64,000 bases of DNA, taken from contig NZ_JANKBZ010000015.1 in NCBI RefSeq assembly GCF_024623785.1, positions 1 through 64,000 of the forward strand. The letters are read 5' to 3'. The notes beneath the pieces are model-generated. The model did not search any database. It saw only the letters and a program-made list of their open reading frames with translations, and was not told the DNA's origin. Within the stretch, counting starts at the first letter, position 1, and every line of letters begins with the position of its first letter. Shown one piece after another: positions 1 to 64,000 of this stretch. The position numbers and the translations under genes were made by a program. Source of the DNA: Archangium lipolyticum (GTDB taxonomy: Bacteria; Myxococcota; Myxococcia; Myxococcales; Myxococcaceae).

Positions 1-1
1 C

Positions 2-253
2 AGCGGTGCGCCGGCCTACGCGGAGGCTATCGGAGGTAGAGGCGGCAACGGCGGCAACGGTGGCGTGGGAGGCCGCGGCGGTCACGGCGGCAACGGGGGC
101 GGTGGCCCCTCCGTGGGTATCTGGTGCGGCTCCGGCTCGTCCTTCACCCAGGAGCGCACGGTCTTCGTCCTCGGCGACGGTGGCATGCCCGGCAACGGCC
201 CCGCTCCCACGGGCACGCCGGGCATCATGGAAGAGCAGTACCAGTGCCAGTAG
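2..253 (+). CDS. C-terminal part of a glycine-rich protein (5' end outside window)
   Basis: The frame is open from the left edge to a TAG at 251-253, giving about 83 residues. The first 35 are dominated by GG, GN and GH repeats, a low-complexity segment like those in secreted or surface proteins of myxobacteria. The tail holds two cysteines (one in an IWCGSG context, one in the final QCQ) that could form a disulfide, which would suit an extracellular protein. The signal peptide, if any, lies upstream. The function is not recognisable from this fragment. Another strand or frame is less likely because the repeat is clean only in this one. Confidence 0.6.
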   Translation, partial: SGAPAYAEAIGGRGGNGGNGGVGGRGGHGGNGGGGPSVGIWCGSGSSFTQERTVFVLGDGGMPGNGPAPTGTPGIMEEQYQCQ

Positions 254-414
254 GGAGTGGGTGTCTGGTGTGATGCCACCTCGACCTTCACCCCGCGGGA
301 CACGGTCCAGAGCCGCCTGTTACTTGAGAGTATGAGCCCATACTGATCCACCCCGCCTGCTCGCTCGCTTGTGGGAATCCGCCCCCGGTCTGCTAGCCTG
401 GGGCTCCTTCCCCG

Positions 415-2175
415 ATGGCTGATCCTCGTACCTGCGAAACTTGCGGTCTCGCCGTCCCGGCGGACACGGACGTGTGCCCACGCGACGGAACCGTGCTGCT
501 GGGCCCCTCCACGTCGTCGCTCTTCCCCGACGATCAGGCGAGCTCCCGGCGCACCTCGCCCGGAAGGACCGTGCACGTCATGGAAGACCCCTCCGCGCAG
601 GATCCACTCGTCGGACTGAAGCTGGGTGAGTACGAGCTGCGCCAGCGCATCGGCGTGGGTGGCATGGGCCTGGTGTACGACGGCATCCAGCCCCTCATCG
701 GCAAGCGCGTGGCCGTCAAGGTGCTGCGCCCGGAGCTGGCCGCCGCCGAGGAGCAGGTGGCCCGTCTGCTCGCCGAGGCCCGCGCCGTCAACGCCATCCG
801 TCACCGCGGCATCGTCGACATCTTCGGCTTCGGCCAGGTCCCCGACGGCCGCCAGTACATCATCATGGAGTACCTCGAGGGCGTCGCCCTCGACGCGTAC
901 CTGGCCGAGAAGGGCCGGCTGTCCGTGTCCGAGGTGCTCGACATCCTCGACGAGGTGCTCAGCGCGCTGGGCGCCGCGCACGGGGCCGGCGTCGTCCACC
1001 GCGACCTCAAGCCGAGCAACATCTTCCTCGTGCAGCAGCCGGACGGCTCGCGCTACGTGAAGCTGCTGGACTTCGGTCTGGCCAAGATGGGCCTGCCCGC
1101 CGGCCGCACCGCGCAGACGCGCACGGACATGGTGGTGGGCACCCCGGAGTACATGGCGCCCGAGCAGGCCCGTGGCCAGCCCGTCGGCCCCATGACGGAC
1201 CTCTACGCCCTGGGCGTGGTGGCCTTCGAAATGGTCACCGGCCGGCTGCCCTTCACCGGCTCCTCCCCGGTGGACCTGCTGATGAAGCACGTGGACGCGC
1301 GGCCCCCGAGGCCCTCGGAGTTCGTCTCCGAGCTGCCCGCCGCGCTCGACGCCTTCATCCTCCAGATGCTCACCAAGGATCCGGAGGCGCGCCCCGGGTC
1401 CGCCGAGCAGCTGCGCCGCCAGCTCCTGCGGCTGCGCGAGGCCCTCCACACCCCGGCGCATCCCCCGGCCCCGGCCCCGGCCCCGCAGGCGAAGCCCACC
1501 GTCCCGGAGCACCCCGTCAAGGAGCACCCGGAGAACCCGGAGCCAGCCGCGCTCCCGAAGGACTCCACCCCGCCCCCGGCTCCCGAGGCGGTGCGGCCCG
1601 AGCCCCCTGCCGAGGACGTGCGCGCCCCGGTGGCCCCCTCCCCGTTCAAGCGCTTGCTGCCCGTGGGCCTGGGAGCCCTCGCGCTGGCGGCCGTCGGTGG
1701 CATCGTGTTCGCCCTGCGCGAGCCGGCGCCCACCCCTCCGCCCCAGGTCACCGTCACTCCCCCGAAGCCCCAGCCTCCACCGGAGGTCAAGCCTCCCTCG
1801 GAGACGGCCCAGGCCCCACAGGGCACTCCGGCCACGGCGCCCGACGCGGGCACCGGCACGGCCGTGGCGCAGCCGGAGAAGCCCGCCAACGACGCCGTGC
1901 AGCCCGTGGCCCATCACGAACCCTCGGACTCGCAGACGCAGGCGCCGAAGGTCCGCACCGCCCCCACCCAGGCCGCGCTCCTCCGCCGCATCGAGCAGTT
2001 CGAGCGTCAGGTGGACACGGGCGTCTCCCGGAATGGTCAGAAGCTGAGCCCGGCCGCGCACACCACCCTCGAGAAGCTCCGCAGGAAAGCCGAGGTGGCC
2101 GGGACTCCGGAACAGCGCCGCGAGATGGCCTCACAGCTGGACAGCTGGGAGAAGCTGTTCCTGCGCCGGAAGTGA
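415..2175 (+). CDS. Membrane-anchored Ser/Thr protein kinase with N-terminal zinc-ribbon-like motif
   Basis: This 586-residue Hanks-type kinase starts with a small cysteine motif (C7-x2-C10, then C21-P-R-D-G) typical of zinc-ribbon leaders. The kinase domain covers about 72-340: Gly-rich loop GVGGMG at 80-85, ATP lysine K102, HRDLKPSN at 195-202, DFG at 219-221 and APE at 248-250, so it should be active. A Pro/Ala-rich linker leads to one transmembrane helix at about 414-434, then a Pro-rich extracytoplasmic region and a basic helical C-terminus. This is the usual plan of myxobacterial receptor kinases: cytoplasmic kinase, single TM, outside sensor. The ATG at 415 gives the whole zinc motif. 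The substrate is unknown. Confidence 0.93.
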   Translation: MADPRTCETCGLAVPADTDVCPRDGTVLLGPSTSSLFPDDQASSRRTSPGRTVHVMEDPSAQDPLVGLKLGEYELRQRIGVGGMGLVYDGIQPLIGKRVAVKVLRPELAAAEEQVARLLAEARAVNAIRHRGIVDIFGFGQVPDGRQYIIMEYLEGVALDAYLAEKGRLSVSEVLDILDEVLSALGAAHGAGVVHRDLKPSNIFLVQQPDGSRYVKLLDFGLAKMGLPAGRTAQTRTDMVVGTPEYMAPEQARGQPVGPMTDLYALGVVAFEMVTGRLPFTGSSPVDLLMKHVDARPPRPSEFVSELPAALDAFILQMLTKDPEARPGSAEQLRRQLLRLREALHTPAHPPAPAPAPQAKPTVPEHPVKEHPENPEPAALPKDSTPPPAPEAVRPEPPAEDVRAPVAPSPFKRLLPVGLGALALAAVGGIVFALREPAPTPPPQVTVTPPKPQPPPEVKPPSETAQAPQGTPATAPDAGTGTAVAQPEKPANDAVQPVAHHEPSDSQTQAPKVRTAPTQAALLRRIEQFERQVDTGVSRNGQKLSPAAHTTLEKLRRKAEVAGTPEQRREMASQLDSWEKLFLRRK

Positions 2176-2208
2176 AGCGGGCCCGGCTCCCCGCCAGGCC
2201 CCTCCGCC

Positions 2209-2976
2209 TCAGCGCTGGCAGAACACCGGCTGGGACCTGGCGTTGTACGCCCGCTCCTCCGTGACGAGCTTGTAGGCGGCCAGGTCGTCCAGCAGCACGT
2301 CCCGGTTCTGCCGGATGAGGCTCGCGTTCCGGCAGAAGACGGCGTCCTGGTAGAAGGAGTGCGGCGGCAGGGTGAGCGCCAGCTCGGCCAGCTCCGGCAG
2401 CTGGAGCGTGTCCAGCTCGCGCCCGAACACCTTGAACGCCGCGTCCTCCACCCCGACGATTCCCCGGTCGAAGTAGAGGGCGGACAGGTCATAGGCGATG
2501 AGCTGATCCTTCTGCAGGAAGGAATGCAGGCGGTGGGTGGCCACCATCAGCTCCAGGTTGCCCTGGATGCCGAGCGCCATGGCCAGCCGCGTGGCGATGA
2601 GCCGCTCGCAGGCGCCGTCCCCCGGCGGCTCGGAGCCGAAGGTGACCAGGGAGAAGAGACGCCAGGCCCAGGCCGGGCCGTCCTCGCGCGGCGTCTGGAA
2701 GAAGGTGGGGCACCCGAGCTGCGCGATGTAGAGGGCCACCAGGTCCTTGGGCAGGCGCGCGAAGTCCGGCCGCTTGTACTCGATGGAGCGCGAGCGGTCG
2801 AACGTGCCCGCGCGCAGGCTCATGCGCTCGCCCTCGATGGAGTTGCGCAGCTGCTTCTCCAGGTCGAACTCCGTCTCCAGCTGAGGCAGCTGGCTGGCGG
2901 CGTGGAGGTACACGGCCGGCAGTGCCACGCCCGCAAGCCCGATGAGGAACAGCACCAACCAGAGCAGGGTCTTCAC
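2209..2976 (-). CDS. GT51 transglycosylase-like membrane protein, probably catalytically degenerate
   Basis: The product has 255 residues with an N-terminal membrane anchor (about 3-27) and a periplasmic remainder. The last half matches the helical part of the peptidoglycan glycosyltransferase (GT51) fold: a region like KDQ-x5-LSALYFDRG followed by GVEDAAFKVFG and LQLPELAELA, the counterpart of the YFGRGxxGIExAA...LTLAExAxLA signature. Where family members carry the catalytic EDRxFxxH Glu this protein has AQLGCPTFF, so the usual active site is not visible. Four or more cysteines suggest disulfides. It may be a binding or regulatory paralogue rather than a polymerase. It is encoded 59 bp from, and divergent to, the reductase at 3036. 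Confidence 0.65.
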   Translation of the reverse strand: MKTLLWLVLFLIGLAGVALPAVYLHAASQLPQLETEFDLEKQLRNSIEGERMSLRAGTFDRSRSIEYKRPDFARLPKDLVALYIAQLGCPTFFQTPREDGPAWAWRLFSLVTFGSEPPGDGACERLIATRLAMALGIQGNLELMVATHRLHSFLQKDQLIAYDLSALYFDRGIVGVEDAAFKVFGRELDTLQLPELAELALTLPPHSFYQDAVFCRNASLIRQNRDVLLDDLAAYKLVTEERAYNARSQPVFCQR

Positions 2977-3035
2977 GCCCCCCAGGTTATCAAAGGGCGA
3001 CGCCGGACCGGGTCCGGGTTAAATCTCCCCCTGAC

Positions 3036-3728
3036 ATGAACGACTGGCACCCCACCACCGTGGCGGCCGTGCTCCCCGCCGCGGAGGGCCTCACCGAGCT
3101 CGTCCTGGACATCGGAGGTACCCCGCTGGTGGGTACCCACCGCACCCCGGGGCAGTACGTGCGCCTGGCCCTTCCCGAGGTGGGTGAGAGCATGTTCGCC
3201 ATCGCCTCGCCCCCCGAGCCCTTCAGCACCCGCTGGGAGTTCCTCCTCAAGGGAGGCAGCCCGCTGCCGAACGCCCTCATCCAGCTGGCGCCCGGGGCGA
3301 AGGTGAACAGCAAGCGTCCCGAGGGCCGTGGCTTTCCCCTCCCCCTGGCGCGCGGGAGGGATCTGCTCCTCTTCGCCACCGGCTCGGGCATCTCCCCCAT
3401 CCGCTCCGTCATCGAGAGCATCCGCCAGGAGCGGAGCGCCTACGGGCAGGTGACGCTCTACTTCGGGGCGCGCACCCCGCTGGCCTTCGCCTACGAGAAG
3501 GAGCTGCACCACTGGGAGGCGGCGGGCATCCGCGTGGTGCGCACGGTGAGCCAGCCGGGCGCGAGCGGCTGGCAGGGCCTCACCGGCTACGTGCAGACCC
3601 ACCTGGGCGAGCAGCCGGCGGCGGACACCCAGGTCTTCCTGTGCGGCCAGTCCGGCATGGTGCAGGAGGTCATCGAAGCGCTGCGCACCCTCGGGCTGCC
3701 CCGAGAGGCCATCCACCTCAACTACTAG
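3036..3728 (+). CDS. FNR-family FAD/NAD(P)H oxidoreductase
   Basis: This 230-residue protein has the ferredoxin-NADP reductase fold: an N-terminal beta-barrel with a flavin-binding stretch (about residues 30-90, including RTPGQYVRLALP) and a C-terminal nucleotide-binding domain with the pyrophosphate loop ATGSGISPIRS (about 114-124) and a cysteine-containing LCGQSGM near 207-213. There is no 2Fe-2S domain, so electrons must pass to a separate partner. Related stand-alone proteins include flavin and dihydroorotate-dehydrogenase electron-transfer subunits. The ATG at 3036 lies 59 bp from the divergent upstream gene. Its TAG stop shares a CTAG palindrome with the stop of the convergent WD40 gene. 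Confidence 0.85.
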   Translation: MNDWHPTTVAAVLPAAEGLTELVLDIGGTPLVGTHRTPGQYVRLALPEVGESMFAIASPPEPFSTRWEFLLKGGSPLPNALIQLAPGAKVNSKRPEGRGFPLPLARGRDLLLFATGSGISPIRSVIESIRQERSAYGQVTLYFGARTPLAFAYEKELHHWEAAGIRVVRTVSQPGASGWQGLTGYVQTHLGEQPAADTQVFLCGQSGMVQEVIEALRTLGLPREAIHLNY

Positions 3729-5326
3729 CGCCACTCCACGGTGGGAGCGGCGTAGCGCACGGAGAAGAGGGCCGCGGCCGGCTCGCTCTCCTGGTTCCCC
3801 GTGGCCTTCTGCGGCGTCCACGCGGCCACGCCCACCCACTGCCCATCCGGGCTGAAGCGCACCCGACGCACGGACCAGCCGAACGTCCGCTCCGCCACCG
3901 GGTTTTCCGCACCCTCGCGCCACAGGTAGAGCTGCTTGTCCCAGCCGCCGCTCGCCAACGCGCGCCCATCTGGCGAAATGCCAGCCGTGGCCACCACGCC
4001 CCGGTGCCGCGTCCACTTGCGGAGCACCTGCCCGTTGGCCGCGTCCACCAGCGCCGCCGCGTTCCGCTCGGAGAACGGCTCGACGACACCCTTCTTCTCG
4101 CGCTCGTAGATGGTGCGGGTGCGCTCGGCCTTGCCCTCCGAGAGGGCCACGCCCAGACGCCTGCCCGCCGCGTCCACGGTGACGTCGTTGACGTGTGCCT
4201 CGTAGGTGAAGGTGGCCCGCGGCGCGAGCACCAGCCCCCGCTCCGCCTCCTGCGTCCCCTGCGCCGGGGCCTTCAAGGTGAGGACGACCTCGCCCGTGGA
4301 CTCGTCGAAGGCCACGTCGACGCGCTCGGAGAAGGGCGCGCCCAGCACGCCCGCCACGTTCTGCGGCAGGCATGCGTCACACACCGCCACGTCCACCTGT
4401 AGCTCCAGGCCCTTGAGGCGCAGGTGCTGGCCCCGGGCCACGCGCGCCAGGTTCGAGCCGAGCGCCGAGGGCAGCGTCACCGAGTCCTGCAGGAAGGCCG
4501 TGTCGATGCCCGCCGCCGCCGCCGCCTGCGTGCTCAGGACGATCGCCGGAGTGCGCGCATCCAGCGCGAAGGCCACCGGGGACTTCCCGTTGACGGTGCC
4601 ACCCACCACGGAATGGCCTCCACGCCGCTCGAAGCGCAGCCGCGTCTGGTCCCTCCGCAGCGACTCCTCGCGGGTGTCGAACACCCGGATGTGCTTGTCC
4701 CAGCCGCCCGAGTACAGCGTCCCGTCCGCCGCGAAGGCGAGCGCGCTCACCCGGTCCTGGTGGGGCCGTGCCTCGGAGGAGAACCCCAGGTCCGCCACGC
4801 GCAGCACGGTGACGAGCCCCTGGGCACTGCCCACCACGAGGTACCTCCCCGCCGGGTGGAAGGCCACCGTGGTGAGGGGCTCCTCCGTCCGCAGGCTCGC
4901 CTTCTGCGCGCCCGTGACCGCGTCATACAGGCGCACCATGCCGTCCCAGCCCGCGCTCGCCAGCAGCGTGCCGTCCGAAGAGAAGGCCAGCGCCTCCAGG
5001 TCGAACTCGGCGGGGTTGATGCCCGCGTTCACCACGGGCGCCAGCACCGGCTTCAACGTCCACAGCGCGAGCTGGTACTCGCGAGCACCCAGGTGCGAGT
5101 ACGCCACCCGCGAGGACTCCGGCGAGAAGGCCAGCGTCCAGACGAAGTCCTTCCGGTCCAGCACGGTGGAGTCCTCAAGGCCCACCACCTCGCCCGCCAG
5201 GTACGCCCCAGCCCTGGACTCCAGCTGGGAGGCAAGCTCCGGCGCCAGGGCCGGCGCGACGTGCTCACAGCCCGCCAGCGCCAGCAATCCCACCACGGCC
5301 AGCGCGCGCGGCACGACAGTCCTCAC
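3725..5326 (-). CDS. WD40-repeat lipoprotein with inserted retropepsin-like domain
   Basis: The product has 533 residues and a GTG start overlapping the upstream gene by 4 bp (GTGA). A lipoprotein signal ends at LALAGC (Cys20), so it is probably tethered in the envelope. Beta-propeller repeats are visible on both sides: LAFSPE, LAFSSDGTLLASAGWDG, VAFHPAGR, LAFAADGTLYSGGWDKHIRVFD (about 60-218), then ISPDGRALASGGWDKQLYLW and FSPDGQW (about 448-500). Between them, about 228-355, sits a clan AA aspartic-protease-like unit: VNGKSPVAFALDART with a candidate Asp at 256, a flap-like stretch, then GVLGAPF and a final beta strand. The usual DTG is DAR, so catalysis is uncertain. It should act with the co-transcribed LpoA-like protein. 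Confidence 0.8.
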   Translation of the reverse strand: MRTVVPRALAVVGLLALAGCEHVAPALAPELASQLESRAGAYLAGEVVGLEDSTVLDRKDFVWTLAFSPESSRVAYSHLGAREYQLALWTLKPVLAPVVNAGINPAEFDLEALAFSSDGTLLASAGWDGMVRLYDAVTGAQKASLRTEEPLTTVAFHPAGRYLVVGSAQGLVTVLRVADLGFSSEARPHQDRVSALAFAADGTLYSGGWDKHIRVFDTREESLRRDQTRLRFERRGGHSVVGGTVNGKSPVAFALDARTPAIVLSTQAAAAAGIDTAFLQDSVTLPSALGSNLARVARGQHLRLKGLELQVDVAVCDACLPQNVAGVLGAPFSERVDVAFDESTGEVVLTLKAPAQGTQEAERGLVLAPRATFTYEAHVNDVTVDAAGRRLGVALSEGKAERTRTIYEREKKGVVEPFSERNAAALVDAANGQVLRKWTRHRGVVATAGISPDGRALASGGWDKQLYLWREGAENPVAERTFGWSVRRVRFSPDGQWVGVAAWTPQKATGNQESEPAAALFSVRYAAPTVEWR

Positions 5327-7500
5327 GAGCCCCCCAGCGCGGCCGTCTTCTCCGGCGGCACCTCGGTGACGCCCTTGTTGTCCACCGCGAGGAAGAACAG
5401 CGGCTTGCGCGCCTCCCGCTTCTCGTCGAAGGCCGTCTTGCCCGTGGCGCCATCGAAGTCCTTCAGGCTGGCCAGCGCCTCGCGGAACTCACCGCGGCTC
5501 TTGGGCGCCTGCTTCTCGATGATCTGCCTCACCATGCGCGCCGAGTCGTAGCCATAGGCCTCGAACAAGCTCGGGTCCTGATTGCCGTTGGCCTGGCGGT
5601 AGGCCTTCACGAAGCGCTGCGTGGCCGGCCGCTGCGAGTCCACGAAGAAGCCATCCACGTACACCGAGCAGGTGACGAACTTGCCGCCGCGCTCGACGAG
5701 CTCGGGCAGGCCGCTGGCGCCCTTGGTGCTGCTCCACGCGTTGGTGCCCAGCAGCATCACCGTCTTGAGGTCCTTCTTGCCCGTCGTCTTGCGGATGCGC
5801 TCCAGGTCGCGCGCGTCGCACGCGTTGGTGACGATGTCCTCCACCGCCAACGCGGGGGCCACCAGGCTCACCCGCCTCCACTCGTCGGGGATGAAGATGG
5901 CCTCGAAGTCGATGATGGGCTCCACGCCGCCCTTCATCTTCTCCATCGCCTTGCGCCTGCGGAACGCGTCCTGGCCGGTGGTCTGCTGCTGCACCTCGCG
6001 CACGCCCTCGATGTAGTCGAGCCGGTCCTCCAGGTAGTAGCGGCCCACCAGCTTCTTGGCCTCGTTGGTGAACGTGGTCTGGTCGTGGTCGTACGACTCG
6101 GCGCCACGCACCTGCCCGCCGTTCTCCACCACGTGGTCCCAGAAGTCGTTGGCCAGCTCCACGCCGTAGGGGAGGTTCGGGTAGAGCACCGCGAAGCTCT
6201 TGAAGCCCTTCTGCTTCATCGCGAAGTCGGCGATGGCCTGCGCCTGCGCCGAGTTCGTCAGCATGTTGCGGAAGACGTAGGCGCCGATGTCGGTGATGTC
6301 CTCCTGGCGCGTGAGCGTGAGGAGCGGCACCTGCAGCTCCTCGGACACCAGCGCGGCGCGGCGGGACTCATCCGAGGTGATGGGGCCCAGCACGGCGATG
6401 GCCCCCTCGTCGAAGGCCAGCTGCTCCATCACCTGGCCGGTGGTGTTCACGTCGCCCTGCGTGTCCTTGACGACCAGCTCGATGTCGCTGCCGGCCAGCC
6501 CCAGCTTCACGCCGCGCAGCACCGCCTCGCCCACGGCCTTGTACTTGCCGGACATGGGCAGCACCAGGCCCACCGTCTTCGGCTGCACCTCGACGCGGCG
6601 GGTGGCGCGCGCGAGCAGCTCGCGGGCCTGTCCGGCGAACGGGTGGTTGGGCGCCTCCGCCAGGAAGCGGTTGAGCGTCTCCTCCATGCGCGTCCAGTCC
6701 CGCAGGTGGTAGTAGACGCGCGCCAGCTTGAACGTCAGCACCGGCCAGGCGGGGTTGGACGAGGACAGCCCCTCCATCACCCGGGCGATGTCCATGAAGC
6801 CCGCGCGGCCCTCCACCAGCTGCTGCACCCGGGCCACCGCGGCCTGCTGCGCCTCGGGCGTCCGCGCGTCACCGGCCAGGTCCACGGCGATCTGCAGCGC
6901 CTGCCCGAACAGGCCCGCCTTCTCGGCGGCCTTCACCGAGTCCTCGAGCAACTGCGTCCGCTCGGCGCCCTCGGCGCGCTCGGCGAGGCTGTAGAGCGTC
7001 TGGTACGCGTCGCGGTAGGCCCCCACCTCCAACGCGGCCCGGCCCAGGCGGCGCTTGGCGTCCTGCGCCTGCGGGTGGAGCGGGTTCTCGAAGAGCAGCT
7101 CGTTGAAGCTCTTGCGCGCGTTGACGTAGTCCTGCGAGTCGTAGAAGAGCACGCCCGCCCGGTAGAGGGCCTCCTGGCCCGCCGTCGTCTCCGGGTACGC
7201 CTTGCGCACCGCGAGGAAGGACTCGGCGGCCTGCTTGCGCGGCGCCGTCTCCGCCTGCTGGATGGCCTGGGCGAGCGCCTGGTCCGCGCGCGCGTCCTTG
7301 CGCGCCTCGATGGAGGGCTTCGTCGGGAACGGGTCCCCCTGGGGAACGTCGTTCTGGCCCTGGTTGGAGCCGGAGGAAGAGCCGTGGGAAGGACCACCGC
7401 GCGTGGCGGTGGGCGTCTTGCACGCGGTCATCAGCAGCGTCAGCGCGATCAGCAGCGCGCGGCGCGGAGAAGGGCGGACGTCCATGGTGTGGGTGTGCAT
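5323..7500 (-). CDS. LpoA-like envelope lipoprotein (TPR plus periplasmic-binding-protein domain)
   Basis: This protein of about 725 residues has a lipoprotein signal (MDVRPSPRRALLIALTLLMTAC). It starts either at the ATG at 7500 or five codons later at 7485; neither has a strong ribosome site. After a low-complexity linker come TPR-type helical repeats (about 70-310, with YRAGVLFYDSQDYVNARKSF-like units). A type I periplasmic-binding fold like leucine-binding proteins follows (VGLVLPMSGKYKAVGEAVLRG, then AIAVLGPITSDESRRAA, later FEAYGYDSARMVRQII). This architecture is that of penicillin-binding-protein activators (LpoA/YraM family), which stimulate peptidoglycan synthases from the outer membrane. 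It is translationally coupled to the WD40/protease-like lipoprotein gene. Confidence 0.82.
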   Translation of the reverse strand: MHTHTMDVRPSPRRALLIALTLLMTACKTPTATRGGPSHGSSSGSNQGQNDVPQGDPFPTKPSIEARKDARADQALAQAIQQAETAPRKQAAESFLAVRKAYPETTAGQEALYRAGVLFYDSQDYVNARKSFNELLFENPLHPQAQDAKRRLGRAALEVGAYRDAYQTLYSLAERAEGAERTQLLEDSVKAAEKAGLFGQALQIAVDLAGDARTPEAQQAAVARVQQLVEGRAGFMDIARVMEGLSSSNPAWPVLTFKLARVYYHLRDWTRMEETLNRFLAEAPNHPFAGQARELLARATRRVEVQPKTVGLVLPMSGKYKAVGEAVLRGVKLGLAGSDIELVVKDTQGDVNTTGQVMEQLAFDEGAIAVLGPITSDESRRAALVSEELQVPLLTLTRQEDITDIGAYVFRNMLTNSAQAQAIADFAMKQKGFKSFAVLYPNLPYGVELANDFWDHVVENGGQVRGAESYDHDQTTFTNEAKKLVGRYYLEDRLDYIEGVREVQQQTTGQDAFRRRKAMEKMKGGVEPIIDFEAIFIPDEWRRVSLVAPALAVEDIVTNACDARDLERIRKTTGKKDLKTVMLLGTNAWSSTKGASGLPELVERGGKFVTCSVYVDGFFVDSQRPATQRFVKAYRQANGNQDPSLFEAYGYDSARMVRQIIEKQAPKSRGEFREALASLKDFDGATGKTAFDEKREARKPLFFLAVDNKGVTEVPPEKTAALGGS

Positions 7501-7736
7501 AGCAGTGGGGCGCGCCTCCGTCGACAGTCGAGCGCGGGGTGGGTCTCCCCCCGGCGCCCGATGGGTCCTGCACCAGACGTGCCGCCCTCGGGCCCCGGCG
7601 GACCCCTCTGGAGCGCTCGGGCCGCGGGCCCTGAACCACGGGCCGTGTGGGCCTGGGTACTCGCCCGCTCGCCCGGGGGACGGCGAGGGAGGCGCTCCCA
7701 GGGAGGGGCCCCGGATTGCGGCCCTGGCCCCCCGTC

Positions 7737-7754
7737 CCAAGCGTTGAGGCTTGG
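7737..7754. promoter_or_regulatory. Short inverted repeat upstream of small gene
   Basis: Perfect 6-bp arms CCAAGC and GCTTGG surround a 6-base loop, ending 21 bp before the ATG at 7776. It could be an operator or a leader hairpin. There is no further support. Confidence 0.25.
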
Positions 7755-7775
7755 ACCTTCACCGAGGAGCTGGCG

Positions 7776-7985
7776 ATGGCGGGCACGAGGAAGCTGCGGG
7801 AGGGCTACGGGAGCACGAGCGAGCAGCGGCAGCGCAACCTGGAAGGCGATGCCTTCGAGGAGCGTGCGCCCCACACTCCGGAGGAGAGCGAGGCGGCCCG
7901 GGGCTCGCCGGACAAGGGAGGGTACGTGGTGCACGTGGATGCCCTGCCGGAGCGGCTCGACCTGGACGACCCCCCCGAGGAGTGA
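7776..7985 (+). CDS. Small hydrophilic hypothetical protein (69 aa)
   Basis: This is a short acidic, charged protein with no membrane segment or cysteine, ending in a DLDDPPEE tail. The ATG at 7776 is chosen because a GAGGAG ribosome site sits about 6 bases upstream. The region further upstream is GC-rich noncoding sequence between divergent genes. The next gene begins 22 bp after its stop on the same strand, so the two probably form an operon. No family recognised; probably disordered. Confidence 0.6.
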   Translation: MAGTRKLREGYGSTSEQRQRNLEGDAFEERAPHTPEESEAARGSPDKGGYVVHVDALPERLDLDDPPEE

Positions 7986-8006
7986 AGGCCACATCCGGAG
8001 CCAGCC

Positions 8007-8651
8007 ATGACCCAGCCCAAACGGATTCGTGCAGGAATGGTGGTGAAGAGCCGCGCTGGGGAGCCCCTCGGAAGGGTGCTCAGCGTGGATGACGAGGGTT
8101 TCGTCCTGGAGCGCCGGGTGGTCATCACCCGCGAGCACCGGGTGAGGCTCGACGAGGTCCACGAGTTGGAGGCCGACGGCGTGGTCATCCACCATGCCCG
8201 GACGCCCCCGCTCCACGCGGAGGCGAAGGACCTCACCGAGGTCTTCTGGTCCGCCCGGCGCGCACGCGACGAGCAGAAGCCCCTGGACGAACGGGAGACC
8301 CGGTGGAGCGGAGTGTCACAGCGCATCGTCGCGGTGACCGAGCACGCCGAGGCCTACCCCGTCCAGGTGGAGCGGGGCACCGTCAGCAATCCCCGCTATG
8401 TGCCGATGTCCGAGGAGCAGCTGCCCCTGTCCACCGCTTCAGGGCCAGACGAGGAGGAGCCACGCCCCCCGCGGAGCAAGGGTGCGACGCAGGGTGCCCC
8501 TCCACCGAGACCCTCGTCACGCCTGCCCTGGAATCGCGGGGTGCTGCGGCTGGCCGAGGGAATCGTGGCGCGCTACGCCGCCCGGCCGTTCATCGCCGCC
8601 ACCTCGCTGCTCGAGAGGCTGCGCGGCGCGTGGACCTTCGCGGAGCACTGA
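8007..8651 (+). CDS. DUF2171/PRC-barrel-like hypothetical protein
   Basis: In this 214-residue protein the first 60 residues form a beta-rich unit (IRAGMVVKSRAGEPLGRVLS, then FVLERRV, then LDEVHELEADGVVIHHA). It resembles the PRC-barrel/DUF2171 module found in stress-related and photosynthetic-reaction-centre-like proteins. The rest is charged, then Pro-rich, and ends in a basic amphipathic helix. There is no signal peptide. It lies 22 bp behind the small gene at 7776 and converges with the operon ending at 8658, leaving only 6 bp between stops. The function is unknown; the fold call is moderate. Confidence 0.7.
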   Translation: MTQPKRIRAGMVVKSRAGEPLGRVLSVDDEGFVLERRVVITREHRVRLDEVHELEADGVVIHHARTPPLHAEAKDLTEVFWSARRARDEQKPLDERETRWSGVSQRIVAVTEHAEAYPVQVERGTVSNPRYVPMSEEQLPLSTASGPDEEEPRPPRSKGATQGAPPPRPSSRLPWNRGVLRLAEGIVARYAARPFIAATSLLERLRGAWTFAEH

Positions 8652-8657
8652 GCGCCA

Positions 8658-9758
8658 TCAGCCCTCGGAGGCGGGGATCGGACGGCGTCCCACCGCCAGG
8701 TCCCTCAGCCCGCGCGCGCCGTTGAAGAAGAGGCGGATGTCCGACAGGCCCGCCGCACGGAGCATTCCCTCCATCTCCTCCGGCGTGAAGTTGTCGCCGC
8801 CCGTGCTGAGCAGCATGAACAGCGACAGGAGCGCGGGCAGCAGCGGCCCCCTCCGCTCGGGATGGAAGAGCGTCTCGCTGACGAGCAGCAGCCCGCCCGG
8901 ACGCAGCAGCGACACCGCCCGGGAGAGGATGCGCGCGCGCTCCTCCGCCACGAAGTCGCCAATCACTCCCGACAGCAGCAGGGCATCGGCCGGCTCCAGG
9001 ATGCTCGCCAGGTCCTCGCGCAGGTCCGCCACCGTGCAGCGGATGCGGCCGGTGAGCCCGGCGCGCGCGATGCGCTCGGAGGCGTAGGCCCGCGCGGGCG
9101 GCGTGTCGACGAGCTCGAGGGACAGGTGCGGCACCGCCTGGGCCAGCTCGAGGGCCACCTGCCCTCCCCCTCCCCCCAGGTCCACCAGCCGGTGAATCCC
9201 GGTGAAGTCCACCTGCTCGGCGATGAGCCGGCCGACGCCACGGCTCGCGATGTCCATGGCCCTCATGAGGAGCGCGTACTCGTCCGGGTGCCGGGACAGC
9301 TCCGTGTACGCCTCCTCCGCCCGGCGTGAGGGGTCGACGAACGGCCAGCGCTCGAACTGGGGCCGGCCACTGGCCACCGCCTCGCCCAGGTGCGCGAAGA
9401 GCGAGTCCACGTGACGGCGCTGGTGCTGGAGGAACGGCACGAGCGAGTCCTCCCCCTCCGTGGTGAGCACCGCCGCAGCCAGGGGCCCATTGCGGAAGCG
9501 CGGGCCCGCCTCCTGCTCGACGAGCCCGAGCGCCACGAGCGCCGTGAGGAGCCGCCTCGCCCCCACCCCGGAGACACCCGCCCGGGCCGCCAGCGCCTCG
9601 GCGTCGAGAGGACCCGCGGCCAGGTGGTCGAAGAGCCGCAGGTCCAGCGCCGCGCCGAGCACCGAGCCCAATATCGGAGCGCAGGAGAGGAGCTGAAGGG
9701 TGGCCGGCGTGCACGGCACCGGCTCGCCTCGAAAGCCGAGCGTCGCGTCTCCACTCAT
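8658..9758 (-). CDS. Family 2 O-methyltransferase-fold enzyme, catalytic His replaced
   Basis: This 366-residue protein has the two-part plan of small-molecule O-methyltransferases (caffeate/acetylserotonin OMT and anthracycline enzymes DnrK/RdmB). An N-terminal winged-helix dimerisation domain (about 20-100) precedes a Rossmann SAM domain with LVDLGGGGGQVALELA at 191-206. The position normally holding the catalytic His (LHDWxDE) reads VIGDFVAEE, Gly267-Asp268-Phe269, so ordinary His-assisted O-methylation is doubtful; N- or C-methylation or a non-methylating reaction is possible. It is the third gene of a coupled operon (ATGA overlap at 9755-9758) with the PLP enzyme and the prenyltransferase fusion, so it probably tailors the same product. 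Confidence 0.88.
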   Translation of the reverse strand: MSGDATLGFRGEPVPCTPATLQLLSCAPILGSVLGAALDLRLFDHLAAGPLDAEALAARAGVSGVGARRLLTALVALGLVEQEAGPRFRNGPLAAAVLTTEGEDSLVPFLQHQRRHVDSLFAHLGEAVASGRPQFERWPFVDPSRRAEEAYTELSRHPDEYALLMRAMDIASRGVGRLIAEQVDFTGIHRLVDLGGGGGQVALELAQAVPHLSLELVDTPPARAYASERIARAGLTGRIRCTVADLREDLASILEPADALLLSGVIGDFVAEERARILSRAVSLLRPGGLLLVSETLFHPERRGPLLPALLSLFMLLSTGGDNFTPEEMEGMLRAAGLSDIRLFFNGARGLRDLAVGRRPIPASEG

Positions 9759-10900
9759 CGCCGGGACAGTCGTGCGAGCTCGTCGATGACGCGATCGCAC
9801 TCCTCCTCCGTGTTGCACGGGTGGGGCGAGACACGGACTCCCGCCCCCGGCCGGGTGTCGATGTCGATGCCGAGCGCCGCCATCCACTCGACGATCGCCG
9901 CCCCGTCCTCCATGTCGAAACAGAGCATCCCGCCGCGCCGCTCGGGCTCGCGCGGCGTCTTCACCGGGAGCCCCGCGTCGTGCGCCCGGTCCATCATCCG
10001 CGTGGTGAGCACGACGCTGCGCTCCCTCAGCCGCTCCACGCCCGTCTCCAGCACGAAGCGCAGGCCCGCGCGCCCGGTGTAGATGGGCTCGATGGCGGGC
10101 GTCCCCTGCTGGAAGCGCGCGCTCCCCGGCGCGGGCTCGTACGTCTCCGCGAACCCCACCATCTCCCGGTGGCCGATCCACCCCGGGAAGGCCGGCTCGA
10201 GCCGCTCGGCCAGCGCGGGCCGCACGTACAGGAAGGCCAGCCCCAGACCGCCACCTCCCAGCCACTTGTGCGTGCCCCCCACCACGACGTCCGCGCCGAG
10301 CCGCCGCACGTCCACCGGCACCACGCCCACCGCCTGGTACGCGTCCAGCACCACGAGGGCCCCCGCGTCGTGCGCCGCCTTCACCACCGGCTCGATGTCC
10401 AGGAGCGCCCCGGTACGCGGCGATACCAGCGACAGCGCCACGATGGCCACCCGCTCGTCCAGGTGCCGCAGCACCTCCTCCGGCCGCAGCAACACCCCAT
10501 CCTCCGGCCGCAGCTCCTCGACGGAGAAGCCCCGGCGCGTCTGCGCGGACCACAGGTAGCGCGAGGAGTGGAAGTCGATGGCGCTATAAAGGATGCGGTC
10601 CCGCTCCGGACGCGGCGTCACCGCCGAGGCGATGGCCGCCTGTGCCGCCGTGACACTGTCCCGGAGTGCCACCGAGCCCGGCTCGGCCGCGAGCAACCGT
10701 TCGAGCAGCCGGGAGAACTCGCCCATGCGTTCGATCCACACCGGGAGGGAGCGGTTGCGCAACCCCAACGTCCGGGCGTACTCGAGCAGGTCCACGTACA
10801 TCTCGGAGGGCGTGGGGCCGAGGCACTGCGTGGCGAAGTACGTGCGCTCGGCGAACAACGGAAAGCGGGCGCGCAGCGCGGCGAAGTCCGGAGCGCTCAT
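9755..10900 (-). CDS. Class V PLP-dependent aminotransferase-family enzyme (kynureninase/desulfurase-like)
   Basis: The product is a 381-residue fold-type I PLP enzyme. The cofactor lysine is K212 in GGTHKWLGGG, and the Asp that pairs with the pyridine nitrogen is D186 in LDAYQAVG, with VPVDVRRLGADVVV between them. These are hallmarks of aminotransferase class V, which includes cysteine desulfurases, kynureninase and isopenicillin N epimerase. The precise reaction cannot be read from the motifs; no desulfurase active-site Cys loop is obvious. The ATG at 10900 overlaps the upstream stop as ATGA, and its own stop overlaps the next start the same way. Given a Trp-type prenyltransferase next door, an amino-acid-derived aromatic substrate is a reasonable inference. 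Confidence 0.88.
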   Translation of the reverse strand: MSAPDFAALRARFPLFAERTYFATQCLGPTPSEMYVDLLEYARTLGLRNRSLPVWIERMGEFSRLLERLLAAEPGSVALRDSVTAAQAAIASAVTPRPERDRILYSAIDFHSSRYLWSAQTRRGFSVEELRPEDGVLLRPEEVLRHLDERVAIVALSLVSPRTGALLDIEPVVKAAHDAGALVVLDAYQAVGVVPVDVRRLGADVVVGGTHKWLGGGGLGLAFLYVRPALAERLEPAFPGWIGHREMVGFAETYEPAPGSARFQQGTPAIEPIYTGRAGLRFVLETGVERLRERSVVLTTRMMDRAHDAGLPVKTPREPERRGGMLCFDMEDGAAIVEWMAALGIDIDTRPGAGVRVSPHPCNTEEECDRVIDELARLSRR

Positions 10901-12678
10901 GGGTAGCACGCACGGTACAGCGCGTCGAAGAAGGCACGCGACGCGGTGGCCACCGCCCTCGCGCCACGCCAGGCGGCCTCGCTCGCCGGACCCGTGGGAA
11001 TGAGCCGCGCGATGTCCATGGACTCGCTGGCGTGCTCCACCTCCAGGGTCTCGTGCAGGTGCAGCCACTCCAGCGCCGAGGGAGGAATCTCCTTCTGCCG
11101 GCGGAACTGGTCCGCGACGAACGTGTCCACCTGCTTGCCGTACACCTCGACCACCAGGCTCGCGCCCACCCCCTCGTAGGGCTCGGCGCTCACGTAGCAG
11201 CGCTCCAGCTCCGCGCCGAGCGCGTGGCCCGGCGCGAGCACCTCCTCCGTCTCCGGCGGCGCCCAGGGCGCGAGCACCTCGAACATCCGCTCGAACAGCC
11301 CCCGGTGGGCACGCGTGAAGTCGCCATTGCCCAGCTCGTCGTTGAGCTGCTTCGCCAGCACGCTGCGGATGCGCTCGTCCGGCGCCCGGGCGGTGAGCCA
11401 CGCCAGCCGGCGCGGGAACTCCCGGGTGATGCCCACGCGGAAGTTGGCCAGCAGGCGCGCCAGCACCTCCAGGCGCACCGGCTCGCGGTGCATCCGCGCG
11501 AAGAACGGGTGGTCCGCCACCGAGTGCGCCTCGAAGTGGTCGACGATCTCCGTCGCCGGCCGTGCCACCTCCACCGCGGGCGCCTCGCGCGACGGCTGCC
11601 GCATCATCCCGTAGGTCTCCGGTGAGAAGTAGACCGTCACCCGGGGCTTCCCCTGCCACCGCACCGCGGCATACGTGTGGATGCCCGTCCCCGCCTCCAA
11701 CGGACGGCGGGCCGAGGACTCCAGCGCCGCCAGGTACGGCCCGGTGGCCAGCTCCTGGCTCTGGAGGTAGCCGGTGATGCGCTGGCGGATCTCCCGGTCG
11801 TCACGCGCGTGGTGCGACACGGGGAAGTACACCGTCACGGCCTGGGGCCGCGCATCGGACGGGTCCGAGAAGCTCAAGCAGGTCACCGGACCCTTGCCGC
11901 CATAGGGACCCTCGCCGCCACCGGCCATCCGCCGGCAGAACTCGGTGACGACTCCCGGCTGGTGGTGGCGCCCCAGTGCGCACACCTCCTCGAGGAACGC
12001 CGCGGTCGCGCGGTGGTGGCGGAAGTAGAGCTTCGCCCGGGCGTCGGCACGCGGGGACAGGTCGAGCGCGAAGTAGACGGGCTCGTCCGCCCCCGCCTCG
12101 CGGCGCCCCATCACCTCGGCCACCGAGGACCAGGCCTGGTGAAAGCCAATGCGGTGCAGGGCCTCCTCCGTGAGCCGGGCCGCGTGTCCCGGGCCATGGG
12201 CCAGGAGGTTGAAGTACACCTTGAAGTCCACCGGGTGCCCCGGGCTGAACGCGGCCGAGTGCCAGGCGACGAACCGGCCCCGCGCGTCCTCGGGCATCAA
12301 CAGCCCTTCCAGCGCGCGCAGCCGCTCCAGGTGCAGGCCGTGGGTGCGCGCGAGCTCCTCGTGCAGACGCAGGCTCGCGGCGCGGTTGGCGCTCAGCGAG
12401 AACGGCGCGTCCATGGGCTCCACCAGCACGCGCAGCTGCGGCCCCTCGGCGTCGATGGCCACCGACAGCTCGAAGGGCGAGTGGTCGTCACACACGTCCG
12501 AGGGCCAGGGCGGAGCACGTCCCACGGGCAGCTCGCCCCAGCTCGAGGCCAGCGTCAGGAAGAGCGACCGCATCGCCTGGGTGGAGGGCTCGTCGAAGCC
12601 CATCGCCCTCGCGAGCGCCGTCAGCCGTTCACTCCCCGAGGCGATGAGCGTTCCAGCGAGAAGACCCTGCTCCCGCAT
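10897..12678 (-). CDS. DMATS-type prenyltransferase fused to a heme-oxygenase-like diiron oxidase domain
   Basis: This 593-residue protein has two parts. Residues 1 to about 360 show the ABBA fold of Trp dimethylallyltransferases. A candidate catalytic Glu is E70 in HSPFELSVAID. Repeated basic-x-Tyr strands would bind the diphosphate: FKVYFNLL at 152-159, KLYFRHH at 216-222, VTVYFPVSHH at 281-290 and RVTVYFSPETYG at 346-357. Residues of about 375-593 are all-helical, with the spacing of HO-like diiron oxidases (PqqC/TenA/CADD relatives): E448, H458, E511, then H542-x3-E546-x2-H549. The ATG at 12678 is set by a GAGGAGGAG ribosome site at 12683-12691. It leads a three-gene ATGA-coupled operon. 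No signal peptide; cytosolic. The predicted role is prenylation plus oxidation of an indole or other aromatic. Confidence 0.85.
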   Translation of the reverse strand: MREQGLLAGTLIASGSERLTALARAMGFDEPSTQAMRSLFLTLASSWGELPVGRAPPWPSDVCDDHSPFELSVAIDAEGPQLRVLVEPMDAPFSLSANRAASLRLHEELARTHGLHLERLRALEGLLMPEDARGRFVAWHSAAFSPGHPVDFKVYFNLLAHGPGHAARLTEEALHRIGFHQAWSSVAEVMGRREAGADEPVYFALDLSPRADARAKLYFRHHRATAAFLEEVCALGRHHQPGVVTEFCRRMAGGGEGPYGGKGPVTCLSFSDPSDARPQAVTVYFPVSHHARDDREIRQRITGYLQSQELATGPYLAALESSARRPLEAGTGIHTYAAVRWQGKPRVTVYFSPETYGMMRQPSREAPAVEVARPATEIVDHFEAHSVADHPFFARMHREPVRLEVLARLLANFRVGITREFPRRLAWLTARAPDERIRSVLAKQLNDELGNGDFTRAHRGLFERMFEVLAPWAPPETEEVLAPGHALGAELERCYVSAEPYEGVGASLVVEVYGKQVDTFVADQFRRQKEIPPSALEWLHLHETLEVEHASESMDIARLIPTGPASEAAWRGARAVATASRAFFDALYRACYP

Positions 12679-12701
12679 GTGACTCCTCCTCAAAAGAGTG
12701 A

Positions 12702-12740
12702 GGGAGGGCGTCGCGTTCCCAGCGGAACGTCGTCCCTCCC
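12702..12740 (-). promoter_or_regulatory. Leader hairpin, possible attenuator, before prenyltransferase operon
   Basis: On the minus strand, arms GGGAGGGACGACGTTCC and GGAACGCGACGCCCTCCC close over a 4-base loop with one small internal mismatch. The sequence after it is TCACTCTTTTGAGGAGG, so a short U run leads straight into the ribosome site. This could be a transcription attenuator or a structure that controls access to the ribosome site. Inference from sequence only. Confidence 0.45.
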
Positions 12741-12984
12741 CCCTCAGGTGACTCGATTTCTCGAAAAGTAAACGTTGGCTCGTGTGGCTGTCTATGAGCG
12801 GGGGTCGCACCACCGCAATCGCTCACACGCACCGTGAGAGCGTGACAAGGGGATGCACGAAAGCAACCAACGTCGCGCGTGGCTCACCACACACACGCAG
12901 CGGAATCCTCCCGCCCGGAGGTCAAGACAGACACCCCACGCGATGGGGTGAGAAGGGACCCGCCGGGCGCGGTCTCCACGAACG

Positions 12985-13007
12985 GGTCCGATGGTCGGAC
13001 CAGTTGG
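12985..13007. repeat. Palindromic repeat, copy 1
   Basis: Arms GGTCCGA and TCGGACC flank a TGG loop, followed by AGTTGG. The same 23 bases recur at 23896-23918. It lies 22 bp beyond the stop of the kinase gene and about 300 bp upstream of the prenyltransferase start. Confidence 0.55.
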
Positions 13008-13028
13008 CGCGAAGCGAGCCCGGAAGGC

Positions 13029-16000
13029 TCAGGCGCTCGCGGAGGCGGTGGCGGAAGCCAACACCACCGGAGCGGTCACCACGGCCGCACGGCGAGGCTG
13101 AAGCGCGCGCCGCAGCTTCGCCACCAGCACGTCCGGATTGACCGGGTACATGAGGACATCATCCGCGCCAGCATCCAGCCCGGCCTCCACCAGGCCGGGG
13201 TCCTCCGGAGGGGCCAGCACGAAGATGGGCAGCGAGGCCGTGTCCACCGAGGAGCGCAGCGAGCGCGTGAGCGCGGCGCCGTCCCCATCCGGCAGTTGGG
13301 AGGCCACCACCAATGCCTGACTGCCTTCCGCCAGCAACGTGCGGGCCCGCGCCGCGGAGTCGGCGAGCACCACCCGCACCCCGTCCGCCAGGAAGCGCGC
13401 CTGGAGGGCCGAGGCCCGCGCCGTGTTGGGCTCGGCGAGCACCACCGTGTGCGCGGCGCTCTCGCCCAGCACCAGCTCCATCACCTCCGCGGAGAGGGCC
13501 TCCAGGGCCACCGCGGGCAACCGGTTCTCGGTGCGCAGCTTGACGAGCGACTGCGACGCGGCCGAGGCCACCGGCGTGGCCGTGCCCGCCACCTCCAGCA
13601 GCGACACCGCCGCGGCCAGGGCCAGCGTGGCCCGGTGGGCGTTGTCGGCCAGCGGCGGAGCATTCCGGGTGCACGCGCCGATGAGCCCCGCCAGCTCGCC
13701 CGCGTCACGGCCGAGGATGGCGCGCACCGACTCGCACGAGGGCCGGGTGAAGCGCTCCTCCGACTCCTGGTAGGCCGCGAGCGCCAGGGCATAGGCCACC
13801 GCCGAGGCCCGCTCGGCCTCCGCGCGCCCCGCCCCCAGCCGCCGGGCCACCCGCCGCGCCAGCTTGGCGAGCGCCGCCCCCTGCACCCCCACCCCACCGA
13901 GCTCCGCCAGCGCCGCGTCCACCACGCGCGCGTGCAACCGCGCCGCGCGGCCGAGCGGACCGGCCTCGCCTCCAAGCGCCTCGGCCAGCGAGGGCAACAC
14001 GCGCACCTCCATCGAGGGCGCCACCGTCATCAGCCTCGCCACCAACGACGGCGCGTCCGGCACCGTGTCCGCGGCCACCAGTGCCACCTCGGTCCCCCCG
14101 AGGGCCACCGCCTTCTCCACGTCCGCGGCGCCGCTGCCGGAGGCCGCCACGCCCTGGCGCGTGAGCAGCCGCACCGCCGCCTCGCGCAACTCCTCGTCGT
14201 CCGACACCACCAACATGGTGCGCGCCAGCGAGGCCGGCGCGAGCGTCGGCGGAGGCCTCGGCGCGGCCACCGGCTCGGGCACGGGCGGTGGCGGCAGCGG
14301 CGGCGGCGCGGGGACGGCGGAGACCTCCTCGAAGGCGGACTCGTCCAGCAGACGCTCGCGCGTGCGGGTGTGCTTGTCGGCGTAGGGGGTGACTCCCACC
14401 TGCGTCTCCGAGCCCACCAGCGGCATCATGTTGGACCAGTCATCCATCTGGTCCGGATCGTCTCCCCGGTAGAAGCGGCCGATGGCGCGGCGGATGGCGC
14501 CCTCGGTGGCGTAGATGCCGCGCACGGGGCAGCCGGTGATGAACTTGAGCTCGTCCAGGCGCGCCAGATCGCGCGGCTCGCGCATGGCGCACACCAGCTC
14601 CTTGGACTGCTGGGCCACCGGCACCGCCTCGAGCCGCTCGGCCTTCTCCAGCGGCAGCAGCGGCAGCAGCCCCTTGGGCACCGGCATGGTGCGCAGCACC
14701 TTGTCCGAGACGAAGGCGATGCCCCCCTGCTCGCTGAGGGCGCGGACCACGTCCTCGTCGGTGAGGAGGCCCTCGGCCACGAGCAGCTCGCCGATGCGCC
14801 CGCCGGTGCGCTTCTGCCGCTCCAGCGCGCCCTTGAGCTGCGACTCCGACAGCTTGCCGGCCGCCACCAGCATCTCCCCCAGCTTGCGGCGCCCCGTGCG
14901 CATCACGCGCGTGGGCACCTGCATGGCGACCGAGGAGCCCACCGCGCTCATCGTCATCGAGCGGGGACTCCCGGCCAGCGGCACCTGCGGAATGGACGAG
15001 GGGCCCACCCCGCTCAGCGTCATCGCGCGGGCGCCGGGCGGCGGAGGCACCTGCATGGTGACGGAGGTGCCCGCGCGCGCCTCGGGCGGCGGGGGTGGAG
15101 GCTGCGTCCGGCCCATGTCCGCCACGCTGCGCATGGAGGGAATCGAGGGCGTGCCCGGGCGCGGGCCTCCGGGGAACGGTGGGCGCGAGCGCACCGAGGT
15201 GAGCGTCGGCGGCCGTTGCATCCCCGCGTCCGAGCCGAGGCGGATCTCCTCGCCCCGCACCTCGCCCGTGCCCTCCAGCGGCGAGCGGCGCTCGGGGAAG
15301 CAACGCGAGAAGAGCGCCGCCACGTCCTGCGGGCCCACGCGCAGCCGGTGGTCGAAGAGGAAGTTCTGCAGCGCGTCCGAGATGTCACGCGCCCGCTGGA
15401 AGCGCGCCGTGGGGTTCTCCGCCAGCGCCCGCGTGACGATGCTCCACAGCGCCTGCGGCACGCCCGGCAGCGGCGACAGTGCCTTCACGTCGAACTGGGC
15501 GATGTTGCGCAGCGTCTGGAAGTAGTCCGTCCCACCGAAGAGCTGCCTGCCGGCGAGCAGCTCGTACAGCATCAGCCCGATGAGGAAGAGGTCCGCGCGC
15601 TGGTCCACCTCGGCGCCCTTCACCTGCTCCGGCGCCAGGTAGCCCGCCTTGCCCTTCACCACCCCCACCTGCGTGCCGTTCTGCGCGTTGGCCGCCTTGG
15701 CGATGCCGAAGTCCGCCAGCTTCACCTCGCCGCTGCTGGCCACCATCACGTTGGACGGGTTCACGTCCCGGTGGATGATGTTGAGCGGCCGGCCCGCCGC
15801 GTCCGAGCGCCCGTGCGCGTACGCCAGTCCCTCCGTCACCTGCTGGACGATGAAACACACCTCGCGCAGCCCCAGCGGCACATGGTGGGACGCCGAGCCC
15901 CGCTGCACCGCCCGCAGGTTCTCCCCGTCCACGAACTCCATCACCATGTAGTACTGCCCGCTGATGGCCCCCAGGTCGAACACCTGCACCACGTTGGCGT

Positions 16001-16190
16001 GCTGCAGGCACACCGTCAGCTTCGCCTCGCGCAGGAACAGCTCCACGAACTCCCGGTCCTGCGCGAGCGAGGGGAGGATGCGCTTGACGGCCACCGGCTT
16101 CTCGAAGCCCTCGGCTCCGACCACCTTGGCCAGGAACACCTCCGCCATCCCGCCGGCTGCGAGCTTGCGGATGAGTCGGTATGTGGCCAT
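13029..16190 (-). CDS. Multidomain Ser/Thr kinase with MshEN/GspE-N module and pseudo-receivers
   Basis: This 1053-residue cytosolic protein begins with a kinase domain (about 4-280): GGMAEVF loop, K36, HRDVNPSN at 140-147, DFG at 160-162, APEQ. A Pro-rich linker leads to a GspE/MshE N-terminal-type domain (about 432-575; GEMLVAAGKL and GELLVAEGLLTDEDV repeats), a fold that binds c-di-GMP in MshE relatives. After a second Pro-rich linker come a receiver-like unit (about 657-735), a helical region (about 745-900) that may be a worn HD-type domain, and a second receiver-like unit (about 935-1035). In that last unit the phospho-Asp position reads VVASQLPDGDG, so it is probably not phosphorylated. 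The ATG at 16190 has a GGGAGGTG ribosome site. It is divergent from the FHA activator at 16472, a likely partner. Confidence 0.88.
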   Translation of the reverse strand: MATYRLIRKLAAGGMAEVFLAKVVGAEGFEKPVAVKRILPSLAQDREFVELFLREAKLTVCLQHANVVQVFDLGAISGQYYMVMEFVDGENLRAVQRGSASHHVPLGLREVCFIVQQVTEGLAYAHGRSDAAGRPLNIIHRDVNPSNVMVASSGEVKLADFGIAKAANAQNGTQVGVVKGKAGYLAPEQVKGAEVDQRADLFLIGLMLYELLAGRQLFGGTDYFQTLRNIAQFDVKALSPLPGVPQALWSIVTRALAENPTARFQRARDISDALQNFLFDHRLRVGPQDVAALFSRCFPERRSPLEGTGEVRGEEIRLGSDAGMQRPPTLTSVRSRPPFPGGPRPGTPSIPSMRSVADMGRTQPPPPPPEARAGTSVTMQVPPPPGARAMTLSGVGPSSIPQVPLAGSPRSMTMSAVGSSVAMQVPTRVMRTGRRKLGEMLVAAGKLSESQLKGALERQKRTGGRIGELLVAEGLLTDEDVVRALSEQGGIAFVSDKVLRTMPVPKGLLPLLPLEKAERLEAVPVAQQSKELVCAMREPRDLARLDELKFITGCPVRGIYATEGAIRRAIGRFYRGDDPDQMDDWSNMMPLVGSETQVGVTPYADKHTRTRERLLDESAFEEVSAVPAPPPLPPPPVPEPVAAPRPPPTLAPASLARTMLVVSDDEELREAAVRLLTRQGVAASGSGAADVEKAVALGGTEVALVAADTVPDAPSLVARLMTVAPSMEVRVLPSLAEALGGEAGPLGRAARLHARVVDAALAELGGVGVQGAALAKLARRVARRLGAGRAEAERASAVAYALALAAYQESEERFTRPSCESVRAILGRDAGELAGLIGACTRNAPPLADNAHRATLALAAAVSLLEVAGTATPVASAASQSLVKLRTENRLPAVALEALSAEVMELVLGESAAHTVVLAEPNTARASALQARFLADGVRVVLADSAARARTLLAEGSQALVVASQLPDGDGAALTRSLRSSVDTASLPIFVLAPPEDPGLVEAGLDAGADDVLMYPVNPDVLVAKLRRALQPRRAAVVTAPVVLASATASASA

Positions 16191-16471
16191 GCCGGCACCT
16201 CCCCCATCTCCCTAGGTTGCGTGCTCGGTATGCGCACGGGGGGGCTGCTTGGTGAGTCCTCTTCGCCCCGGGACGCCCTGAACGTCCACCCGCGGGCACT
16301 CCCATGACGCATCGCGCCCCTGGCCCGTTCACCGGTGGTCAACCGTCTCCGTCTCCAGGGAGGGTGGGCACTTCTGCGGCACGGGAGGAGCTGGCGGCAC
16401 ATGCCCCTTCACCTCATTGGAAGATGGGAAGAGGGCCGAGAGTGAAGTGCGAGGGACGCGGCGGGTAGGGC

Positions 16472-17861
<1,390 letters not shown>

Positions 17862-17866
<5 letters not shown>

Positions 17867-17877
17867 CGGGAGTCACC
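17862..17877. promoter_or_regulatory. Inverted repeat GGTGAC-N4-GTCACC (candidate activator site 1)
   Basis: GGTGACGGGAGTCACC has perfect 6-bp arms and overlaps the stop codon of the activator gene. It lies just upstream of the sigma-54-type promoter at 17898. The same arms recur upstream of the protease gene. Confidence 0.6.
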
Positions 17878-17897
17878 GGAAAGAGGCGCCCGGCACC

Positions 17898-17913
17898 TGG
17901 ATCGCCTCTTGCA
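17898..17913 (+). promoter_or_regulatory. Sigma-54-type promoter for the gene at 17951
   Basis: TGGATCGCCTCTTGCA keeps the GG at -24 and GC at -12 with exactly 10 bases between them, and the TTGCA half is perfect. The start codon of the next gene is 38 bp downstream. Confidence 0.65.
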
Positions 17914-17950
17914 CCAGGTTGGGAACGTCTCCATCGCGGGAAGGGTCCCC

Positions 17951-19132
17951 ATGAACGTCGCAAGGCTGGCGCAGGCAGTGGTTGCTCGGGCGGGAACGCA
18001 GGGCCAGCGGCTCGAGCAGCAGGGGCCCCGGCGTGAGGCGACGAAGCCCGAGCAGGCCCGGAAGTCCTCGCCGGGCGGCGCGCCCGCCAGCAAGTCCGCT
18101 CCCGGGAGCAACGCCGGGTCCGCCCAGGGGGCACGGCGCCAGGAGGGGATGGAGGTCCGCGGCGATGCCGCCGGAGCGTCCCAGGGAGGTTTCGACGGCG
18201 TCGCGGAGAAGCCCAAGGTCCCCTGGGCCACACCCCCGGCCGGCGCGGCCCGTTCCACGCCCCACACGCCCCAGGGCCCGGTGCCCCTCGCGCGCGAGAC
18301 GCCAGCCCCGGCGGCCCCCGAGCTCTCCCGGGAGCGGGCCGCTGTCGACAAAAACGGCCCCGACGCCGAGCGCAAGGCCCTCGCGAGCCGCGGACAGCTG
18401 CGCGCCGCGGTGGTGGATCGCCTCCTCCGGGGCATGACGGACATCCAGGGCCGGCTGAGCGAGTTCCTGAAGAGCCCCGCCCGCCGGCAGGGTGCCATCA
18501 GCGTGTCGCTGGTGCTGAGCGAGAGCTCCGTCACCCACGAGCTGTGGAAGGAGCCGATGTCCGTGCCCCAGAGCCGGATGCTGCTGCTCCAGATGCTGGG
18601 CCTGCCCCAGGAGGCGGACGACGCCACGGTGGCGCGGGTGCTGGTGGACGAGGTGCGTCAGGCCTTCAAGGAGTTCCAGGCCAGTGCCCCGGGCCGCAAG
18701 TGCCGGCAGGACTACGAGGAGCTGATGCAGCGGTGCGAGGCGCTGGACGTGCTGCCCGTGGTGGCCGGCCATGACACCGGGCCGATGGCGGCCGAGCTCT
18801 CCCGGCTGGGCGTGCGGTTCGAGCGGGACTTCACCCGGTCGCTGCTGATGGATCCGCGCGCCCTCTCGGTGGGGCTCCTCCCCGAGGAGGGCACCGCGAC
18901 CCAGGTCGTGGTCGTCGGCCTGACGGCGCAGCAGCTCGGCGCGCTCGTCATCCACGTGCGCCGCCTCAATCCCCTGCTCGGCAACCGCCAGGTGCGCCAC
19001 CTCCTCTTCCGCGTCTCGCACGACCGGGAGAACGCGTGCCGCAAGCGCCTGGGGCAGGCCGAGGTGAACCACGTCCAGGACCTGGCGCGCCACATCCTCC
19101 GGTTCCAGTCCACCGAGTACCTCCTGCCCTGA
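17951..19132 (+). CDS. Hypothetical protein under a sigma-54-type promoter
   Basis: The product has 393 residues. The first 140 or so are Pro/Ala/Ser/Lys/Gln-rich, without a hydrophobic signal, and look disordered. The rest is a folded alpha/beta domain with stretches such as ISVSLVLSESSVTHELW, VLVDEVRQAFKEF and TQVVVVGLTAQQL, and no family I recognise. There are two cysteines near the middle and one near the C-terminus. The ATG at 17951 is preceded by GGAAGGG and lies just after the promoter at 17898; an in-frame ATG at 17909 would sit inside the promoter spacing and is unlikely. It may be a substrate, chaperone or effector tied to the protease that follows. The function is unknown. Confidence 0.75.
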   Translation: MNVARLAQAVVARAGTQGQRLEQQGPRREATKPEQARKSSPGGAPASKSAPGSNAGSAQGARRQEGMEVRGDAAGASQGGFDGVAEKPKVPWATPPAGAARSTPHTPQGPVPLARETPAPAAPELSRERAAVDKNGPDAERKALASRGQLRAAVVDRLLRGMTDIQGRLSEFLKSPARRQGAISVSLVLSESSVTHELWKEPMSVPQSRMLLLQMLGLPQEADDATVARVLVDEVRQAFKEFQASAPGRKCRQDYEELMQRCEALDVLPVVAGHDTGPMAAELSRLGVRFERDFTRSLLMDPRALSVGLLPEEGTATQVVVVGLTAQQLGALVIHVRRLNPLLGNRQVRHLLFRVSHDRENACRKRLGQAEVNHVQDLARHILRFQSTEYLLP

Positions 19133-19141
19133 CTCCCGGGT

Positions 19142-19157
19142 GGTGACAGCCGTCACC
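19142..19157. promoter_or_regulatory. Inverted repeat, candidate activator site 2
   Basis: GGTGACAGCCGTCACC has perfect 6-bp arms and lies between the stop at 19132 and the sigma-54-type promoter at 19256. Confidence 0.6.
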
Positions 19158-19161
19158 AGGT

Positions 19162-19177
19162 GATGACAGCCGTCACC
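19162..19177. promoter_or_regulatory. Inverted repeat, candidate activator site 3
   Basis: GATGACAGCCGTCACC starts exactly 20 bp after the previous copy, with one changed base in the left arm. Spacing of two helical turns would place both copies on the same DNA face. Confidence 0.55.
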
Positions 19178-19197
19178 CGGATTCCCCCGGCTCCGAT

Positions 19198-19213
19198 GGT
19201 GACCGCCGACACC
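19198..19213. promoter_or_regulatory. Inverted repeat, candidate activator site 4
   Basis: GGTGACCGCCGACACC is a weaker copy with one mismatch in the right arm. It is 43 bp before the -24 element. Confidence 0.4.
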
Positions 19214-19255
19214 AGGTCCCCTGTCCCTTCGGACACTTCTCGATGACGCAGTGCG

Positions 19256-19271
19256 TGGCACACATCCTGCT
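19256..19271 (+). promoter_or_regulatory. Sigma-54-type promoter for the metalloprotease gene
   Basis: TGGCACACATCCTGCT has a perfect TGGCAC -24 box and a TGC at -12 with the required spacing. The ATG at 19336 is 64 bp downstream. Confidence 0.75.
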
Positions 19272-19335
19272 CTGTCCTGTGCGCAACAACCACCAGGTGG
19301 GCGAAAGACACCCACTCAACCACAGAGAGCACACC

Positions 19336-21168
19336 ATGCAGATCCCCGCCCGCTTCGAGAAGCCCACCCTCCCCACCACGCCATCCCTCTCCCGCGCTCC
19401 CGAGGCGAAGCTCCAGACGCCCACGGCGAAGGCCGCGGACCGAGCCACCTCCGGCTTCGAGGCGCGCTCGAGCTTCGCTCCGGCCAGCAAGTCCCCGGTG
19501 GCGCTCACGGACACCGCGACCCCCGCGAGCGCGAGCAAGGGCGCCCTGCCCCTGAGCAGCCCGCTGGCCCAGGCCGCCATCCAGAAGACGCTCGACTTCG
19601 TCCAGCGGGGGCAGCCGGGTGCGGCGAGCCGTGGCCTGGTGCCCACCGCGGATGTCTCCAAGAGCCTCTCGCCCCGCTCGGTCGAGCGTGACTCCCTGGG
19701 TATGACGCACGTGCGGATGGATCGCGTGCACGAGGGCGTGAAGGTCTTCGGTGAGCAGGTCATCGGCCACCTCGACCGCGAGGGCAAGGTGGCGGGCCTC
19801 ACCGGCAACGTCTCCTCCATCCCCGCCGGGCTGGGCAGGAGCGAGCCGAAGCTGTCCGCCCAGGAGGCCCTGGCGGTGGCCCGGAAGGACTTCGCGGGCC
19901 GGACGGACCGCGAGCCCTCCGTGCAGCGCGCCCTCTACCAGGCGAAGGATGGCAGCTACCACTCGGCCTACCACGTGGAGCTCTCCAACACCTCCAAGCT
20001 CAAGGGGGACGAGCGCCCGCGGCGGATGAACTACCTGGTCGACGCCAACTCGGGCGAGCTGCTCGAGAAGTTCAACCAGATCGGCGGCATCGAGCTGCCC
20101 CACAAGGATGGCGCCCGGGCCGCGTCCGCGAAGGGCGCCTCGCCGGCCCCGGCCCCGACGCCGGGCAAGGTGTCCACGCCGGACACCCAGGCCTCGGGCA
20201 AGGCGGATGACACCACGCTCTACAGCGGGAAGGTGGAGCTCTCCACCACGAAGAACAAGGACGGCACCTACAGCCTGGAGGACAGCACGCGCGGCAAGGG
20301 CGTGGTGACGTACGACGCGCAGAACAAGGAGGAAGCCAGCAACCCGGTGAAGATCTCCGACAAGAACGACGTGTGGGGCGAGTCGACGGATCCCACGCGC
20401 AACCGCTCCGCGGTGGACGCGCACTACGGCGCGGAGATGACGTACGACTTCCTCAAGAACGTGCTGGGCCGCGACTCGCTGGACGGCAAGGGCGAGAAGC
20501 TCGTGTCCAACGTGCACATCGGCACCGACTTCGTGAACGCGTACTGGGACGGCCAGCAGATGAACTACGGCGATGGAGACGGGAAGGACGCGGGCCCGCT
20601 CACCACGCTGGACATCGCCGGCCACGAAATCGCCCACGGCCTGACCGAGCGCACCGCCGGCCTCATCTACAGCGGCGAGTCCGGGGGCCTCAACGAGGCG
20701 ATGAGCGACATCATCGGCACGGGCGTGGAGTGGTACGCCAGCCAGAAGAACCAGGCGGTGGAGTTCGACTGGAAGATGGGCGAGGACGCGTGGACGCCGG
20801 CCAACGGCGACGGGGACGCGCTGCGCTACATGGATGACCCGACGAAGGACGGCTACTCCATCGACAACTACAAGAACTTCCCGAAGCAGACGGAGGTGCA
20901 CGGCTCGAGCGGCATCGCCAACAACGCCTTCTATCTGCTGGTCAACGGCGGCACCAACCGCACCTCGGGCAAGAAGGTGGAGGACGGCATCGGGATGGAG
21001 AAGGGCCTCCAGGTCTACTACCGCGCCCTGGAGCACTACATGACGCCCAGGACGACCTTCGCCCAGGCGCGTCAGGCCACCGTGCAGGCCGCGACGGATC
21101 TCTTCGGCGCCAACTCCGCGGAGCTGCGGAAGGTGAAGGACAGTTGGAGCGCGGTGGGCGTGAGCTGA
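19336..21168 (+). CDS. M4 (thermolysin-family) metalloprotease with FTP propeptide, no classical signal peptide
   Basis: This 610-residue zinc protease shows HEIAH at 430-434 and the third zinc ligand E454 in GGLNEAMSD, followed by the C-terminal M4 helical domain (ANNAFYLLVNGG, then the C-terminal helices). Residues of about 100-290 form the FTP/PepSY-type propeptide that inhibits and folds M4 enzymes. The N-terminus is Pro/Thr/Ala/Lys-rich and lacks the hydrophobic core of a Sec signal, which is unusual for this secreted family. The ATG at 19336 follows an AGAGAG ribosome site; an earlier in-frame ATG at 19243 lies before the sigma-54-type promoter and is rejected. The likely role is extracellular proteolysis in predation, switched on by the nearby FHA activator. 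Confidence 0.93.
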   Translation: MQIPARFEKPTLPTTPSLSRAPEAKLQTPTAKAADRATSGFEARSSFAPASKSPVALTDTATPASASKGALPLSSPLAQAAIQKTLDFVQRGQPGAASRGLVPTADVSKSLSPRSVERDSLGMTHVRMDRVHEGVKVFGEQVIGHLDREGKVAGLTGNVSSIPAGLGRSEPKLSAQEALAVARKDFAGRTDREPSVQRALYQAKDGSYHSAYHVELSNTSKLKGDERPRRMNYLVDANSGELLEKFNQIGGIELPHKDGARAASAKGASPAPAPTPGKVSTPDTQASGKADDTTLYSGKVELSTTKNKDGTYSLEDSTRGKGVVTYDAQNKEEASNPVKISDKNDVWGESTDPTRNRSAVDAHYGAEMTYDFLKNVLGRDSLDGKGEKLVSNVHIGTDFVNAYWDGQQMNYGDGDGKDAGPLTTLDIAGHEIAHGLTERTAGLIYSGESGGLNEAMSDIIGTGVEWYASQKNQAVEFDWKMGEDAWTPANGDGDALRYMDDPTKDGYSIDNYKNFPKQTEVHGSSGIANNAFYLLVNGGTNRTSGKKVEDGIGMEKGLQVYYRALEHYMTPRTTFAQARQATVQAATDLFGANSAELRKVKDSWSAVGVS

Positions 21169-21244
21169 ACGGGTCCCGATGACCCGAAAAATCGGGCACC
21201 GCTCTCCTGGGTGGGTGGCAACGGTCCCCTACACAGGAGAGCCC

Positions 21245-22717
21245 ATGAAACGCTCGATTCGCTCCGCCGCCTTCCTCGCGGCCATCCAGCTGTTTGGCAC
21301 TGCTTGCGGTGGGCAGGACACGATTCCCCTGGTGGACATGGAGGAAGGGACGCTGACGGCCGCCGCCTGCTCCGAGTGGGCGGAGGGCAACAGCTACACG
21401 GCCGGGCAGGCCGTCACCTACCAGGGCGCGGCGTACACGGCGCTGGTCACCCACACCGCCTATGTCGGCACCAACTGGAACCCCCGGGACACGCCGACCC
21501 TGTGGTCTCCCGGAGGCAACTGCGGCACGCCCGCATTCACGGTGAACCTGTCGGCCAGCCCCACCACCCTCACCTCGGCGGGCAGCATCGGCCTGACGGC
21601 GCAGCTGAGCGGCGGCACGGGCACGAAGGTGGAGTTCTACCGGGGCTCCACGCTGCTGGGCACGGACACCAACGGCGCGGATGGCTGGAAGGCCTCCGAC
21701 GCGTTCAGCTCCTCGACGCAGAACGGCACCTACAGCTACACGGCGAAGGCGTACACCTCCACCGCCAACGCGACCAGCTCGGCCGTGAGCGTGACGGTCA
21801 ACATCGGCGGGCAGCCGCCGCCCAGCAGCATTCCGAAGCACGCGCTCATCGGCTACTGGCAGAACTTCAACAACGGCGCCAAGACGCTGCGCATCCGCGA
21901 CGTGCCGGCCGCCTACGACGTCATCATCGTGGCCTTCGCCGAGCAGACGGCCATCCCTGGCCAGGTCACCTTCGCCGTGGATCCGGGCCTCTCCAGCGCC
22001 CTGGGCGGCTACTCCAAGGCGGACTTCATCAGTGACGTCCGCGCCAAGCAGGCCGCGGGCAAGAAGGTCGTCCTCTCCATCGGCGGCGAGCGCGGCAACG
22101 TCACCATCAACAGCTCGGCGACCGCCACCGCCTTCGTCGACAGCTTCTACGCGCTGATGAACGAGTACGGCTTCGACGGGCTCGACATCGACCTGGAGCA
22201 CGGCATCGACGCCACCAACCTGAGCAACGCCACCCGGCAGCTCGCCAACAAGGTCGGCTCGCGCTTCGTGCTGACCATGGCGCCCCAGACGCTGGATGTG
22301 CAGACGGGTGGCCGCTACATGCCGCTCATCAACAACACCAAGGACCTCATCACCGTCGTCCACACGCAGTACTACAACTCGGGCTCCATGCTAGGCCGGG
22401 ATGGCAAGGTGTACAGCCAGGGCACGGTGGACTTCATCACCGCGCAGGCGGACCTGCTGCTGGCCACGCTGCGCGCGGACCAGGTCGCCATCGGCGTGCC
22501 GGCCTCCCCGCAGGGCGCTGGCAGCGGCTACGTGAGCCCCTCGGTGGTCAACGCGGCCCTGAGCTGCCTGGTGCTGGGCACCAACTGCGGCAGCTACAAG
22601 CCGGTGGCGAAGTACGAGTCCTTCCGCGGCGTGATGGACTGGTCCATCAGCTGGGACGGCACCAGCGGCTGGGCCTTCTCCAACGCCGTCGAGCCGCACC
22701 TGAACTCGCTGCCCTGA
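21245..22717 (+). CDS. Lipoprotein chitinase (CBM5/12 + Ig-like + GH18)
   Basis: The product has 490 residues. A lipoprotein signal ends in LFGTAC; next comes a CBM5/12 chitin-binding module (about 38-95; AYTALVTHTAYVG, WSPGGNC), then an Ig-like/bacterial Big_3-type domain (about 98-190), then a GH18 barrel starting at HALIGYWQNF. The GH18 signature DGLDIDLE is complete at 311-318, with E318 the catalytic acid. This predicts a surface-attached endochitinase or related GH18 hydrolase. The ATG at 21245 is preceded by AGGAGAG. It follows the protease gene in the same direction, so it may belong to the same lytic set, although no sigma-54 element was found in the 76-bp gap. Confidence 0.94.
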   Translation: MKRSIRSAAFLAAIQLFGTACGGQDTIPLVDMEEGTLTAAACSEWAEGNSYTAGQAVTYQGAAYTALVTHTAYVGTNWNPRDTPTLWSPGGNCGTPAFTVNLSASPTTLTSAGSIGLTAQLSGGTGTKVEFYRGSTLLGTDTNGADGWKASDAFSSSTQNGTYSYTAKAYTSTANATSSAVSVTVNIGGQPPPSSIPKHALIGYWQNFNNGAKTLRIRDVPAAYDVIIVAFAEQTAIPGQVTFAVDPGLSSALGGYSKADFISDVRAKQAAGKKVVLSIGGERGNVTINSSATATAFVDSFYALMNEYGFDGLDIDLEHGIDATNLSNATRQLANKVGSRFVLTMAPQTLDVQTGGRYMPLINNTKDLITVVHTQYYNSGSMLGRDGKVYSQGTVDFITAQADLLLATLRADQVAIGVPASPQGAGSGYVSPSVVNAALSCLVLGTNCGSYKPVAKYESFRGVMDWSISWDGTSGWAFSNAVEPHLNSLP

Positions 22718-22730
22718 GCGGCGGCACGAG

Positions 22731-22755
22731 GGCCCGGTGGCAACACCCCCGGGCC
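22731..22755 (+). terminator. Hairpin terminator candidate after chitinase gene
   Basis: Arms GGCCCGG and CCGGGCC enclose an 11-base loop, followed by TGTCTTC, 13 bp past the chitinase stop. There is no long T run, as is common in GC-rich genomes. Confidence 0.4.
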
Positions 22756-22801
22756 TGTCTTCACCCCCCGGCGGCGCGGCTCGTGGTAGGCAGGGGAGGC
22801 C

Positions 22802-23872
<1,071 letters not shown>

Positions 23873-23891
23873 CCCGGGCGCGAACCGCGCG

Positions 23892-23918
23892 AACTGGTCC
23901 GATGGTCGGACCAGTTGG
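23892..23918. repeat. Palindromic repeat, copy 2 (25-bp perfect inverted repeat)
   Basis: Arms AACTGGTCCGA and TCGGACCAGTT are perfect and flank a TGG loop at 23892-23916. The 23-base core at 23896-23918 is identical to the copy at 12985-13007. It lies between two convergent genes, so it could terminate both, but no T run follows. Confidence 0.6.
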
Positions 23919-23973
23919 TGAAAACCGCGCCCGGGAGGCTCTCCGGGCACGGCAACTTCCGGGAGCGAAGCCG

Positions 23974-25800
23974 TCAGCGGACGGGGTAGCTCAACCCGTA
24001 TCCGACGGGATACAGGCTCGAGGAGGGATTGCCCGCCTCGGGGATGTTCACGGGCAGCTGGCCCATGGGGTTGATCACCCCCAGCAGCACCTTGGCGAGC
24101 GCCCGCATGGAGACGGGGCGGTAGCCATAGGTGGCCACGACGGTGGGCGCATCTCCCAGGTGGCCCACGTCGTAGGGCTCGCGCACCGAGACGACCACCA
24201 CCGGCTTCTGGGTGGAGCGCAGCGCACCGACCAGCTGCAGCTGGGACGGGTTCTCCCAGGCCCGCGAGGTCAGCACCACGACGGCGTCCACCTGCCCGGC
24301 CGCCGCCACCGCCTCGTCGATGGCCGGCTGCGCCGGGGCGATGCCCGTCTGCAGCACCTGCGCGGAGACCCACCGCTTCGACAACTCCGCCCCCAGCGAC
24401 GCGGTGGTCGCCACGCCCCAGCCGGTCACCAGCACCTTGCTCACCGGCGCCTTCAGCGGCAGCACCCCCGCGTCGTTGCGCAAGAGGGTGATGGAGCGGG
24501 CCGTGATGGACTCGGCCGCGTCCAGATGGCGCGCGGTCCCCACCACCCCCGCCGTGGCCAGCTCGTCGACCAGGGGCTCGGCCAACACGCCGCGCTTCTG
24601 CTTGAGGGTGAGGATGCGGCCCACGGCCTCGTCCAGCCGCTCCTGGCTGATCTCTCCACCGCGCACCGCCGCCAGCACGGCGTTGTAGGCCACGTCGATC
24701 TTCGGCGGCATGAGGAGCATGTCCACGCCGGCCTTGAGGGCCTCCACCGGAACGCGTGCATCGCTCTCGTCACCGAAGGGCCGCGCACCCGCCATGGCGA
24801 GCGAATCGCTGACCACCACGCCCTTGTAACCCAGCTGGCCGCGCAGCAGGTCCGTCAGGATGGGCCGGCTCAGCGTCGCGGGCAGCCCCGAGGCGTCCAG
24901 CGAGGGCACCACGATGTGGGCGCTCATGATGGCATCCACGCCCGCGTCGATGGCGGCCACGAACGGCGGCAGGTCCACCGCGTCGAGCTGCTGCGTGCTG
25001 CGGGAGATGATGGGCAGCCCGTAATGGCTGTCGACGTCGGTGTCGCCATGCCCGGGGAAGTGCTTGGCGGAGGCGGCGACGCCACCGGTCTGCATGCCCT
25101 GGACCTGGGACTGGACGAAGCCGGACACCCGCGCGGGGTCCACCCCGAAGGAGCGCACGCCGATGACGGGGTTGAGCGGGTTGCTGTTGACGTCCGCGAC
25201 CGTTCCGAAGTTCTGGTTGATGCCCAGGGCGCGCAGCTCGCGCCCGGTGATGCGCGCGGCCTCGTGGGTGTCCTGGAGGCGGCCGGCCGCCCCGAGCGCC
25301 ATGCTGCCCGGGAACTGGGTGACCGGCTCGCCCACGCGCGACACCACGCCGTGCTCCTGGTCCGTGGCGATGAGCAGCGGAATGCCCGGCGCCTGGCGCA
25401 TCGCCACCTCCTGGAGACCATTGGAGAGCGCGGCGATCTGCCGGGGGTTGTTCAGGTTGTTGGACCAGGTGAAGTAGATGATGCCACCCAGGTGGTAGCG
25501 CGAGATGAGCTGCTCGGCGGTGTCCACCCCGTGGTCCTTCTGGTTGGACGCGATCATGCTCGCGCTCGGATCCGTGGCCTGCTCTCCATAGGCATACGTC
25601 ATGAAGAGCTGACCCACCTTCTCCTCCAGGGTCATGTCCTTCAGCCGGCAGGGGACCCAGTCCGCCGCGTGGATGTCATCCTTCCGCTCGCAGGGCGTGG
25701 GCGGAGGGGTGACCTCTTCCCTGCCACAACCCGTACTACCCAATGACAGACAGACCAGTGCCGCTGTCAGCAGCACGTGCTTCCGCTGATGCTCCACCAT
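23974..25800 (-). CDS. Glycoside hydrolase family 3 lipoprotein (beta-N-acetylhexosaminidase-like)
   Basis: This 608-residue enzyme has a lipoprotein signal ending LGSTGC. The GH3 N-terminal barrel shows EEKVGQLFMTY, the NagZ-type hallmark AKHFPGHGDTDVDSH and the nucleophile region VVVSDSLAMAG. A GH3 C-terminal domain follows (SITLLRNDAGVLPL, ending GQLPVNIPEAG). In the beta-N-acetylglucosaminidase subgroup the KHFPGHGDT loop supplies the His used as general acid. A surface or periplasmic location suggests degradation of prey peptidoglycan or chitin fragments, complementing the chitinase, rather than cytosolic cell-wall recycling. The ATG at 25800 is preceded by a GAGGAA-type ribosome site. 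Confidence 0.92.
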   Translation of the reverse strand: MVEHQRKHVLLTAALVCLSLGSTGCGREEVTPPPTPCERKDDIHAADWVPCRLKDMTLEEKVGQLFMTYAYGEQATDPSASMIASNQKDHGVDTAEQLISRYHLGGIIYFTWSNNLNNPRQIAALSNGLQEVAMRQAPGIPLLIATDQEHGVVSRVGEPVTQFPGSMALGAAGRLQDTHEAARITGRELRALGINQNFGTVADVNSNPLNPVIGVRSFGVDPARVSGFVQSQVQGMQTGGVAASAKHFPGHGDTDVDSHYGLPIISRSTQQLDAVDLPPFVAAIDAGVDAIMSAHIVVPSLDASGLPATLSRPILTDLLRGQLGYKGVVVSDSLAMAGARPFGDESDARVPVEALKAGVDMLLMPPKIDVAYNAVLAAVRGGEISQERLDEAVGRILTLKQKRGVLAEPLVDELATAGVVGTARHLDAAESITARSITLLRNDAGVLPLKAPVSKVLVTGWGVATTASLGAELSKRWVSAQVLQTGIAPAQPAIDEAVAAAGQVDAVVVLTSRAWENPSQLQLVGALRSTQKPVVVVSVREPYDVGHLGDAPTVVATYGYRPVSMRALAKVLLGVINPMGQLPVNIPEAGNPSSSLYPVGYGLSYPVR

Positions 25801-25905
25801 TCCTCGTTCCTCTTCTCGCGGGGCCGCTGACCGTCCACGGCCGGGGGGGGCCGGGAGGATGCCTCGCCACACTGACAAGCATGAAGGAGGGACGAGGAGT
25901 CCGGC

Positions 25906-26532
25906 TCACTTCTTACCAGTGGAGGACTTGTCGGAGCCCTTGCGCAGCCGCGCCGTGACCGTGACCAGCGCATTCCGAGGGCATTTGGCGCGGTGCGTCG
26001 CCTTCTGGAAGCCCTTCAGGGTGAACTCGACCACGAGCGTCCTGCCCGGGACGCAGTCCAGCCCCACCGTCACGGGGGTGTCCCCCTGGTCCACGCCGTT
26101 CACGCGGACGTTGGCGCCGGAGGGATGCGACTCGAGCGACAGGAGGGCCCCCTGGAAGGGGGTGCGCGCCTCCTGGGTCTGCTTCTCCGTCTCCGGGGGC
26201 GGCTCCTCGGCGGCGGGCTCGTCCACGCGCGGCTTCGGGGCGGCGATGGCCTTGGAGGTGGGCTGGGGGGCCGAAGCGGCGGAGGTGGGCGAGAGGGTGA
26301 TGAGGCGAGGCGAGGAGGACACCTCACCGCGCAGCAGCGGAAGGACGAACAACCCGGCCGCGGCCAGCCCGCAGAGCGCGGAGGCCAGCTTCAGCACCGC
26401 GGCCACCAGCTCACCCGCGGAGGCCACCGGCCTGGGGGGCCTGCCCACCGGACGGACGAAAGAGCCGGGCGAGCCCGCCTGGGCCGCGCCCGTCTCCCCG
26501 GGCCGAGAGCCCGGCTGCATCGCACCGCTCAC
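25906..26532 (-). CDS. PEGA-domain single-pass membrane protein
   Basis: This 208-residue protein has a GTG start at 26532 placed by a GGAGGTG ribosome site. A Pro/Gly-rich N-terminus leads to one membrane helix (about 41-68, ELVAAVLKLASALCGLAAAG), then a Pro/Glu-rich linker and a PEGA domain (about 128-195: LESHPSGANVRVNG, GDTPVTV, EFTLKGFQK). PEGA domains are small surface beta-sandwiches often attached to kinases and envelope proteins. Its gene begins 24 bp after the stop of the GspE-like ATPase, so the two are probably co-transcribed. Confidence 0.8.
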   Translation of the reverse strand: MSGAMQPGSRPGETGAAQAGSPGSFVRPVGRPPRPVASAGELVAAVLKLASALCGLAAAGLFVLPLLRGEVSSSPRLITLSPTSAASAPQPTSKAIAAPKPRVDEPAAEEPPPETEKQTQEARTPFQGALLSLESHPSGANVRVNGVDQGDTPVTVGLDCVPGRTLVVEFTLKGFQKATHRAKCPRNALVTVTARLRKGSDKSSTGKK

Positions 26533-26556
26533 GTGTCCACCTCCGACGCCCGGATG

Positions 26557-28092
26557 TCAGCCGACCACACGGAACACCTCGCGCAGGGTCGTGGCCCCGG
26601 CCCGCGCCCGCTCCAGGCCCGCCGCGAGCAGCGGCACCATGCCCTCCTTCACGGCGGCATCGTGCGTCTGGGACGTGGGCACCTTGCTATTGATGCACTC
26701 GCGGATGGCCGGGGTGACGGTCAGCACCTCGTAGAGGGCGGTGCGTCCCAGGAAGCCCGAGCCGCCACACTTCGCGCACCCCGCCGCCCCGTAGAACGGG
26801 CCCGAGCTGGGCAGCCCCGCCGCGTTGAGCCGGAGGATCTCCTCGTGCTCGGGCTGGAAGGGCACCCGGCAATGCGGGCACAGCGTGCGCACCAGGCGCT
26901 GCGAGATGCTGGCCACCGACGCCGACGCGAGCAGGAAGGGCTCCACGCCCATCTCGATGAGCCGGTTGAAGACGCCCGCCGCCGAGTTCGCATGCACCGT
27001 CGTCAGCAGCAGGTGTCCGCTCAGTCCCGCCTGGATGGCCGTGCGCGCCGTCTCCGCGTCGCGAATCTCTCCCACCATGATGACGTTGGGGTCCTGCCGG
27101 AGCACGGACCGCAGGCCCTGGGCGAAGGTGAAGCCCTGCTCGGTGTTCACCTGCGTCTGGGAGAAGAGCGGCACATCGAACTCCACCGGATCCTCGATGG
27201 TGGCGATGCGCGTCATGTCGCCGCGCGTCCGCTTGATGTAGCCCAGCGAGGCGTACAGCGTCGTCGTCTTGCCGCTGCCCGTGGCACCCGCCACGAAGAT
27301 GACGCCCTGCGGCCGGTCCAGCACCCGCTGGTAGGGCCCGAGGATGGCCGGCGGGAAGCCCAGGTTGGACAGCTCCGGCAGCCGCACGCTGCTGCGCGCG
27401 ATGCGCAACGCCACGGACTCACCGTGGTTGGTGGGCAGCAGCGACACGCGGATGTCCGCGGGCCCCTCCGGCGTGCCGAAGGCGAAGTGCCCGTCCTGTG
27501 GCCGATCGCTCCGGAAGAGGACCACCTTGGCCAGCACCTTGAAGCGGTTGATGAGGCGCGGGTGGTGCTCGCGCGGAGTCATCATCACCTCCTCGAGCAC
27601 GCCGTGGATGCGGTACGCGATGCGCGTGCCCGTCTCCAGCGGGTGCACGTGCACGTCGCTCGCGCCGATGTTGATGGCTCCATCCATCAGCACGTCCACG
27701 AAGGCGATCATGTCCGGCTCGGAGCGGAAGATGTAGCCGCGCAGCGACTGCCGCACCTCCTCCAGCATCTCGCGCACCGCGGACGCCACGTCCGCGTCCA
27801 CCACCGCCAGCGGTGACAGGGACTGCCGTTGTGGCGGCGGACGCGCGGAGCGGCGGGCCTGGGACTCGACGAACGCCCCCGCCGTGCCCAGCGCGAGCGC
27901 CAGACCCACGCTGCCCAGGAAGGCCGGGGTGAGCGTGAGCCCGAGGAAGTAGAGCCCCACCCGGCGCGCGGCCTCCGCGTCCTCGAGGGGATTCTGGAAC
28001 AACCACAGGCCCACGCTGCCCAGGAGCAACAGCAGGGCCAGGACCCACGCCGCTCGAGCGGCTGTGCGCAACGGCTGGAGCATTCGGGCCAC
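26557..28092 (-). CDS. Membrane-anchored GspE/PilB-like secretion ATPase
   Basis: The product has 511 residues. The core matches type II secretion and type IV pilus ATPases: IGASDVHVHP at 142-151, Walker A GATGSGKT at 269-276, Asp box IATIEDPVE, Walker B NVIMVGEIRD, the His box TTVHANSA, and a four-Cys zinc site at C405/C408 and C439/C442. Unlike GspE or PilB, the N-terminal GspE-N domain is missing and two hydrophobic segments (about 14-32 and 46-74) take its place, so the ATPase would sit on the membrane itself. No other secretion genes are nearby except a PEGA protein 24 bp downstream. The start is GTG at 28092 or ATG at 28083. Confidence 0.88.
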   Translation of the reverse strand: MARMLQPLRTAARAAWVLALLLLLGSVGLWLFQNPLEDAEAARRVGLYFLGLTLTPAFLGSVGLALALGTAGAFVESQARRSARPPPQRQSLSPLAVVDADVASAVREMLEEVRQSLRGYIFRSEPDMIAFVDVLMDGAINIGASDVHVHPLETGTRIAYRIHGVLEEVMMTPREHHPRLINRFKVLAKVVLFRSDRPQDGHFAFGTPEGPADIRVSLLPTNHGESVALRIARSSVRLPELSNLGFPPAILGPYQRVLDRPQGVIFVAGATGSGKTTTLYASLGYIKRTRGDMTRIATIEDPVEFDVPLFSQTQVNTEQGFTFAQGLRSVLRQDPNVIMVGEIRDAETARTAIQAGLSGHLLLTTVHANSAAGVFNRLIEMGVEPFLLASASVASISQRLVRTLCPHCRVPFQPEHEEILRLNAAGLPSSGPFYGAAGCAKCGGSGFLGRTALYEVLTVTPAIRECINSKVPTSQTHDAAVKEGMVPLLAAGLERARAGATTLREVFRVVG

Positions 28093-28123
28093 GAGGCTAA
28101 CAGAACCCCGTGGCCCGTCACAT

Positions 28124-28155
28124 CCTCACCCCGTCCCCCGCCCGGGGGGAGCGGG
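28124..28155 (-). repeat. REP-like hairpin element between dnaJ and the ATPase gene
   Basis: Read on the minus strand, this is a G/C hairpin with CCCGCTCC and GGGGGACGGGG arms followed by TGAGG. It shares the hairpin plus CGGGGTGAGG tail with the element at 35349-35381. It directly follows the dnaJ stop and may also terminate transcription. Confidence 0.5.
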
Positions 28156-29286
28156 TCAGCCGAAGAGCTCGCGCACCTTGTCGAAGAAGTTCTTCGACTG
28201 CGGATGCGCATCCTCTCCACTCAGCTCGGCGAACTTCTCGAGCAGCTCGCGCTGCTTGCCCGACAGCCCCGTCGGCGTCTCCACGATGACGCGCACGTGC
28301 TGGTCCCCGCGCTGCCCGCTGTGCAGGTGCGGAATCCCCTTGCCCTTCAGCCGGAACACCTTCCCCGACTGCGTGCCCTCGGGCACCGTCATCTTCACCT
28401 TCCCGTCCAGCGTGGGCACGTCGATCTTCGCGCCCAGCGCCGCCTGCGTGAACGAGATGGGCACCTCGCAGAACACGTCGTAGTCCTCGCGCTGGAAGAG
28501 CGGGTGCTCGCGCACGATGACCGTCACGTACAGGTCGCCCGGAGGCCCGCCCCGGTCTCCCGGCTCACCCAGGCCGCCCAACCTCACCCGCGTGCCGTTG
28601 TCCACGCCCGCGGGGATGTTGACCTCGATGACCTCCTCGGAGGGCACCTTGCCCGAGCCCCGGCACTTGGCGCACGGGTCCGGCACCACCGCGCCCGTGC
28701 CGCCGCAGTCGCTGCACGGCCGGGACACCGCGAAGAAGCCCTGCGTGAAGCGCAGCTCGCCCGAGCCTCCGCACGTCCCGCACGCCTTCGGCCCCGCGCC
28801 GCTCTTGCTCCCCGAGCCGCTGCACGTCTCGCACTTCTTCGGCCTCGGAATCGGCACCTTCGGACGGCAGCCGAACGCCGCCTCCTCGAAGGAAATCTCC
28901 AGGTTGAAGCGCAGGTCCGCGCCCCGGTTGCTCGCCCGGCCGCGTCCACCCCTCCCACCGAAGATGTCCCCGAAAATCTCCCCGAAGATGTCGTTGATGT
29001 TGACACCCTGGAACCCGCCGAACGGATCTCCTCCCCCGGCCGCTCCGCCCACGCCCGCATGACCGAACCGGTCATACCGGGCCCGGCGATCCGGGTCGCT
29101 CAGCACCTCGTAGGCTTCCGAGGCCTCCTTGAACTTCTCCTCGGCCTCCTTGTTTCCGGGGTTCCGGTCCGGGTGGAACTGCAGGGCCACCTTGCGAAAG
29201 GCGCTTTTCAACTCCTGCGCCGAGACGTTCTTCTGGACGCCCAGTACCTCGTAGTAATCGCGTTTCTGGCCCGCCGCCGCTGGCAT
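28156..29286 (-). CDS. dnaJ: Chaperone protein DnaJ
   Basis: This 376-residue type I Hsp40 has a J domain with HPD at 38-40 (about 10-75), a Gly/Phe-rich linker (GGGDPFGGF, then [12 protein letters not shown]), and four zinc motifs [24 protein letters not shown] and CAKCRGSG. The substrate-binding C-terminal domains contain [21 protein letters not shown] and [19 protein letters not shown]. Length and order are standard. It stimulates DnaK ATPase and delivers unfolded clients. No dnaK or grpE is adjacent. A sigma-70-like promoter and a 14-bp palindrome precede it. Confidence 0.97.
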
Positions 29287-29316
29287 TGCGTCAAACCCCT
29301 GGAATTATTGGACTTT

Positions 29317-29330
29317 CTACGCGCGCGTAG
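29317..29330. promoter_or_regulatory. Perfect 14-bp palindrome in dnaJ leader
   Basis: CTACGCGCGCGTAG is fully self-complementary and lies about 5 bp downstream of the start site expected from the -10 at 29342-29347. It is a candidate repressor operator. Confidence 0.4.
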
Positions 29331-29341
29331 TCTTCGAAGTC

Positions 29342-29369
29342 ACTATAACGCAGGCGAGAGGTCCGGCAA
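29342..29369 (-). promoter_or_regulatory. Sigma-70-like promoter for dnaJ
   Basis: On the minus strand TTGCCG and TATAGT are separated by 16 bp, with the expected start site near 29335, about 50 bp before the dnaJ ATG. No CIRCE element was seen. Confidence 0.45.
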
Positions 29370-29427
29370 TCCGGGCCCGCCCCGACCGATGGGGCGGACC
29401 CTCGGGTTCACGCGCGAAACGTCCGGC

Positions 29428-29871
29428 TCAGACAGTCCAGACCCGGTTGGCCGTCAGCTCCATGCGAGCGAGCCGCCGCTTGAGCACCGGATCCACCGCC
29501 CCCCGAGGGGCCCACTTGGGGACCACGAAGTGAAGCTCCGCGTTGTAGAGCTTCGCCGCGCTGGACAGCAGGCTCCAGCGGTTCTCCGTTGTGGGGTCCT
29601 CCACCATGCCCGGTGTGACGATCTCCAGGATGATGGGGGTGCGCGCCGAGTCGGACTGTCGGCAGGTGAAGTCCGGCCGATGATCCTCGATGGTGCCCGA
29701 GAGGATGGGCGGTGGCATGAAGCCGGGCAACCGGGCCTTGATGTCCGTGCAGCCGATGGTGCGAAAGTACTCCGCCATCAGCCACAGGAGCCGACGACGC
29801 TCTTCGTTATCGACCACGGGCTCACAGCCCGGACTGAACAGCGTCTCTTTCCCAGTGTTGTTGGTGTCCAT
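29428..29871 (-). CDS. Hypothetical protein, possible nuclease-like fold (147 aa)
   Basis: This is a soluble protein with no signal or membrane helix. The order is helix (ERRRLLWLMAEYF), loop, then a PDF-x-C strand near 68-71 and an IILEIVTPG strand near 82-90, then alternating helix and strand (AELHFVVPKW). The Asp...Glu pair on successive strands resembles the core of PD-(D/E)xK-like proteins, but the lysine is not in place, so this is only a fold hint. The ATG at 29871 is chosen by coding pattern; upstream sequence in the same frame looks non-coding. It lies behind dnaJ's promoter region on the same strand. The function is unknown. Confidence 0.6.
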   Translation of the reverse strand: MDTNNTGKETLFSPGCEPVVDNEERRRLLWLMAEYFRTIGCTDIKARLPGFMPPPILSGTIEDHRPDFTCRQSDSARTPIILEIVTPGMVEDPTTENRWSLLSSAAKLYNAELHFVVPKWAPRGAVDPVLKRRLARMELTANRVWTV

Positions 29872-30029
29872 GGCTAGCGAAAAGCTGTCCGCCCCTTCCC
29901 GGCGGAGCAATGAAAGGGCCAACCCGGATTGAGTGCCGGGCCGCAGGGCGGGCGGGGAGGCACCCCTGGCACTGTCGAACAGCGGGCTTTGCCCACCAGC
30001 GGACAGGATGCGAGAGTGCGCGCTCTTCC

Positions 30030-31793
30030 GTGGCCCCCCGTCCTTCTCCACACGTCTACCGCCGCCTGCTGAGCTACCTCCGGCCCTACCGGGGCCTGCT
30101 GCTCGCGGGCCTGGGCGCCTCGCTCGTCGCCGCCGCCGCCACCTCCGCCTACGCCTGGCTCGTGGGGCCGCTGCTGCGCGCCGTCCTCACCGGCGCCCCC
30201 GTGGAGCTCGCGGGGATGACCCTGCCCGGAGAGCGCATGCTGCGCGTGCTCCCCCTGATGGTGGTGGGCGTGGCGGTGGTGAAGGCGTCGGCCAGCTTCC
30301 TCCAGGGCGGGTGGATGCAGCGGCTGGGCCAGCGGGTGATGGCGGACCTGCGCGGCTTCCTCTACTCGCGGCTGCTCGCCCAGCCCCCGGCCTTCTTCGA
30401 GCAGCGGCACTCGGGCGAGCTCCTCACCCGCTTCACCGCGGACGTGCCGCTGGTGGAGTTCTCCGTCACCCAGGCGCTCTCCTCCTATCTGAAGGACGGG
30501 CTTCAAATCCTGGCGCTGCTCACCGCCTGCTTCCTCATCGACGCGAAGCTCTTCCTCCTCACCTTCGTGGTGATGCCCCTCACGGTGCTGCCCGTGCGCA
30601 GCTTCGCGCGCTCGCTCAAGAAGGTGGCCAACCGCTCGCAGAACAGCCTCGGCGCGCTCACCGCCCTCACCGCGGAGCAGCTGCAGGCCCTGCCCGTGGT
30701 GCAGGCCCATGACGGCGCGCCCCGGGCCCTGAAGGACTTCGAGGCCGAGTCGGAGCGCTACCTCGGGGAGATGCGCCGCTCGCTCTTCCTGCGCGGCGCC
30801 TACAGCCCCACGGTGGAGGTGATGGGGATTCTCGGCGTGGCGCTGGCGGTGGCCTGGGGGGCGCGCGCGGTGGCGGCGGACCCGGCGCTCTCCGGCCGGC
30901 TGCTCTCCTTCATCGCCTCCGTGCTCCTCCTCTATCAGCCGGTGAAGTCGCTCAGCGGCACGCTCTCCCAGGTGCTCACGGGCCTGGTGGCCGCCGAGCG
31001 GCTCTTCACCCTGGCGGACTCGCCGGTGCCGCCGGACGAAGGCGCGCAGGCCGCGCCCCTGGGCCGCGCGCTGACGTTGGAGGGGGTGCGCGCCACCTAC
31101 ACGGACGGCCGCGAGGCGCTGCGCGGGGTGGACCTCACCGTGCCAGCGGGCACCCGGGTGGCGCTGGTGGGAGCCTCGGGCGCGGGCAAGACGACGCTCT
31201 TCTCCGTCCTGCTGGGCTTCCTGGCTCCGAGCGGCGGCACGGTGCGCTGGGACGGTACGCCCCTGTCCCAGCTCAAGCCCTCCAGCGTGCGCGCCCAGAT
31301 GGCGTGGGTGCCCCAGGAGCCGGTGCTCTTCTCCGGCAGCGTGCGGCACAACCTGCTGCTGGGCCGGCCCGAGGCCACCGACGCCGAGCTGTGGGAGGCG
31401 CTGCGGCTGGCCCACGCGGAGGACTTCGTTCGGGCCCTGCCCGGCGGCATGGACGAGCCGGTGGGCGAGCGCGGTGCGCGCCTGTCCGGCGGACAACGGC
31501 AGCGGCTCGTCCTGGCGCGGGCCTTCCTGCGCCAGCCCTCGGTGCTGCTGCTGGACGAGCCCACCAGCGCCCTGGATGCCCAGAGCGAGGCCGCAGTGGG
31601 CGCGGGGCTGGCGGCGCTGATGAAGGGCCGCACGGTGCTCGTCATCGCCCACCGCCTGTCCACCGTGCGGGACGCCGACCTCATCGTCGTCCTGGACGCC
31701 GGCCAGGTGGTGGAGGCCGGCACCCACGACGAGCTTGTCGCCAAAGGTGGGCGCTACACCCGCCTCCTGGGTGAAGGCGCTGTCGCCGCCTGA
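30030..31793 (+). CDS. MsbA-like ABC exporter half-transporter
   Basis: This protein of about 587 residues has an N-terminal six-helix ABC membrane domain (first helices at about 20-45 and 70-90) and a C-terminal ATPase. Walker A GASGAGKTT lies near 381-389, followed by the Q-loop region MAWVPQEPVLFSG, the signature LSGGQRQR, Walker B VLLLDEPTSALD and the H-loop VIAHRLST. Its size and the short N-terminus fit MsbA/lipid-flippase-type homodimeric exporters, although drug or peptide exporters share this plan. The GTG at 30030 gives the usual length; in-frame starts further upstream would add an arginine-rich, implausible extension. No periplasmic-adaptor partner is adjacent. Confidence 0.9.
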   Translation: MAPRPSPHVYRRLLSYLRPYRGLLLAGLGASLVAAAATSAYAWLVGPLLRAVLTGAPVELAGMTLPGERMLRVLPLMVVGVAVVKASASFLQGGWMQRLGQRVMADLRGFLYSRLLAQPPAFFEQRHSGELLTRFTADVPLVEFSVTQALSSYLKDGLQILALLTACFLIDAKLFLLTFVVMPLTVLPVRSFARSLKKVANRSQNSLGALTALTAEQLQALPVVQAHDGAPRALKDFEAESERYLGEMRRSLFLRGAYSPTVEVMGILGVALAVAWGARAVAADPALSGRLLSFIASVLLLYQPVKSLSGTLSQVLTGLVAAERLFTLADSPVPPDEGAQAAPLGRALTLEGVRATYTDGREALRGVDLTVPAGTRVALVGASGAGKTTLFSVLLGFLAPSGGTVRWDGTPLSQLKPSSVRAQMAWVPQEPVLFSGSVRHNLLLGRPEATDAELWEALRLAHAEDFVRALPGGMDEPVGERGARLSGGQRQRLVLARAFLRQPSVLLLDEPTSALDAQSEAAVGAGLAALMKGRTVLVIAHRLSTVRDADLIVVLDAGQVVEAGTHDELVAKGGRYTRLLGEGAVAA

Positions 31794-31913
31794 TAGCGGA
31801 CATGGCCGTCCGCCCTCCTGTCAGCGCTTCAACCCAACGCTCCGTGGATTCGTTCACGGCCAGGCAGGAAAAACGGATTCTTGCCCCAATTCTGGAATTC
31901 CGAGCGGGTGCTG

Positions 31914-31919
31914 TATAAT
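31914..31919 (+). promoter_or_regulatory. Near-consensus -10 box (TATAAT) next to start codon
   Basis: TATAAT ends 8 bp before the ATG at 31928, so transcription would start at or 1-2 bases before the start codon. No good -35 is seen at 17 bp. Confidence 0.4.
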
Positions 31920-31927
31920 CTTGAAGT

Positions 31928-32890
31928 ATGTTGGTCCCCGCAAAGCTGAACACCGTGTCTGGCCTGCTCGTCGCCGCGCTTCCGGCGGTGGCGGTGGTGG
32001 GCTTCGGTTCCGCCCTCGTGTCGTTCGTCGGTGGCCGCACCGAGGTGTGGCGCATGGCGGACACAGCGGGGCCCTACAGCTTGTTGATGGCGGCGGCGGT
32101 GCTGGGAGTGATGGTCGTGCTCTCGATGCTGCTGAGCATGGGCCTGACGGGGCGGCACGCGCCGCTGGTGGTGCTGGTGGGCATCGCCATGCTGCCGTGG
32201 TTCCTGGGCATCGCCGGCACGGACGAGGCGATGGAGCGGGTGCTGGCGGCGCTGCCGGACGTGGGCAGCGGAGACGCGCTGGGCGTGCTGGTGGCGGGCA
32301 CCGGCGAGGCCATGGTGACGCGGCTGATGGGCGCGTGGGCGAGCGCGGCGCTGCTGGTGGGGGTGGCGGTGGGGCTGGTGCTGCTGCGCGGGCGGGCGAC
32401 GCTGGTGGGCGAGGGCACCGGACAGCTGCTGGGCGCCGCGCTGAGCCTGGTACTGGGGAGCATCGCGCTGCTGGTGGCGCTCGAGGCGCACCAGCTCTTC
32501 CAGATGCTCACGACGCTCGCCACGCAGTCCGCGGAGGCCCGCGCCGGGTTCATCACCTCGGGCACCGAGCGGCTCGCGGACCTGCACCAGCTGCGCTGGG
32601 CCGCGCTGGGGCTCCTGGCCGTCCTGGCGCTCTCGCTCGTGTCCTGGCAGTTCTACCTGCGCCCCCAGGCCGTCTCCCAGTGGGCGGGCAGCCTCGTGCT
32701 CGCGGGGCTCTCGGCCGCCGTGCTGCTGCTGGACGCGCGCCCGCTGGAGCTGGCCGCCCAGGGCGCCCGGGACGCCGGTCTGTCGCGCACCCTTCTTCCC
32801 TTGCTGGTGAGCAGCGGCGCGTCGAACGCGCTCGGCACCCTGCCCGCCAGCAACCTGTCGTCGCTCGGGGGCATCCGGTCCGCGCGGTGA
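31928..32890 (+). CDS. Polytopic membrane protein of unknown function
   Basis: The product has 320 residues with about seven to eight hydrophobic segments: about 8-33, 48-72, 80-97, 135-160, 167-190, 220-243 and 250-275. They are separated by short loops and one acidic stretch. The segments are rich in Gly, Ala, Val and Leu, without charged residues that would suggest a transporter site. No motif of a known transporter, rhomboid or sensor is visible. It stands alone between an ABC exporter and a convergent tail-anchored protein. The start at 31928 sits immediately after a TATAAT box and lacks a clear ribosome site, which suggests a leaderless message. Confidence 0.75.
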   Translation: MLVPAKLNTVSGLLVAALPAVAVVGFGSALVSFVGGRTEVWRMADTAGPYSLLMAAAVLGVMVVLSMLLSMGLTGRHAPLVVLVGIAMLPWFLGIAGTDEAMERVLAALPDVGSGDALGVLVAGTGEAMVTRLMGAWASAALLVGVAVGLVLLRGRATLVGEGTGQLLGAALSLVLGSIALLVALEAHQLFQMLTTLATQSAEARAGFITSGTERLADLHQLRWAALGLLAVLALSLVSWQFYLRPQAVSQWAGSLVLAGLSAAVLLLDARPLELAAQGARDAGLSRTLLPLLVSSGASNALGTLPASNLSSLGGIRSAR

Positions 32891-32920
32891 GCTCGCGGCC
32901 CACCCGGGCCGCCGTGGTGC

Positions 32921-33565
32921 TCAGATGAGCCAGAGGAGCAGCGCCACGCCCAGCACGAGCCCCAGCCCGAGGACGATGAGCATCGTCAGGCCCTCCGTCT
33001 TCTGCCTGCGCAGCATGACGGGGTCGACGAGCGGAATCTCCGGGAGCCGGATGGGGGTGGGGGGGGACGGCACGGCGGAAGGAGCCGGAGCGTGAGCCTG
33101 GGTTGCAGACACGGAGGGCGCGGCGGGCGCGGGCGCGGCGGCACTGGCGCCCCCGGCGAGCACGAGTCCCTGGCGCGCGAGCGCGAGCACCCGCTGGATG
33201 TGTTGGATGTAGCGATCCTCACCCTGGTAGCCCTCGAGGGCGAGGGCGGCGCGGAGCAACCGGGCGGGGACGGGCTCGGCATCCGGGTGGACGACACTGG
33301 CCGCGGCGCGCGCGGCCCCATCCTGCTCCACCCGTCCGGTGCGCAGGCCCACACCGCTCATCCACACGCAGTGCTCACCCAGCAGCGTCAACTCCTGGCG
33401 CTGCACCTTCCCCTCGCTGTCCACGAAGGAGAGCAGCTCCGCGCCCTGGGGCGACAGGTGCCACACGGAGCGCTGTCCGCCGTCTCCAGGAGGTCCCTCC
33501 ACCGGGCGCGCCTGGTACAGCGCCAGGACGGCGGCCTTCAATCTCTCCGAGGACGATTCGCTCAT
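32921..33565 (-). CDS. Tail-anchored membrane protein of unknown function
   Basis: This 214-residue protein has a soluble N-terminal domain (about 1-130: SERLKAAVLALYQ, then a beta-rich portion with VWHLSPQGAELLSF, then helices). A Pro/Ala-rich linker leads to a single C-terminal helix ending the chain (LIVLGLGLVLGVALLLWLI). There is no signal peptide, so the bulk should face the cytosol. Kinase, receiver and FHA motifs are absent. The gene converges with the polytopic membrane protein gene, leaving 30 bp between stops. No family recognised. Confidence 0.7.
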   Translation of the reverse strand: MSESSSERLKAAVLALYQARPVEGPPGDGGQRSVWHLSPQGAELLSFVDSEGKVQRQELTLLGEHCVWMSGVGLRTGRVEQDGAARAAASVVHPDAEPVPARLLRAALALEGYQGEDRYIQHIQRVLALARQGLVLAGGASAAAPAPAAPSVSATQAHAPAPSAVPSPPTPIRLPEIPLVDPVMLRRQKTEGLTMLIVLGLGLVLGVALLLWLI

Positions 33566-33702
33566 GGACGGGGCGGCAGCCTAGGGTGGGATGGACGGAA
33601 ACGGAAGGCCATGCATGCCTCTGACTCCCTGCCTGGTCTTCCCGGGGCGGCCCGGGCCATGGCCGGGGAGCATTCCTATGGTTGCCCTGGAGGAACCCAC
33701 AC

Positions 33703-33927
33703 ATGGCAATCAACCTGCCCGACGAACCCATCCAGACGCCCTTCGTGGCGCCCGCCAACCGCACGGAGGTGACGGGCGAGCCGGAGCGCCAGGGGTCGGG
33801 TTACGACCCGCGCTACCCGGACGTGAGCTGGGACGGCACGGCCCAGCACGGTGGCGGCCACGTCCCGGAGGACTACGAATGGCCCAGCAACCCCAAGCAG
33901 CACCAGGACGATCTGATGGGCGAGTAG
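33703..33927 (+). CDS. Small hypothetical protein (74 aa)
   Basis: This is a short, polar, Pro/Asp/Gly-rich protein with sequences like GYDPRYPDVSWDG and PEDYEWPSNP. It has no cysteine, signal or membrane helix and is probably unstructured. The ATG at 33703 has a GGAGG ribosome site 9 bases upstream. It is preceded by a divergent gene and followed by two more unknown genes on the same strand. No family recognised. Confidence 0.55.
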   Translation: MAINLPDEPIQTPFVAPANRTEVTGEPERQGSGYDPRYPDVSWDGTAQHGGGHVPEDYEWPSNPKQHQDDLMGE

Positions 33928-33988
33928 TGGAAGAGGCCGTACGGAGTCACGTGCCTCCCCGCCGTCCGGGCGCTACGGTGTGCACCTC

Positions 33989-34753
33989 ATGAGTCGCTCC
34001 CGTTCCAAGCGAATGGATTTCGTCCACCACTTCGAGGGCGCGCAGGTGCTCGACGGGCTGCTGGAGCTCGCGGGCACGCCGCACGACAGCCTCACGGTGT
34101 TGGCGCACATGCGGCAGGCCCACACGGAGGGGCGCCCCTCGGGGGACGCCATCTCCGGCCTCTTCGAGCGCGAGCCGCGCTTCGAGTCCCCGGAGCTGGC
34201 GCGCCGGCTCTTCCAGAACCTGCTGGGCCTGTGGGACCTGGTGGAGGAAGGCAAGCCGGTGCGGCTGGAGGAGGAGCCTCGGGCGCCGAGGCCGAAGAAG
34301 CAGAAGACGGAGGCGCCCAGGCCGTTCGCCCCGGGGGAGCCGGACACGGCATTCGTGGAGGCGGCCTGGCGTTATCTGGAGGACGACGAGCGGGGGCGGA
34401 CGCGGCTGCACGATGCGTTCGAAAACAAGCAGGACGCGCTGCTGGGTGCCCTTGACGGGGCGGGGCTCACGGACGAAGGATATGCCGTTGCCCGCCACCT
34501 GCTTTTCGAGCTGCATGCCATGCTGGAGCTCGGTTGGCCGCAGGGGTTGGCGAGCGTGGCCGCCAGGGCGATGGAAGAGCCGGGCACGGAGACTCCGCCA
34601 GTGCCCGCGGCCCTCACCGCGTACGCGGACGAGGCGCTGTTCGAGGCGGAGCAGGACGAGGAGCATCCCCTGACACCCGAGGAGCTGACGAAGGTCCGCA
34701 CCCTGGTGAAGCGCGGCACGGTGGCGCTGTGGAGTGCTCGGAAGGGAAAGTGA
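33989..34753 (+). CDS. Hypothetical cytosolic protein (254 aa)
   Basis: This is a helix-rich, charged soluble protein. An N-terminal helical half (FEGAQVLDGLLEL, ARRLFQNLLGLWDLVEEG) and a C-terminal helical half (FVEAAWRYLEDDERG, ARHLLFELHAMLELG) are joined by a Lys/Pro-rich linker (PRPKKQKTEAPRP). No enzyme motif is visible. The start is ATG 33989; GTG 33980 is also possible, and neither has a clear ribosome site. The next gene starts 4 bases after its stop, so the two form an operon. Confidence 0.65.
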   Translation: MSRSRSKRMDFVHHFEGAQVLDGLLELAGTPHDSLTVLAHMRQAHTEGRPSGDAISGLFEREPRFESPELARRLFQNLLGLWDLVEEGKPVRLEEEPRAPRPKKQKTEAPRPFAPGEPDTAFVEAAWRYLEDDERGRTRLHDAFENKQDALLGALDGAGLTDEGYAVARHLLFELHAMLELGWPQGLASVAARAMEEPGTETPPVPAALTAYADEALFEAEQDEEHPLTPEELTKVRTLVKRGTVALWSARKGK

Positions 34754-34756
34754 AGA

Positions 34757-35329
34757 ATGGCACGTGACAAAGACGACGATCGAGGCGGCGGGGGCTTCTC
34801 CGGCAAGCGGACGAAGTCGTGGCGGGAGATCGACGCGTCGCGAGGCAAGGGCCGCGGTCACACGTCCCGGCAGGACGATCCGGCGCAGCAGCGAATCGAG
34901 CGCAGCGCGTCCTACCAGAAGTACAAGGCGGCGGCGGACGCGCTCTTCACGGGGGGAGAGCTGCCGGAGGGTCTGGCGAAGACGTTCGACCCGGAGGGCA
35001 AGCGCAAGGCGCAGAAGCAGGCCATGCAGAAGCTGATGGAGTCCGCGGAGGATCCGCGGGCCTGGGCGCAGGGCGTGCTGGACTACCTGGAGAAGTACCC
35101 CGAGCTGCCGGAGGACCCCTACTTCCTCGACAGCCTGTTGGGGCATCCACGGGAGCGCATCGTGGACAAGGCGCTGGCGAGGCTGGAGGGATTGGAGGCG
35201 GAGGGCAAGCTGGTGAAGACGAAGGTGCCCAAGAGCCTGGATCAGCGGCTCAAGGGAATCGAGCTGACGAGCCTGGACCCGGACATGCAGGGGAGGGCGA
35301 AGACCCTGAGAGAAAAGCTGCGAGTCTGA
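34757..35329 (+). CDS. Hypothetical charged protein (190 aa)
   Basis: The first 60 residues are basic, Gly/Asp/Arg-rich and likely disordered. The remainder is helical with Lys/Glu repeats (KRKAQKQAMQKLMESAEDP, ERIVDKALARLEGLEAEG). No cysteine, membrane segment or catalytic motif is seen; the basic N-terminus could contact nucleic acid or ribosomes. It is coupled to the preceding gene (3-base gap) and has a GGAAGGG-type ribosome site inside that gene's end. A REP-like hairpin follows its stop. Confidence 0.65.
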   Translation: MARDKDDDRGGGGFSGKRTKSWREIDASRGKGRGHTSRQDDPAQQRIERSASYQKYKAAADALFTGGELPEGLAKTFDPEGKRKAQKQAMQKLMESAEDPRAWAQGVLDYLEKYPELPEDPYFLDSLLGHPRERIVDKALARLEGLEAEGKLVKTKVPKSLDQRLKGIELTSLDPDMQGRAKTLREKLRV

Positions 35330-35348
35330 TTCCGCCTGCCCATCTCCT

Positions 35349-35381
35349 CCCTCTCCCTCTGGGAGAGGGTCGGGGTGAGGG
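35349..35381 (+). repeat. REP-like hairpin element
   Basis: CCCTCTCCC, a TCT loop, GGGAGAGGG, then TCGGGGTGAGGG. It resembles a mobile intergenic element common in high-GC bacterial genomes and the one at 28124-28155. It lies between two convergent genes and may act as a terminator. Confidence 0.55.
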
Positions 35382-35397
35382 TATACGCCCCCGTGCG

Positions 35398-36648
35398 CTA
35401 CCCGACTCTGGGCAACGCGAGCGGCATGAGGGCCGAGGGCGGATCGACCATGTGGAGCACGCGCATCATGCGCTGATGGGCATCCGGGTCATAGGTAGCC
35501 CGAAGCGTGACCCGGTCCACCAGGGCACTGCTGAGAGACATGGCGAGACGCCGGGTGGCGCTCACATTCTCCAGGGAGCACCCGGGGACGCGCAGATCCT
35601 CACTGGCGGCCGAGAGCCAGGGACCATCCACCAGCTCATGAAAAGCCTTCTGTGAGGTGCGCCCGTCGCGAGCCAGTTGGCGGCCGAGCTCGAGGGCGGA
35701 CAGCATGCCGACGGTCATGCCCTGGCCATAGACAGGATTGAAGGAGCACAGCGCGTCGCCGAGCATGACGAGGTTGTCGGACTGGAGGGACGTGCTCAGC
35801 ACGCGAGTGCCGGCCATCCTGCGGAAGCAGTGGATGGGGCCCAGGAACTCGGCCTCGGGGAGCACCTGGGCGAGGGCGGGGTCGCGCAGGGAGCGGGCGT
35901 AGTCCAGGAACCCCTCGCGGTCGCCGGGAGGAAGCTCATTGCCGGAGCCGACCAGCAGGGCCAGGTACAACCCGTTCTCGATGGGAACGAGCCCGCCGCC
36001 GCGCAGGAACTGAGGGGGACACACCTGGACGTAGATCTGCCGGAACGGAAGCCGTTCCGCGTGGGGGATGCGAACGACGCAGGTGGAGTAGCTGGCCCGG
36101 GCATCCACCTTCTCGAGCACGGCCTGGGAGCGGAAGGGGCCATTGCGACCCGAGGCATCGACGAAGAGCGAGGCCTCCAGCTCGCGACCATCGCCGGCCT
36201 TCACGGCGAGGATGCGCCGGCGAGAGGAGTCCCAGCGGAAGGTGCCGGCCTCGAAGCGCTCGACGAGCTCGATGCGCGGGTTGCTGGCGACGCGGGCGCG
36301 GATCGTCTTCTCGAGGAGGCCGCGGCTGCACGAGCGCGAGGTGATGTCCGAGGGGGGACGGGGGAAGGCGCCGAAGCGTCCGACCCAATGACAACCGGGG
36401 CCCCAATCCAGCCACGCGGCGCCGGCGCGGGTCAGGTCGTCGTCGATGCCCGGGAAGAGCTCGCCGAGGGCCAACCAGCCGCGCCGCAGCAGCACGTGGA
36501 CGTGGTCCACCTGGGGAACGCCGCGGCGCTCGTGCTGTACGCCCTGCCCATCCCGATCCACCAGCAGGACGCGGGCGAAGTGCCGGGACAGCACGGTCGC
36601 CGCCGACAGACCCGCGATCCCACCGCCAATCACCACTGCTTTCGACAT
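35398..36648 (-). CDS. FAD-dependent oxidoreductase (aromatic monooxygenase/geranylgeranyl-reductase superfamily)
   Basis: The product is a 416-residue flavoprotein. The dinucleotide-binding motif VVIGGGIAGLSAATVLSRH starts at residue 4. A later GDALCSFNPVYGQGMTVGMLSALELG stretch is the second FAD contact (the GD motif), and FVDASGRNGPF lies between. The superfamily covers p-hydroxybenzoate-type hydroxylases, squalene epoxidases, halogenases and geranylgeranyl reductases. The halogenase GWxWxIP motif is absent. The ATG at 36648 puts the Rossmann motif at the N-terminus as expected. A 21-bp inverted repeat lies 38 bp upstream. The substrate is unknown; no pathway genes are adjacent. Confidence 0.88.
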   Translation of the reverse strand: MSKAVVIGGGIAGLSAATVLSRHFARVLLVDRDGQGVQHERRGVPQVDHVHVLLRRGWLALGELFPGIDDDLTRAGAAWLDWGPGCHWVGRFGAFPRPPSDITSRSCSRGLLEKTIRARVASNPRIELVERFEAGTFRWDSSRRRILAVKAGDGRELEASLFVDASGRNGPFRSQAVLEKVDARASYSTCVVRIPHAERLPFRQIYVQVCPPQFLRGGGLVPIENGLYLALLVGSGNELPPGDREGFLDYARSLRDPALAQVLPEAEFLGPIHCFRRMAGTRVLSTSLQSDNLVMLGDALCSFNPVYGQGMTVGMLSALELGRQLARDGRTSQKAFHELVDGPWLSAASEDLRVPGCSLENVSATRRLAMSLSSALVDRVTLRATYDPDAHQRMMRVLHMVDPPSALMPLALPRVG

Positions 36649-36685
36649 GTACAGGGCCCCCCTGGGTGCTCCCACTCAGGCAGAC

Positions 36686-36706
36686 ATCGTCTCGGGGCCA
36701 GACGAT
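36686..36706. promoter_or_regulatory. Inverted repeat upstream of the FAD oxidoreductase gene
   Basis: ATCGTCT and AGACGAT arms flank a 7-base GC loop, in the 87-bp gap before the oxidoreductase start. It could be a repressor operator or a terminator for the upstream ATPase gene on the same strand. Confidence 0.4.
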
Positions 36707-36735
36707 ACCTGATCCAAGTGGGAGCGCGGGGAGGC

Positions 36736-39700
36736 TCAGCGGTTGATGACGAAGCCGCAGGCGGAGTCGAGCACCACCTTCGCGCCAGCCAGGGCCATCA
36801 ACAACCGCTCGTAGTGCATGCGCTCGGCGGAGAGCTGCGCCTCCACGGCCTTCTCCTCCAGCCCCTGGTGGGTCAGCGACAGCCGCATCCGCTCCAGCGC
36901 CGCGTCACGCTCGGACTCGATGGCCTTGCGGGCCCGCGCCTGCAACTTCGCCAGGTCGGCCTCGGCGGCCTTCTGCGCCACCGGCACGCCCTTCTCCACG
37001 AAGGCGCCGAAGCCCGGGAAGAGGCGCAGCCACTCGTCGCCCTTGAGCGACTTGCCGTCGGCCTCCAGGGCGGGCAGCACCGCCGCGTCGGCCTTGGGAC
37101 CCGTGGGGCCCTCCACCACCGCCACGTGCACCAGCGTGCGCTCCAGGAAGCGGGCGATCTGCCGGCTCGGCACCCGGGCGCCCGGCGAGGTGTCCTCGGG
37201 CTCCGGCATCTGCACGTGGTAGAGCAGCTCCACGCCCCGGGCCTTCATCGGCCCCCGCTTCTCGATGAAGCGCGCCCCACTGCGCCCGTAGGGCCCGTCC
37301 CGCAGGAAGCCGAACAGCGCCTCCACGATGGGGTGGCCCGTGGCGAAGTACTCCAGCTCCTCGGCCTCCACGGCCGTGTCGCGCCAGAAGGAGCCCAGCA
37401 CCGTCCGGTCCTCGGTGATGTCGATGCCCGGCAGACCCTCCACCTTCAGCGCGTGGCCGAACTGCAAGGCGCACTGGAAGGCATCCACCTGCTCGTCGGT
37501 GTCCACGCCGATGCCCACCCGGCGCGCCAGCTCCGTCACCGTCTCCTCGAGCTTCTCGTCCAGGTCGCGCGCCACGCTCCACAGGCCCTCGTCGAGGCTC
37601 TGCTCCTCCTCCTCGTCGGGCTCCACGCCCATGCGCTCCTGCGCGCGCGTCACCAGCCGCGCCACGGCCTCGCGGTCGAACGAGCGGATGTCCAGCAGCG
37701 GATCATACGCGCGCTTCACCTGTGCACGCGCCGCCTCCACCTTCTGCTTCAGCTCGGCGGCGTACGCCACGCGCGACTCACGGGGCAGCAGCGCCAGCTC
37801 CGTGAGCCGGTCCTCCACCTCCTCCAGCACCGCGTCCAGACCGCCCACCGTCTCGCCGAACACGCCCACCGCGTCCGCGAGCAGCATCAGCACGTCCGCC
37901 GCCAGCGTGCCCACGGGATCGAAGACATGAATCTCGACGGGGTGGTTCTGCCCGATGCGGTCCAGACGGCCGATGCGCTGCTCCACCGTGGACGGGCTCC
38001 ACGGCAGGTCGTAGTGCACCAGGTGGTGCGCGAACTGGAAGTTGCGGCCCTCGCCGCCCACCTCGGTGCACAGCAGCACCTTGGGGCCCTCGGGGTCGCG
38101 GAAGCGCGCCACCTGCCGGTCCCGCTCCACCATGGGCAGGTCGCCATGGTACGCGAGCGCCTCGATGCCCTCGCGGCCCAGCTCCGAGCGCAGGGCCTCC
38201 AGGGTGTCGCGGCTCTCGGTGAAGACGAGCACCTTGGCGTTGGGCTCCGAGCCCCAGATGCGGCCGCGCAGCACGTCCAGGAAGGCGCCGAACTTCGCGT
38301 CGCGCGAGGGCAGCTTGAGGCTGCCGGCCACGCCCGCCAGGGCCTTGTTGGTGCGCAGGGCCTCGCCGAAGGCGGCGGGGCTCGACTCCAGGCGGCGCAG
38401 CAGGTTGCCCAGCGGCGCGCCGCGCAGGTTGGAGGACGCGAGCGCGGCCAGGGCGGCGTCGCGCGTCTTCAGCTCGTCCGCGGACAGCTTCACCGGGTGG
38501 CGGTGCAGGCGGCGCGTGGAGAAGCCACCCACCACCGCGCGCCGGTTGCGCACCAGCCGGTCCGACAGGCTGTACGTCTCCGCCAGGTGCTGCAGCAGCG
38601 CGTCCCGGTCCTTCTCCGTCTTCAGCTTGGGGTCGTCCGGGAAGCGCGAGGCCAGCGCCTTCACCGCGCCCGCCGCGTCCTTGCCCTCCAGCAGCCCGCG
38701 CACCGCCGCGCTCAGCTCCTCCTGGCGCGCCAGCCGCTGCTCGAAGCCCTTCACCGTGGGCGCCGTGGACGCGTCGATGAGCGTGAGCAGCCCGTGGTAC
38801 TCGGCCGGGTCCAACTGCATGGGCGTCGCCGTGAGCAGCAGCAGACCCCAGCTGTTGGCCGCCAGGCCCTGGGCGGCCTCGAAGGCCTTCTCGCCCTTGA
38901 GGTGGTGCGCCTCGTCGATGATGACCAGGTCCCAGAAGGCGTCCTCGTCGGCCACCGACTCGCGGTGCTCCTCGCCGCGCGCCAGCATCTCCAGGCTCGT
39001 CACCACCAGCGGGAAGCGCGCCCAGGGGGACACGCCCGGCATCTCCTTGAGCGACTGCGCGTACCGCTCCGAGTCCATCAACGTGAAGAGCTGGTTGAAC
39101 TTGTGGAACAGCTCCACCAGCCACTGCACGGTGAGGTGGCTGGGGGCCACCACCAGCACGCGCCGGGCCAGGCCCGACAGGCGCAGGGCGCTGAACACCA
39201 TGCCCGCCTCGATGGTCTTCCCCAGGCCCACCTCGTCGGCGAGCACGAAGCGCGGCCGGCGCGCGCTCAGCACGCGCTGCACCACGCCCACCTGGTGCGG
39301 CTTCACCATCACCCGGCTGGCCAGCAGCGCGCCCAGCGCGTCACACCGCCGCTCGTCGTCCAGCACCAGCGCCTGCTTGCGCAGGGTGAAGGCACGCGCG
39401 TCCCCCACCCGGCCCTCGCGCAACGTGCTGAGCAGATCCGAGCGCGGCGCGAGCGCATGCACCTCGGACTCGGGCAGCTCGTCCTCCTCGCCCGTGTCCG
39501 CATAGCGGATGACGTAGCGGCGCAGGCCCCGTCCGCCCTCCTCCTCGCCCACCACGGTGGCGCGCCGGGCCTTGGCCGTCTGCACCGGCTCGCCCTTCGT
39601 CAGGACGTAGTGCACCAGGGCGCCGCCCTTGGTGGACACCAGCACCGGCTCTCCCTCCCGGGCGGGGAAGAGGACGAGCGCCTTGGCGCCCTCGTCCTGC

Positions 39701-39774
39701 ATCGACAGCAGATGTCCCACGCCCCACTCGGGCTGGGGGAGGTAGCGGACCTTGTTGCCTGGAACGAACGACAT
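36736..39774 (-). CDS. RapA/HepA-like SWI2/SNF2 ATPase
   Basis: This 1012-residue protein is close to E. coli RapA in length (about 968). An N-terminal beta-rich (KOW/Tudor-like) region precedes the helicase core: ADEVGLGKTIEAG at 179-191, VVAPSHLTVQW, VIIDEAHHLKG, LLTATPMQ, then lobe two with KVLVFTESRDTLE, LLCTEVGGEGRNFQFAHHLVHYDLPW and IGRLDRIGQ. The final arginine-finger region and the GEGRN form are typical of the RapA subgroup. The C-terminal 400 residues are helical and subgroup-specific. RapA binds RNA polymerase and uses ATP to recycle stalled complexes. Some prokaryotic SNF2 proteins of similar plan belong to defence systems, but no partner methylase or nuclease is adjacent here. 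Confidence 0.88.
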   Translation of the reverse strand: MSFVPGNKVRYLPQPEWGVGHLLSMQDEGAKALVLFPAREGEPVLVSTKGGALVHYVLTKGEPVQTAKARRATVVGEEEGGRGLRRYVIRYADTGEEDELPESEVHALAPRSDLLSTLREGRVGDARAFTLRKQALVLDDERRCDALGALLASRVMVKPHQVGVVQRVLSARRPRFVLADEVGLGKTIEAGMVFSALRLSGLARRVLVVAPSHLTVQWLVELFHKFNQLFTLMDSERYAQSLKEMPGVSPWARFPLVVTSLEMLARGEEHRESVADEDAFWDLVIIDEAHHLKGEKAFEAAQGLAANSWGLLLLTATPMQLDPAEYHGLLTLIDASTAPTVKGFEQRLARQEELSAAVRGLLEGKDAAGAVKALASRFPDDPKLKTEKDRDALLQHLAETYSLSDRLVRNRRAVVGGFSTRRLHRHPVKLSADELKTRDAALAALASSNLRGAPLGNLLRRLESSPAAFGEALRTNKALAGVAGSLKLPSRDAKFGAFLDVLRGRIWGSEPNAKVLVFTESRDTLEALRSELGREGIEALAYHGDLPMVERDRQVARFRDPEGPKVLLCTEVGGEGRNFQFAHHLVHYDLPWSPSTVEQRIGRLDRIGQNHPVEIHVFDPVGTLAADVLMLLADAVGVFGETVGGLDAVLEEVEDRLTELALLPRESRVAYAAELKQKVEAARAQVKRAYDPLLDIRSFDREAVARLVTRAQERMGVEPDEEEEQSLDEGLWSVARDLDEKLEETVTELARRVGIGVDTDEQVDAFQCALQFGHALKVEGLPGIDITEDRTVLGSFWRDTAVEAEELEYFATGHPIVEALFGFLRDGPYGRSGARFIEKRGPMKARGVELLYHVQMPEPEDTSPGARVPSRQIARFLERTLVHVAVVEGPTGPKADAAVLPALEADGKSLKGDEWLRLFPGFGAFVEKGVPVAQKAAEADLAKLQARARKAIESERDAALERMRLSLTHQGLEEKAVEAQLSAERMHYERLLMALAGAKVVLDSACGFVINR

Positions 39775-40013
39775 GGTCGGAAACGGACCCTCACGGAATG
39801 AAAGAAGGGGGTTCGCTCATAACGCCCCGAGCCGCCCTCGGCCATCCCGCGAACCCCTTGGATTTCGGTCCGGCCTCGTACTCCGGGGTGATGCCGCTGT
39901 CATCAAATGGACTCCCCCCTGCCCGCGAGGGCGATTCCTCCACAGACCCTCTACAGGCAAGGTGGAACCTGACTGCGACCCTGCACGAAGGGGGTCACTC
40001 GGGGGGAAGCCAC

Positions 40014-40913
40014 ATGCCGCTGCATCTCCATCTCATCGCGCCTCGCGCGCGCGTGGGCCTGCTCGCGTCCACCCTGTTCATGGTCACCCTGCTGGCGATC
40101 CCTCTGCTGGCACCCGGCCCCCTCCCCGGCGGGGAAGCACGCGGCCTGCTGCTGCTCACGGGCCTGGGGGGGACGGCCCTGGGGTGCGCGCTGCGCTGGA
40201 CGCTGCGCCTGAAGCGGGAGAACGCGCGGCTGCGCGCCCAGGTGCAGGGCGCCTTCGAGATGGTGGGCGTGGCCGCGCACGACCTGGGCAACCCCCTGCT
40301 GGCGCTCCAGCTCCGCCTGTACCGGCTGCGCGGCCACCTCCCGGCGGACTCCCGGGCCCAGGAGGGCCTGGCCATCGCCGAGCGCGAGACACGCCGCATG
40401 GGCCTGCTGGTGCATGACCTGTTGGACCTCTCCCGGCTGTCGGTTGGCCCGCTCGCCCTGGAGCGCGAGGAGCTGGACCTGACCGCGCTCGCCCGGGAGG
40501 TGGCCGAGCGCTTCGCCGATCAGGCCGCCGCCGCCGGCAGCCTCGTGCGGCTCCACGCCCAGGGCCCCGTGCGCGGCCAGTGGGACCGCGAGCGCCTGGA
40601 CCGGGTGGCCACCAACCTGCTGAGCAACGCCCTCAAGTTCGGCCAGGGACACCCCATCGAGGTGGAGGTGCTCGCCGACGGCCCCCACGCCCGCCTCGCC
40701 GTGCGCGACCACGGCGTGGGCATTCCCCACGAGGCCCAGGAGCGCCTCTTCGGCCGCTTCGAGCGCCTGGGCGATACCGGGCAACCCGGCGCCGGGCTCG
40801 GCCTCTACATCGTCCGCCAGCTCGTCGAGGCCCACGGCGGCACCATCCACGTCTCCAGCCGTCCCGGCCAGGGCTCCACCTTCACCGTCGAGTTGCCCCA
40901 GGCCCTCGCCTGA
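40014..40913 (+). CDS. Membrane sensor histidine kinase (orphan)
   Basis: The product has 299 residues. Two membrane helices (about 13-34 and 45-62) enclose a very short periplasmic loop. HisKA has the phospho-His in GVAAHDLGNPLLAL (near residue 87), and the ATPase domain has the N-box NLLSNALKF, G1 DHGVGIP and G2 GAGLGLYIVRQLVEAHGG. The absence of PAS, HAMP or a sizeable sensor domain suggests sensing within the membrane or through a partner. No response regulator is adjacent on either side. The ATG at 40014 follows GGGGGGAAG. It is divergent from the RapA-like gene. Confidence 0.92.
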   Translation: MPLHLHLIAPRARVGLLASTLFMVTLLAIPLLAPGPLPGGEARGLLLLTGLGGTALGCALRWTLRLKRENARLRAQVQGAFEMVGVAAHDLGNPLLALQLRLYRLRGHLPADSRAQEGLAIAERETRRMGLLVHDLLDLSRLSVGPLALEREELDLTALAREVAERFADQAAAAGSLVRLHAQGPVRGQWDRERLDRVATNLLSNALKFGQGHPIEVEVLADGPHARLAVRDHGVGIPHEAQERLFGRFERLGDTGQPGAGLGLYIVRQLVEAHGGTIHVSSRPGQGSTFTVELPQALA

Positions 40914-40972
40914 CGTGGCCTGACGTGGTGTGCCCTCCCACGCCCGAACCCCTCCGCACACACGTGACGTGG
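40911..40972 (+). repeat. Three direct repeats of TGACGTGG
   Basis: Copies lie at 40911, 40921 and 40965; the first includes the stop codon of the kinase gene. The last two continue as TG-N3-CCTCCCACG, so the real repeat unit is about 22 bp. They lie at the start of the 345-bp gap before the cytochrome gene. Confidence 0.45.
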
Positions 40973-41078
40973 TGAGTCCTCCCACGTCCGTCCACCGCGG
41001 GCACACACCTGACGCGCTGCATCCTGTCAGAAGCGCACAGTCAGGCCTGTTCCCGACGGTAAATAATTACTCTGGACG

Positions 41079-41108
41079 TTGAAATTCCAGGCACGAACCT
41101 TCTATTCT
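41079..41108 (+). promoter_or_regulatory. Sigma-70-like promoter for the multiheme cytochrome operon
   Basis: TTGAAA and TATTCT are separated by 18 bp in a locally AT-rich stretch, which is rare in this window. This leaves a leader of about 145 bases before the ATG at 41259. Confidence 0.45.
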
Positions 41109-41114
41109 GTCGTT

Positions 41115-41158
41115 GCTTGAATAAAGCCGTTCCCCGGAAAACAGGGGATGATTCAAGC
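41115..41158 (+). promoter_or_regulatory. Nested stem-loop in the cytochrome leader
   Basis: Outer arms GCTTGAAT and ATTCAAGC are perfect, with an inner CCCC/GGGG stem around an 8-base loop (GGAAAACA). It lies just downstream of the predicted promoter. It could be an RNA regulator or a DNA operator. The rest of the 40914-41258 gap holds nothing else I can name. Confidence 0.4.
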
Positions 41159-41258
41159 GCTTCCGCTCCCCACCTGGCGGGTAGGAAAGCGGAGTTGGAA
41201 GCACGACACGCGGTCGGGCGCGGCACGCCCGCCACCACGACAGCAATGGAGGGCCGCC

Positions 41259-43109
41259 ATGAGCGGAACTGGAGCGCTTTGTGTGCAGTCGCACTCGTCT
41301 GTCCGTACCCCGGGGATGAAGGGGATCCGGCGCGGCGTGTGGCTCGCGGCCCTGGCCCTGCTCGGGACGGGCTGTGGTGAGCGCGAGGCGCTCGAGCAGA
41401 CCTCCGGCTTCGCGCTCCAGGCGCAGGCGCAGACCGAGGCGCAGGCGCAGACCGAGGCGGACGCCGAGGAGCTCAAGTGGCCCCGGCCGGTGACGAAGCC
41501 GGTGGCCCTGGCGCTCGAGGTGAACAACGGCGTGGGCACCCCGCTGCGGGTGCGGGCCGGGCAGACCTTCTTCATCAACCAGATCGACCTGCGTGCCGCG
41601 ATAACGGCCACGGAGGACCGGGGCGTGGGGAGCCTGCGCCGCTCCGGTGACTTCGCGTCGCTGGCCTGGCAGGGCACGGTGCTGGCGGACGCGGACCCCA
41701 CCTTCTCGGCCAACGGGGACGGCACCTTCACCCGCCGCCGCTTCTACCGCTCCTCCCACTGGATGGAGAAGCCCAGCGTCATCACCGTGATGCCCGTGGA
41801 CGCCTGGGGCCGCCCCACCGGCCGCGTCATCCCCCTGAACCTGGGCAGCGAGAGCAGGCGCAAGTCCAGCGACGACTTCTTCATCCGCCGCATGCGCGCC
41901 ATCCAGTGGACCCGCGACTGCGGCTCGGCCACCTCCTGCGCGGGCGCGCACGCCTTCGAGGAGGAGGCGCTCGTCGAGGTGCGCAACGCTCGCACCGGGG
42001 CCACGACCTTCAGCTTCTCCCCGGACACCCGCGCCCTGCTGGTGGACTGGTCGGCGCGCGCGGGCGCCCCGTACCGCATCCCCGTGGAGCAGGTGCGCCA
42101 CTCCACCTGGTCCTACGGCTTCAACATCGACATCACGCCCGTCACCCCGCCGCGCGCGGATGGCACCTACGCCCCCGGCTCCGAGGTGACGTTCCGGATG
42201 ACCTTCAGGGACGGAGCGGGCAAGCGCCTGCACCCGGAGGGCAGCCTGCCGACCTACAACGAATTCCTCGCCGGACAGGTCGAGTCCGGCCTCCAGTACT
42301 ACCGGGGCTTCTCGGACGCCTCCGCGACGTACTATCGTCGCAAGCACCGCGAGTGCAATTTGTCGGCGTCCATCATCGGGCCTGCCCAGAGCATCCAGCC
42401 CCTGCGCAACATCATCCCCATGGAGGACTTCCTCGGCCCCGAGGAGTCCATCTCCATCGGTACGCCCGAGCGGGATGGGGTGTACGCGCAGGCCATGACG
42501 GTGCCTCCGGCCAACAAGCTCTTCGGTGGCGCGTACGATCCCACGCACGCGGGCTGGGACGCGCCGGTGCGGGACACCTTCACCAACAAGCTGCCGCTCA
42601 ACGCCGAGCCCGGCACCTACCTGGTGACGGTGAAGGCCCGCCGCATCTACCTGGGCGAGGACATCGCCGCCAGCCGCACCATCGAAATCCAGGTGGGCAC
42701 GCGCGAGCACACCGAGCCAGAGCTCACCACGGGCAAGTGCGCCACCTGCCACACCGAGGGCGGCGAGCTGGGCAAGGTGCTGCATGCCCTGGACAACCGC
42801 GCCACGTGCGCCACCTGCCACGCCCCGCTCGCCTTCGAGCTGGAGGGGCCCATCGCCGTGCGCACCCACTTCGTCCACTCGCGCGGCCGCTTCGACGCCC
42901 CCCTGCAGCAGTGCTCCTCCTGCCACGTGTCGCAGGAGAGCACCCAGCGCACCAGCAAGTCCGCCTGCCTCTCGTGCCACACCAGCTACCCCCAGTCGCA
43001 CGTGGAGAAGTTCGGGCCCATCCAGCACATGTACGTGGGCGGCGGGAAAGAGTCCTTCCAGCAGTGCACCGGCGCCTGCCACAAAACACACCCGGGCAGC
43101 GGCTTCTAG
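41259..43109 (+). CDS. Multiheme c-type cytochrome lipoprotein (five heme sites)
   Basis: The product has 616 residues. A lipoprotein signal ends LALLGTGC and is followed by a short Ala/Gln/Thr/Glu tandem repeat (AQAQTE twice). Residues of about 70-480 are a beta-rich region without hemes. The C-terminal 130 residues carry CATCH at 494, CATCH at 517, CSSCH at 552, CLSCH at 570 and CTGACH (a CxxxCH variant) at 603. It is probably an envelope electron carrier. The ATG at 41259 has a GGAGGG ribosome site; ATG 41316 would leave a shorter signal n-region and is an alternative. The FIST gene begins 30 bp after its stop, so redox state and signalling may be linked. Confidence 0.88.
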   Translation: MSGTGALCVQSHSSVRTPGMKGIRRGVWLAALALLGTGCGEREALEQTSGFALQAQAQTEAQAQTEADAEELKWPRPVTKPVALALEVNNGVGTPLRVRAGQTFFINQIDLRAAITATEDRGVGSLRRSGDFASLAWQGTVLADADPTFSANGDGTFTRRRFYRSSHWMEKPSVITVMPVDAWGRPTGRVIPLNLGSESRRKSSDDFFIRRMRAIQWTRDCGSATSCAGAHAFEEEALVEVRNARTGATTFSFSPDTRALLVDWSARAGAPYRIPVEQVRHSTWSYGFNIDITPVTPPRADGTYAPGSEVTFRMTFRDGAGKRLHPEGSLPTYNEFLAGQVESGLQYYRGFSDASATYYRRKHRECNLSASIIGPAQSIQPLRNIIPMEDFLGPEESISIGTPERDGVYAQAMTVPPANKLFGGAYDPTHAGWDAPVRDTFTNKLPLNAEPGTYLVTVKARRIYLGEDIAASRTIEIQVGTREHTEPELTTGKCATCHTEGGELGKVLHALDNRATCATCHAPLAFELEGPIAVRTHFVHSRGRFDAPLQQCSSCHVSQESTQRTSKSACLSCHTSYPQSHVEKFGPIQHMYVGGGKESFQQCTGACHKTHPGSGF

Positions 43110-43139
43110 CGCCGCCGCCCATCCCCCCGGAGGTCCTCC

Positions 43140-44300
43140 TTGGCAATCGTGAAGATGCAGACGGCCCGCACCACTCTGTCCGACCCGATCGCGGCCGCCG
43201 AGGACCTCCTCAAACAACTGGAAGGCGTGACACCGAAGCTCGTCACCCTCTTCGCCTCGCGGGACAGGGACCAACAGGCGCTCAACCGCGCGGTGCGTGA
43301 GCGGCTGCCCGCGGGCACCCGCCTGGTGGGCGCCACCACCAACGGCGAGCTGGACAACCAGGGCATCTACCGCGGCAACGTCGTGCTGGGCGCGCTGTAC
43401 GGCGACTTCGAGGTGGGCCTGGGCCTGGGCACCGGCCTCACCCTGGACGCGGTGGGCGCGGGCGCCATGGCCATGAAGCGCGCCGCGCAGGACCTGGGCG
43501 TGCGCCAGCAGGACATCGACTCGCGCAAGTTCGTCGGCCTCGTCATCGACGATGGCTTCCGTTACAAGAAGGAGGAGCTGCTGCTGGGCATCCTCGAGAA
43601 GAACCCCGCCCTCATCCTCGTGGGCGGCGGCGCTTCCGACCACGAGTTGGACCCCGCCAAGCAGTCCGCCCTGCTCCACGTGGACGGCGAGGTGGCCACC
43701 GACTGCGTGCTGGTGGCCCTCTTCAAGACGAACGCCCCCTGGGCCGCCCTGCGCTCGCACTGGTACGTGCCCACCGGCGAGCGGCTCGTCATCACCAAGG
43801 TGGACGAGAGCGCCCAGCGCGCCCTGGAGATCGACGGCAAGCCCGCCGCCCTGCGCTACTCGGAGCTGCTCGGCATCCCCGTGGAGGAGCTGGAGTACGG
43901 CAAGCCCCGCGGCTTCGCCGCCCAGCCCACCGCCCTCAAGGTGGGCCGCGAGTACTTCATCCGCTCCCCCTGGAAGGCCCTGCCCGACCACTCCATCCTC
44001 TTCGCCAACCTCCTGGAGGAGGGCACCGAGCTGGAGCTCATGAAGCTGGGCGACATGGCCGGCCTCACCCGCTCCTTCTTCCAGGACGAGCTGCCCCGCC
44101 GCGTCCAGAATCCCCAGGCCGCCCTCCTCTTCCACTGCGGCGGCCGCATGTACTATTCCCACGTGGTTGGAACCACGGCCCAACTGGCCGACACCTTGCG
44201 CCACGCACCCCCGGCGGCTGGAATGAACGTGAACTTCGAAATCTACTCGGGGTTCCACATCAACACGACGCTGACGGTTCTCGCGTTCGGGGGTAACTGA
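43140..44300 (+). CDS. FIST-domain sensor protein
   Basis: The product has 386 residues with FIST_N (VTLFASRDRDQQALNRAV, GATTNGELDNQG) and FIST_C (VGREYFIRSP, ALLFHCGGRMYY) covering the whole chain. There is no signal peptide or membrane helix. FIST modules are predicted small-ligand sensors that usually sit upstream of histidine kinases or diguanylate cyclases. Here the sensor is a separate protein and the hybrid kinase gene follows after 3 bases, so the two probably work as a complex. The start is taken as TTG at 43140 because GGAGG lies exactly 6 bases upstream; GTG 43149 is the alternative. Confidence 0.9.
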   Translation: MAIVKMQTARTTLSDPIAAAEDLLKQLEGVTPKLVTLFASRDRDQQALNRAVRERLPAGTRLVGATTNGELDNQGIYRGNVVLGALYGDFEVGLGLGTGLTLDAVGAGAMAMKRAAQDLGVRQQDIDSRKFVGLVIDDGFRYKKEELLLGILEKNPALILVGGGASDHELDPAKQSALLHVDGEVATDCVLVALFKTNAPWAALRSHWYVPTGERLVITKVDESAQRALEIDGKPAALRYSELLGIPVEELEYGKPRGFAAQPTALKVGREYFIRSPWKALPDHSILFANLLEEGTELELMKLGDMAGLTRSFFQDELPRRVQNPQAALLFHCGGRMYYSHVVGTTAQLADTLRHAPPAAGMNVNFEIYSGFHINTTLTVLAFGGN

Positions 44301-44303
44301 CCG

Positions 44304-47237
44304 ATGACCACCACACCGGCTCCCGCTGTGTCGGGCCAGGACACGCCCCGGCTGCTCCTCGCGCTGGGCGAGGGCGAGGCCACCCAGGTGCTGGAGGTGC
44401 TGCGGCGCGCGAACGTGGAGGTCTCCTCCGAGCGCGTGTCCTCCGCTGAGCAGCTGAAGGCGTCGCTCGAGAAACCGTGGGACGTCATCCTCTGCGCCGC
44501 GGAGGCGCCGGGGCTCGGCTTGCGCGAGGTGGCGCCGCTGCTGCGCGAGAAGGCCCCCGGGCGCCCCTTCATCGTCCTCTCCTCCCGCTTCGACGAGGAG
44601 GAGATGCGCGCAGCCATGGAGGAGGCCGGTGCCAGCAGCTACCTCCAGATGGATCGGCTGCCCATGCTGGTGCCGGTGGTGCGCCGCGAGCTCGAGCGCA
44701 TCATCGAGCGCCGCCAGCACCAGCAGGCCGAGGAGGAGCAGCAGCACTCGCGCTGGCTGCTGGAGAAGATCGTCGACAACCTCCCCTTCGTCCTCTTCGC
44801 CAAGGACGCCGGGGAGCGCAAGCTCCGGGTCGTCAACAAGACGCTGGCGGACATGTTCCAGATGTCCAAGGAGTGGCTGATCGGCAAGACGGACCGGGAC
44901 TACATGCCCCCGGAGATCGCCGAGTCCTTCATCGCCATCGACACGGAGATCATCACCACCAAGAAGATGAAGGTCTTCGAGGAGGTGGCCCGGGTGGGCA
45001 CCGAGGACCGCATCTTCGCCACCCGCAAGCTGCCGCTGCTGGATGACAACGGAGAGGCCCTCTACGTGCTGGGCATCACCGACGACGTCACCGAGCGCAA
45101 GGTGGCCGAGGAGAACCTGCGCAAGTCCCAGGCCGAGCTGCAGGAGGCCAACAAGCGCCTGGCGGAGAACCTGGAGGAGCTCAAGCGCAGCCGCGCCGTG
45201 TCCGCGCGCACCCTGGCCAGCTACCAGCAGCGCGCCCTGCAGATGGAGATCATCCGTCAGCAGAACGAGGACCTGGACCGGCTGGCCACGGAGCTGGCCA
45301 TCGCCAAGCGCAACGAGGAGGAGCGCGCGCGCGAGGCCGAGTCCTCCGCCCGCCTCAAGAGCGAGTTCCTCGCCAACTTCAGCCATGAAATCCGCACGCC
45401 GCTCAACGGCATCATCGGCTACTGCGACCTGCTGGCGCGCGAGGAGGGCAGCCGCCTGACGGCCCACGGCCGGCGCGACCTCAACGTGGTGAAGAAGAAC
45501 GCGCAGACGCTGCTGGCCCTCATCAACGACATCCTCGACCTGTCGAAGATCGAAGCGGGCCGCGCGGAGATCGTCGTCGAGCGCGTGGACATGCAGGAGC
45601 TGGGCGAGGACTGCACCTCCACCGTGAAGGAGTACCTCAAGGGCAAGGACGTCGAGCTCACCCTGCACATCGACGAGCGGGTGCAGTACGTGCGCACGGA
45701 CGCGCTGAAGCTGCGGCAAATCCTGCTCAACCTGCTGTCCAACGCGGCCAAGTTCACCGAGTCCGGCGAGGTGTCGCTCAGCGTGCGCGCGGAGGGCAAC
45801 GAGGCCGTCTTCACCGTGGAGGACACGGGCATCGGCATTCCGCCGGACCAGCTGCCCTTCATCTTCGAGAAGTTCCGCCAGGTGGACGGCTCCACCACGC
45901 GCAAGGTGGGCGGCACCGGGCTGGGGCTGGCCATCGTCCGGGAGCTGAGCAAGCTGCTGGGCGGCAACGTGTCCGTGCAGAGCACCCTGGGCCGCGGCAC
46001 CACCTTCACCGTGCGGCTGGCCGGCATCCTCGAGGGCGAGTCCCTGGGTGGCTCGCGCGAGCTGGACAGGCCCGTGGCCGTGCAGGACGTGGCCGCCTCG
46101 CTCGTGGCCGTGGCCCAGGGCGGCACCGTGCTCGTGGTGGATGACGACGTGCTCGTGCAGCAGCTCATCGCCGGGCAGCTCACCCCCGCCGGCTTCGAGG
46201 TGGTGACGGCCTCCGATGGCCTGGACGCGCTCAAGAAGGCCCGCGAGCTGCGCCCCCAGGCCATCGTCCTGGACATCTACCTGCCCCGCCTGGACGGCTG
46301 GAGCGTGCTGTCCACCCTCAAGAGCGAGCCGGACCTGGCCCGCATCCCCGTCATCATCATCTCCGTGGAGGAGCAGCGCGCGCGCGGCTTCTCCCTGGGC
46401 GCCTGCGAGTACCTCGTCAAGCCCATCGAGCCCGAGCACCTGGTGGACGTGGTGCGCCGCAGCATCGGCACCACCACCGGCGTGGGCGAGGTGCTGGTGG
46501 TGGACGACGACGCCTCCACCCGCGAGCTCGTCAGCCGCTCCCTGCGCCGCGCCGGCTTCTCCACCACCGAGGCCCACAGCGGCGAGGACGCCCTCCTCAA
46601 GGCGCGCGTCTCCCCGCCCACCCTCGTGGTGCTCGACTTGATGATGCCCAACCTGGACGGCTTCGAGGTGCTGCGCCGCCTGCGCGCCGAGAAGCTCAAC
46701 GTCCCGGTCGTCGTCCTCACCGGCAAGACGCTCTCGGGCGAGGAGCAATCCGTCCTACGCGACGGCTTCGCCGGCTTCGTCCAGAAGGGCGGCCACGCGC
46801 TCGAGGACGTCATCGGCCAGGCCAAGGGCCTGCTCCTCAAGCAGAGCGCCCAGCGCGCCGGCCGGCTGCCGCGCATCCTCTACGTCGAGGACAACCCGCA
46901 GAACCGCGACATCGTCCGGCGCTACCTCGGCGGTCAGTACGAGGTGCTGGAGGCCGAGGACGGGGAGCTGGGCGTGGAGCGCGCCACCCGTGACGCGCCG
47001 GACCTCATCCTGATGGACCTGTCCCTGCCGCGCGTGGACGGCTGGGAGGCCACCCGCCGCCTGCGCCAGCTGCCCGCCGCGGCCTCCATCCCCGTCATCG
47101 CCGTCACCGCCCACGCCGGGCGCGAGTACCAGGAGAAGGCCACGGCCGCCGGCTGCAACGCCTACCTCACCAAACCCCTGGACCGCGACCAACTGCTCGA
47201 TACCATCCGCAAGTATCTCGGGAGAAACCATGCCTGA
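44304..47237 (+). CDS. Hybrid histidine kinase with three receiver domains
   Basis: This is a 977-residue cytosolic protein. Its domains are a receiver-like unit at about 12-125 (phospho site not conserved: VILCAAEAPG); a PAS domain at about 150-270; a coiled coil at about 275-350; HisKA with NFSHEIRTPLNG (H361); an ATPase domain with LLNLLSNAAKF, DTGIGIP and GTGLGLAIV; and three receivers starting near 607, 728 and 855 (phospho sites in VLDIYLP, VLDLMMP, LMDLSLP). The single kinase core can feed several internal receivers or the next gene's product, whose start overlaps this gene by 8 bp. Sensing probably comes from the FIST protein just upstream and the PAS domain. Confidence 0.95.
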   Translation: MTTTPAPAVSGQDTPRLLLALGEGEATQVLEVLRRANVEVSSERVSSAEQLKASLEKPWDVILCAAEAPGLGLREVAPLLREKAPGRPFIVLSSRFDEEEMRAAMEEAGASSYLQMDRLPMLVPVVRRELERIIERRQHQQAEEEQQHSRWLLEKIVDNLPFVLFAKDAGERKLRVVNKTLADMFQMSKEWLIGKTDRDYMPPEIAESFIAIDTEIITTKKMKVFEEVARVGTEDRIFATRKLPLLDDNGEALYVLGITDDVTERKVAEENLRKSQAELQEANKRLAENLEELKRSRAVSARTLASYQQRALQMEIIRQQNEDLDRLATELAIAKRNEEERAREAESSARLKSEFLANFSHEIRTPLNGIIGYCDLLAREEGSRLTAHGRRDLNVVKKNAQTLLALINDILDLSKIEAGRAEIVVERVDMQELGEDCTSTVKEYLKGKDVELTLHIDERVQYVRTDALKLRQILLNLLSNAAKFTESGEVSLSVRAEGNEAVFTVEDTGIGIPPDQLPFIFEKFRQVDGSTTRKVGGTGLGLAIVRELSKLLGGNVSVQSTLGRGTTFTVRLAGILEGESLGGSRELDRPVAVQDVAASLVAVAQGGTVLVVDDDVLVQQLIAGQLTPAGFEVVTASDGLDALKKARELRPQAIVLDIYLPRLDGWSVLSTLKSEPDLARIPVIIISVEEQRARGFSLGACEYLVKPIEPEHLVDVVRRSIGTTTGVGEVLVVDDDASTRELVSRSLRRAGFSTTEAHSGEDALLKARVSPPTLVVLDLMMPNLDGFEVLRRLRAEKLNVPVVVLTGKTLSGEEQSVLRDGFAGFVQKGGHALEDVIGQAKGLLLKQSAQRAGRLPRILYVEDNPQNRDIVRRYLGGQYEVLEAEDGELGVERATRDAPDLILMDLSLPRVDGWEATRRLRQLPAAASIPVIAVTAHAGREYQEKATAAGCNAYLTKPLDRDQLLDTIRKYLGRNHA

Positions 47238-47637
47238 CGTCGCGGCCCCCAAGGTCCGCATCCTCGTGGTGGACGATGATCCGGATCAGCTGGATCTCGT
47301 CCGCCGCACCTTGAGCTCGCACGGCGGCTTCGAGGTCCAGACGCACAACTCCGCCCTGGGCGTGTCCAACCTGGTGCGCAACGGAGAGCCGGATCTCGTG
47401 CTGCTGGACGTGAACTTCCCCGCCCTCAAGGGCGACCAGGTCGTCAGCCTGGCCCGCCGCTATGCGCCGCAGAGCACGAAGTTCATCCTCTACTCGGCCT
47501 CGGACGAGTCCCGGCTGCGCGCCCTGGCCCTGGCCTCGGGCGCGGACGGCTACCTCTCCAAGAGTGTCCAGGGTGCCGAGCTCATCCAGAAGCTCACCGC
47601 CTTCCGCAAGAAGCAGGGCGGCACGCTGCTCGTCTGA
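47230..47637 (+). CDS. Stand-alone receiver (response regulator)
   Basis: This 135-residue single receiver has acidic pocket VVDDDPD near 13-19, phospho-Asp in LVLLDVNFP, and the switch Ser and Lys in LYSASDESR and YLSKSV. No output domain is present, so it acts by protein contact, like CheY or Spo0F. It overlaps the hybrid kinase gene by 8 bp. It closely resembles the product at 62673 (both have HNSALGVSNLVRN- or HRSSLGVSNLVRN-type stretches and ASGADGY[LI]SKSVQG), so the two are paralogues paired with different kinases. Confidence 0.93.
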   Translation: MPDVAAPKVRILVVDDDPDQLDLVRRTLSSHGGFEVQTHNSALGVSNLVRNGEPDLVLLDVNFPALKGDQVVSLARRYAPQSTKFILYSASDESRLRALALASGADGYLSKSVQGAELIQKLTAFRKKQGGTLLV

Positions 47638-47645
47638 AACTGGGA

Positions 47646-47675
47646 CCGGGGCAGAGTGGGACGACCCTGCCCCGG
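47646..47675 (+). terminator. Hairpin terminator candidate after the signalling operon
   Basis: Perfect 9-bp arms CCGGGGCAG and CTGCCCCGG with a 12-base loop begin 8 bp after the receiver stop. There is no T run. Confidence 0.5.
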
Positions 47676-47855
47676 CCCGGGGGGACATTGGGACAACGAG
47701 CCGTGGAGCGGATGCCGGAGGGAAAGGCAACCACCTCCGCGGCCCGGGCACTTTTCAGAGGGAGTCGACGTGCCCGGTTCTAATGATGGGACCGGACACG
47801 CCCCCGCGAAATCGCACCGCGGTACACATCCTCCCGTACAGGGTGTCCACCCAGG

Positions 47856-48587
47856 CTACGCGTGCTGCGCGTCCGCGGGGCGGGCGAGCCCCAACTGGCA
47901 GGCAAGCATCGCCATCTCCACGCGGCTCTGCACCCCCAGCTTGCGGTAGAGGTTGGAGACGTGCGCCTTCACCGTGCGCTCGGTGATGCCCAGCCGGGCG
48001 GAGATCTGCAGGTTGTCCGTGCCGGCCGCCACCAGCGTGAGCACCTCGCGCTCGCGCTCGGTGATGCGCCCGAGCAGCGACGCACGCTCGTCCCGCGCGG
48101 GAGACGGGGCCGCCGCTGGAACCATGAACTCCGGCGGCACGAGCCACTCTCCACGCGCCACCTGCTCGACGGCGGCGACCACTTCCTCGCAGCTCACGTT
48201 GAGCTTGCTCAGGTAGCCAGCCGCTCCCACCTGGAAGCAGCGCTCCACCAGCGGCATGTCCCGGAAGCCCGAGAGAACGAGCGAGCGCATGTTCGGGTAC
48301 AGCTCACGTAGCTTCTCGAGCACCTCCAGGCCGTTGCCTACCACCTCGGTGTCCGAGCGCTCGAGCCGGAGATCCACGACCGCCACGTCCGGCGCCCGCT
48401 GCTGTAGCTGCGCCAGGAAGCCTTCCGCGTCCGCGCCCTGCGCGACCACTTCCATCCCGGAGCTCTCGAAGAGAGCGATCAAGCTCTCCCGGAAGACACG
48501 CTGATCCTCCAGGATTCCCACTCGAATGCGTTCTTCTGGCACGAGGATCTCCCTTTCCACGGACATCCCACCCGCACGCTCATGCAT
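47856..48587 (-). CDS. NarL/LuxR-family response regulator
   Basis: The product has 243 residues: a receiver at the N-terminus (VGILEDQRVFRESL; phospho-Asp in VAVVDLRLE; Lys in AAGYLSKLN), a linker rich in Ala/Pro/Ser, then a LuxR-type helix-turn-helix (ITEREREVLTLVAAGTDN, then LGITERTVKAHVSNLYRKLG). It should bind DNA as a phospho-dimer. The gene is convergent with the FIST/hybrid-kinase operon and has no kinase of its own next to it, so that kinase is a possible partner. The start may be ATG 48587 or ATG 48566; neither has a strong ribosome site. Confidence 0.93.
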   Translation of the reverse strand: MHERAGGMSVEREILVPEERIRVGILEDQRVFRESLIALFESSGMEVVAQGADAEGFLAQLQQRAPDVAVVDLRLERSDTEVVGNGLEVLEKLRELYPNMRSLVLSGFRDMPLVERCFQVGAAGYLSKLNVSCEEVVAAVEQVARGEWLVPPEFMVPAAAPSPARDERASLLGRITEREREVLTLVAAGTDNLQISARLGITERTVKAHVSNLYRKLGVQSRVEMAMLACQLGLARPADAQHA

Positions 48588-48725
48588 GACCAGCGGAGTC
48601 TAGGCGTGCAATGGGAAGAGAGCGTTTCCGTGAGCCGGTAGTGTCCGCCAGGCGGCAGTGCAACCGCCTCCGAGCAACACTCCAGGCAGGGAAGCGGGTG
48701 GAGTCCACAAGGAGAGCGAGCAGGC

Positions 48726-49022
48726 TCATACCGGGAGCGCGGTGGGCAGGCAGAGGGACACCCGCACACGGCCGATCTGCTCCACCCGCACCTGGCGCCT
48801 GTCGGGCAGCAGGTGGAGACGGACACAACAACCCGCGACATAGGTCCGCAGACCATCCCCATCACGTTGGGCGAGCTCCGTCCAACGTGGATCCATGGGG
48901 GGCAGGTACTCGGCCACCTCGGCGATGCGTTGGAGGTGGGCCTGGAGGGAGACGCGCACGGGAGAAGGAAGCTCTTCCAGCAGCGGGGTCAGTGGCTTGT
49001 CGATTCGGATGGTGAAAGGCAT
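48726..49022 (-). CDS. Small hypothetical protein (98 aa), RelE/ParE-like outline
   Basis: A helical first half (LLEELPSPVRVSLQAHLQRIAEVAEYL) is followed by three predicted strands (RTYVAGCCVRLHLLPDRR, VRVEQIGRVRVSLCL). This helix-then-sheet order and size recall RelE/ParE-fold toxins, but no partner antitoxin gene is adjacent and catalytic residues cannot be checked by eye. The ATG at 49022 is preceded by a GAAGG site. It is divergent from the rhomboid gene. Function not assigned. Confidence 0.5.
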   Translation of the reverse strand: MPFTIRIDKPLTPLLEELPSPVRVSLQAHLQRIAEVAEYLPPMDPRWTELAQRDGDGLRTYVAGCCVRLHLLPDRRQVRVEQIGRVRVSLCLPTALPV

Positions 49023-49233
49023 TTGCCTTCACTGTCGGCAGCAGAACCCTGGAAGGGAATTGTACCCGTGGACAGCGCCCCCGGCCCCGTCAGCCCCATC
49101 GCATCCGACTGGCTGGGCTACGGCCATCCGCCGCGCGCGTGGGAACCCGTGAGGTTGACCGCGTGAGTAGTATCGCGAAGGTGTCCGCAGAGGTAGAGTC
49201 CACCGGGACACGACCTCCCGCGAGCTCCATCCC

Positions 49234-50580
49234 ATGTTTCCTCCGACGCCTTCCTTTGACCGACACGCCTCCGCGCCGCCGCGGTACGTGCGGCTGCTGC
49301 TCGACGCGCTCACGCCCCGGCGGTTTCCCTTCGCCTGCCTGACGCTGATCGCCGTCAACCTCCTCGTCTTCTCCATCGCGCGGATGTGCGGTGACGTGGA
49401 GTCCTACGTCACGCTGAAGCGGATGGGGGCGGGGCTCAGCCCGGCCGCGCTCGGCCCCGAGCCCTGGCGCCTGCTGAGCGCGGGCTACCTGCACCTGGGG
49501 TGGCGGCACCTGCTGGTCAACCTCACCTCGCTGCTGCTGTGCGGCATGTACCTGGAGGGGCTGCTCGGCCCCTGGCGCCTGCTGTTGCTGTACACGCTGT
49601 CCATCCTGGTCTCCAACGCCCTGATGATGGGCTTCTACCCGGAGGTGCTGGCGATGGGCGCCTCCGGCGGCATCTGCGGACTGTTGGGAGCGCTGCTGGT
49701 CCTCTGCTTCCGCCCGGGCCGGCAGGTGTGGTGGTGGCACTGGCGCTACCGGCTCGCGCCGGCCGCGAGCTGCATGGGCCTCGTGGTCTCCACCATCTAC
49801 GGCGCCTGCGAGTGCGGACAGCCGGGCAGCAACTTCGCGCATCTGGTGGGAGGCGCCGTGGGGGCGGTGCTCGCGGTCTCGGGCGTGTTGACGTGGGAGC
49901 TGATGTCGCCGTCCTTCGATGAACCGAGGCGCGTGTATGAGGGCGCACTCATCGCGGTGTGGCTGACCGTGGCCTGCCTCGCGCTGGGCATCATGACGGG
50001 ACGCCCCTGGGAGCTGTGGAAGAGGCAGCCGCTGGTGCGCCTGCAGGTGCCTGGAACGCCCGTCTCCCTCGCCGTGCCCTCCGGGGCCACGGCCCATATC
50101 TCCACCGAGCGCCCCGAGGAGGACGACTCCTGGGTGAGGCTCACGATCGGCGAGACGCTGACGGACCTGGTGGTGGTGGAGGTGACCGTCGAGCGGCTGG
50201 AAGAGGAGGTGCTCGAGGAGGATGTGGGGGAAGTGACACGGCAGCTGCGCAAGGAGCTCTACAAGGAAGCGGACGAGACACGGGGGGAGTTCGAGAGGCT
50301 GTGGGTGCGGCCGATGACGAGCAGGCTGTACACGAGGCCCGTGGTGTACTCGGCGAGCTACTGGAAGGAGCTGTACTGGATACAGCGGTGGGTGATGCTG
50401 CGGGGAGAGTGGCGCATCGAGTTGGTGACGGTGCGGGCGCCCGGGATGCCCGAGAACTGGGAGGAGGTGGAGAACGACGTGGCCCTGAGCCTGGTGGTGC
50501 AGGAGCCGGGCGCGCCGCGCTGGGACACGTGCGGGGCGTGGAACACGCTCGGAGGCGGAGTGTGCCCTCGCGGGCCGTGA
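49234..50580 (+). CDS. Rhomboid-family intramembrane serine protease with large C-terminal domain
   Basis: The product has 448 residues. The rhomboid core spans about 30-240 with six or seven hydrophobic helices; the HxxxN motif H92-LLV-N96, the nucleophile S144 in GASGGICG and the partner H203 in FAHLVGG are all present, so it should be active. After the membrane part there is an unusual 210-residue soluble, charged region (about 240-448) with Glu-rich helices (VERLEEEVLEEDVGEVTRQL) and several Trp/Tyr, ending in a Cys-containing tail. Most bacterial rhomboids are 200-300 residues, so this extra domain may select substrates. No substrate can be inferred from neighbours. Confidence 0.92.
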   Translation: MFPPTPSFDRHASAPPRYVRLLLDALTPRRFPFACLTLIAVNLLVFSIARMCGDVESYVTLKRMGAGLSPAALGPEPWRLLSAGYLHLGWRHLLVNLTSLLLCGMYLEGLLGPWRLLLLYTLSILVSNALMMGFYPEVLAMGASGGICGLLGALLVLCFRPGRQVWWWHWRYRLAPAASCMGLVVSTIYGACECGQPGSNFAHLVGGAVGAVLAVSGVLTWELMSPSFDEPRRVYEGALIAVWLTVACLALGIMTGRPWELWKRQPLVRLQVPGTPVSLAVPSGATAHISTERPEEDDSWVRLTIGETLTDLVVVEVTVERLEEEVLEEDVGEVTRQLRKELYKEADETRGEFERLWVRPMTSRLYTRPVVYSASYWKELYWIQRWVMLRGEWRIELVTVRAPGMPENWEEVENDVALSLVVQEPGAPRWDTCGAWNTLGGGVCPRGP

Positions 50581-50598
50581 TGACGGCGGAAGTCACGC

Positions 50599-51528
50599 CT
50601 ACGGGAACACCACGCCGTGCACGGTGACGGTGCGCGGCCCGTCCGCCTCCGTCAGCACGAGGAGGAAGGTTCCCTGGGACTGAGCCCGCGTGGCCTCCGC
50701 CTCCACCACGACACGGCTCGACTTTCCCGGAGCAAGGGGCTCGCGCGGCCAGACGCCCAGCACGGGCAGCCGCGCGCCCTCCTTGCTCACCAGCTCCGCC
50801 ACCTCGCCCACCGTCCAGGGCTGGGTGCCATCGTTCTTCATCTTCAATTCCACCGCGACCCGAGCCATCGTCTCGGAGCGGTAGCTGTATGCGGTTCGTA
50901 CCAGGAGGGCATCACCCGAGCGCTGGGTGATGTCCTTTTTGAGGTTCCTCACCAAGAGGGTCTTGCCTTCCACGACCAGCCCGGCGTCGAACAGGTCCGT
51001 GAGGCTCTCGCGGCGCCGGGACTCCACCTGGGTACGAGCCAGGTGGGCCTCACACCGCTCGGCTCGCTCACGTTCCTGCCGGGCCTCTTGCTGAAAGGAC
51101 CCGGCGGAACGGGGCCGGCGGGCCACCCGCACCTCCTGCTCGGCCCGGGAGAGACGCGCCACCAGCCGGAAGGTGACGCTCTCTGGCACATGCTCGTCCG
51201 CGAAGCGCACCGTCAGCCACAACGGCCTGTCCAGCGGCACACCCGAGGGCAGGAGCATGACCATTCCGCGCGCCTCGTTCACCGCCACCGCCACCAACCG
51301 CTCGTCCTCCACCGCCACCCCACCTCGCAGTAGAGGTGCGTCGAACACCAGCGAAGTGGAGTGATGGAGACTGATGCCCACCTCGTGCACCTGCCCGGCG
51401 TTGTCCGCCGTCAGCTCGAGGTGACGCGTGCCCCTCGCGCCCGAGTCCCCTGGTACGGGCAGCGCCATGGCGGACATACCGGCGAGGACCGCGAGCAGCA
51501 GGGAGATGGGGGAGAGAGGAGTGGACAT
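50599..51528 (-). CDS. DUF2381-family protein with signal peptide
   Basis: This 309-residue exported protein has a signal peptide ending at SAMA-LP. It has a beta-rich N-terminal half (VHEVGISLHHSTSLVFD, then VDLR-like strands with PLWLTVRFAD), a charged helical middle (QQEARQERERAERCEAHLAR) and a beta-rich end (VAVELKMKNDGTQPW, FLLVLTEADGPRTVTVHGVVFP). This matches DUF2381, a family largely confined to myxobacteria and of unknown function. It lies 63 bp behind a Ser/Thr kinase gene on the same strand, a pairing that suggests it could be the kinase's periplasmic partner. The ATG at 51528 is used; the upstream in-frame ATG at 51564 would spoil the signal peptide. Confidence 0.85.
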   Translation of the reverse strand: MSTPLSPISLLLAVLAGMSAMALPVPGDSGARGTRHLELTADNAGQVHEVGISLHHSTSLVFDAPLLRGGVAVEDERLVAVAVNEARGMVMLLPSGVPLDRPLWLTVRFADEHVPESVTFRLVARLSRAEQEVRVARRPRSAGSFQQEARQERERAERCEAHLARTQVESRRRESLTDLFDAGLVVEGKTLLVRNLKKDITQRSGDALLVRTAYSYRSETMARVAVELKMKNDGTQPWTVGEVAELVSKEGARLPVLGVWPREPLAPGKSSRVVVEAEATRAQSQGTFLLVLTEADGPRTVTVHGVVFP

Positions 51529-51591
51529 GCGCGGGAGAACCTTCGGAGTGATGCAGAATATCACTCACCCCTGACGTTGGCTCCTGCCGGC

Positions 51592-53655
51592 CTATTCGAA
51601 GCGCTCCACCGGAACGAGGCCCACGATTCCCCGGATACGAGCCGTATCCGCATCACCGCCGGGCTCCCTGAACACACCTCGCTTGTCGTCCGTCTGCACG
51701 TCGTAGAACTCCAGGCACACGGGCCAGGTGTGCCCATCCGGCGTATGGGCTTCCGTGAAGCGGCCGTACACGCGCGTCTCCCCGACGAAGAGCACCCCGG
51801 AGAACACGGTGCCGTCGGGCAGCTTTCCCCAATCCTCTCCGCTCAGGCTCAGCGTGGTGCCCGGGCCCGAGCGCACGGTGAACTCGTCGTCCGTGGTCTT
51901 GAGCCCGGGAAGGTCCACGTCCTGTCGGCGGCCGAAGCGCAGACCCAACTCCTTCATGGTCTGCACGGAGCCGGGTGGGCACTCGGCGGGTGGGGGCGCG
52001 GGGCGCACCGAGGAGGAGGTGGTGGGGCCGGGGCAACCCGAGGCGAGAGAGCAGATGAGCAGGGCCGAGCCCGCCCTGGCGGCGGTGGAGCCCGAGCTCT
52101 TCGGCTGCGGAGTGTCGCTCTGGGGAGTGGGAGCCTCGCGGGGTGGAGTCTTCACGCGCCTGTCTTCCTCATGAAGCGTCGCACGTGCGACGGGCGCGGG
52201 GGTTGCGGCCTCGGAGGGCTCCGCGCCGCCGTCACCTTCGGGTGGCTTCCACGGGGGCGCCACTTCCTGACCCAGGCGGAACCAGACCTCCGGCATGGGA
52301 AGCAGCGAGGTCACCGGAGGCGTCACCCGTGGCACCTCCGGAGCCGCTGGAGGATGCGAGCGCCGCGCCAGGAAGAGGGCCACTCCGCCCAGCACCAGCA
52401 CGAGGGCCGCGCCAGCCAGCACCACACGCCAGGGCAGGGCTCGCGGCGCTTCGTGAACGGGCGGAGCTTCCTCCTTGGGAGGGGGCAGCTCCGAGGGGAG
52501 CGCGGCAACGGTGGGCGGAACCGGCGTGGGCGGCTCCTGCTGCATGGGTGGCTCGCCGGGCCCGGGGTGGTGCCGCTCGCGCTCCGTCAGCCGCGGCGAC
52601 AGTGCCTCCGCTTCTTCGTCCTCCAGCTCCACCTCCGCGACAGTGGTGGCGCTGTCCGGGCCCCACGCCTCGCACAGCGGCTCGTCCCACGCGGCGTCCG
52701 CGCCCGCCAGCGCCGCCTCCAGCGCGGCCTCCACCGCCAGGGCGTCCGGGTAGCGCGCCTCGGGTTGCTTCTCCAGCATGCGCTGGCACACCTCGCCCAG
52801 CGCCCGGGGCACGCGCACGTTGCGCGCATGGGGCGGCTCGGGACGGTGGTGCAGGATGGCCTCGCCCAGGGACCGCGCGTCCTCCAGCGAGTCCCCCGTC
52901 TCCTCCACATCGAAGGGGTAGGAGCCCGTGAGCAGCCAGTAGAGCAGCACGCCCAGCGCCCACGTGTCGTCCCGGGCGCTCGCCTCGTAGCGCTGGCTCG
53001 GACGGTGCCGCTGGTGCGCCTCGGCCTCCGGACTCCGGTAGAGCGCGGTGCCCACCAGCAGCGGCCCCGTCACGTGGTGCGCCCCGGGGAAGGTGCCCAC
53101 GCCGAAGTCCACCAGCACCGGCAACCCGTCCGTCTCCCGCACCACCACGTTGGCGCACTTGACGTCCCGGTGCACCACCTGCGCCCGGTGCACCGCCGCC
53201 AGTTGCCGCGCCAGGGCCCGCACCACTCGCGCCACCTGCCGCGCCGAGGGATTGCACTGCCGGGCCCACTCGTGCAGCGCCCGTCCCTCCACGTACTCCA
53301 TGACGAGGTAGACGAAGCGCGGCGCCCTGTCCGGCCACTCGCCGTGCCCGCGCACCGCCACCCAGCCCAGGCGCCGCAGGCGCAGCAGCACCTCCAGCTC
53401 GCGCCAGGCCCACGCCGCCGAGTGGGGCAGGTAGATGAACTTCACCGCGTACGGCCTGCCGCTCGCGCCGCGGGCCCGGAACACGGCGCCCTGGCTGCCG
53501 GTGCCCAGCCTCGCCTCGAGGAGCAGTCCGCCCACCTCGGTGCCGGGCAGGGGCAACTGCGGCTCCACGGGCTCGTTGGCCGCCTGGCGCCACAGCCTGT
53601 GCCGCCGCGCTCTCAGCCACCTGTCATCGGCTCGTCCGGATTCGGTCCCGTTCAT
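51592..53655 (-). CDS. Ser/Thr protein kinase with TM helix and embedded lipoprotein-like segment
   Basis: The product has 687 residues. The kinase domain is at about 44-320 with GTGSQGAVF, K72, HRDVKCAN at 162-169, DFG at 183-185 and PE at 209-210. A Pro-rich linker leads to a TM helix at about 410-430. A second hydrophobic stretch at about 524-541 (ARAGSALLICSLASGC) looks like a lipoprotein signal buried mid-chain. The last 130 residues form a beta-rich domain (KTTDDEFTVRSGPG, GVLFVGETRVYGRF, ARIRGIVGLVPVERF). This suggests an old fusion of a kinase with an envelope lipoprotein. The ATG at 53655 follows a GAGGTT site. DUF2381 is encoded 63 bp downstream. Confidence 0.9.
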   Translation of the reverse strand: MNGTESGRADDRWLRARRHRLWRQAANEPVEPQLPLPGTEVGGLLLEARLGTGSQGAVFRARGASGRPYAVKFIYLPHSAAWAWRELEVLLRLRRLGWVAVRGHGEWPDRAPRFVYLVMEYVEGRALHEWARQCNPSARQVARVVRALARQLAAVHRAQVVHRDVKCANVVVRETDGLPVLVDFGVGTFPGAHHVTGPLLVGTALYRSPEAEAHQRHRPSQRYEASARDDTWALGVLLYWLLTGSYPFDVEETGDSLEDARSLGEAILHHRPEPPHARNVRVPRALGEVCQRMLEKQPEARYPDALAVEAALEAALAGADAAWDEPLCEAWGPDSATTVAEVELEDEEAEALSPRLTERERHHPGPGEPPMQQEPPTPVPPTVAALPSELPPPKEEAPPVHEAPRALPWRVVLAGAALVLVLGGVALFLARRSHPPAAPEVPRVTPPVTSLLPMPEVWFRLGQEVAPPWKPPEGDGGAEPSEAATPAPVARATLHEEDRRVKTPPREAPTPQSDTPQPKSSGSTAARAGSALLICSLASGCPGPTTSSSVRPAPPPAECPPGSVQTMKELGLRFGRRQDVDLPGLKTTDDEFTVRSGPGTTLSLSGEDWGKLPDGTVFSGVLFVGETRVYGRFTEAHTPDGHTWPVCLEFYDVQTDDKRGVFREPGGDADTARIRGIVGLVPVERFE

Positions 53656-53732
53656 GCGCTGAACCTCATGGGTGAGGCAGCGTAACATGACCTGATGACA
53701 CGGGAGAGGGCCCCGAGTCCCGGGGCCCGGGC

Positions 53733-54572
53733 TCAGGACACGTTCCAGTCCGTCGGCAGGCCCTCGGACACCAGCAGGGCGTCGAGTCCATCCAGCAGCG
53801 CATGGAGGTTGGGCAGCAGGTCCTGTTCGGGCTGACCCACCGCGCGAATCACCGCCTTCACCTGGGGCTCCAGCGCTGGGGGGCGCTTCGGGCACAGCCG
53901 CCCGATGTGGGCCAGCAGCCGCTTCTCGCCCGGGTGGGGGACGCGGTTCACCGCGAACAGGATGTCGAAGTAGCTCGCCAGCAAGGCGGTCACCCGGTGT
54001 TGCACGCTCACCGGATCCGCCCGGCGCAGCGCGAGCTCGATCTGCTCGAGGTACGAGGACAGCTTGCTGCGCAGCACCGGGTGGTTCTTCGCCACGATGG
54101 CGCGGCGCAGGGGTTCCGGGTAGGGCCCGCGGGCCCGGTCCTGGAGCCGCGCGAGCCACCCCGTGCGGTCGAAGAGCACGCGGGAGTTGCGCAGCGTGTG
54201 CCAGAAGCAGGTGGTGTAGCCGAGCGACGCCTCGAAGCGCACGAGGACGCGCTCCAGCTGGTCCTCCATCCACTCCGGGCTCCACCAGGCGGTGTCCACG
54301 CCCTGGCCGCTCGAATCGATCCACTCGTCGCCGGTGCCGAAGAAGGTGTTGTCGATCTCGGCCCTGCGGGCGGTGGGGAGGATGAGGGCGCGCCGCGCCT
54401 CGGCGGGAGGAGGCGGGCTGGCATAGACGATGAGGTCCAGGTCCGAGAGCGGATCGGCGGCTCCCGTCACGGAGGAACCACCGAGCGCCACGGCGCGAAC
54501 CTGCTCGAAGGAGGAGAAGCGCGCGGCCCACTCACGCGCGAGGGGAGGAACAGTGGAATCGGGTTCAACCAT
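53733..54572 (-). CDS. Nucleotidyltransferase-fold protein
   Basis: This 279-residue protein has the polymerase-beta-type nucleotidyltransferase motif at the N-terminus: LGGSSVTG at about 30-37, then SDLDLIVY at about 43-50, giving the GS...DxD metal site. A third carboxylate may be in the RRAEIDNTF strand. The C-terminal 150 residues are helical (RSKLSSYLEQIELALRR, VTALLASYFDILFAVNR), like DUF4037 and aminoglycoside-type nucleotidyltransferases. No resistance or cell-wall target can be named. It overlaps nothing and is followed 9 bp upstream by the acetyltransferase gene on the same strand, a probable two-gene unit. Confidence 0.82.
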   Translation of the reverse strand: MVEPDSTVPPLAREWAARFSSFEQVRAVALGGSSVTGAADPLSDLDLIVYASPPPPAEARRALILPTARRAEIDNTFFGTGDEWIDSSGQGVDTAWWSPEWMEDQLERVLVRFEASLGYTTCFWHTLRNSRVLFDRTGWLARLQDRARGPYPEPLRRAIVAKNHPVLRSKLSSYLEQIELALRRADPVSVQHRVTALLASYFDILFAVNRVPHPGEKRLLAHIGRLCPKRPPALEPQVKAVIRAVGQPEQDLLPNLHALLDGLDALLVSEGLPTDWNVS

Positions 54573-54581
54573 ACGAGAGGC

Positions 54582-55142
54582 TCAGCGCAGGTTGCGGATG
54601 ACGCGACAGGGGTTGCCGGCGGCGAAGGAATAGGGAGGGATGTCGCGCACCACCACGCTGCCAGCACCGATGGTGGAGCCCTCGCCGATGGTGACACCGG
54701 GGCAGATGATGGAGCCGCCGCCGATCCACACCTTGGAGCCGATGGTGACGGGGCGGCCCAGCTCGGGGCCCTTGATGCGTTCGTCGGGGTCGAGGGGGTG
54801 GGTGGCGGCGTAGATCTGCACGTTGGGCCCCACGGACACGTCATCGCCGATCGTCACCGGATTGCAGTCGAGGATGACGCATTGGAAGTTCATGAACACG
54901 CGAGCGCCCATGCGGATGTGCTCGCCGTAATCACAGAAGAACGGCGGTTCGATCCACGTCCCCGCGCCCACCGCGCCCAGGAGTTGAGAGAGCAGGTTCT
55001 CGCGCAGGGTCGGCTCGTCCTGGGTGGACTGGTTGTAGGCGTGCAGGAGCTTGCGCGCGCGGGCGCGCTCGGCCGTCAGCTGCGGGTCCGTGGCGAGGTA
55101 CAGCTCGCCCGCGAGCATCTTCTCTTTCTCGGTCCGTGCCAT
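54582..55142 (-). CDS. maa: Maltose O-acetyltransferase-family enzyme
   Basis: This 186-residue left-handed beta-helix acetyltransferase starts with the Mac domain (EKEKMLAGELYLATDPQL) found in maltose and galactoside acetyltransferases. Hexapeptide repeats follow (VFMNFQCVILD, VTIGDDVSVGPNVQIYAATHP, VTIGSKVWIGGGSIICPGVTIGEG). It ends AGNPCRVIR. The catalytic His is in YAATHPLD. Length equals that of E. coli Maa (183). It transfers acetyl from acetyl-CoA to a sugar hydroxyl. The ATG at 55142 places the Mac domain at the very N-terminus. Its gene is divergent from the toxin array. Confidence 0.9.
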   Translation of the reverse strand: MARTEKEKMLAGELYLATDPQLTAERARARKLLHAYNQSTQDEPTLRENLLSQLLGAVGAGTWIEPPFFCDYGEHIRMGARVFMNFQCVILDCNPVTIGDDVSVGPNVQIYAATHPLDPDERIKGPELGRPVTIGSKVWIGGGSIICPGVTIGEGSTIGAGSVVVRDIPPYSFAAGNPCRVIRNLR

Positions 55143-55279
55143 GCCCGGCAAGGTGACATGGCGCAGCGGCGCACAGGCACGGCGTTTTGGGCAATTACCC
55201 ACTGGCGAACGGACAGACACCGTGAGGCTGTCAGAGGCGCCAGTAAGGTGGAGGACACGGCTCTCCAGGGAGGCTCGCC

Positions 55280-57052
55280 ATGCACGTGCAGCCCCATTGC
55301 CTCCGCCAACACGGGTGGTGGCTTCCTCCGGCTCTGCTGCACCTGGTGGCCCTGCTGCTGCTGGCCGGGTGCACCTCCGTCACGCCTCGCCTGCTTCGGG
55401 GTGGGCCGCTGCCCGGCCTGAGTCACCGCTCCCTGGCACCTACGCCCTTCCCCAATACGAGCGCCCGACACGCTGTGGCGGGTACACCTCATTCCTCCTC
55501 CTTCGTGCCGGGCGTCGCGAGCACCACGGACGAGGACGAGGAGGAGGACGTTGAAGAGGAGGAGCCCGCACCGGGAGACGTAGCGGGCACACCCGGGCGG
55601 GCAGTCCGCCCGGCTGCTGGTGGGGATGAGCCGGTGGACGACTGGGGAGAGGGCTGGACGGGCTGGCCCGACGGCGTGGGCGATGGCCGCCCCCACACCG
55701 TGCCCATGAGCGTGGACTACTTCCAGGGCTTCCTCGCCCACGTGGGGGTGCCCGCCGACGCTCTGCCCGAGGACGGGCGCACCCTCTGGCCCGAGCAGGC
55801 CCTGCGACTGCTTCCGCACCTGCTCTCCACACCGGTGACATTGGGCAACTTCGCCCAGCGTCGCATGGCGGCCTGGCTGCTGCTGGAGGTGGCCACGAGC
55901 GAGCGGCCCGTGTCGCGCCAGGAGTTGCACGCGCGCATGGACCGCTTCCACCGCCTGCTGGTGCTGCGGCCCGACGGCTACCTGGTGCTGGCCGTCACGG
56001 GCGAGGCCAGACAGAAGGTGGGCGAGGTGAAGGTGGCCCAGGACGGCACGCTGCGCGCCGGCCGCTACGAGGTGGGCCCTTTCTACGCCATCGACGGCAA
56101 CCGTCTGTGGCTGGTGGATGCCGCGCTGGCGGTGCCACGCGGAGCGCTACCGCTCGGTGCCTATGAGCCGGATGACGGCGTGCTGCTGCCCGCGTTGGAG
56201 GGAGCCGCCCTGGCACTGGCGGACACGGTGGAGGGGCTCTACCGCGTCATCTTCCACCCCATCGAAACCGTGGAGGGCCTCGCCCGGTTGCCGGGCGCGG
56301 TGCGCGAGCTGGTGCGCAATGCCCCCGAATATTGGGAGTCCTTCCGGCACAAGCCCTCCGGCGAGCAGGTGCGCGGCGTGTCGCGCGTACTCACCGGAGT
56401 AGTGCTGATGGTGGGCACCGCCGGGGAGGGCGCGGTGCAGGCCGCCACGTGGGGAAGCCGGATGGGACGGCTCACCCTGCCCGTCTTCTCGCTGACGGGC
56501 GAGGGCGTGCTGGCGCTGCGGCTGGTGGCGGTTCCCGGCCGTGCCATCGCCGTGGCGGGCCAGGCGCTCAGCGCCACGTACGTGCTGCACATGGCCAGCA
56601 CGGGCGTGGCCGCGGCGGGCACTGGCTCCTGGACGCCCCCCGTGGGTGGTCCGGGCCAGTGGGTTCCCAAGAAAGAGGGCATGTCAGAGGACGCGCGCAA
56701 GTACCAATCACAGGTGACGGGAGCACCATCCGGCTGGGTGTACCGAATCTTCCTCGATGGCGAGAAAGCTGACTTCGACGGGTACGACCTCAAGACCGGT
56801 GTTCTGTTGGATGCCAAGGGCACCGGGTACGACAAGTGGTTCGACAAGGACTTCAAACACAAACAGTACTACCGGGGTGCCGATGATCTCGTGGAGCGGG
56901 CCCAGAAACAGCTCGAGTTCGCGCGGGGAGTGCCTATTCGATGGCACGTAGCAGAACCCAGAATGGTGGACATCATCAAGAAGCTCTTCGCGAATGCGAG
57001 AATCAACGGTATTGAAGTGGTCTACACGGCACCATTGCCTCGAGGCATGTGA
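55280..57052 (+). CDS. SitA-like lipoprotein toxin 1 with C-terminal Tox-REase-5-type nuclease
   Basis: The product has 590 residues. A lipoprotein signal ends LLLLAGC (Cys31). An acidic DEDEEEDVEEEE stretch and a long conserved region follow, with alternating hydrophobic segments (about 390-450). From residue 465 on the sequence differs from the paralogue at 57859. This C-terminal 126-residue domain has the nuclease core DFDGYD...LLDAKGTGYDK (D511-x-K513) and VPIRWHVAEP, matching restriction-endonuclease-fold toxin 5. The plan equals the SitA toxins of Myxococcus, which pass between kin by outer-membrane exchange. The ATG at 55280 has a GGGAGG site. Immunity gene 3 bases downstream. Confidence 0.85.
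   Translation: MHVQPHCLRQHGWWLPPALLHLVALLLLAGCTSVTPRLLRGGPLPGLSHRSLAPTPFPNTSARHAVAGTPHSSSFVPGVASTTDEDEEEDVEEEEPAPGDVAGTPGRAVRPAAGGDEPVDDWGEGWTGWPDGVGDGRPHTVPMSVDYFQGFLAHVGVPADALPEDGRTLWPEQALRLLPHLLSTPVTLGNFAQRRMAAWLLLEVATSERPVSRQELHARMDRFHRLLVLRPDGYLVLAVTGEARQKVGEVKVAQDGTLRAGRYEVGPFYAIDGNRLWLVDAALAVPRGALPLGAYEPDDGVLLPALEGAALALADTVEGLYRVIFHPIETVEGLARLPGAVRELVRNAPEYWESFRHKPSGEQVRGVSRVLTGVVLMVGTAGEGAVQAATWGSRMGRLTLPVFSLTGEGVLALRLVAVPGRAIAVAGQALSATYVLHMASTGVAAAGTGSWTPPVGGPGQWVPKKEGMSEDARKYQSQVTGAPSGWVYRIFLDGEKADFDGYDLKTGVLLDAKGTGYDKWFDKDFKHKQYYRGADDLVERAQKQLEFARGVPIRWHVAEPRMVDIIKKLFANARINGIEVVYTAPLPRGM
55287..56673 (+). repeat. Direct repeat A, copy 1 (toxin N-terminal region)
   Basis: About 1.39 kb recurs at 57860-59246 (offset 2573 bp). 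By eye and at protein level the two copies look identical, and identity stops sharply at the toxin-domain boundary. Confidence 0.85.
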
Positions 57053-57055
57053 TTC

Positions 57056-57784
57056 ATGAGGGAAACCTACGTTGCTGGAGCCTACTGGCCAGCTCGCGCG
57101 GAAACCGCCGAGCAGTGTGCCCGGCGCGCGGAGACCTTCTTCCGTCTGCTCTCGCGTTGTGACGCCAGCTATACGCGCTGGTTCGAGAAGGATTACTCGC
57201 TCGAGAAAGCGCTCCAGCTCCAGTTCGAGCCCACCTACGAAACCTTCCTGCGCTTCTTCGGGGAGAAGAAGTATCGGCGGGGAAAGACAGACAAGGGTGG
57301 ATTCAGCTTTGGAGCCTGGAATGGGGATGAGGAAGGCAGCAACATCATGCTCACCTGCGGCACCAGCTCCCGATATTTCCCCAACATATGCCTTCTCCAT
57401 CTGCCCTCGACGGATACTGAGGCGGGGCGGATACTTTCCGCGCCCGTGATGACAGAGGTGGTACGCGCCATGGTGTTGGCCTGGGAGCCAGACGATGGCG
57501 GTGTCTTCTCGGACGCCTACCAGGAATCCAGGAACGACCCCGTGGGGATCCCGCGCACGGGCTGGCTGATGTACCTCTCGCGCCGCCGGGGAGAGGTGCC
57601 CCCCCTGCCCGCGCCCGTGCGCGTCGAGCCCGTGGAGGACAAGGGCTCGCTCGTCATTCTCACCCCCGAGCGCTTCACCGTGGACGACCCGGCCCATGTC
57701 GCCCTGGCCGATGAAGTGCGCGCACTGCTCGACCGGGCCGGTCTGTTGAAGGAGCCCGGCGCCTACTCCTCCATCCCTTCGTAA
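57056..57784 (+). CDS. Imm52-type immunity protein 1
   Basis: This 242-residue cytosolic protein is encoded 3 bases after the toxin. Its N-terminal half (YVAGAYWPARAETAEQCARR, FLRFFGEKKY) is specific, and its C-terminal half (from about residue 165, RTGWLMYLSRRRG onward) is almost the same as in the second immunity protein. The N-terminal features fit Imm52, a family known to accompany Tox-REase-5 toxins. It should bind and block the nuclease of its own module. The conserved C-terminus probably shapes the fold while the variable half sets specificity. Confidence 0.82.
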   Translation: MRETYVAGAYWPARAETAEQCARRAETFFRLLSRCDASYTRWFEKDYSLEKALQLQFEPTYETFLRFFGEKKYRRGKTDKGGFSFGAWNGDEEGSNIMLTCGTSSRYFPNICLLHLPSTDTEAGRILSAPVMTEVVRAMVLAWEPDDGGVFSDAYQESRNDPVGIPRTGWLMYLSRRRGEVPPLPAPVRVEPVEDKGSLVILTPERFTVDDPAHVALADEVRALLDRAGLLKEPGAYSSIPS

Positions 57785-57858
57785 TCCACGTTCCCGGACG
57801 GTGCGGGGCACTCCATTCCTCACGGAGCACGCATCCCATGCTGACCAGGAGGTCGCCA
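57551..57858 (+). repeat. Direct repeat B, copy 1 (immunity C-terminus plus spacer)
   Basis: Closely matches 60115-60421 with scattered substitutions and one small indel. The spacer includes the AGGAGG ribosome site of the next toxin gene. Confidence 0.75.
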
Positions 57859-59604
57859 TTGCAGCCCCATTGCCTCCGCCAACACGGGTGGTGGCTTCCT
57901 CCGGCTCTGCTGCACCTGGTGGCCCTGCTGCTGCTGGCCGGGTGCACCTCCGTCACGCCTCGCCTGCTTCGGGGTGGGCCGCTGCCCGGCCTGAGTCACC
58001 GCTCCCTGGCACCTACGCCCTTCCCCAATACGAGCGCCCGACACGCTGTGGCGGGTACACCTCATTCCTCCTCCTTCGTGCCGGGCGTCGCGAGCACCAC
58101 GGACGAGGACGAGGAGGAGGACGTTGAAGAGGAGGAGCCCGCACCGGGAGACGTAGCGGGCACACCCGGGCGGGCAGTCCGCCCGGCTGCTGGTGGGGAT
58201 GAGCCGGTGGACGACTGGGGAGAGGGCTGGACGGGCTGGCCCGACGGCGTGGGCGATGGCCGCCCCCACACCGTGCCCATGAGCGTGGACTACTTCCAGG
58301 GCTTCCTCGCCCACGTGGGGGTGCCCGCCGACGCTCTGCCCGAGGACGGGCGCACCCTCTGGCCCGAGCAGGCCCTGCGACTGCTTCCGCACCTGCTCTC
58401 CACACCGGTGACATTGGGCAACTTCGCCCAGCGTCGCATGGCGGCCTGGCTGCTGCTGGAGGTGGCCACGAGCGAGCGGCCCGTGTCGCGCCAGGAGTTG
58501 CACGCGCGCATGGACCGCTTCCACCGCCTGCTGGTGCTGCGGCCCGACGGCTACCTGGTGCTGGCCGTCACGGGCGAGGCCAGACAGAAGGTGGGCGAGG
58601 TGAAGGTGGCCCAGGACGGCACGCTGCGCGCCGGCCGCTACGAGGTGGGCCCTTTCTACGCCATCGACGGCAACCGTCTGTGGCTGGTGGATGCCGCGCT
58701 GGCGGTGCCACGCGGAGCGCTACCGCTCGGTGCCTATGAGCCGGATGACGGCGTGCTGCTGCCCGCGTTGGAGGGAGCCGCCCTGGCACTGGCGGACACG
58801 GTGGAGGGGCTCTACCGCGTCATCTTCCACCCCATCGAAACCGTGGAGGGCCTCGCCCGGTTGCCGGGCGCGGTGCGCGAGCTGGTGCGCAATGCCCCCG
58901 AATATTGGGAGTCCTTCCGGCACAAGCCCTCCGGCGAGCAGGTGCGCGGCGTGTCGCGCGTACTCACCGGAGTAGTGCTGATGGTGGGCACCGCCGGGGA
59001 GGGCGCGGTGCAGGCCGCCACGTGGGGAAGCCGGATGGGACGGCTCACCCTGCCCGTCTTCTCGCTGACGGGCGAGGGCGTGCTGGCGCTGCGGCTGGTG
59101 GCGGTTCCCGGCCGTGCCATCGCCGTGGCGGGCCAGGCGCTCAGCGCCACGTACGTGCTGCACATGGCCAGCACGGGCGTGGCCGCGGCGGGCACTGGCT
59201 CCTGGACGCCCCCCGTGGGTGGTCCGGGCCAGTGGGTTCCCAAGAACGAGCACATGTCGGCCCGCTCACGCAAGTTCCAGAACAAGGTGACGAAGGCCCC
59301 CGCCGGCTGGGTGTACCGCGTCCTCTTCGGTGGCGAGAAGGCGGACTTCGACGGCTTCGCGGAAGGTGTCCTGCTGGAGACCAAGGGCCTGGGCTACGAC
59401 AAACACTTCGACTCGAACCTCAAAGCCAAGCAGTATTTCGAGGGCGCTGCGAGACTTGTCAGACAGGCCGCACGACAGAGCCGGGTAGCCAACGGCACCC
59501 CCATCCGATGGCATGTGGCCGAGCCCAGAATGGTCGATATCCTCAAGACGATCTTCGAGGCTGAAAGAATCAAAGGCATTGACGTCGTCTACACACCACC
59601 GTAG
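57859..59604 (+). CDS. SitA-like lipoprotein toxin 2 with divergent Tox-REase-5-type nuclease
   Basis: This protein of about 581 residues is identical to toxin 1 from its lipoprotein signal through the long central region. It then diverges after the GQWVPK stretch. Its nuclease domain keeps the same core with changes: ADFDGFAEGVLLETKGLGYDK, where ExK replaces DxK and the loop is two residues shorter. The start is taken as TTG at 57859 because AGGAGG lies 6 bases upstream; ATG 57838 has no ribosome site and would add seven residues (MLTRRSP). Toxin 1 uses an ATG at the equivalent place. Its immunity gene begins 15 bases after its stop. Confidence 0.83.
   Translation: MQPHCLRQHGWWLPPALLHLVALLLLAGCTSVTPRLLRGGPLPGLSHRSLAPTPFPNTSARHAVAGTPHSSSFVPGVASTTDEDEEEDVEEEEPAPGDVAGTPGRAVRPAAGGDEPVDDWGEGWTGWPDGVGDGRPHTVPMSVDYFQGFLAHVGVPADALPEDGRTLWPEQALRLLPHLLSTPVTLGNFAQRRMAAWLLLEVATSERPVSRQELHARMDRFHRLLVLRPDGYLVLAVTGEARQKVGEVKVAQDGTLRAGRYEVGPFYAIDGNRLWLVDAALAVPRGALPLGAYEPDDGVLLPALEGAALALADTVEGLYRVIFHPIETVEGLARLPGAVRELVRNAPEYWESFRHKPSGEQVRGVSRVLTGVVLMVGTAGEGAVQAATWGSRMGRLTLPVFSLTGEGVLALRLVAVPGRAIAVAGQALSATYVLHMASTGVAAAGTGSWTPPVGGPGQWVPKNEHMSARSRKFQNKVTKAPAGWVYRVLFGGEKADFDGFAEGVLLETKGLGYDKHFDSNLKAKQYFEGAARLVRQAARQSRVANGTPIRWHVAEPRMVDILKTIFEAERIKGIDVVYTPP
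57860..59246 (+). repeat. Direct repeat A, copy 2 (toxin N-terminal region)
   Basis: Second copy of the 1.39-kb repeat at 55287-56673; see that entry. Confidence 0.85.
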
Positions 59605-59619
59605 CCATGGGTCACACTC

Positions 59620-60348
59620 ATGAAAGAGACCTTCTACGCGGGTGTTTATTGGCCGGGCCGCAAGGAGTCAGCCGAGGAGTGTGCCCGGCGTGCGGAGAGA
59701 TTCTTCCGTCTGCTCGCGCAGTGCGACCCCATCTACATCCGCTGGTTCGAACAGGCGAACTCCCTCAAGAAGGCGCTCCAGCTCCAGTTCGAGCCCACCT
59801 ACGAAACGTTCCTGCGCTTTTTCAAAAGCAAGAAGTATCAGGAGGGTCCGGCTGGCTTCTCCTTCAGCGCGTGGACGGGACACGTTGAGGATGGACAAGG
59901 TGGCGTGATCAGCTTGAGCTGTGGCTCCATCTACGACTCACCCCCAAACAGGTGCCTTCTCCATCCTCCCCATGCCGGCCCGGAGGAGCAACGCATCCTC
60001 ACCGCGCCCGTTCTAACCCAGATGATGCGGGCCCTGATTCTGGCCTGGGAACCAGACGATGGTGGGGTCTTCTCGGATGCCTACCAGAGGCTGCGAAAAG
60101 AACCCGTGGGGCCCCCGCGCACGGGCTGGCTGATGTACCTCTCGCGCCGCCGGGGACAGGTGCCTCCCCTGCCCGCCCCTGTGCGCGTCGAGCCCGTGGA
60201 GGACAAGGGCTCGCTCGTCATTCTCACCCCCGAGCGCTTCACCGTGGACGACCCGGCCCATGTCGCCCTGGCCGATGAAGTGCGCGCACTGCTCGACCGG
60301 GCCGGCCTGTTGAAGGAGTCCAGCGCTCATACCTCCGTCCCGTCGTAA
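59620..60348 (+). CDS. Imm52-type immunity protein 2
   Basis: The product has 242 residues, the same length as immunity protein 1. The first two thirds are similar but clearly diverged (YAGVYWPGRKESAEECARR, FLRFFKSKKY), and the last third is nearly identical. This is the pattern expected when immunity specificity changes along with the toxin domain. It should protect against toxin 2 and not toxin 1. The stop is followed by a spacer nearly identical to the one after immunity gene 1, although no third toxin follows. Confidence 0.82.
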   Translation: MKETFYAGVYWPGRKESAEECARRAERFFRLLAQCDPIYIRWFEQANSLKKALQLQFEPTYETFLRFFKSKKYQEGPAGFSFSAWTGHVEDGQGGVISLSCGSIYDSPPNRCLLHPPHAGPEEQRILTAPVLTQMMRALILAWEPDDGGVFSDAYQRLRKEPVGPPRTGWLMYLSRRRGQVPPLPAPVRVEPVEDKGSLVILTPERFTVDDPAHVALADEVRALLDRAGLLKESSAHTSVPS

Positions 60349-60421
60349 TCCACGTTCCCGGACGGCGCGTGGCACTCCAATCTTCCGGAGCGCTCATCCC
60401 GTGCTGGCCAGGAGGCCGTCA
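60115..60421 (+). repeat. Direct repeat B, copy 2 (immunity C-terminus plus spacer remnant)
   Basis: Matches 57551-57858. It ends with the AGGAGG site where a further toxin copy would start; instead the histidine kinase gene follows. Confidence 0.75.
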
Positions 60422-60440
60422 TCGTGCCTATCACCACTCC

Positions 60441-62402
60441 ATGGGCGCACTGGCCGACCTCCTCACCACGCGGCGGGAGGACATCCTGCAGCGGTTCGAG
60501 CGCACGGTCCGGACCCATCTCCCGACCGAGGGGCTGACGCGCTCCGCCATCATCGACACGATTCCAGCGCTGCTCGAGGAGATGCACGTGCTCCTCCGGG
60601 GCCTCGACAGGGGAGAGGCCTCTCCCACGGACCGCCTCCACGTGAGCCAGAGGGCGGAGGAGCACCGGGCCCAGCGGCACGATCTCGGCTACAGCGTCAC
60701 GCAGATCGTCCACGAGTACGGCCTGCTGCGCGACTGCATCCTCGAGCTGGTGGAGGAGACCGGCGGCGCGCCCGGCATGGCGGAGCAGCGGGCCTTCCAC
60801 CGCTGCCTGGACTCCGCGATGACCGAGACCGTCACCGAGGCCAGCCGCAGGCGCGACGAGGAGCGCCGCGCGGCGGAGGAGGAGCGGTCGGCACTGCTGA
60901 ACCGCGAGCGCGCCGCCCGGGCCGAGTCCGAGGAGCAACGGACCCTGCTGGAGGGCATCATCGCGCAGAGCGGTGACGGCATCATGGTGGCGGACGCCCA
61001 GGGCGTGCTGCGCCTCTTCAACCCGGAGGCCGAGCGGCAACACGGCATGCCCCTCCACCCGCTGCCCGTCTCGCAGTGGCAGCAGTACGGGTTGATCGAC
61101 GAGGAGGGCCGTCCCCTTCCCCTGGAGCGGATCCCCCTCTACCGAGCGCTTCAGGGCGAATACGTCCGGGACGAGTCCACCTGGATCCGCCGGCCGGATG
61201 GCACGCGGCTGCCCATCACCATCACGGCCCGGCCCCTGCGGCGGCCCGACGGCTCCCCGGGTGGCGCGGTGGCCTCCACCCGCGACGTGGCGATGCGGCG
61301 CGCCCTGGCCCAGGAGCGCGAGGAGGCGCTGGCGCTGCTCGACATCCTCCTGGCCACCGCGCCGGTGGGCCTGTCCTTCCTCGACAGGGACCTGCGCTAC
61401 GTGCGCATCAACCACGCGCTCGCCACCATCAACGGCGTGCCCGCCGAGCAGTCGCTCGGACGCACTCCGTGGGAGATCATCCCGGAGCTCGCCCGCCTCA
61501 ACGAGCCCCACTACCGGCATGTCCTGGCGACCGGCGAGCCGGTGCTCAACGTGGAGATCTCCGGCTCCACGGCGGGCCGGGGAGGCCAGCCCGGCCACTA
61601 CCTGGTGAGCTACTACCCGGTGAAGGACCGCGAGGGCCGCGTCTCCATGGTGGGCACGGTGGTGGTGGACATCACCGAGCGCAAGCGCTTCGAGGAGCGG
61701 TTGCGCCAGACGGCGGAGTTCCGCGAGCGCTTCCTCGGCATCGTCAGCCACGACCTGCGCAACCCCCTGGGCGTCATCACCCTGTCGGCCAACATGCTGC
61801 TGCGCCAGGAGACGCTGCCCGAGCGCGCCCTGCGGCTCTCCCAGCGCATCACCCTCAACGCCGAGCTGATGGGGCGGATGATCGGCGACCTGTTGGATCT
61901 CACGCGCGGGCGGCTGGGGGGCGGCATCCCCATCGCCCCCGCCCCCGTGGACCTGGGCCTGCTGGGCCGGCGCGTCCTGGGCGAGCTGGAGGTGACGCAC
62001 CCGGCGCGCGAGCTGCGGCTGGAGGCGCGGGGCGACCTCCAGGGCGAGTGGGACCAGGACCGGCTGGCCCAGCTGCTCGGCAACCTGCTGCGCAACGCCC
62101 TGGACTACAGCCCCGAGGACACGCCCGTCACGCTGACCCTCCAGGACGAGGGCCCGAGCATCCGCATCGAGGTGGGCAACCGGGGCGAGCCCATCCCCGT
62201 CGAGCTGCTGCCCGCCCTCTTCGAGCCCTTCCGCCGGGGGGAGCTGCGCGGTCACAGGCGCTCCTCCGGGCTGGGGTTGGGGCTCTACATCGTCCAGCAG
62301 ATCGCCCTGGCGCACGCAGGCACCATCGAGGCGCGCTCGACGCGCGAGGAGGGCACGGTGTTCACCGTACGACTGCCCCGGCTCGTGCCCCAACGCGAGT
62401 GA
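60441..62402 (+). CDS. Cytosolic PAS-domain histidine kinase
   Basis: The product has 653 residues. An N-terminal helical domain at about 1-130 (RREDILQRFERTVRTHL, HDLGYSVTQIVHEYGLLRDCI) resembles the RsbRD-like unit of some sensor kinases. Next come a coiled coil (about 130-175), PAS 1 (about 175-295, ending with DVAMRR), PAS 2 (about 300-425, ending VVVDITERKRFEERL), HisKA with FLGIVSHDLRNPLG (H437), and an ATPase domain (LLGNLLRNALDYS, GLGLGLYIVQQI). There is no membrane helix. The start is ATG 60441; an in-frame GTG at 60369 lies inside the repeated spacer and is less likely. The receiver at 62673, 270 bp downstream, is the probable partner. Confidence 0.93.
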   Translation: MGALADLLTTRREDILQRFERTVRTHLPTEGLTRSAIIDTIPALLEEMHVLLRGLDRGEASPTDRLHVSQRAEEHRAQRHDLGYSVTQIVHEYGLLRDCILELVEETGGAPGMAEQRAFHRCLDSAMTETVTEASRRRDEERRAAEEERSALLNRERAARAESEEQRTLLEGIIAQSGDGIMVADAQGVLRLFNPEAERQHGMPLHPLPVSQWQQYGLIDEEGRPLPLERIPLYRALQGEYVRDESTWIRRPDGTRLPITITARPLRRPDGSPGGAVASTRDVAMRRALAQEREEALALLDILLATAPVGLSFLDRDLRYVRINHALATINGVPAEQSLGRTPWEIIPELARLNEPHYRHVLATGEPVLNVEISGSTAGRGGQPGHYLVSYYPVKDREGRVSMVGTVVVDITERKRFEERLRQTAEFRERFLGIVSHDLRNPLGVITLSANMLLRQETLPERALRLSQRITLNAELMGRMIGDLLDLTRGRLGGGIPIAPAPVDLGLLGRRVLGELEVTHPARELRLEARGDLQGEWDQDRLAQLLGNLLRNALDYSPEDTPVTLTLQDEGPSIRIEVGNRGEPIPVELLPALFEPFRRGELRGHRRSSGLGLGLYIVQQIALAHAGTIEARSTREEGTVFTVRLPRLVPQRE

Positions 62403-62672
62403 GCGTCCGGGCGGACTCCCCACGGGAGCCCCTGCTCGCTCGCCCGCCTTGTTGGCTTCCTGGCTTTGCCCGGCTCGCCGGACTCATGCCCGCAGGCTCT
62501 TCCTCGCTTTGCACAGAACCCCGGGCTGCGGACGTCGGATTTGTGGCCTCCGGATACGGTTCTGGTGGGGGAGGGACTCCCACTGTGGGGCCGAGACGGT
62601 ATTCTTGAGGCCCGCAGCCATTGGCTGCCTCTGTCGAAAACCATCTCTGCCCATCCTCCAAGAGGAGCCCCC

Positions 62673-63080
62673 ATGTCCGAGAGCGAGAACAAGATTCGTG
62701 TCCTCGTGGTGGACGACGATGTGGATCAGCTCATGCTGTTGGAACGGACCCTCAACGCGTACGGCTTCGAGGTCCGTACCCACCGTTCGTCGCTGGGCGT
62801 ATCCAATCTGGTCCGCAACGCACTGCCGGACCTCGTCCTGTTGGACGTGAACATCCCGGCGCTCAGCGGGGACAAGGTGCTGGCGCTGGCGCGCAACCAG
62901 GCGCCGGCCACCACGCGCTTCATCCTCTACTCGGCCTCGGACGAGTCCAAGCTGCGCGCGCTGGCGCTGGCCTCGGGAGCGGACGGCTACATCTCCAAGA
63001 GCGTCCAGGGCGAGGCGCTGGCCCGCAAGCTCATCAGCATCTACAAGAAGAGCCGGCTGCCGGCGGCGAGCGCCCGCTAG
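62673..63080 (+). CDS. Stand-alone receiver (response regulator), paralogue of the one at 47230
   Basis: This 135-residue single receiver has VVDDDVD acidic residues, phospho-Asp in LVLLDVNIP, SASDESK and YISKSVQG. It shares long stretches with the receiver at 47230, so the two probably arose by duplication and now serve different kinases. The ATG at 62673 is preceded by AGAGGAG. The 270-bp gap upstream holds no gene. It converges with the ABC1-family gene, leaving 6 bp between stops. No output domain. Confidence 0.92.
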   Translation: MSESENKIRVLVVDDDVDQLMLLERTLNAYGFEVRTHRSSLGVSNLVRNALPDLVLLDVNIPALSGDKVLALARNQAPATTRFILYSASDESKLRALALASGADGYISKSVQGEALARKLISIYKKSRLPAASAR

Positions 63081-63086
63081 CGGCGC

Positions 63087-64000
63087 TCACAGCAGGGCGG
63101 CGACCTCCTGGAAGACGGCCCGGAAGTCGCCCCGCGCCCCGATGAGCCGCAGGTTCTGCGCCAGCCCGCCGGTGGAGCGGAAGAACATCACTGCCTCGGC
63201 GGGTGGACGGATTTTGAGAAAACGAGAGGCATTGCGCGCGAAGTGCAGCTTCATGTCGCGCGTGATGGAGCACGTGGCGTAGTCGTACGAGGTGGAGCGC
63301 ATGGGCCGCCCGGCGATGTGCAGCACCTCCTGGATGAGCTCGCTGGCCTCCGCGTCCGGCAGCTCCGAGGTGAAGCCCACCTCGCGGCTCAGGCCCATCA
63401 CGTCCATGGACTCCAGCCGCACGGCGTGGAGGAACATGCGCCGGTTGGCGTCCACGAAGTGGGGGCTGAAGCGCTTGATGGAGCCGAAGTCGAGCAGCCC
63501 CAGCCGCCCGTCCTCCAGCACCATGAAGTTGCCCGGGTGCGGGTCGGCGTGCATCTCCCCCACGGTGAAGAAGGGCCCGTAGATGGCGAGGATGAGCTGG
63601 CGCGCCACGCGGAAGCGCTCCTCGGCGGAGGGCTCGGAGACGACCCAGTCCTTGAGGGTACGGCCCTGGAGCAGCTCCAGGGTGAGCACGCGCCGGGAGG
63701 TGCGCTCGGAGATGACGGCGGGCACCTTGAGCTCCGGCAGGCGCGCCACGCCGCGGCCGAAGGCGGTGCACAGCCCGGCCTCGCGCAGATAGTCCGTTTC
63801 CAGGAGCATCTCCTCGCGCAGCTCCTGGAAGTAGGCGGTGCCGTCCGCGAGGCGCGAGGCCTTGGAGAGGGTGTTCACCACCAGGCCCAGGTTGTCCATG
63901 TCCCCGCTCAGCGTCGCGGCGATGCCGGGGTATTGGATCTTCACCGCCACCGGGCGGCCGTCATGCAGCACGGCGCGGTGCACCTGGCCCAGCGAGGCGG
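63087..64000 (-). CDS. ABC1/UbiB/ADCK-family atypical kinase (N-terminus outside window)
   Basis: About 304 residues are visible, and the frame runs off the right edge. It starts within the family motif ASLGQVHRA, followed by VAVKIQYPG (Lys of the ATP site), the KxGQ-distal region ELREEMLLETDYLREA, then GEMHADPHPGNFMV (catalytic-loop Asp and Asn) and LLDFGSIKRF (DFG-like Asp). The C-terminal part is helical and ends AVFQEVAALL. UbiB-family members support ubiquinone biosynthesis, and ABC1/ADCK proteins more widely affect lipid and quinone metabolism. The role here cannot be settled without the N-terminus and neighbours. Confidence 0.9.
   Translation of the reverse strand, partial: ASLGQVHRAVLHDGRPVAVKIQYPGIAATLSGDMDNLGLVVNTLSKASRLADGTAYFQELREEMLLETDYLREAGLCTAFGRGVARLPELKVPAVISERTSRRVLTLELLQGRTLKDWVVSEPSAEERFRVARQLILAIYGPFFTVGEMHADPHPGNFMVLEDGRLGLLDFGSIKRFSPHFVDANRRMFLHAVRLESMDVMGLSREVGFTSELPDAEASELIQEVLHIAGRPMRSTSYDYATCSITRDMKLHFARNASRFLKIRPPAEAVMFFRSTGGLAQNLRLIGARGDFRAVFQEVAALL

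Follow-up and report, generated by a model that had tools for sequence, protein, structure and literature searches.

A DMATS prenyltransferase fused to a predicted diiron oxidase in Archangium lipolyticum, and the pairing of the two enzyme classes at myxobacterial loci

In actinomycete clusters, a DMATS prenyltransferase lies beside an enzyme that processes the side chain of prenyl-tryptophan, a tryptophanase in type A clusters and a flavin monooxygenase in type B clusters, as far as the accessible portion of the article describes them (Ozaki et al. 2013, PMC3617294). For HO-like diiron oxidases (HDOs), >10,000 members have been mapped, and the function of roughly a dozen has been validated (PMC13108848). 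According to the part available to us of a 2026 review (PMC13108848), those of the BesC, CADD, and HrmI type act on lysine derivatives or on CADD's own tyrosine, and SznF is unlike other characterized HDOs in being fused to a second catalytic domain.

We analyzed a 64,000-nucleotide stretch of Archangium lipolyticum DNA (the window), in which a DMATS domain and an HDO domain share one polypeptide. Neither a tryptophanase nor a flavin monooxygenase is found among the genes that follow; the DMATS is accompanied instead by the fused HDO, a class V PLP enzyme, and a methyltransferase. Gene 1 resembles SznF in joining an HDO to a second catalytic domain, but the partner is a cupin in SznF and a prenyltransferase here. 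BesC, CtCADD, and HrmI share the HO-like fold and the 3H/3C ligands with the window HDO (BesC is the best match by profile, HrmI by fold), but their chains carry no prenyltransferase domain. Searches of PubMed Central found no description of a DMATS-HDO pairing, in keeping with the original prediction, which knew of no described pathway with this fusion.

Our preferred reading, which we consider probable, is that gene 1 encodes a two-step enzyme whose HDO domain oxidizes the prenyl-tryptophan made by its DMATS partner; no member has a demonstrated activity. If true, this would be a third way of handling prenyl-tryptophan, beside the two described in actinomycetes. Such fusions would be ready-made two-step biocatalysts. 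The locus couples two enzyme classes not found described together in our PubMed Central searches, and genome context predicts a substrate, prenyl-tryptophan, for a whole set of HDOs, a prediction open to direct assay.

Layout of the fusion gene and its operon

The features of the locus, all on the reverse strand, are as follows.

12683..12690 (read 12690-12683), reverse strand: Shine-Dalgarno sequence AGGAGGAG upstream of the gene 1 ATG, by direct reading
10897..12678, reverse strand: gene 1, predicted bifunctional DMATS-HDO fusion, 593 amino acids, ATG start at 12678
11599..12678, reverse strand: DMATS (ABBA) aromatic prenyltransferase domain, residues 1-360 (fold ~8-360), from Pfam, fold, and alignment
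11563..11598, reverse strand: interdomain linker of gene 1, residues 361-372, of low model confidence (pLDDT <50 at residues 360-372)
10900..11562, reverse strand: HO-like diiron oxidase domain (HDO, type A), residues 373-593 (fold ~370-593), from Pfam, fold, and ligands
9755..10900, reverse strand: gene 2, kynureninase-like class V PLP enzyme, 381 amino acids, ATGA overlap with gene 1
8658..9758, reverse strand: gene 3, Methyltransf_2-type SAM-dependent methyltransferase, 366 amino acids, ATGA overlap with gene 2

The coordinates, strand, lengths, and ATGA overlaps that the original prediction had assigned to the three genes all match this reading, and the seven residues that it had named in gene 1 (E70, E448, H458, E511, H542, E546, and H549) carry the letters it gave. 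A frame or assembly artifact is excluded as the source of the fusion, because a 93%-identical ortholog followed by the same two genes is present in G003, a second genome of the genus, and comparable fusions are present in Polyangium and other myxobacteria. The order of fusion, PLP enzyme, and methyltransferase also recurs in other myxobacteria. Further DMATS fusions to HO-like domains and the same gene order, both of which the prediction had proposed to look for, were thus found, and the shared order supports the view that the three genes may serve one pathway.

Among the six genomes of the genus that were searched, four lack the fusion, and the operon site is variable. In the window, the operon lies between a gene for a kinase-like protein and one for a small unassigned protein; in G004, 76 bases separate this pair of neighbors, and different genes occupy the operon side of the small flanking gene in G001, G002, and G005. 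Composition gave no sign of foreign DNA, with a GC content of 0.725-0.730 at bases 8001-14000, inside the window range of 0.659-0.737. A promoter pattern search of positions 8500-13100 found none, and the two terminator-like sites in the same interval are within shuffle expectation (mean 1.2, standard deviation 1.6).

Fold and conserved residues of the two domains

The claim that one protein combines a prenyltransferase with a diiron oxidase is borne out by Pfam, which matches both Trp_DMAT and Haem_oxygenas_2 within gene 1. Trp_DMAT (PF11991) covers residues 51-309 with 62.2 bits (cut-off 25), and residues 8-369 of the AlphaFold model superpose on 6zrx with Z 46.9 and an rmsd of 2.3 over 356 aligned residues. 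Assignment of the N-terminal half to some other fold, which would have refuted the prediction, did not occur. Gene 1 falls under the curated cut-off of the NCBIfam DMATS subfamily model TIGR03429 (131.7 versus 163.85 bits). Bacterial tryptophan DMATS enzymes (Micromonospora 6-DMATS 6zrx, CymD, PriB, and IptA) have the same fold, with Z 44-47 and ~30% identity; the solved bacterial chains (about 345-405 residues) are as long as one domain, whereas gene 1 has an HDO fused behind. Residues E70, R83, K153, Y155, R214, K216, Y218, and Y350 are invariant in all 17 aligned fusions. We take E70 to be the general-base glutamate and the basic and tyrosine residues to form the diphosphate site, with roles as in the FgaPT2 work.

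The substrate and the position of prenylation are inferred. The histidine prenyltransferase 9iia is among the fold matches and tryptophan specificity is unreadable from the model, leaving room for an acceptor other than free tryptophan (tyrosine, histidine, or an indole metabolite) on which the HDO would also act. We regard this as improbable, given that indole or tryptophan enzymes head both the fold and the sequence matches of the DMATS half (6zrx, 6zrz, CymD, PriB, IptA, TleC, and MpnD) and that the partner HDOs at other loci are related to AetD, which acts on tryptophan.

The C-terminal half matches Haem_oxygenas_2 (PF14518) at residues 417-579 with 58.1 bits (cut-off 28.9), and model residues 370-593 superpose on HrmI (9nh9) with Z 21.7 and an rmsd of 2.7 over 219 aligned residues; CtCADD follows with Z 20.7. 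The predicted diiron ligands E448, H458, E511, H542, E546, and H549 (3H/3C) are likewise invariant in 17/17 aligned fusions. With this fold and a full ligand set, the earlier assignment to the HDOs stands, and a chance motif is excluded by the Pfam match, the fold, and the ligand conservation; the ligands are assigned from sequence alone rather than from model geometry.

The nearest solved relative by sequence profile is BesC (7twa; E 9.3e-7), and the window ligands align with the E/H/E/H/E/H of BesC. Identification of the window HDO as AetD is unsupported, since none of the seven chains matched (E up to 0.5) is AetD. Type A is also not close to the AetD-like type B (hhalign probability 1.8%), and the AetD analogy is therefore not directly transferable to the window. 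AetD was not among the best 50 fold matches of the window model, which is no evidence either way. On profile comparison alone, the window HDO belongs to the BesC/CADD-like branch and not to the AetD branch.

DMATS-HDO pairing in myxobacteria, compared with actinobacterial DMATS loci

We surveyed 59 myxobacterial DMATS loci, comprising the window and 58 others; the duplicates L152, L163, L181, and L034 were dropped, and near-identical loci from different genomes were kept. Locus genes were called by a simple script rather than a trained gene finder, and completeness of the HDO ligand set was judged by alignment columns. A fused HDO-like domain is present at 36 of the 59 loci (29 C-terminal, 7 N-terminal), and the DMATS is unfused at 23. 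A ligand-complete HDO is fused or lies within 6 kb at 40 loci, 17 of them with type A and 23 with type B or D. The other 19, 7 of them near the end of available sequence, lack an intact HDO over the same 6-kb range. They include the Minicystis locus (L036), where the gene after the DMATS matches Haem_oxygenas_2 only weakly (22.4 bits; cut-off 28.9). One fused domain (L154) is cut by a contig end; it was counted among the 36 and, because of the cut, left out of the 12 fused HDO-like domains elsewhere whose ligand set is incomplete or absent. These ligand-poor domains raise the possibility that the window HDO, too, serves only for structure or docking and does not catalyze, which we hold to be very improbable for a domain that has all six ligands, each of them invariant.

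AetD is a nitrile synthase on bromotryptophan that turns tryptophan into an indole nitrile; the product of SktA is skatole and that of tryptophanase is indole. The type B and D profiles match AetD with E 1.3e-67 (11 rows) and 3.4e-20 (8 rows), respectively, and the AetD iron ligands, given as D76, H79, E140, H172, E176, and H179 in the accessible part of the source (PMC10654658), fall on the same alignment columns as the type B ligands. Types B and D, at 23 of the 40 intact-HDO loci, are thus AetD relatives as judged by sequence kinship, whereas the window HDO represents the other branch.

A point against the preferred reading is L025, a close relative of the window DMATS (clade of four; SH-aLRT 100), which is unfused and has an AetD-like HDO 4.5 kb away. 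Many forks of the DMATS tree are weak, and 23 of its 69 inner branches remain open. L037 is one of the fusions of reversed order (HDO-DMATS). Its model is weak (pLDDT 69.2; three sequences) and its fold list covered the DMATS half only, so the HO-like nature of the N-terminal half rests on its sequence relationship with the stand-alone HDO of L031 (E 2.1e-28).

Tryptophanase was found at none of the 40 intact-HDO loci and at 5 of the 19 others (Fisher p 0.0023 over all 59, not corrected for descent); the tree offers too few independent pairs for a descent-aware test. With the ten loci near a sequence end left out, 37 of the remaining 49 have an intact HDO and no tryptophanase, and 4 of the 12 without an intact HDO have a tryptophanase. 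For L091, one of the ten, a longer stretch confirmed the tryptophanase and contained no other HDO. Among 44 actinobacterial DMATS loci, 21 have a tryptophanase and none gave an HDO match; both counts are lower bounds, because the HDO profiles came from myxobacterial HDOs only and some loci are short. In one actinobacterial protein, the DMATS and a tryptophanase-family domain form an in-frame fusion. In the wider myxobacterial scheme, the HDO would take the place held by tryptophanase or flavin monooxygenase beside actinomycete DMATS enzymes.

Genes 2 and 3 and the inferred fate of prenyl-tryptophan

That gene 2 is a class V PLP enzyme, as predicted, is upheld by PF00266 (124.3 bits); it also matches PF22580 KYNU_C (48.3 bits; cut-off 27), and its best solved structure is kynureninase 1qz9 (E 3.3e-35). 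A plain kynureninase or cysteine desulfurase was rejected, gene 2 lying under the cut-offs of the best 25 of 56 matched NCBIfam models and far under that of the kynureninase equivalog TIGR01814 (92.1 versus 246.4 bits). A C-terminal D-x-D-x-R...R pattern is kept in 15/15 homologues, and R356 is invariant in the same 15; we presume this arginine to bind an amino-acid carboxylate. The residue before the PLP lysine K212 is His in gene 2 and His, Tyr, Gln, or Val in its homologues, and it is Tyr in solved kynureninases. Of the 17 intact type A fusions, 15 have a gene 2 homologue within 6 kb and 2 do not; beyond these, the homologue occurs only at one locus adjoining such a type A locus, not at AetD-like loci. 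This distribution, for a gene with a presumed carboxylate-binding arginine, suggests that the type A product is still an amino acid.

In the preferred two-step reading, the DMATS domain would place a dimethylallyl group on the tryptophan ring, and the HDO domain would use two irons and O2 to oxidize the same prenyl-tryptophan; fold, ligands, and pairing are observed, and metal binding, O2 use, and the exact reaction are inferred. A BesC/CADD-like HDO would then hand a product still bearing its amino acid to the kynureninase-like PLP lyase, with its retained arginine, and from there to the methyltransferase. A small prenylated, oxidized, possibly methylated amino-acid derivative as the product remains an inference.

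Alternatively, the window HDO may itself remove or shorten the tryptophan side chain, as AetD, SktA, and tryptophanase do, with the PLP enzyme and methyltransferase acting in later or separate steps. The other DMATS-paired HDOs are AetD relatives, tryptophanase at the myxobacterial loci is confined to those that lack an intact HDO, and BesC breaks a C-C bond within an amino acid, according to the available part of the HDO review (PMC13108848). We nevertheless think this unlikely, if a serious contender, as the PLP gene with its presumed carboxylate-binding arginine accompanies type A and not the AetD-like HDOs.

The kinship of gene 2 to kynureninase, its KYNU_C match, its conserved C-terminal end, and its association with type A HDOs would also fit an HDO that opens the indole ring of prenyl-tryptophan, like a non-heme tryptophan dioxygenase, after which gene 2 would cut prenyl-kynurenine to a prenylated anthranilate for methylation by gene 3. 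This proposal we find doubtful: gene 2 is far below the equivalog cut-off, its family has no fixed Tyr before the PLP lysine, and no such reaction is named in the accessible part of the review (PMC13108848). In its fullest form, which we offer only as speculation, the window fusion would be an all-in-one, non-heme parallel to the kynurenine pathway, prenylating tryptophan and opening the ring at its diiron center so that the gene 2 lyase yields prenylated anthranilate; HDOs would be the usual second enzyme of myxobacterial DMATS pathways, and the ligand-poor HDO domains would be retained on some DMATS proteins to dock another, active HDO.

Gene 3 had been called a protein of O-methyltransferase fold, and the fold is sustained by PF00891 (89.3 bits; cut-off 22.3), PF08100 (48.4 bits), the SAM motif DLGGGGG, and a best solved structure in hydroxyindole O-methyltransferase 4a6d (E 1.1e-30). 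The reaction is not established. The O-methyltransferase motif has a catalytic His before D-W/F, and this His is absent from gene 3 (VIGDF) and from 9/9 aligned homologues.

At the AetD-like loci, the HDO would most likely trim or convert the tryptophan side chain, as the indiacens would need. Indiacens A and B are myxobacterial prenyl indoles from a genus other than that of the window, Sandaracinus. Indiacen B was synthesized from 4-iodoindole, and C3 therefore bears no side chain, as far as the available text of that report goes (PMC4660955). Two genomes fitting the indiacen-producing Sandaracinus have one DMATS each, clustered with an intact AetD-like HDO. The pairing makes testable how indiacens lose the side chain. 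The candidate cluster contains, besides this HDO, an FAD oxidase and a P450, where the window operon has a PLP enzyme and a methyltransferase instead. An HDO of the AetD kind is also present in the window's own genome, in a second DMATS fusion.

Architecture of the fusion operon

The fusion of a DMATS prenyltransferase with a heme-oxygenase-like diiron oxidase (HDO) belongs to three genes joined by ATGA overlaps. The two flanking genes in the list below rest on our own gene calls.

10897-12678, minus strand: gene 1, DMATS-HDO fusion, 593 aa
9755-10900, minus strand: gene 2, class V PLP enzyme, 381 aa, nearest to kynureninase
8658-9758, minus strand: gene 3, Methyltransf_2 protein, 366 aa, nearest to hydroxyindole O-methyltransferase
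8037-8651: small flanking gene, convergent with the operon
13029-16190: large kinase-like gene on the other flank

Pfam matches above cut-off place Trp_DMAT at residues 51-309 (62.2 bits) and Haem_oxygenas_2 at residues 417-579 (58.1 bits) of gene 1. An AlphaFold2 model built from 15 sequences (mean pLDDT 88.8, pTM 0.65; low confidence at residues 360-372) was compared with solved structures. In this predicted structure, residues 8-369 resemble 6-dimethylallyltryptophan synthase 6zrx (Z 46.9, rmsd 2.3, 356 residues) and residues 370-593 resemble the HDO HrmI (9nh9; Z 21.7, rmsd 2.7, 219 residues), with CtCADD giving Z 20.7 against the HDO half. By sequence profile, the solved HDO nearest to this half is BesC (E 9.3e-7), followed by CADD (1.7e-4) and HrmI (0.0055). 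The original prediction had named E70 in the prenyltransferase half and E448, H458, E511, H542, E546, and H549 as diiron ligands, and all seven positions carry those letters. Across 17 aligned fusions of the window's BesC/CADD-like kind (type A), the six proposed ligands are invariant, on sequence evidence only, as are, in the prenyltransferase half, E70, R83, K153, Y155, R214, K216, Y218, and Y350.

We know of no activity for any of these proteins. In PubMed Central, which leaves most subscription papers out of reach, we found no paper on heme-oxygenase-like enzymes together with DMATS and none on DMATS indole prenyltransferases in myxobacteria; a looser search of the latter kind showed no HDO term among the 25 of its 182 matches listed. 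The only match there for AetD together with prenyltransferase was a cyanotoxin review. A word search of a 2025 survey of conserved myxobacterial clusters gave neither "DMATS" nor "prenyl," and the available portion of a 2026 HDO review (PMC13108848) contains neither "prenyl" nor "fusion"; that portion sets SznF apart from other characterised HDOs by its extra domain.

The window's fusion is present in 2 of the 6 genomes of the genus searched, its own included (G000 and G003). In G004, the operon-flanking genes lie 76 bases apart (L218:6966-7043, compared with 8651-13029 in the window), an empty site, and in G001, G002, and G005 different genes adjoin the small flanking gene. In L148 (7575-11198) and L165 (9247-12853), the fusion operon has genes for a FIST protein, a histidine-kinase-like protein, and a small response regulator immediately upstream; in L167 (3148-6763), they are two genes away from it. 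A similar trio occupies 43140-47637 in the window, ∼30 kb from the operon; Pfam support covers only the window's FIST and kinase genes and two L148 genes. Elsewhere in the window, at 55280-60348, a two-gene unit is repeated in tandem, each copy pairing a Tox-REase-5 toxin-fold protein with an Imm52 immunity protein.

55280-57052/57056-57784: first Tox-REase-5/Imm52 pair
58078-59604/59620-60348: second Tox-REase-5/Imm52 pair

DMATS-HDO pairing and tryptophanase

A single scan supplied 57 named DMATS loci. Further genomes came from PF11991 searches of four groups. Matches occurred in 9 of the 195 genomes covered for the window's phylum and in 34 of the 289 for the class to which a Polyangium belongs; the phylum represented by a Lentzea (actinomycetes) gave 8 of 396, and that represented by a Nostoc gave 1 of 292. 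Using profiles built in this analysis together with ligand columns, we scored 59 myxobacterial DMATS loci. An HDO-like domain is fused to DMATS in 36 of them, C-terminally in 29 (23 type A, 3 type B, and 3 type D, the last two kinds being AetD-like) and N-terminally in 7 (6 type B and 1 type D). A ligand-complete (intact) HDO is fused to DMATS or lies within 6 kb at 40 of the 59 loci, comprising 23 fused HDOs (17 A, 3 B, 3 D), 12 separate HDOs (6 B, 6 D), and 5 separate type B HDOs next to a fused ligand-poor domain. Architecture switches at least 17 times on the DMATS-domain tree, many forks of which are weak. Both fusion orders, the side-by-side genes, and the repeated change of architecture point to one functional DMATS-HDO partnership.

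Contig C7 of the window's genome encodes a second fusion of a different kind, a 608-aa protein joining DMATS to an AetD-like HDO (L003:7835-9661), which has a counterpart in G003 (L027). Twelve DMATS-fused HDO-like domains are ligand poor, missing some or all of the metal ligands (L030, L031, L037, L038, L039, L040, L091, L143, L144 [10601-12505], L161, L162, and L164). Since an intact HDO gene lies within 6 kb of five of these and a tryptophanase within the same distance of three, the ligand-poor domain may serve as a docking part for the active enzyme.

A tryptophanase is found within 6 kb at 0 of the 40 loci with an intact HDO, versus 5 of the 19 without (Fisher p 0.0023, uncorrected for descent). 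Two of these five have no detected HDO domain (L146 and L177), and three carry a ligand-poor fused HDO-like domain (L037, L091, and L161). Tryptophanase calls were confirmed with PF01212 for L146, L177, L044, L035, and L081, the others resting on similarity to the L146 gene. Well-supported branches of the DMATS tree provide five independent comparisons, too few for a test; among 200 pairings drawn on the tree from so small a set, tryptophanase never moved the same way as HDO.

Of 44 actinobacterial DMATS loci from the scan of named loci, 21 have a tryptophanase, and no HDO was detected in any with the profiles made from myxobacterial HDOs. A single 897-aa frame of Streptomyces ipomoeae (L081:6735-9425) joins DMATS to a tryptophanase-family (PF01212) domain, paralleling the myxobacterial DMATS-HDO fusions. 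According to the accessible part of Ozaki et al. 2013 (PMC3617294), actinomycete DMATS clusters fall into two types, one with tryptophanase and one with FMO, to which the myxobacterial clusters with an HDO would add a third.

Type A and AetD-like branches

Of the 17 intact type A fusions, 15 have a gene 2 homologue within 6 kb, and the sole other case concerns a DMATS adjoining one of those fusions, in G478. The order fusion, PLP gene, methyltransferase gene is found in the window, G003, G388, G340, G465, G413, and at the second DMATS of G478 contig C143; in G419, the PLP and methyltransferase genes are convergent. Seven type A loci (Polyangium sp. 15x6, L155, L156, L160, L174, L178, and L179) have the PLP gene with no methyltransferase detected, the Myxococcaceae MAG locus L033 has the fusion and methyltransferase without the PLP gene, and the type A locus of G040 has neither, carrying instead genes for an FAD oxidase and a P450-like protein. 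All 15 gene 2 homologues keep K212, D186, and R356, which we take to be the PLP lysine, the cofactor aspartate, and the carboxylate arginine; kynureninase's tyrosine is not retained in gene 2. This pattern argues, by inference, for a type A HDO whose product still carries the amino acid on which a lyase could act, and this is the main difference we would expect from the AetD branch.

AetD makes an indole nitrile from bromotryptophan, and the part of PMC10654658 available gives its iron ligands as D76, H79, E140, H172, E176, and H179. The type B profile, built on 11 rows, matches AetD with an E value of 1.3e-67, and the type D profile, built on 8 rows, with 3.4e-20. The type B ligand columns correspond to those of AetD and carry D/E, H, E, H, E, H, except in the six N-terminally fused type B domains. 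Styrene-monooxygenase-type flavoproteins occur at L025:15114-16502, L031:12401-13789 (with Smoa_sbd), L037:12612-14189, and L219:12231-13772; each stands near a DMATS, together with an AetD-like HDO in G053 and G018 or with a tryptophanase in L037 and L219.

A candidate indiacen cluster

Genomes G354 and G392 fit Sandaracinus amylolyticus and S. defensii MSr10575, respectively, both reported as indiacen producers; the identity is tentative. Each has one PF11991 match, in the same kind of cluster.

L143:5410-13208 and L162:5622-13459: candidate indiacen cluster in the two Sandaracinus-like genomes

In both clusters, the DMATS carries a ligand-poor HDO domain and is accompanied by an intact AetD-like HDO, a cytokinin-dehydrogenase-type FAD oxidase, a P450, and a transporter-like gene (FAD oxidase and P450 Pfam-checked in G354 only, transporter read by eye). 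The available portion of PMC4660955 reports that indiacen B, which has a chlorinated diene side chain, was synthesised from 4-iodoindole; its C3 is therefore bare. Biosynthesis must involve prenylation, loss of the tryptophan side chain, prenyl desaturation, and chlorination, and the DMATS, HDO, and FAD oxidase of these clusters are candidates for the first three steps.
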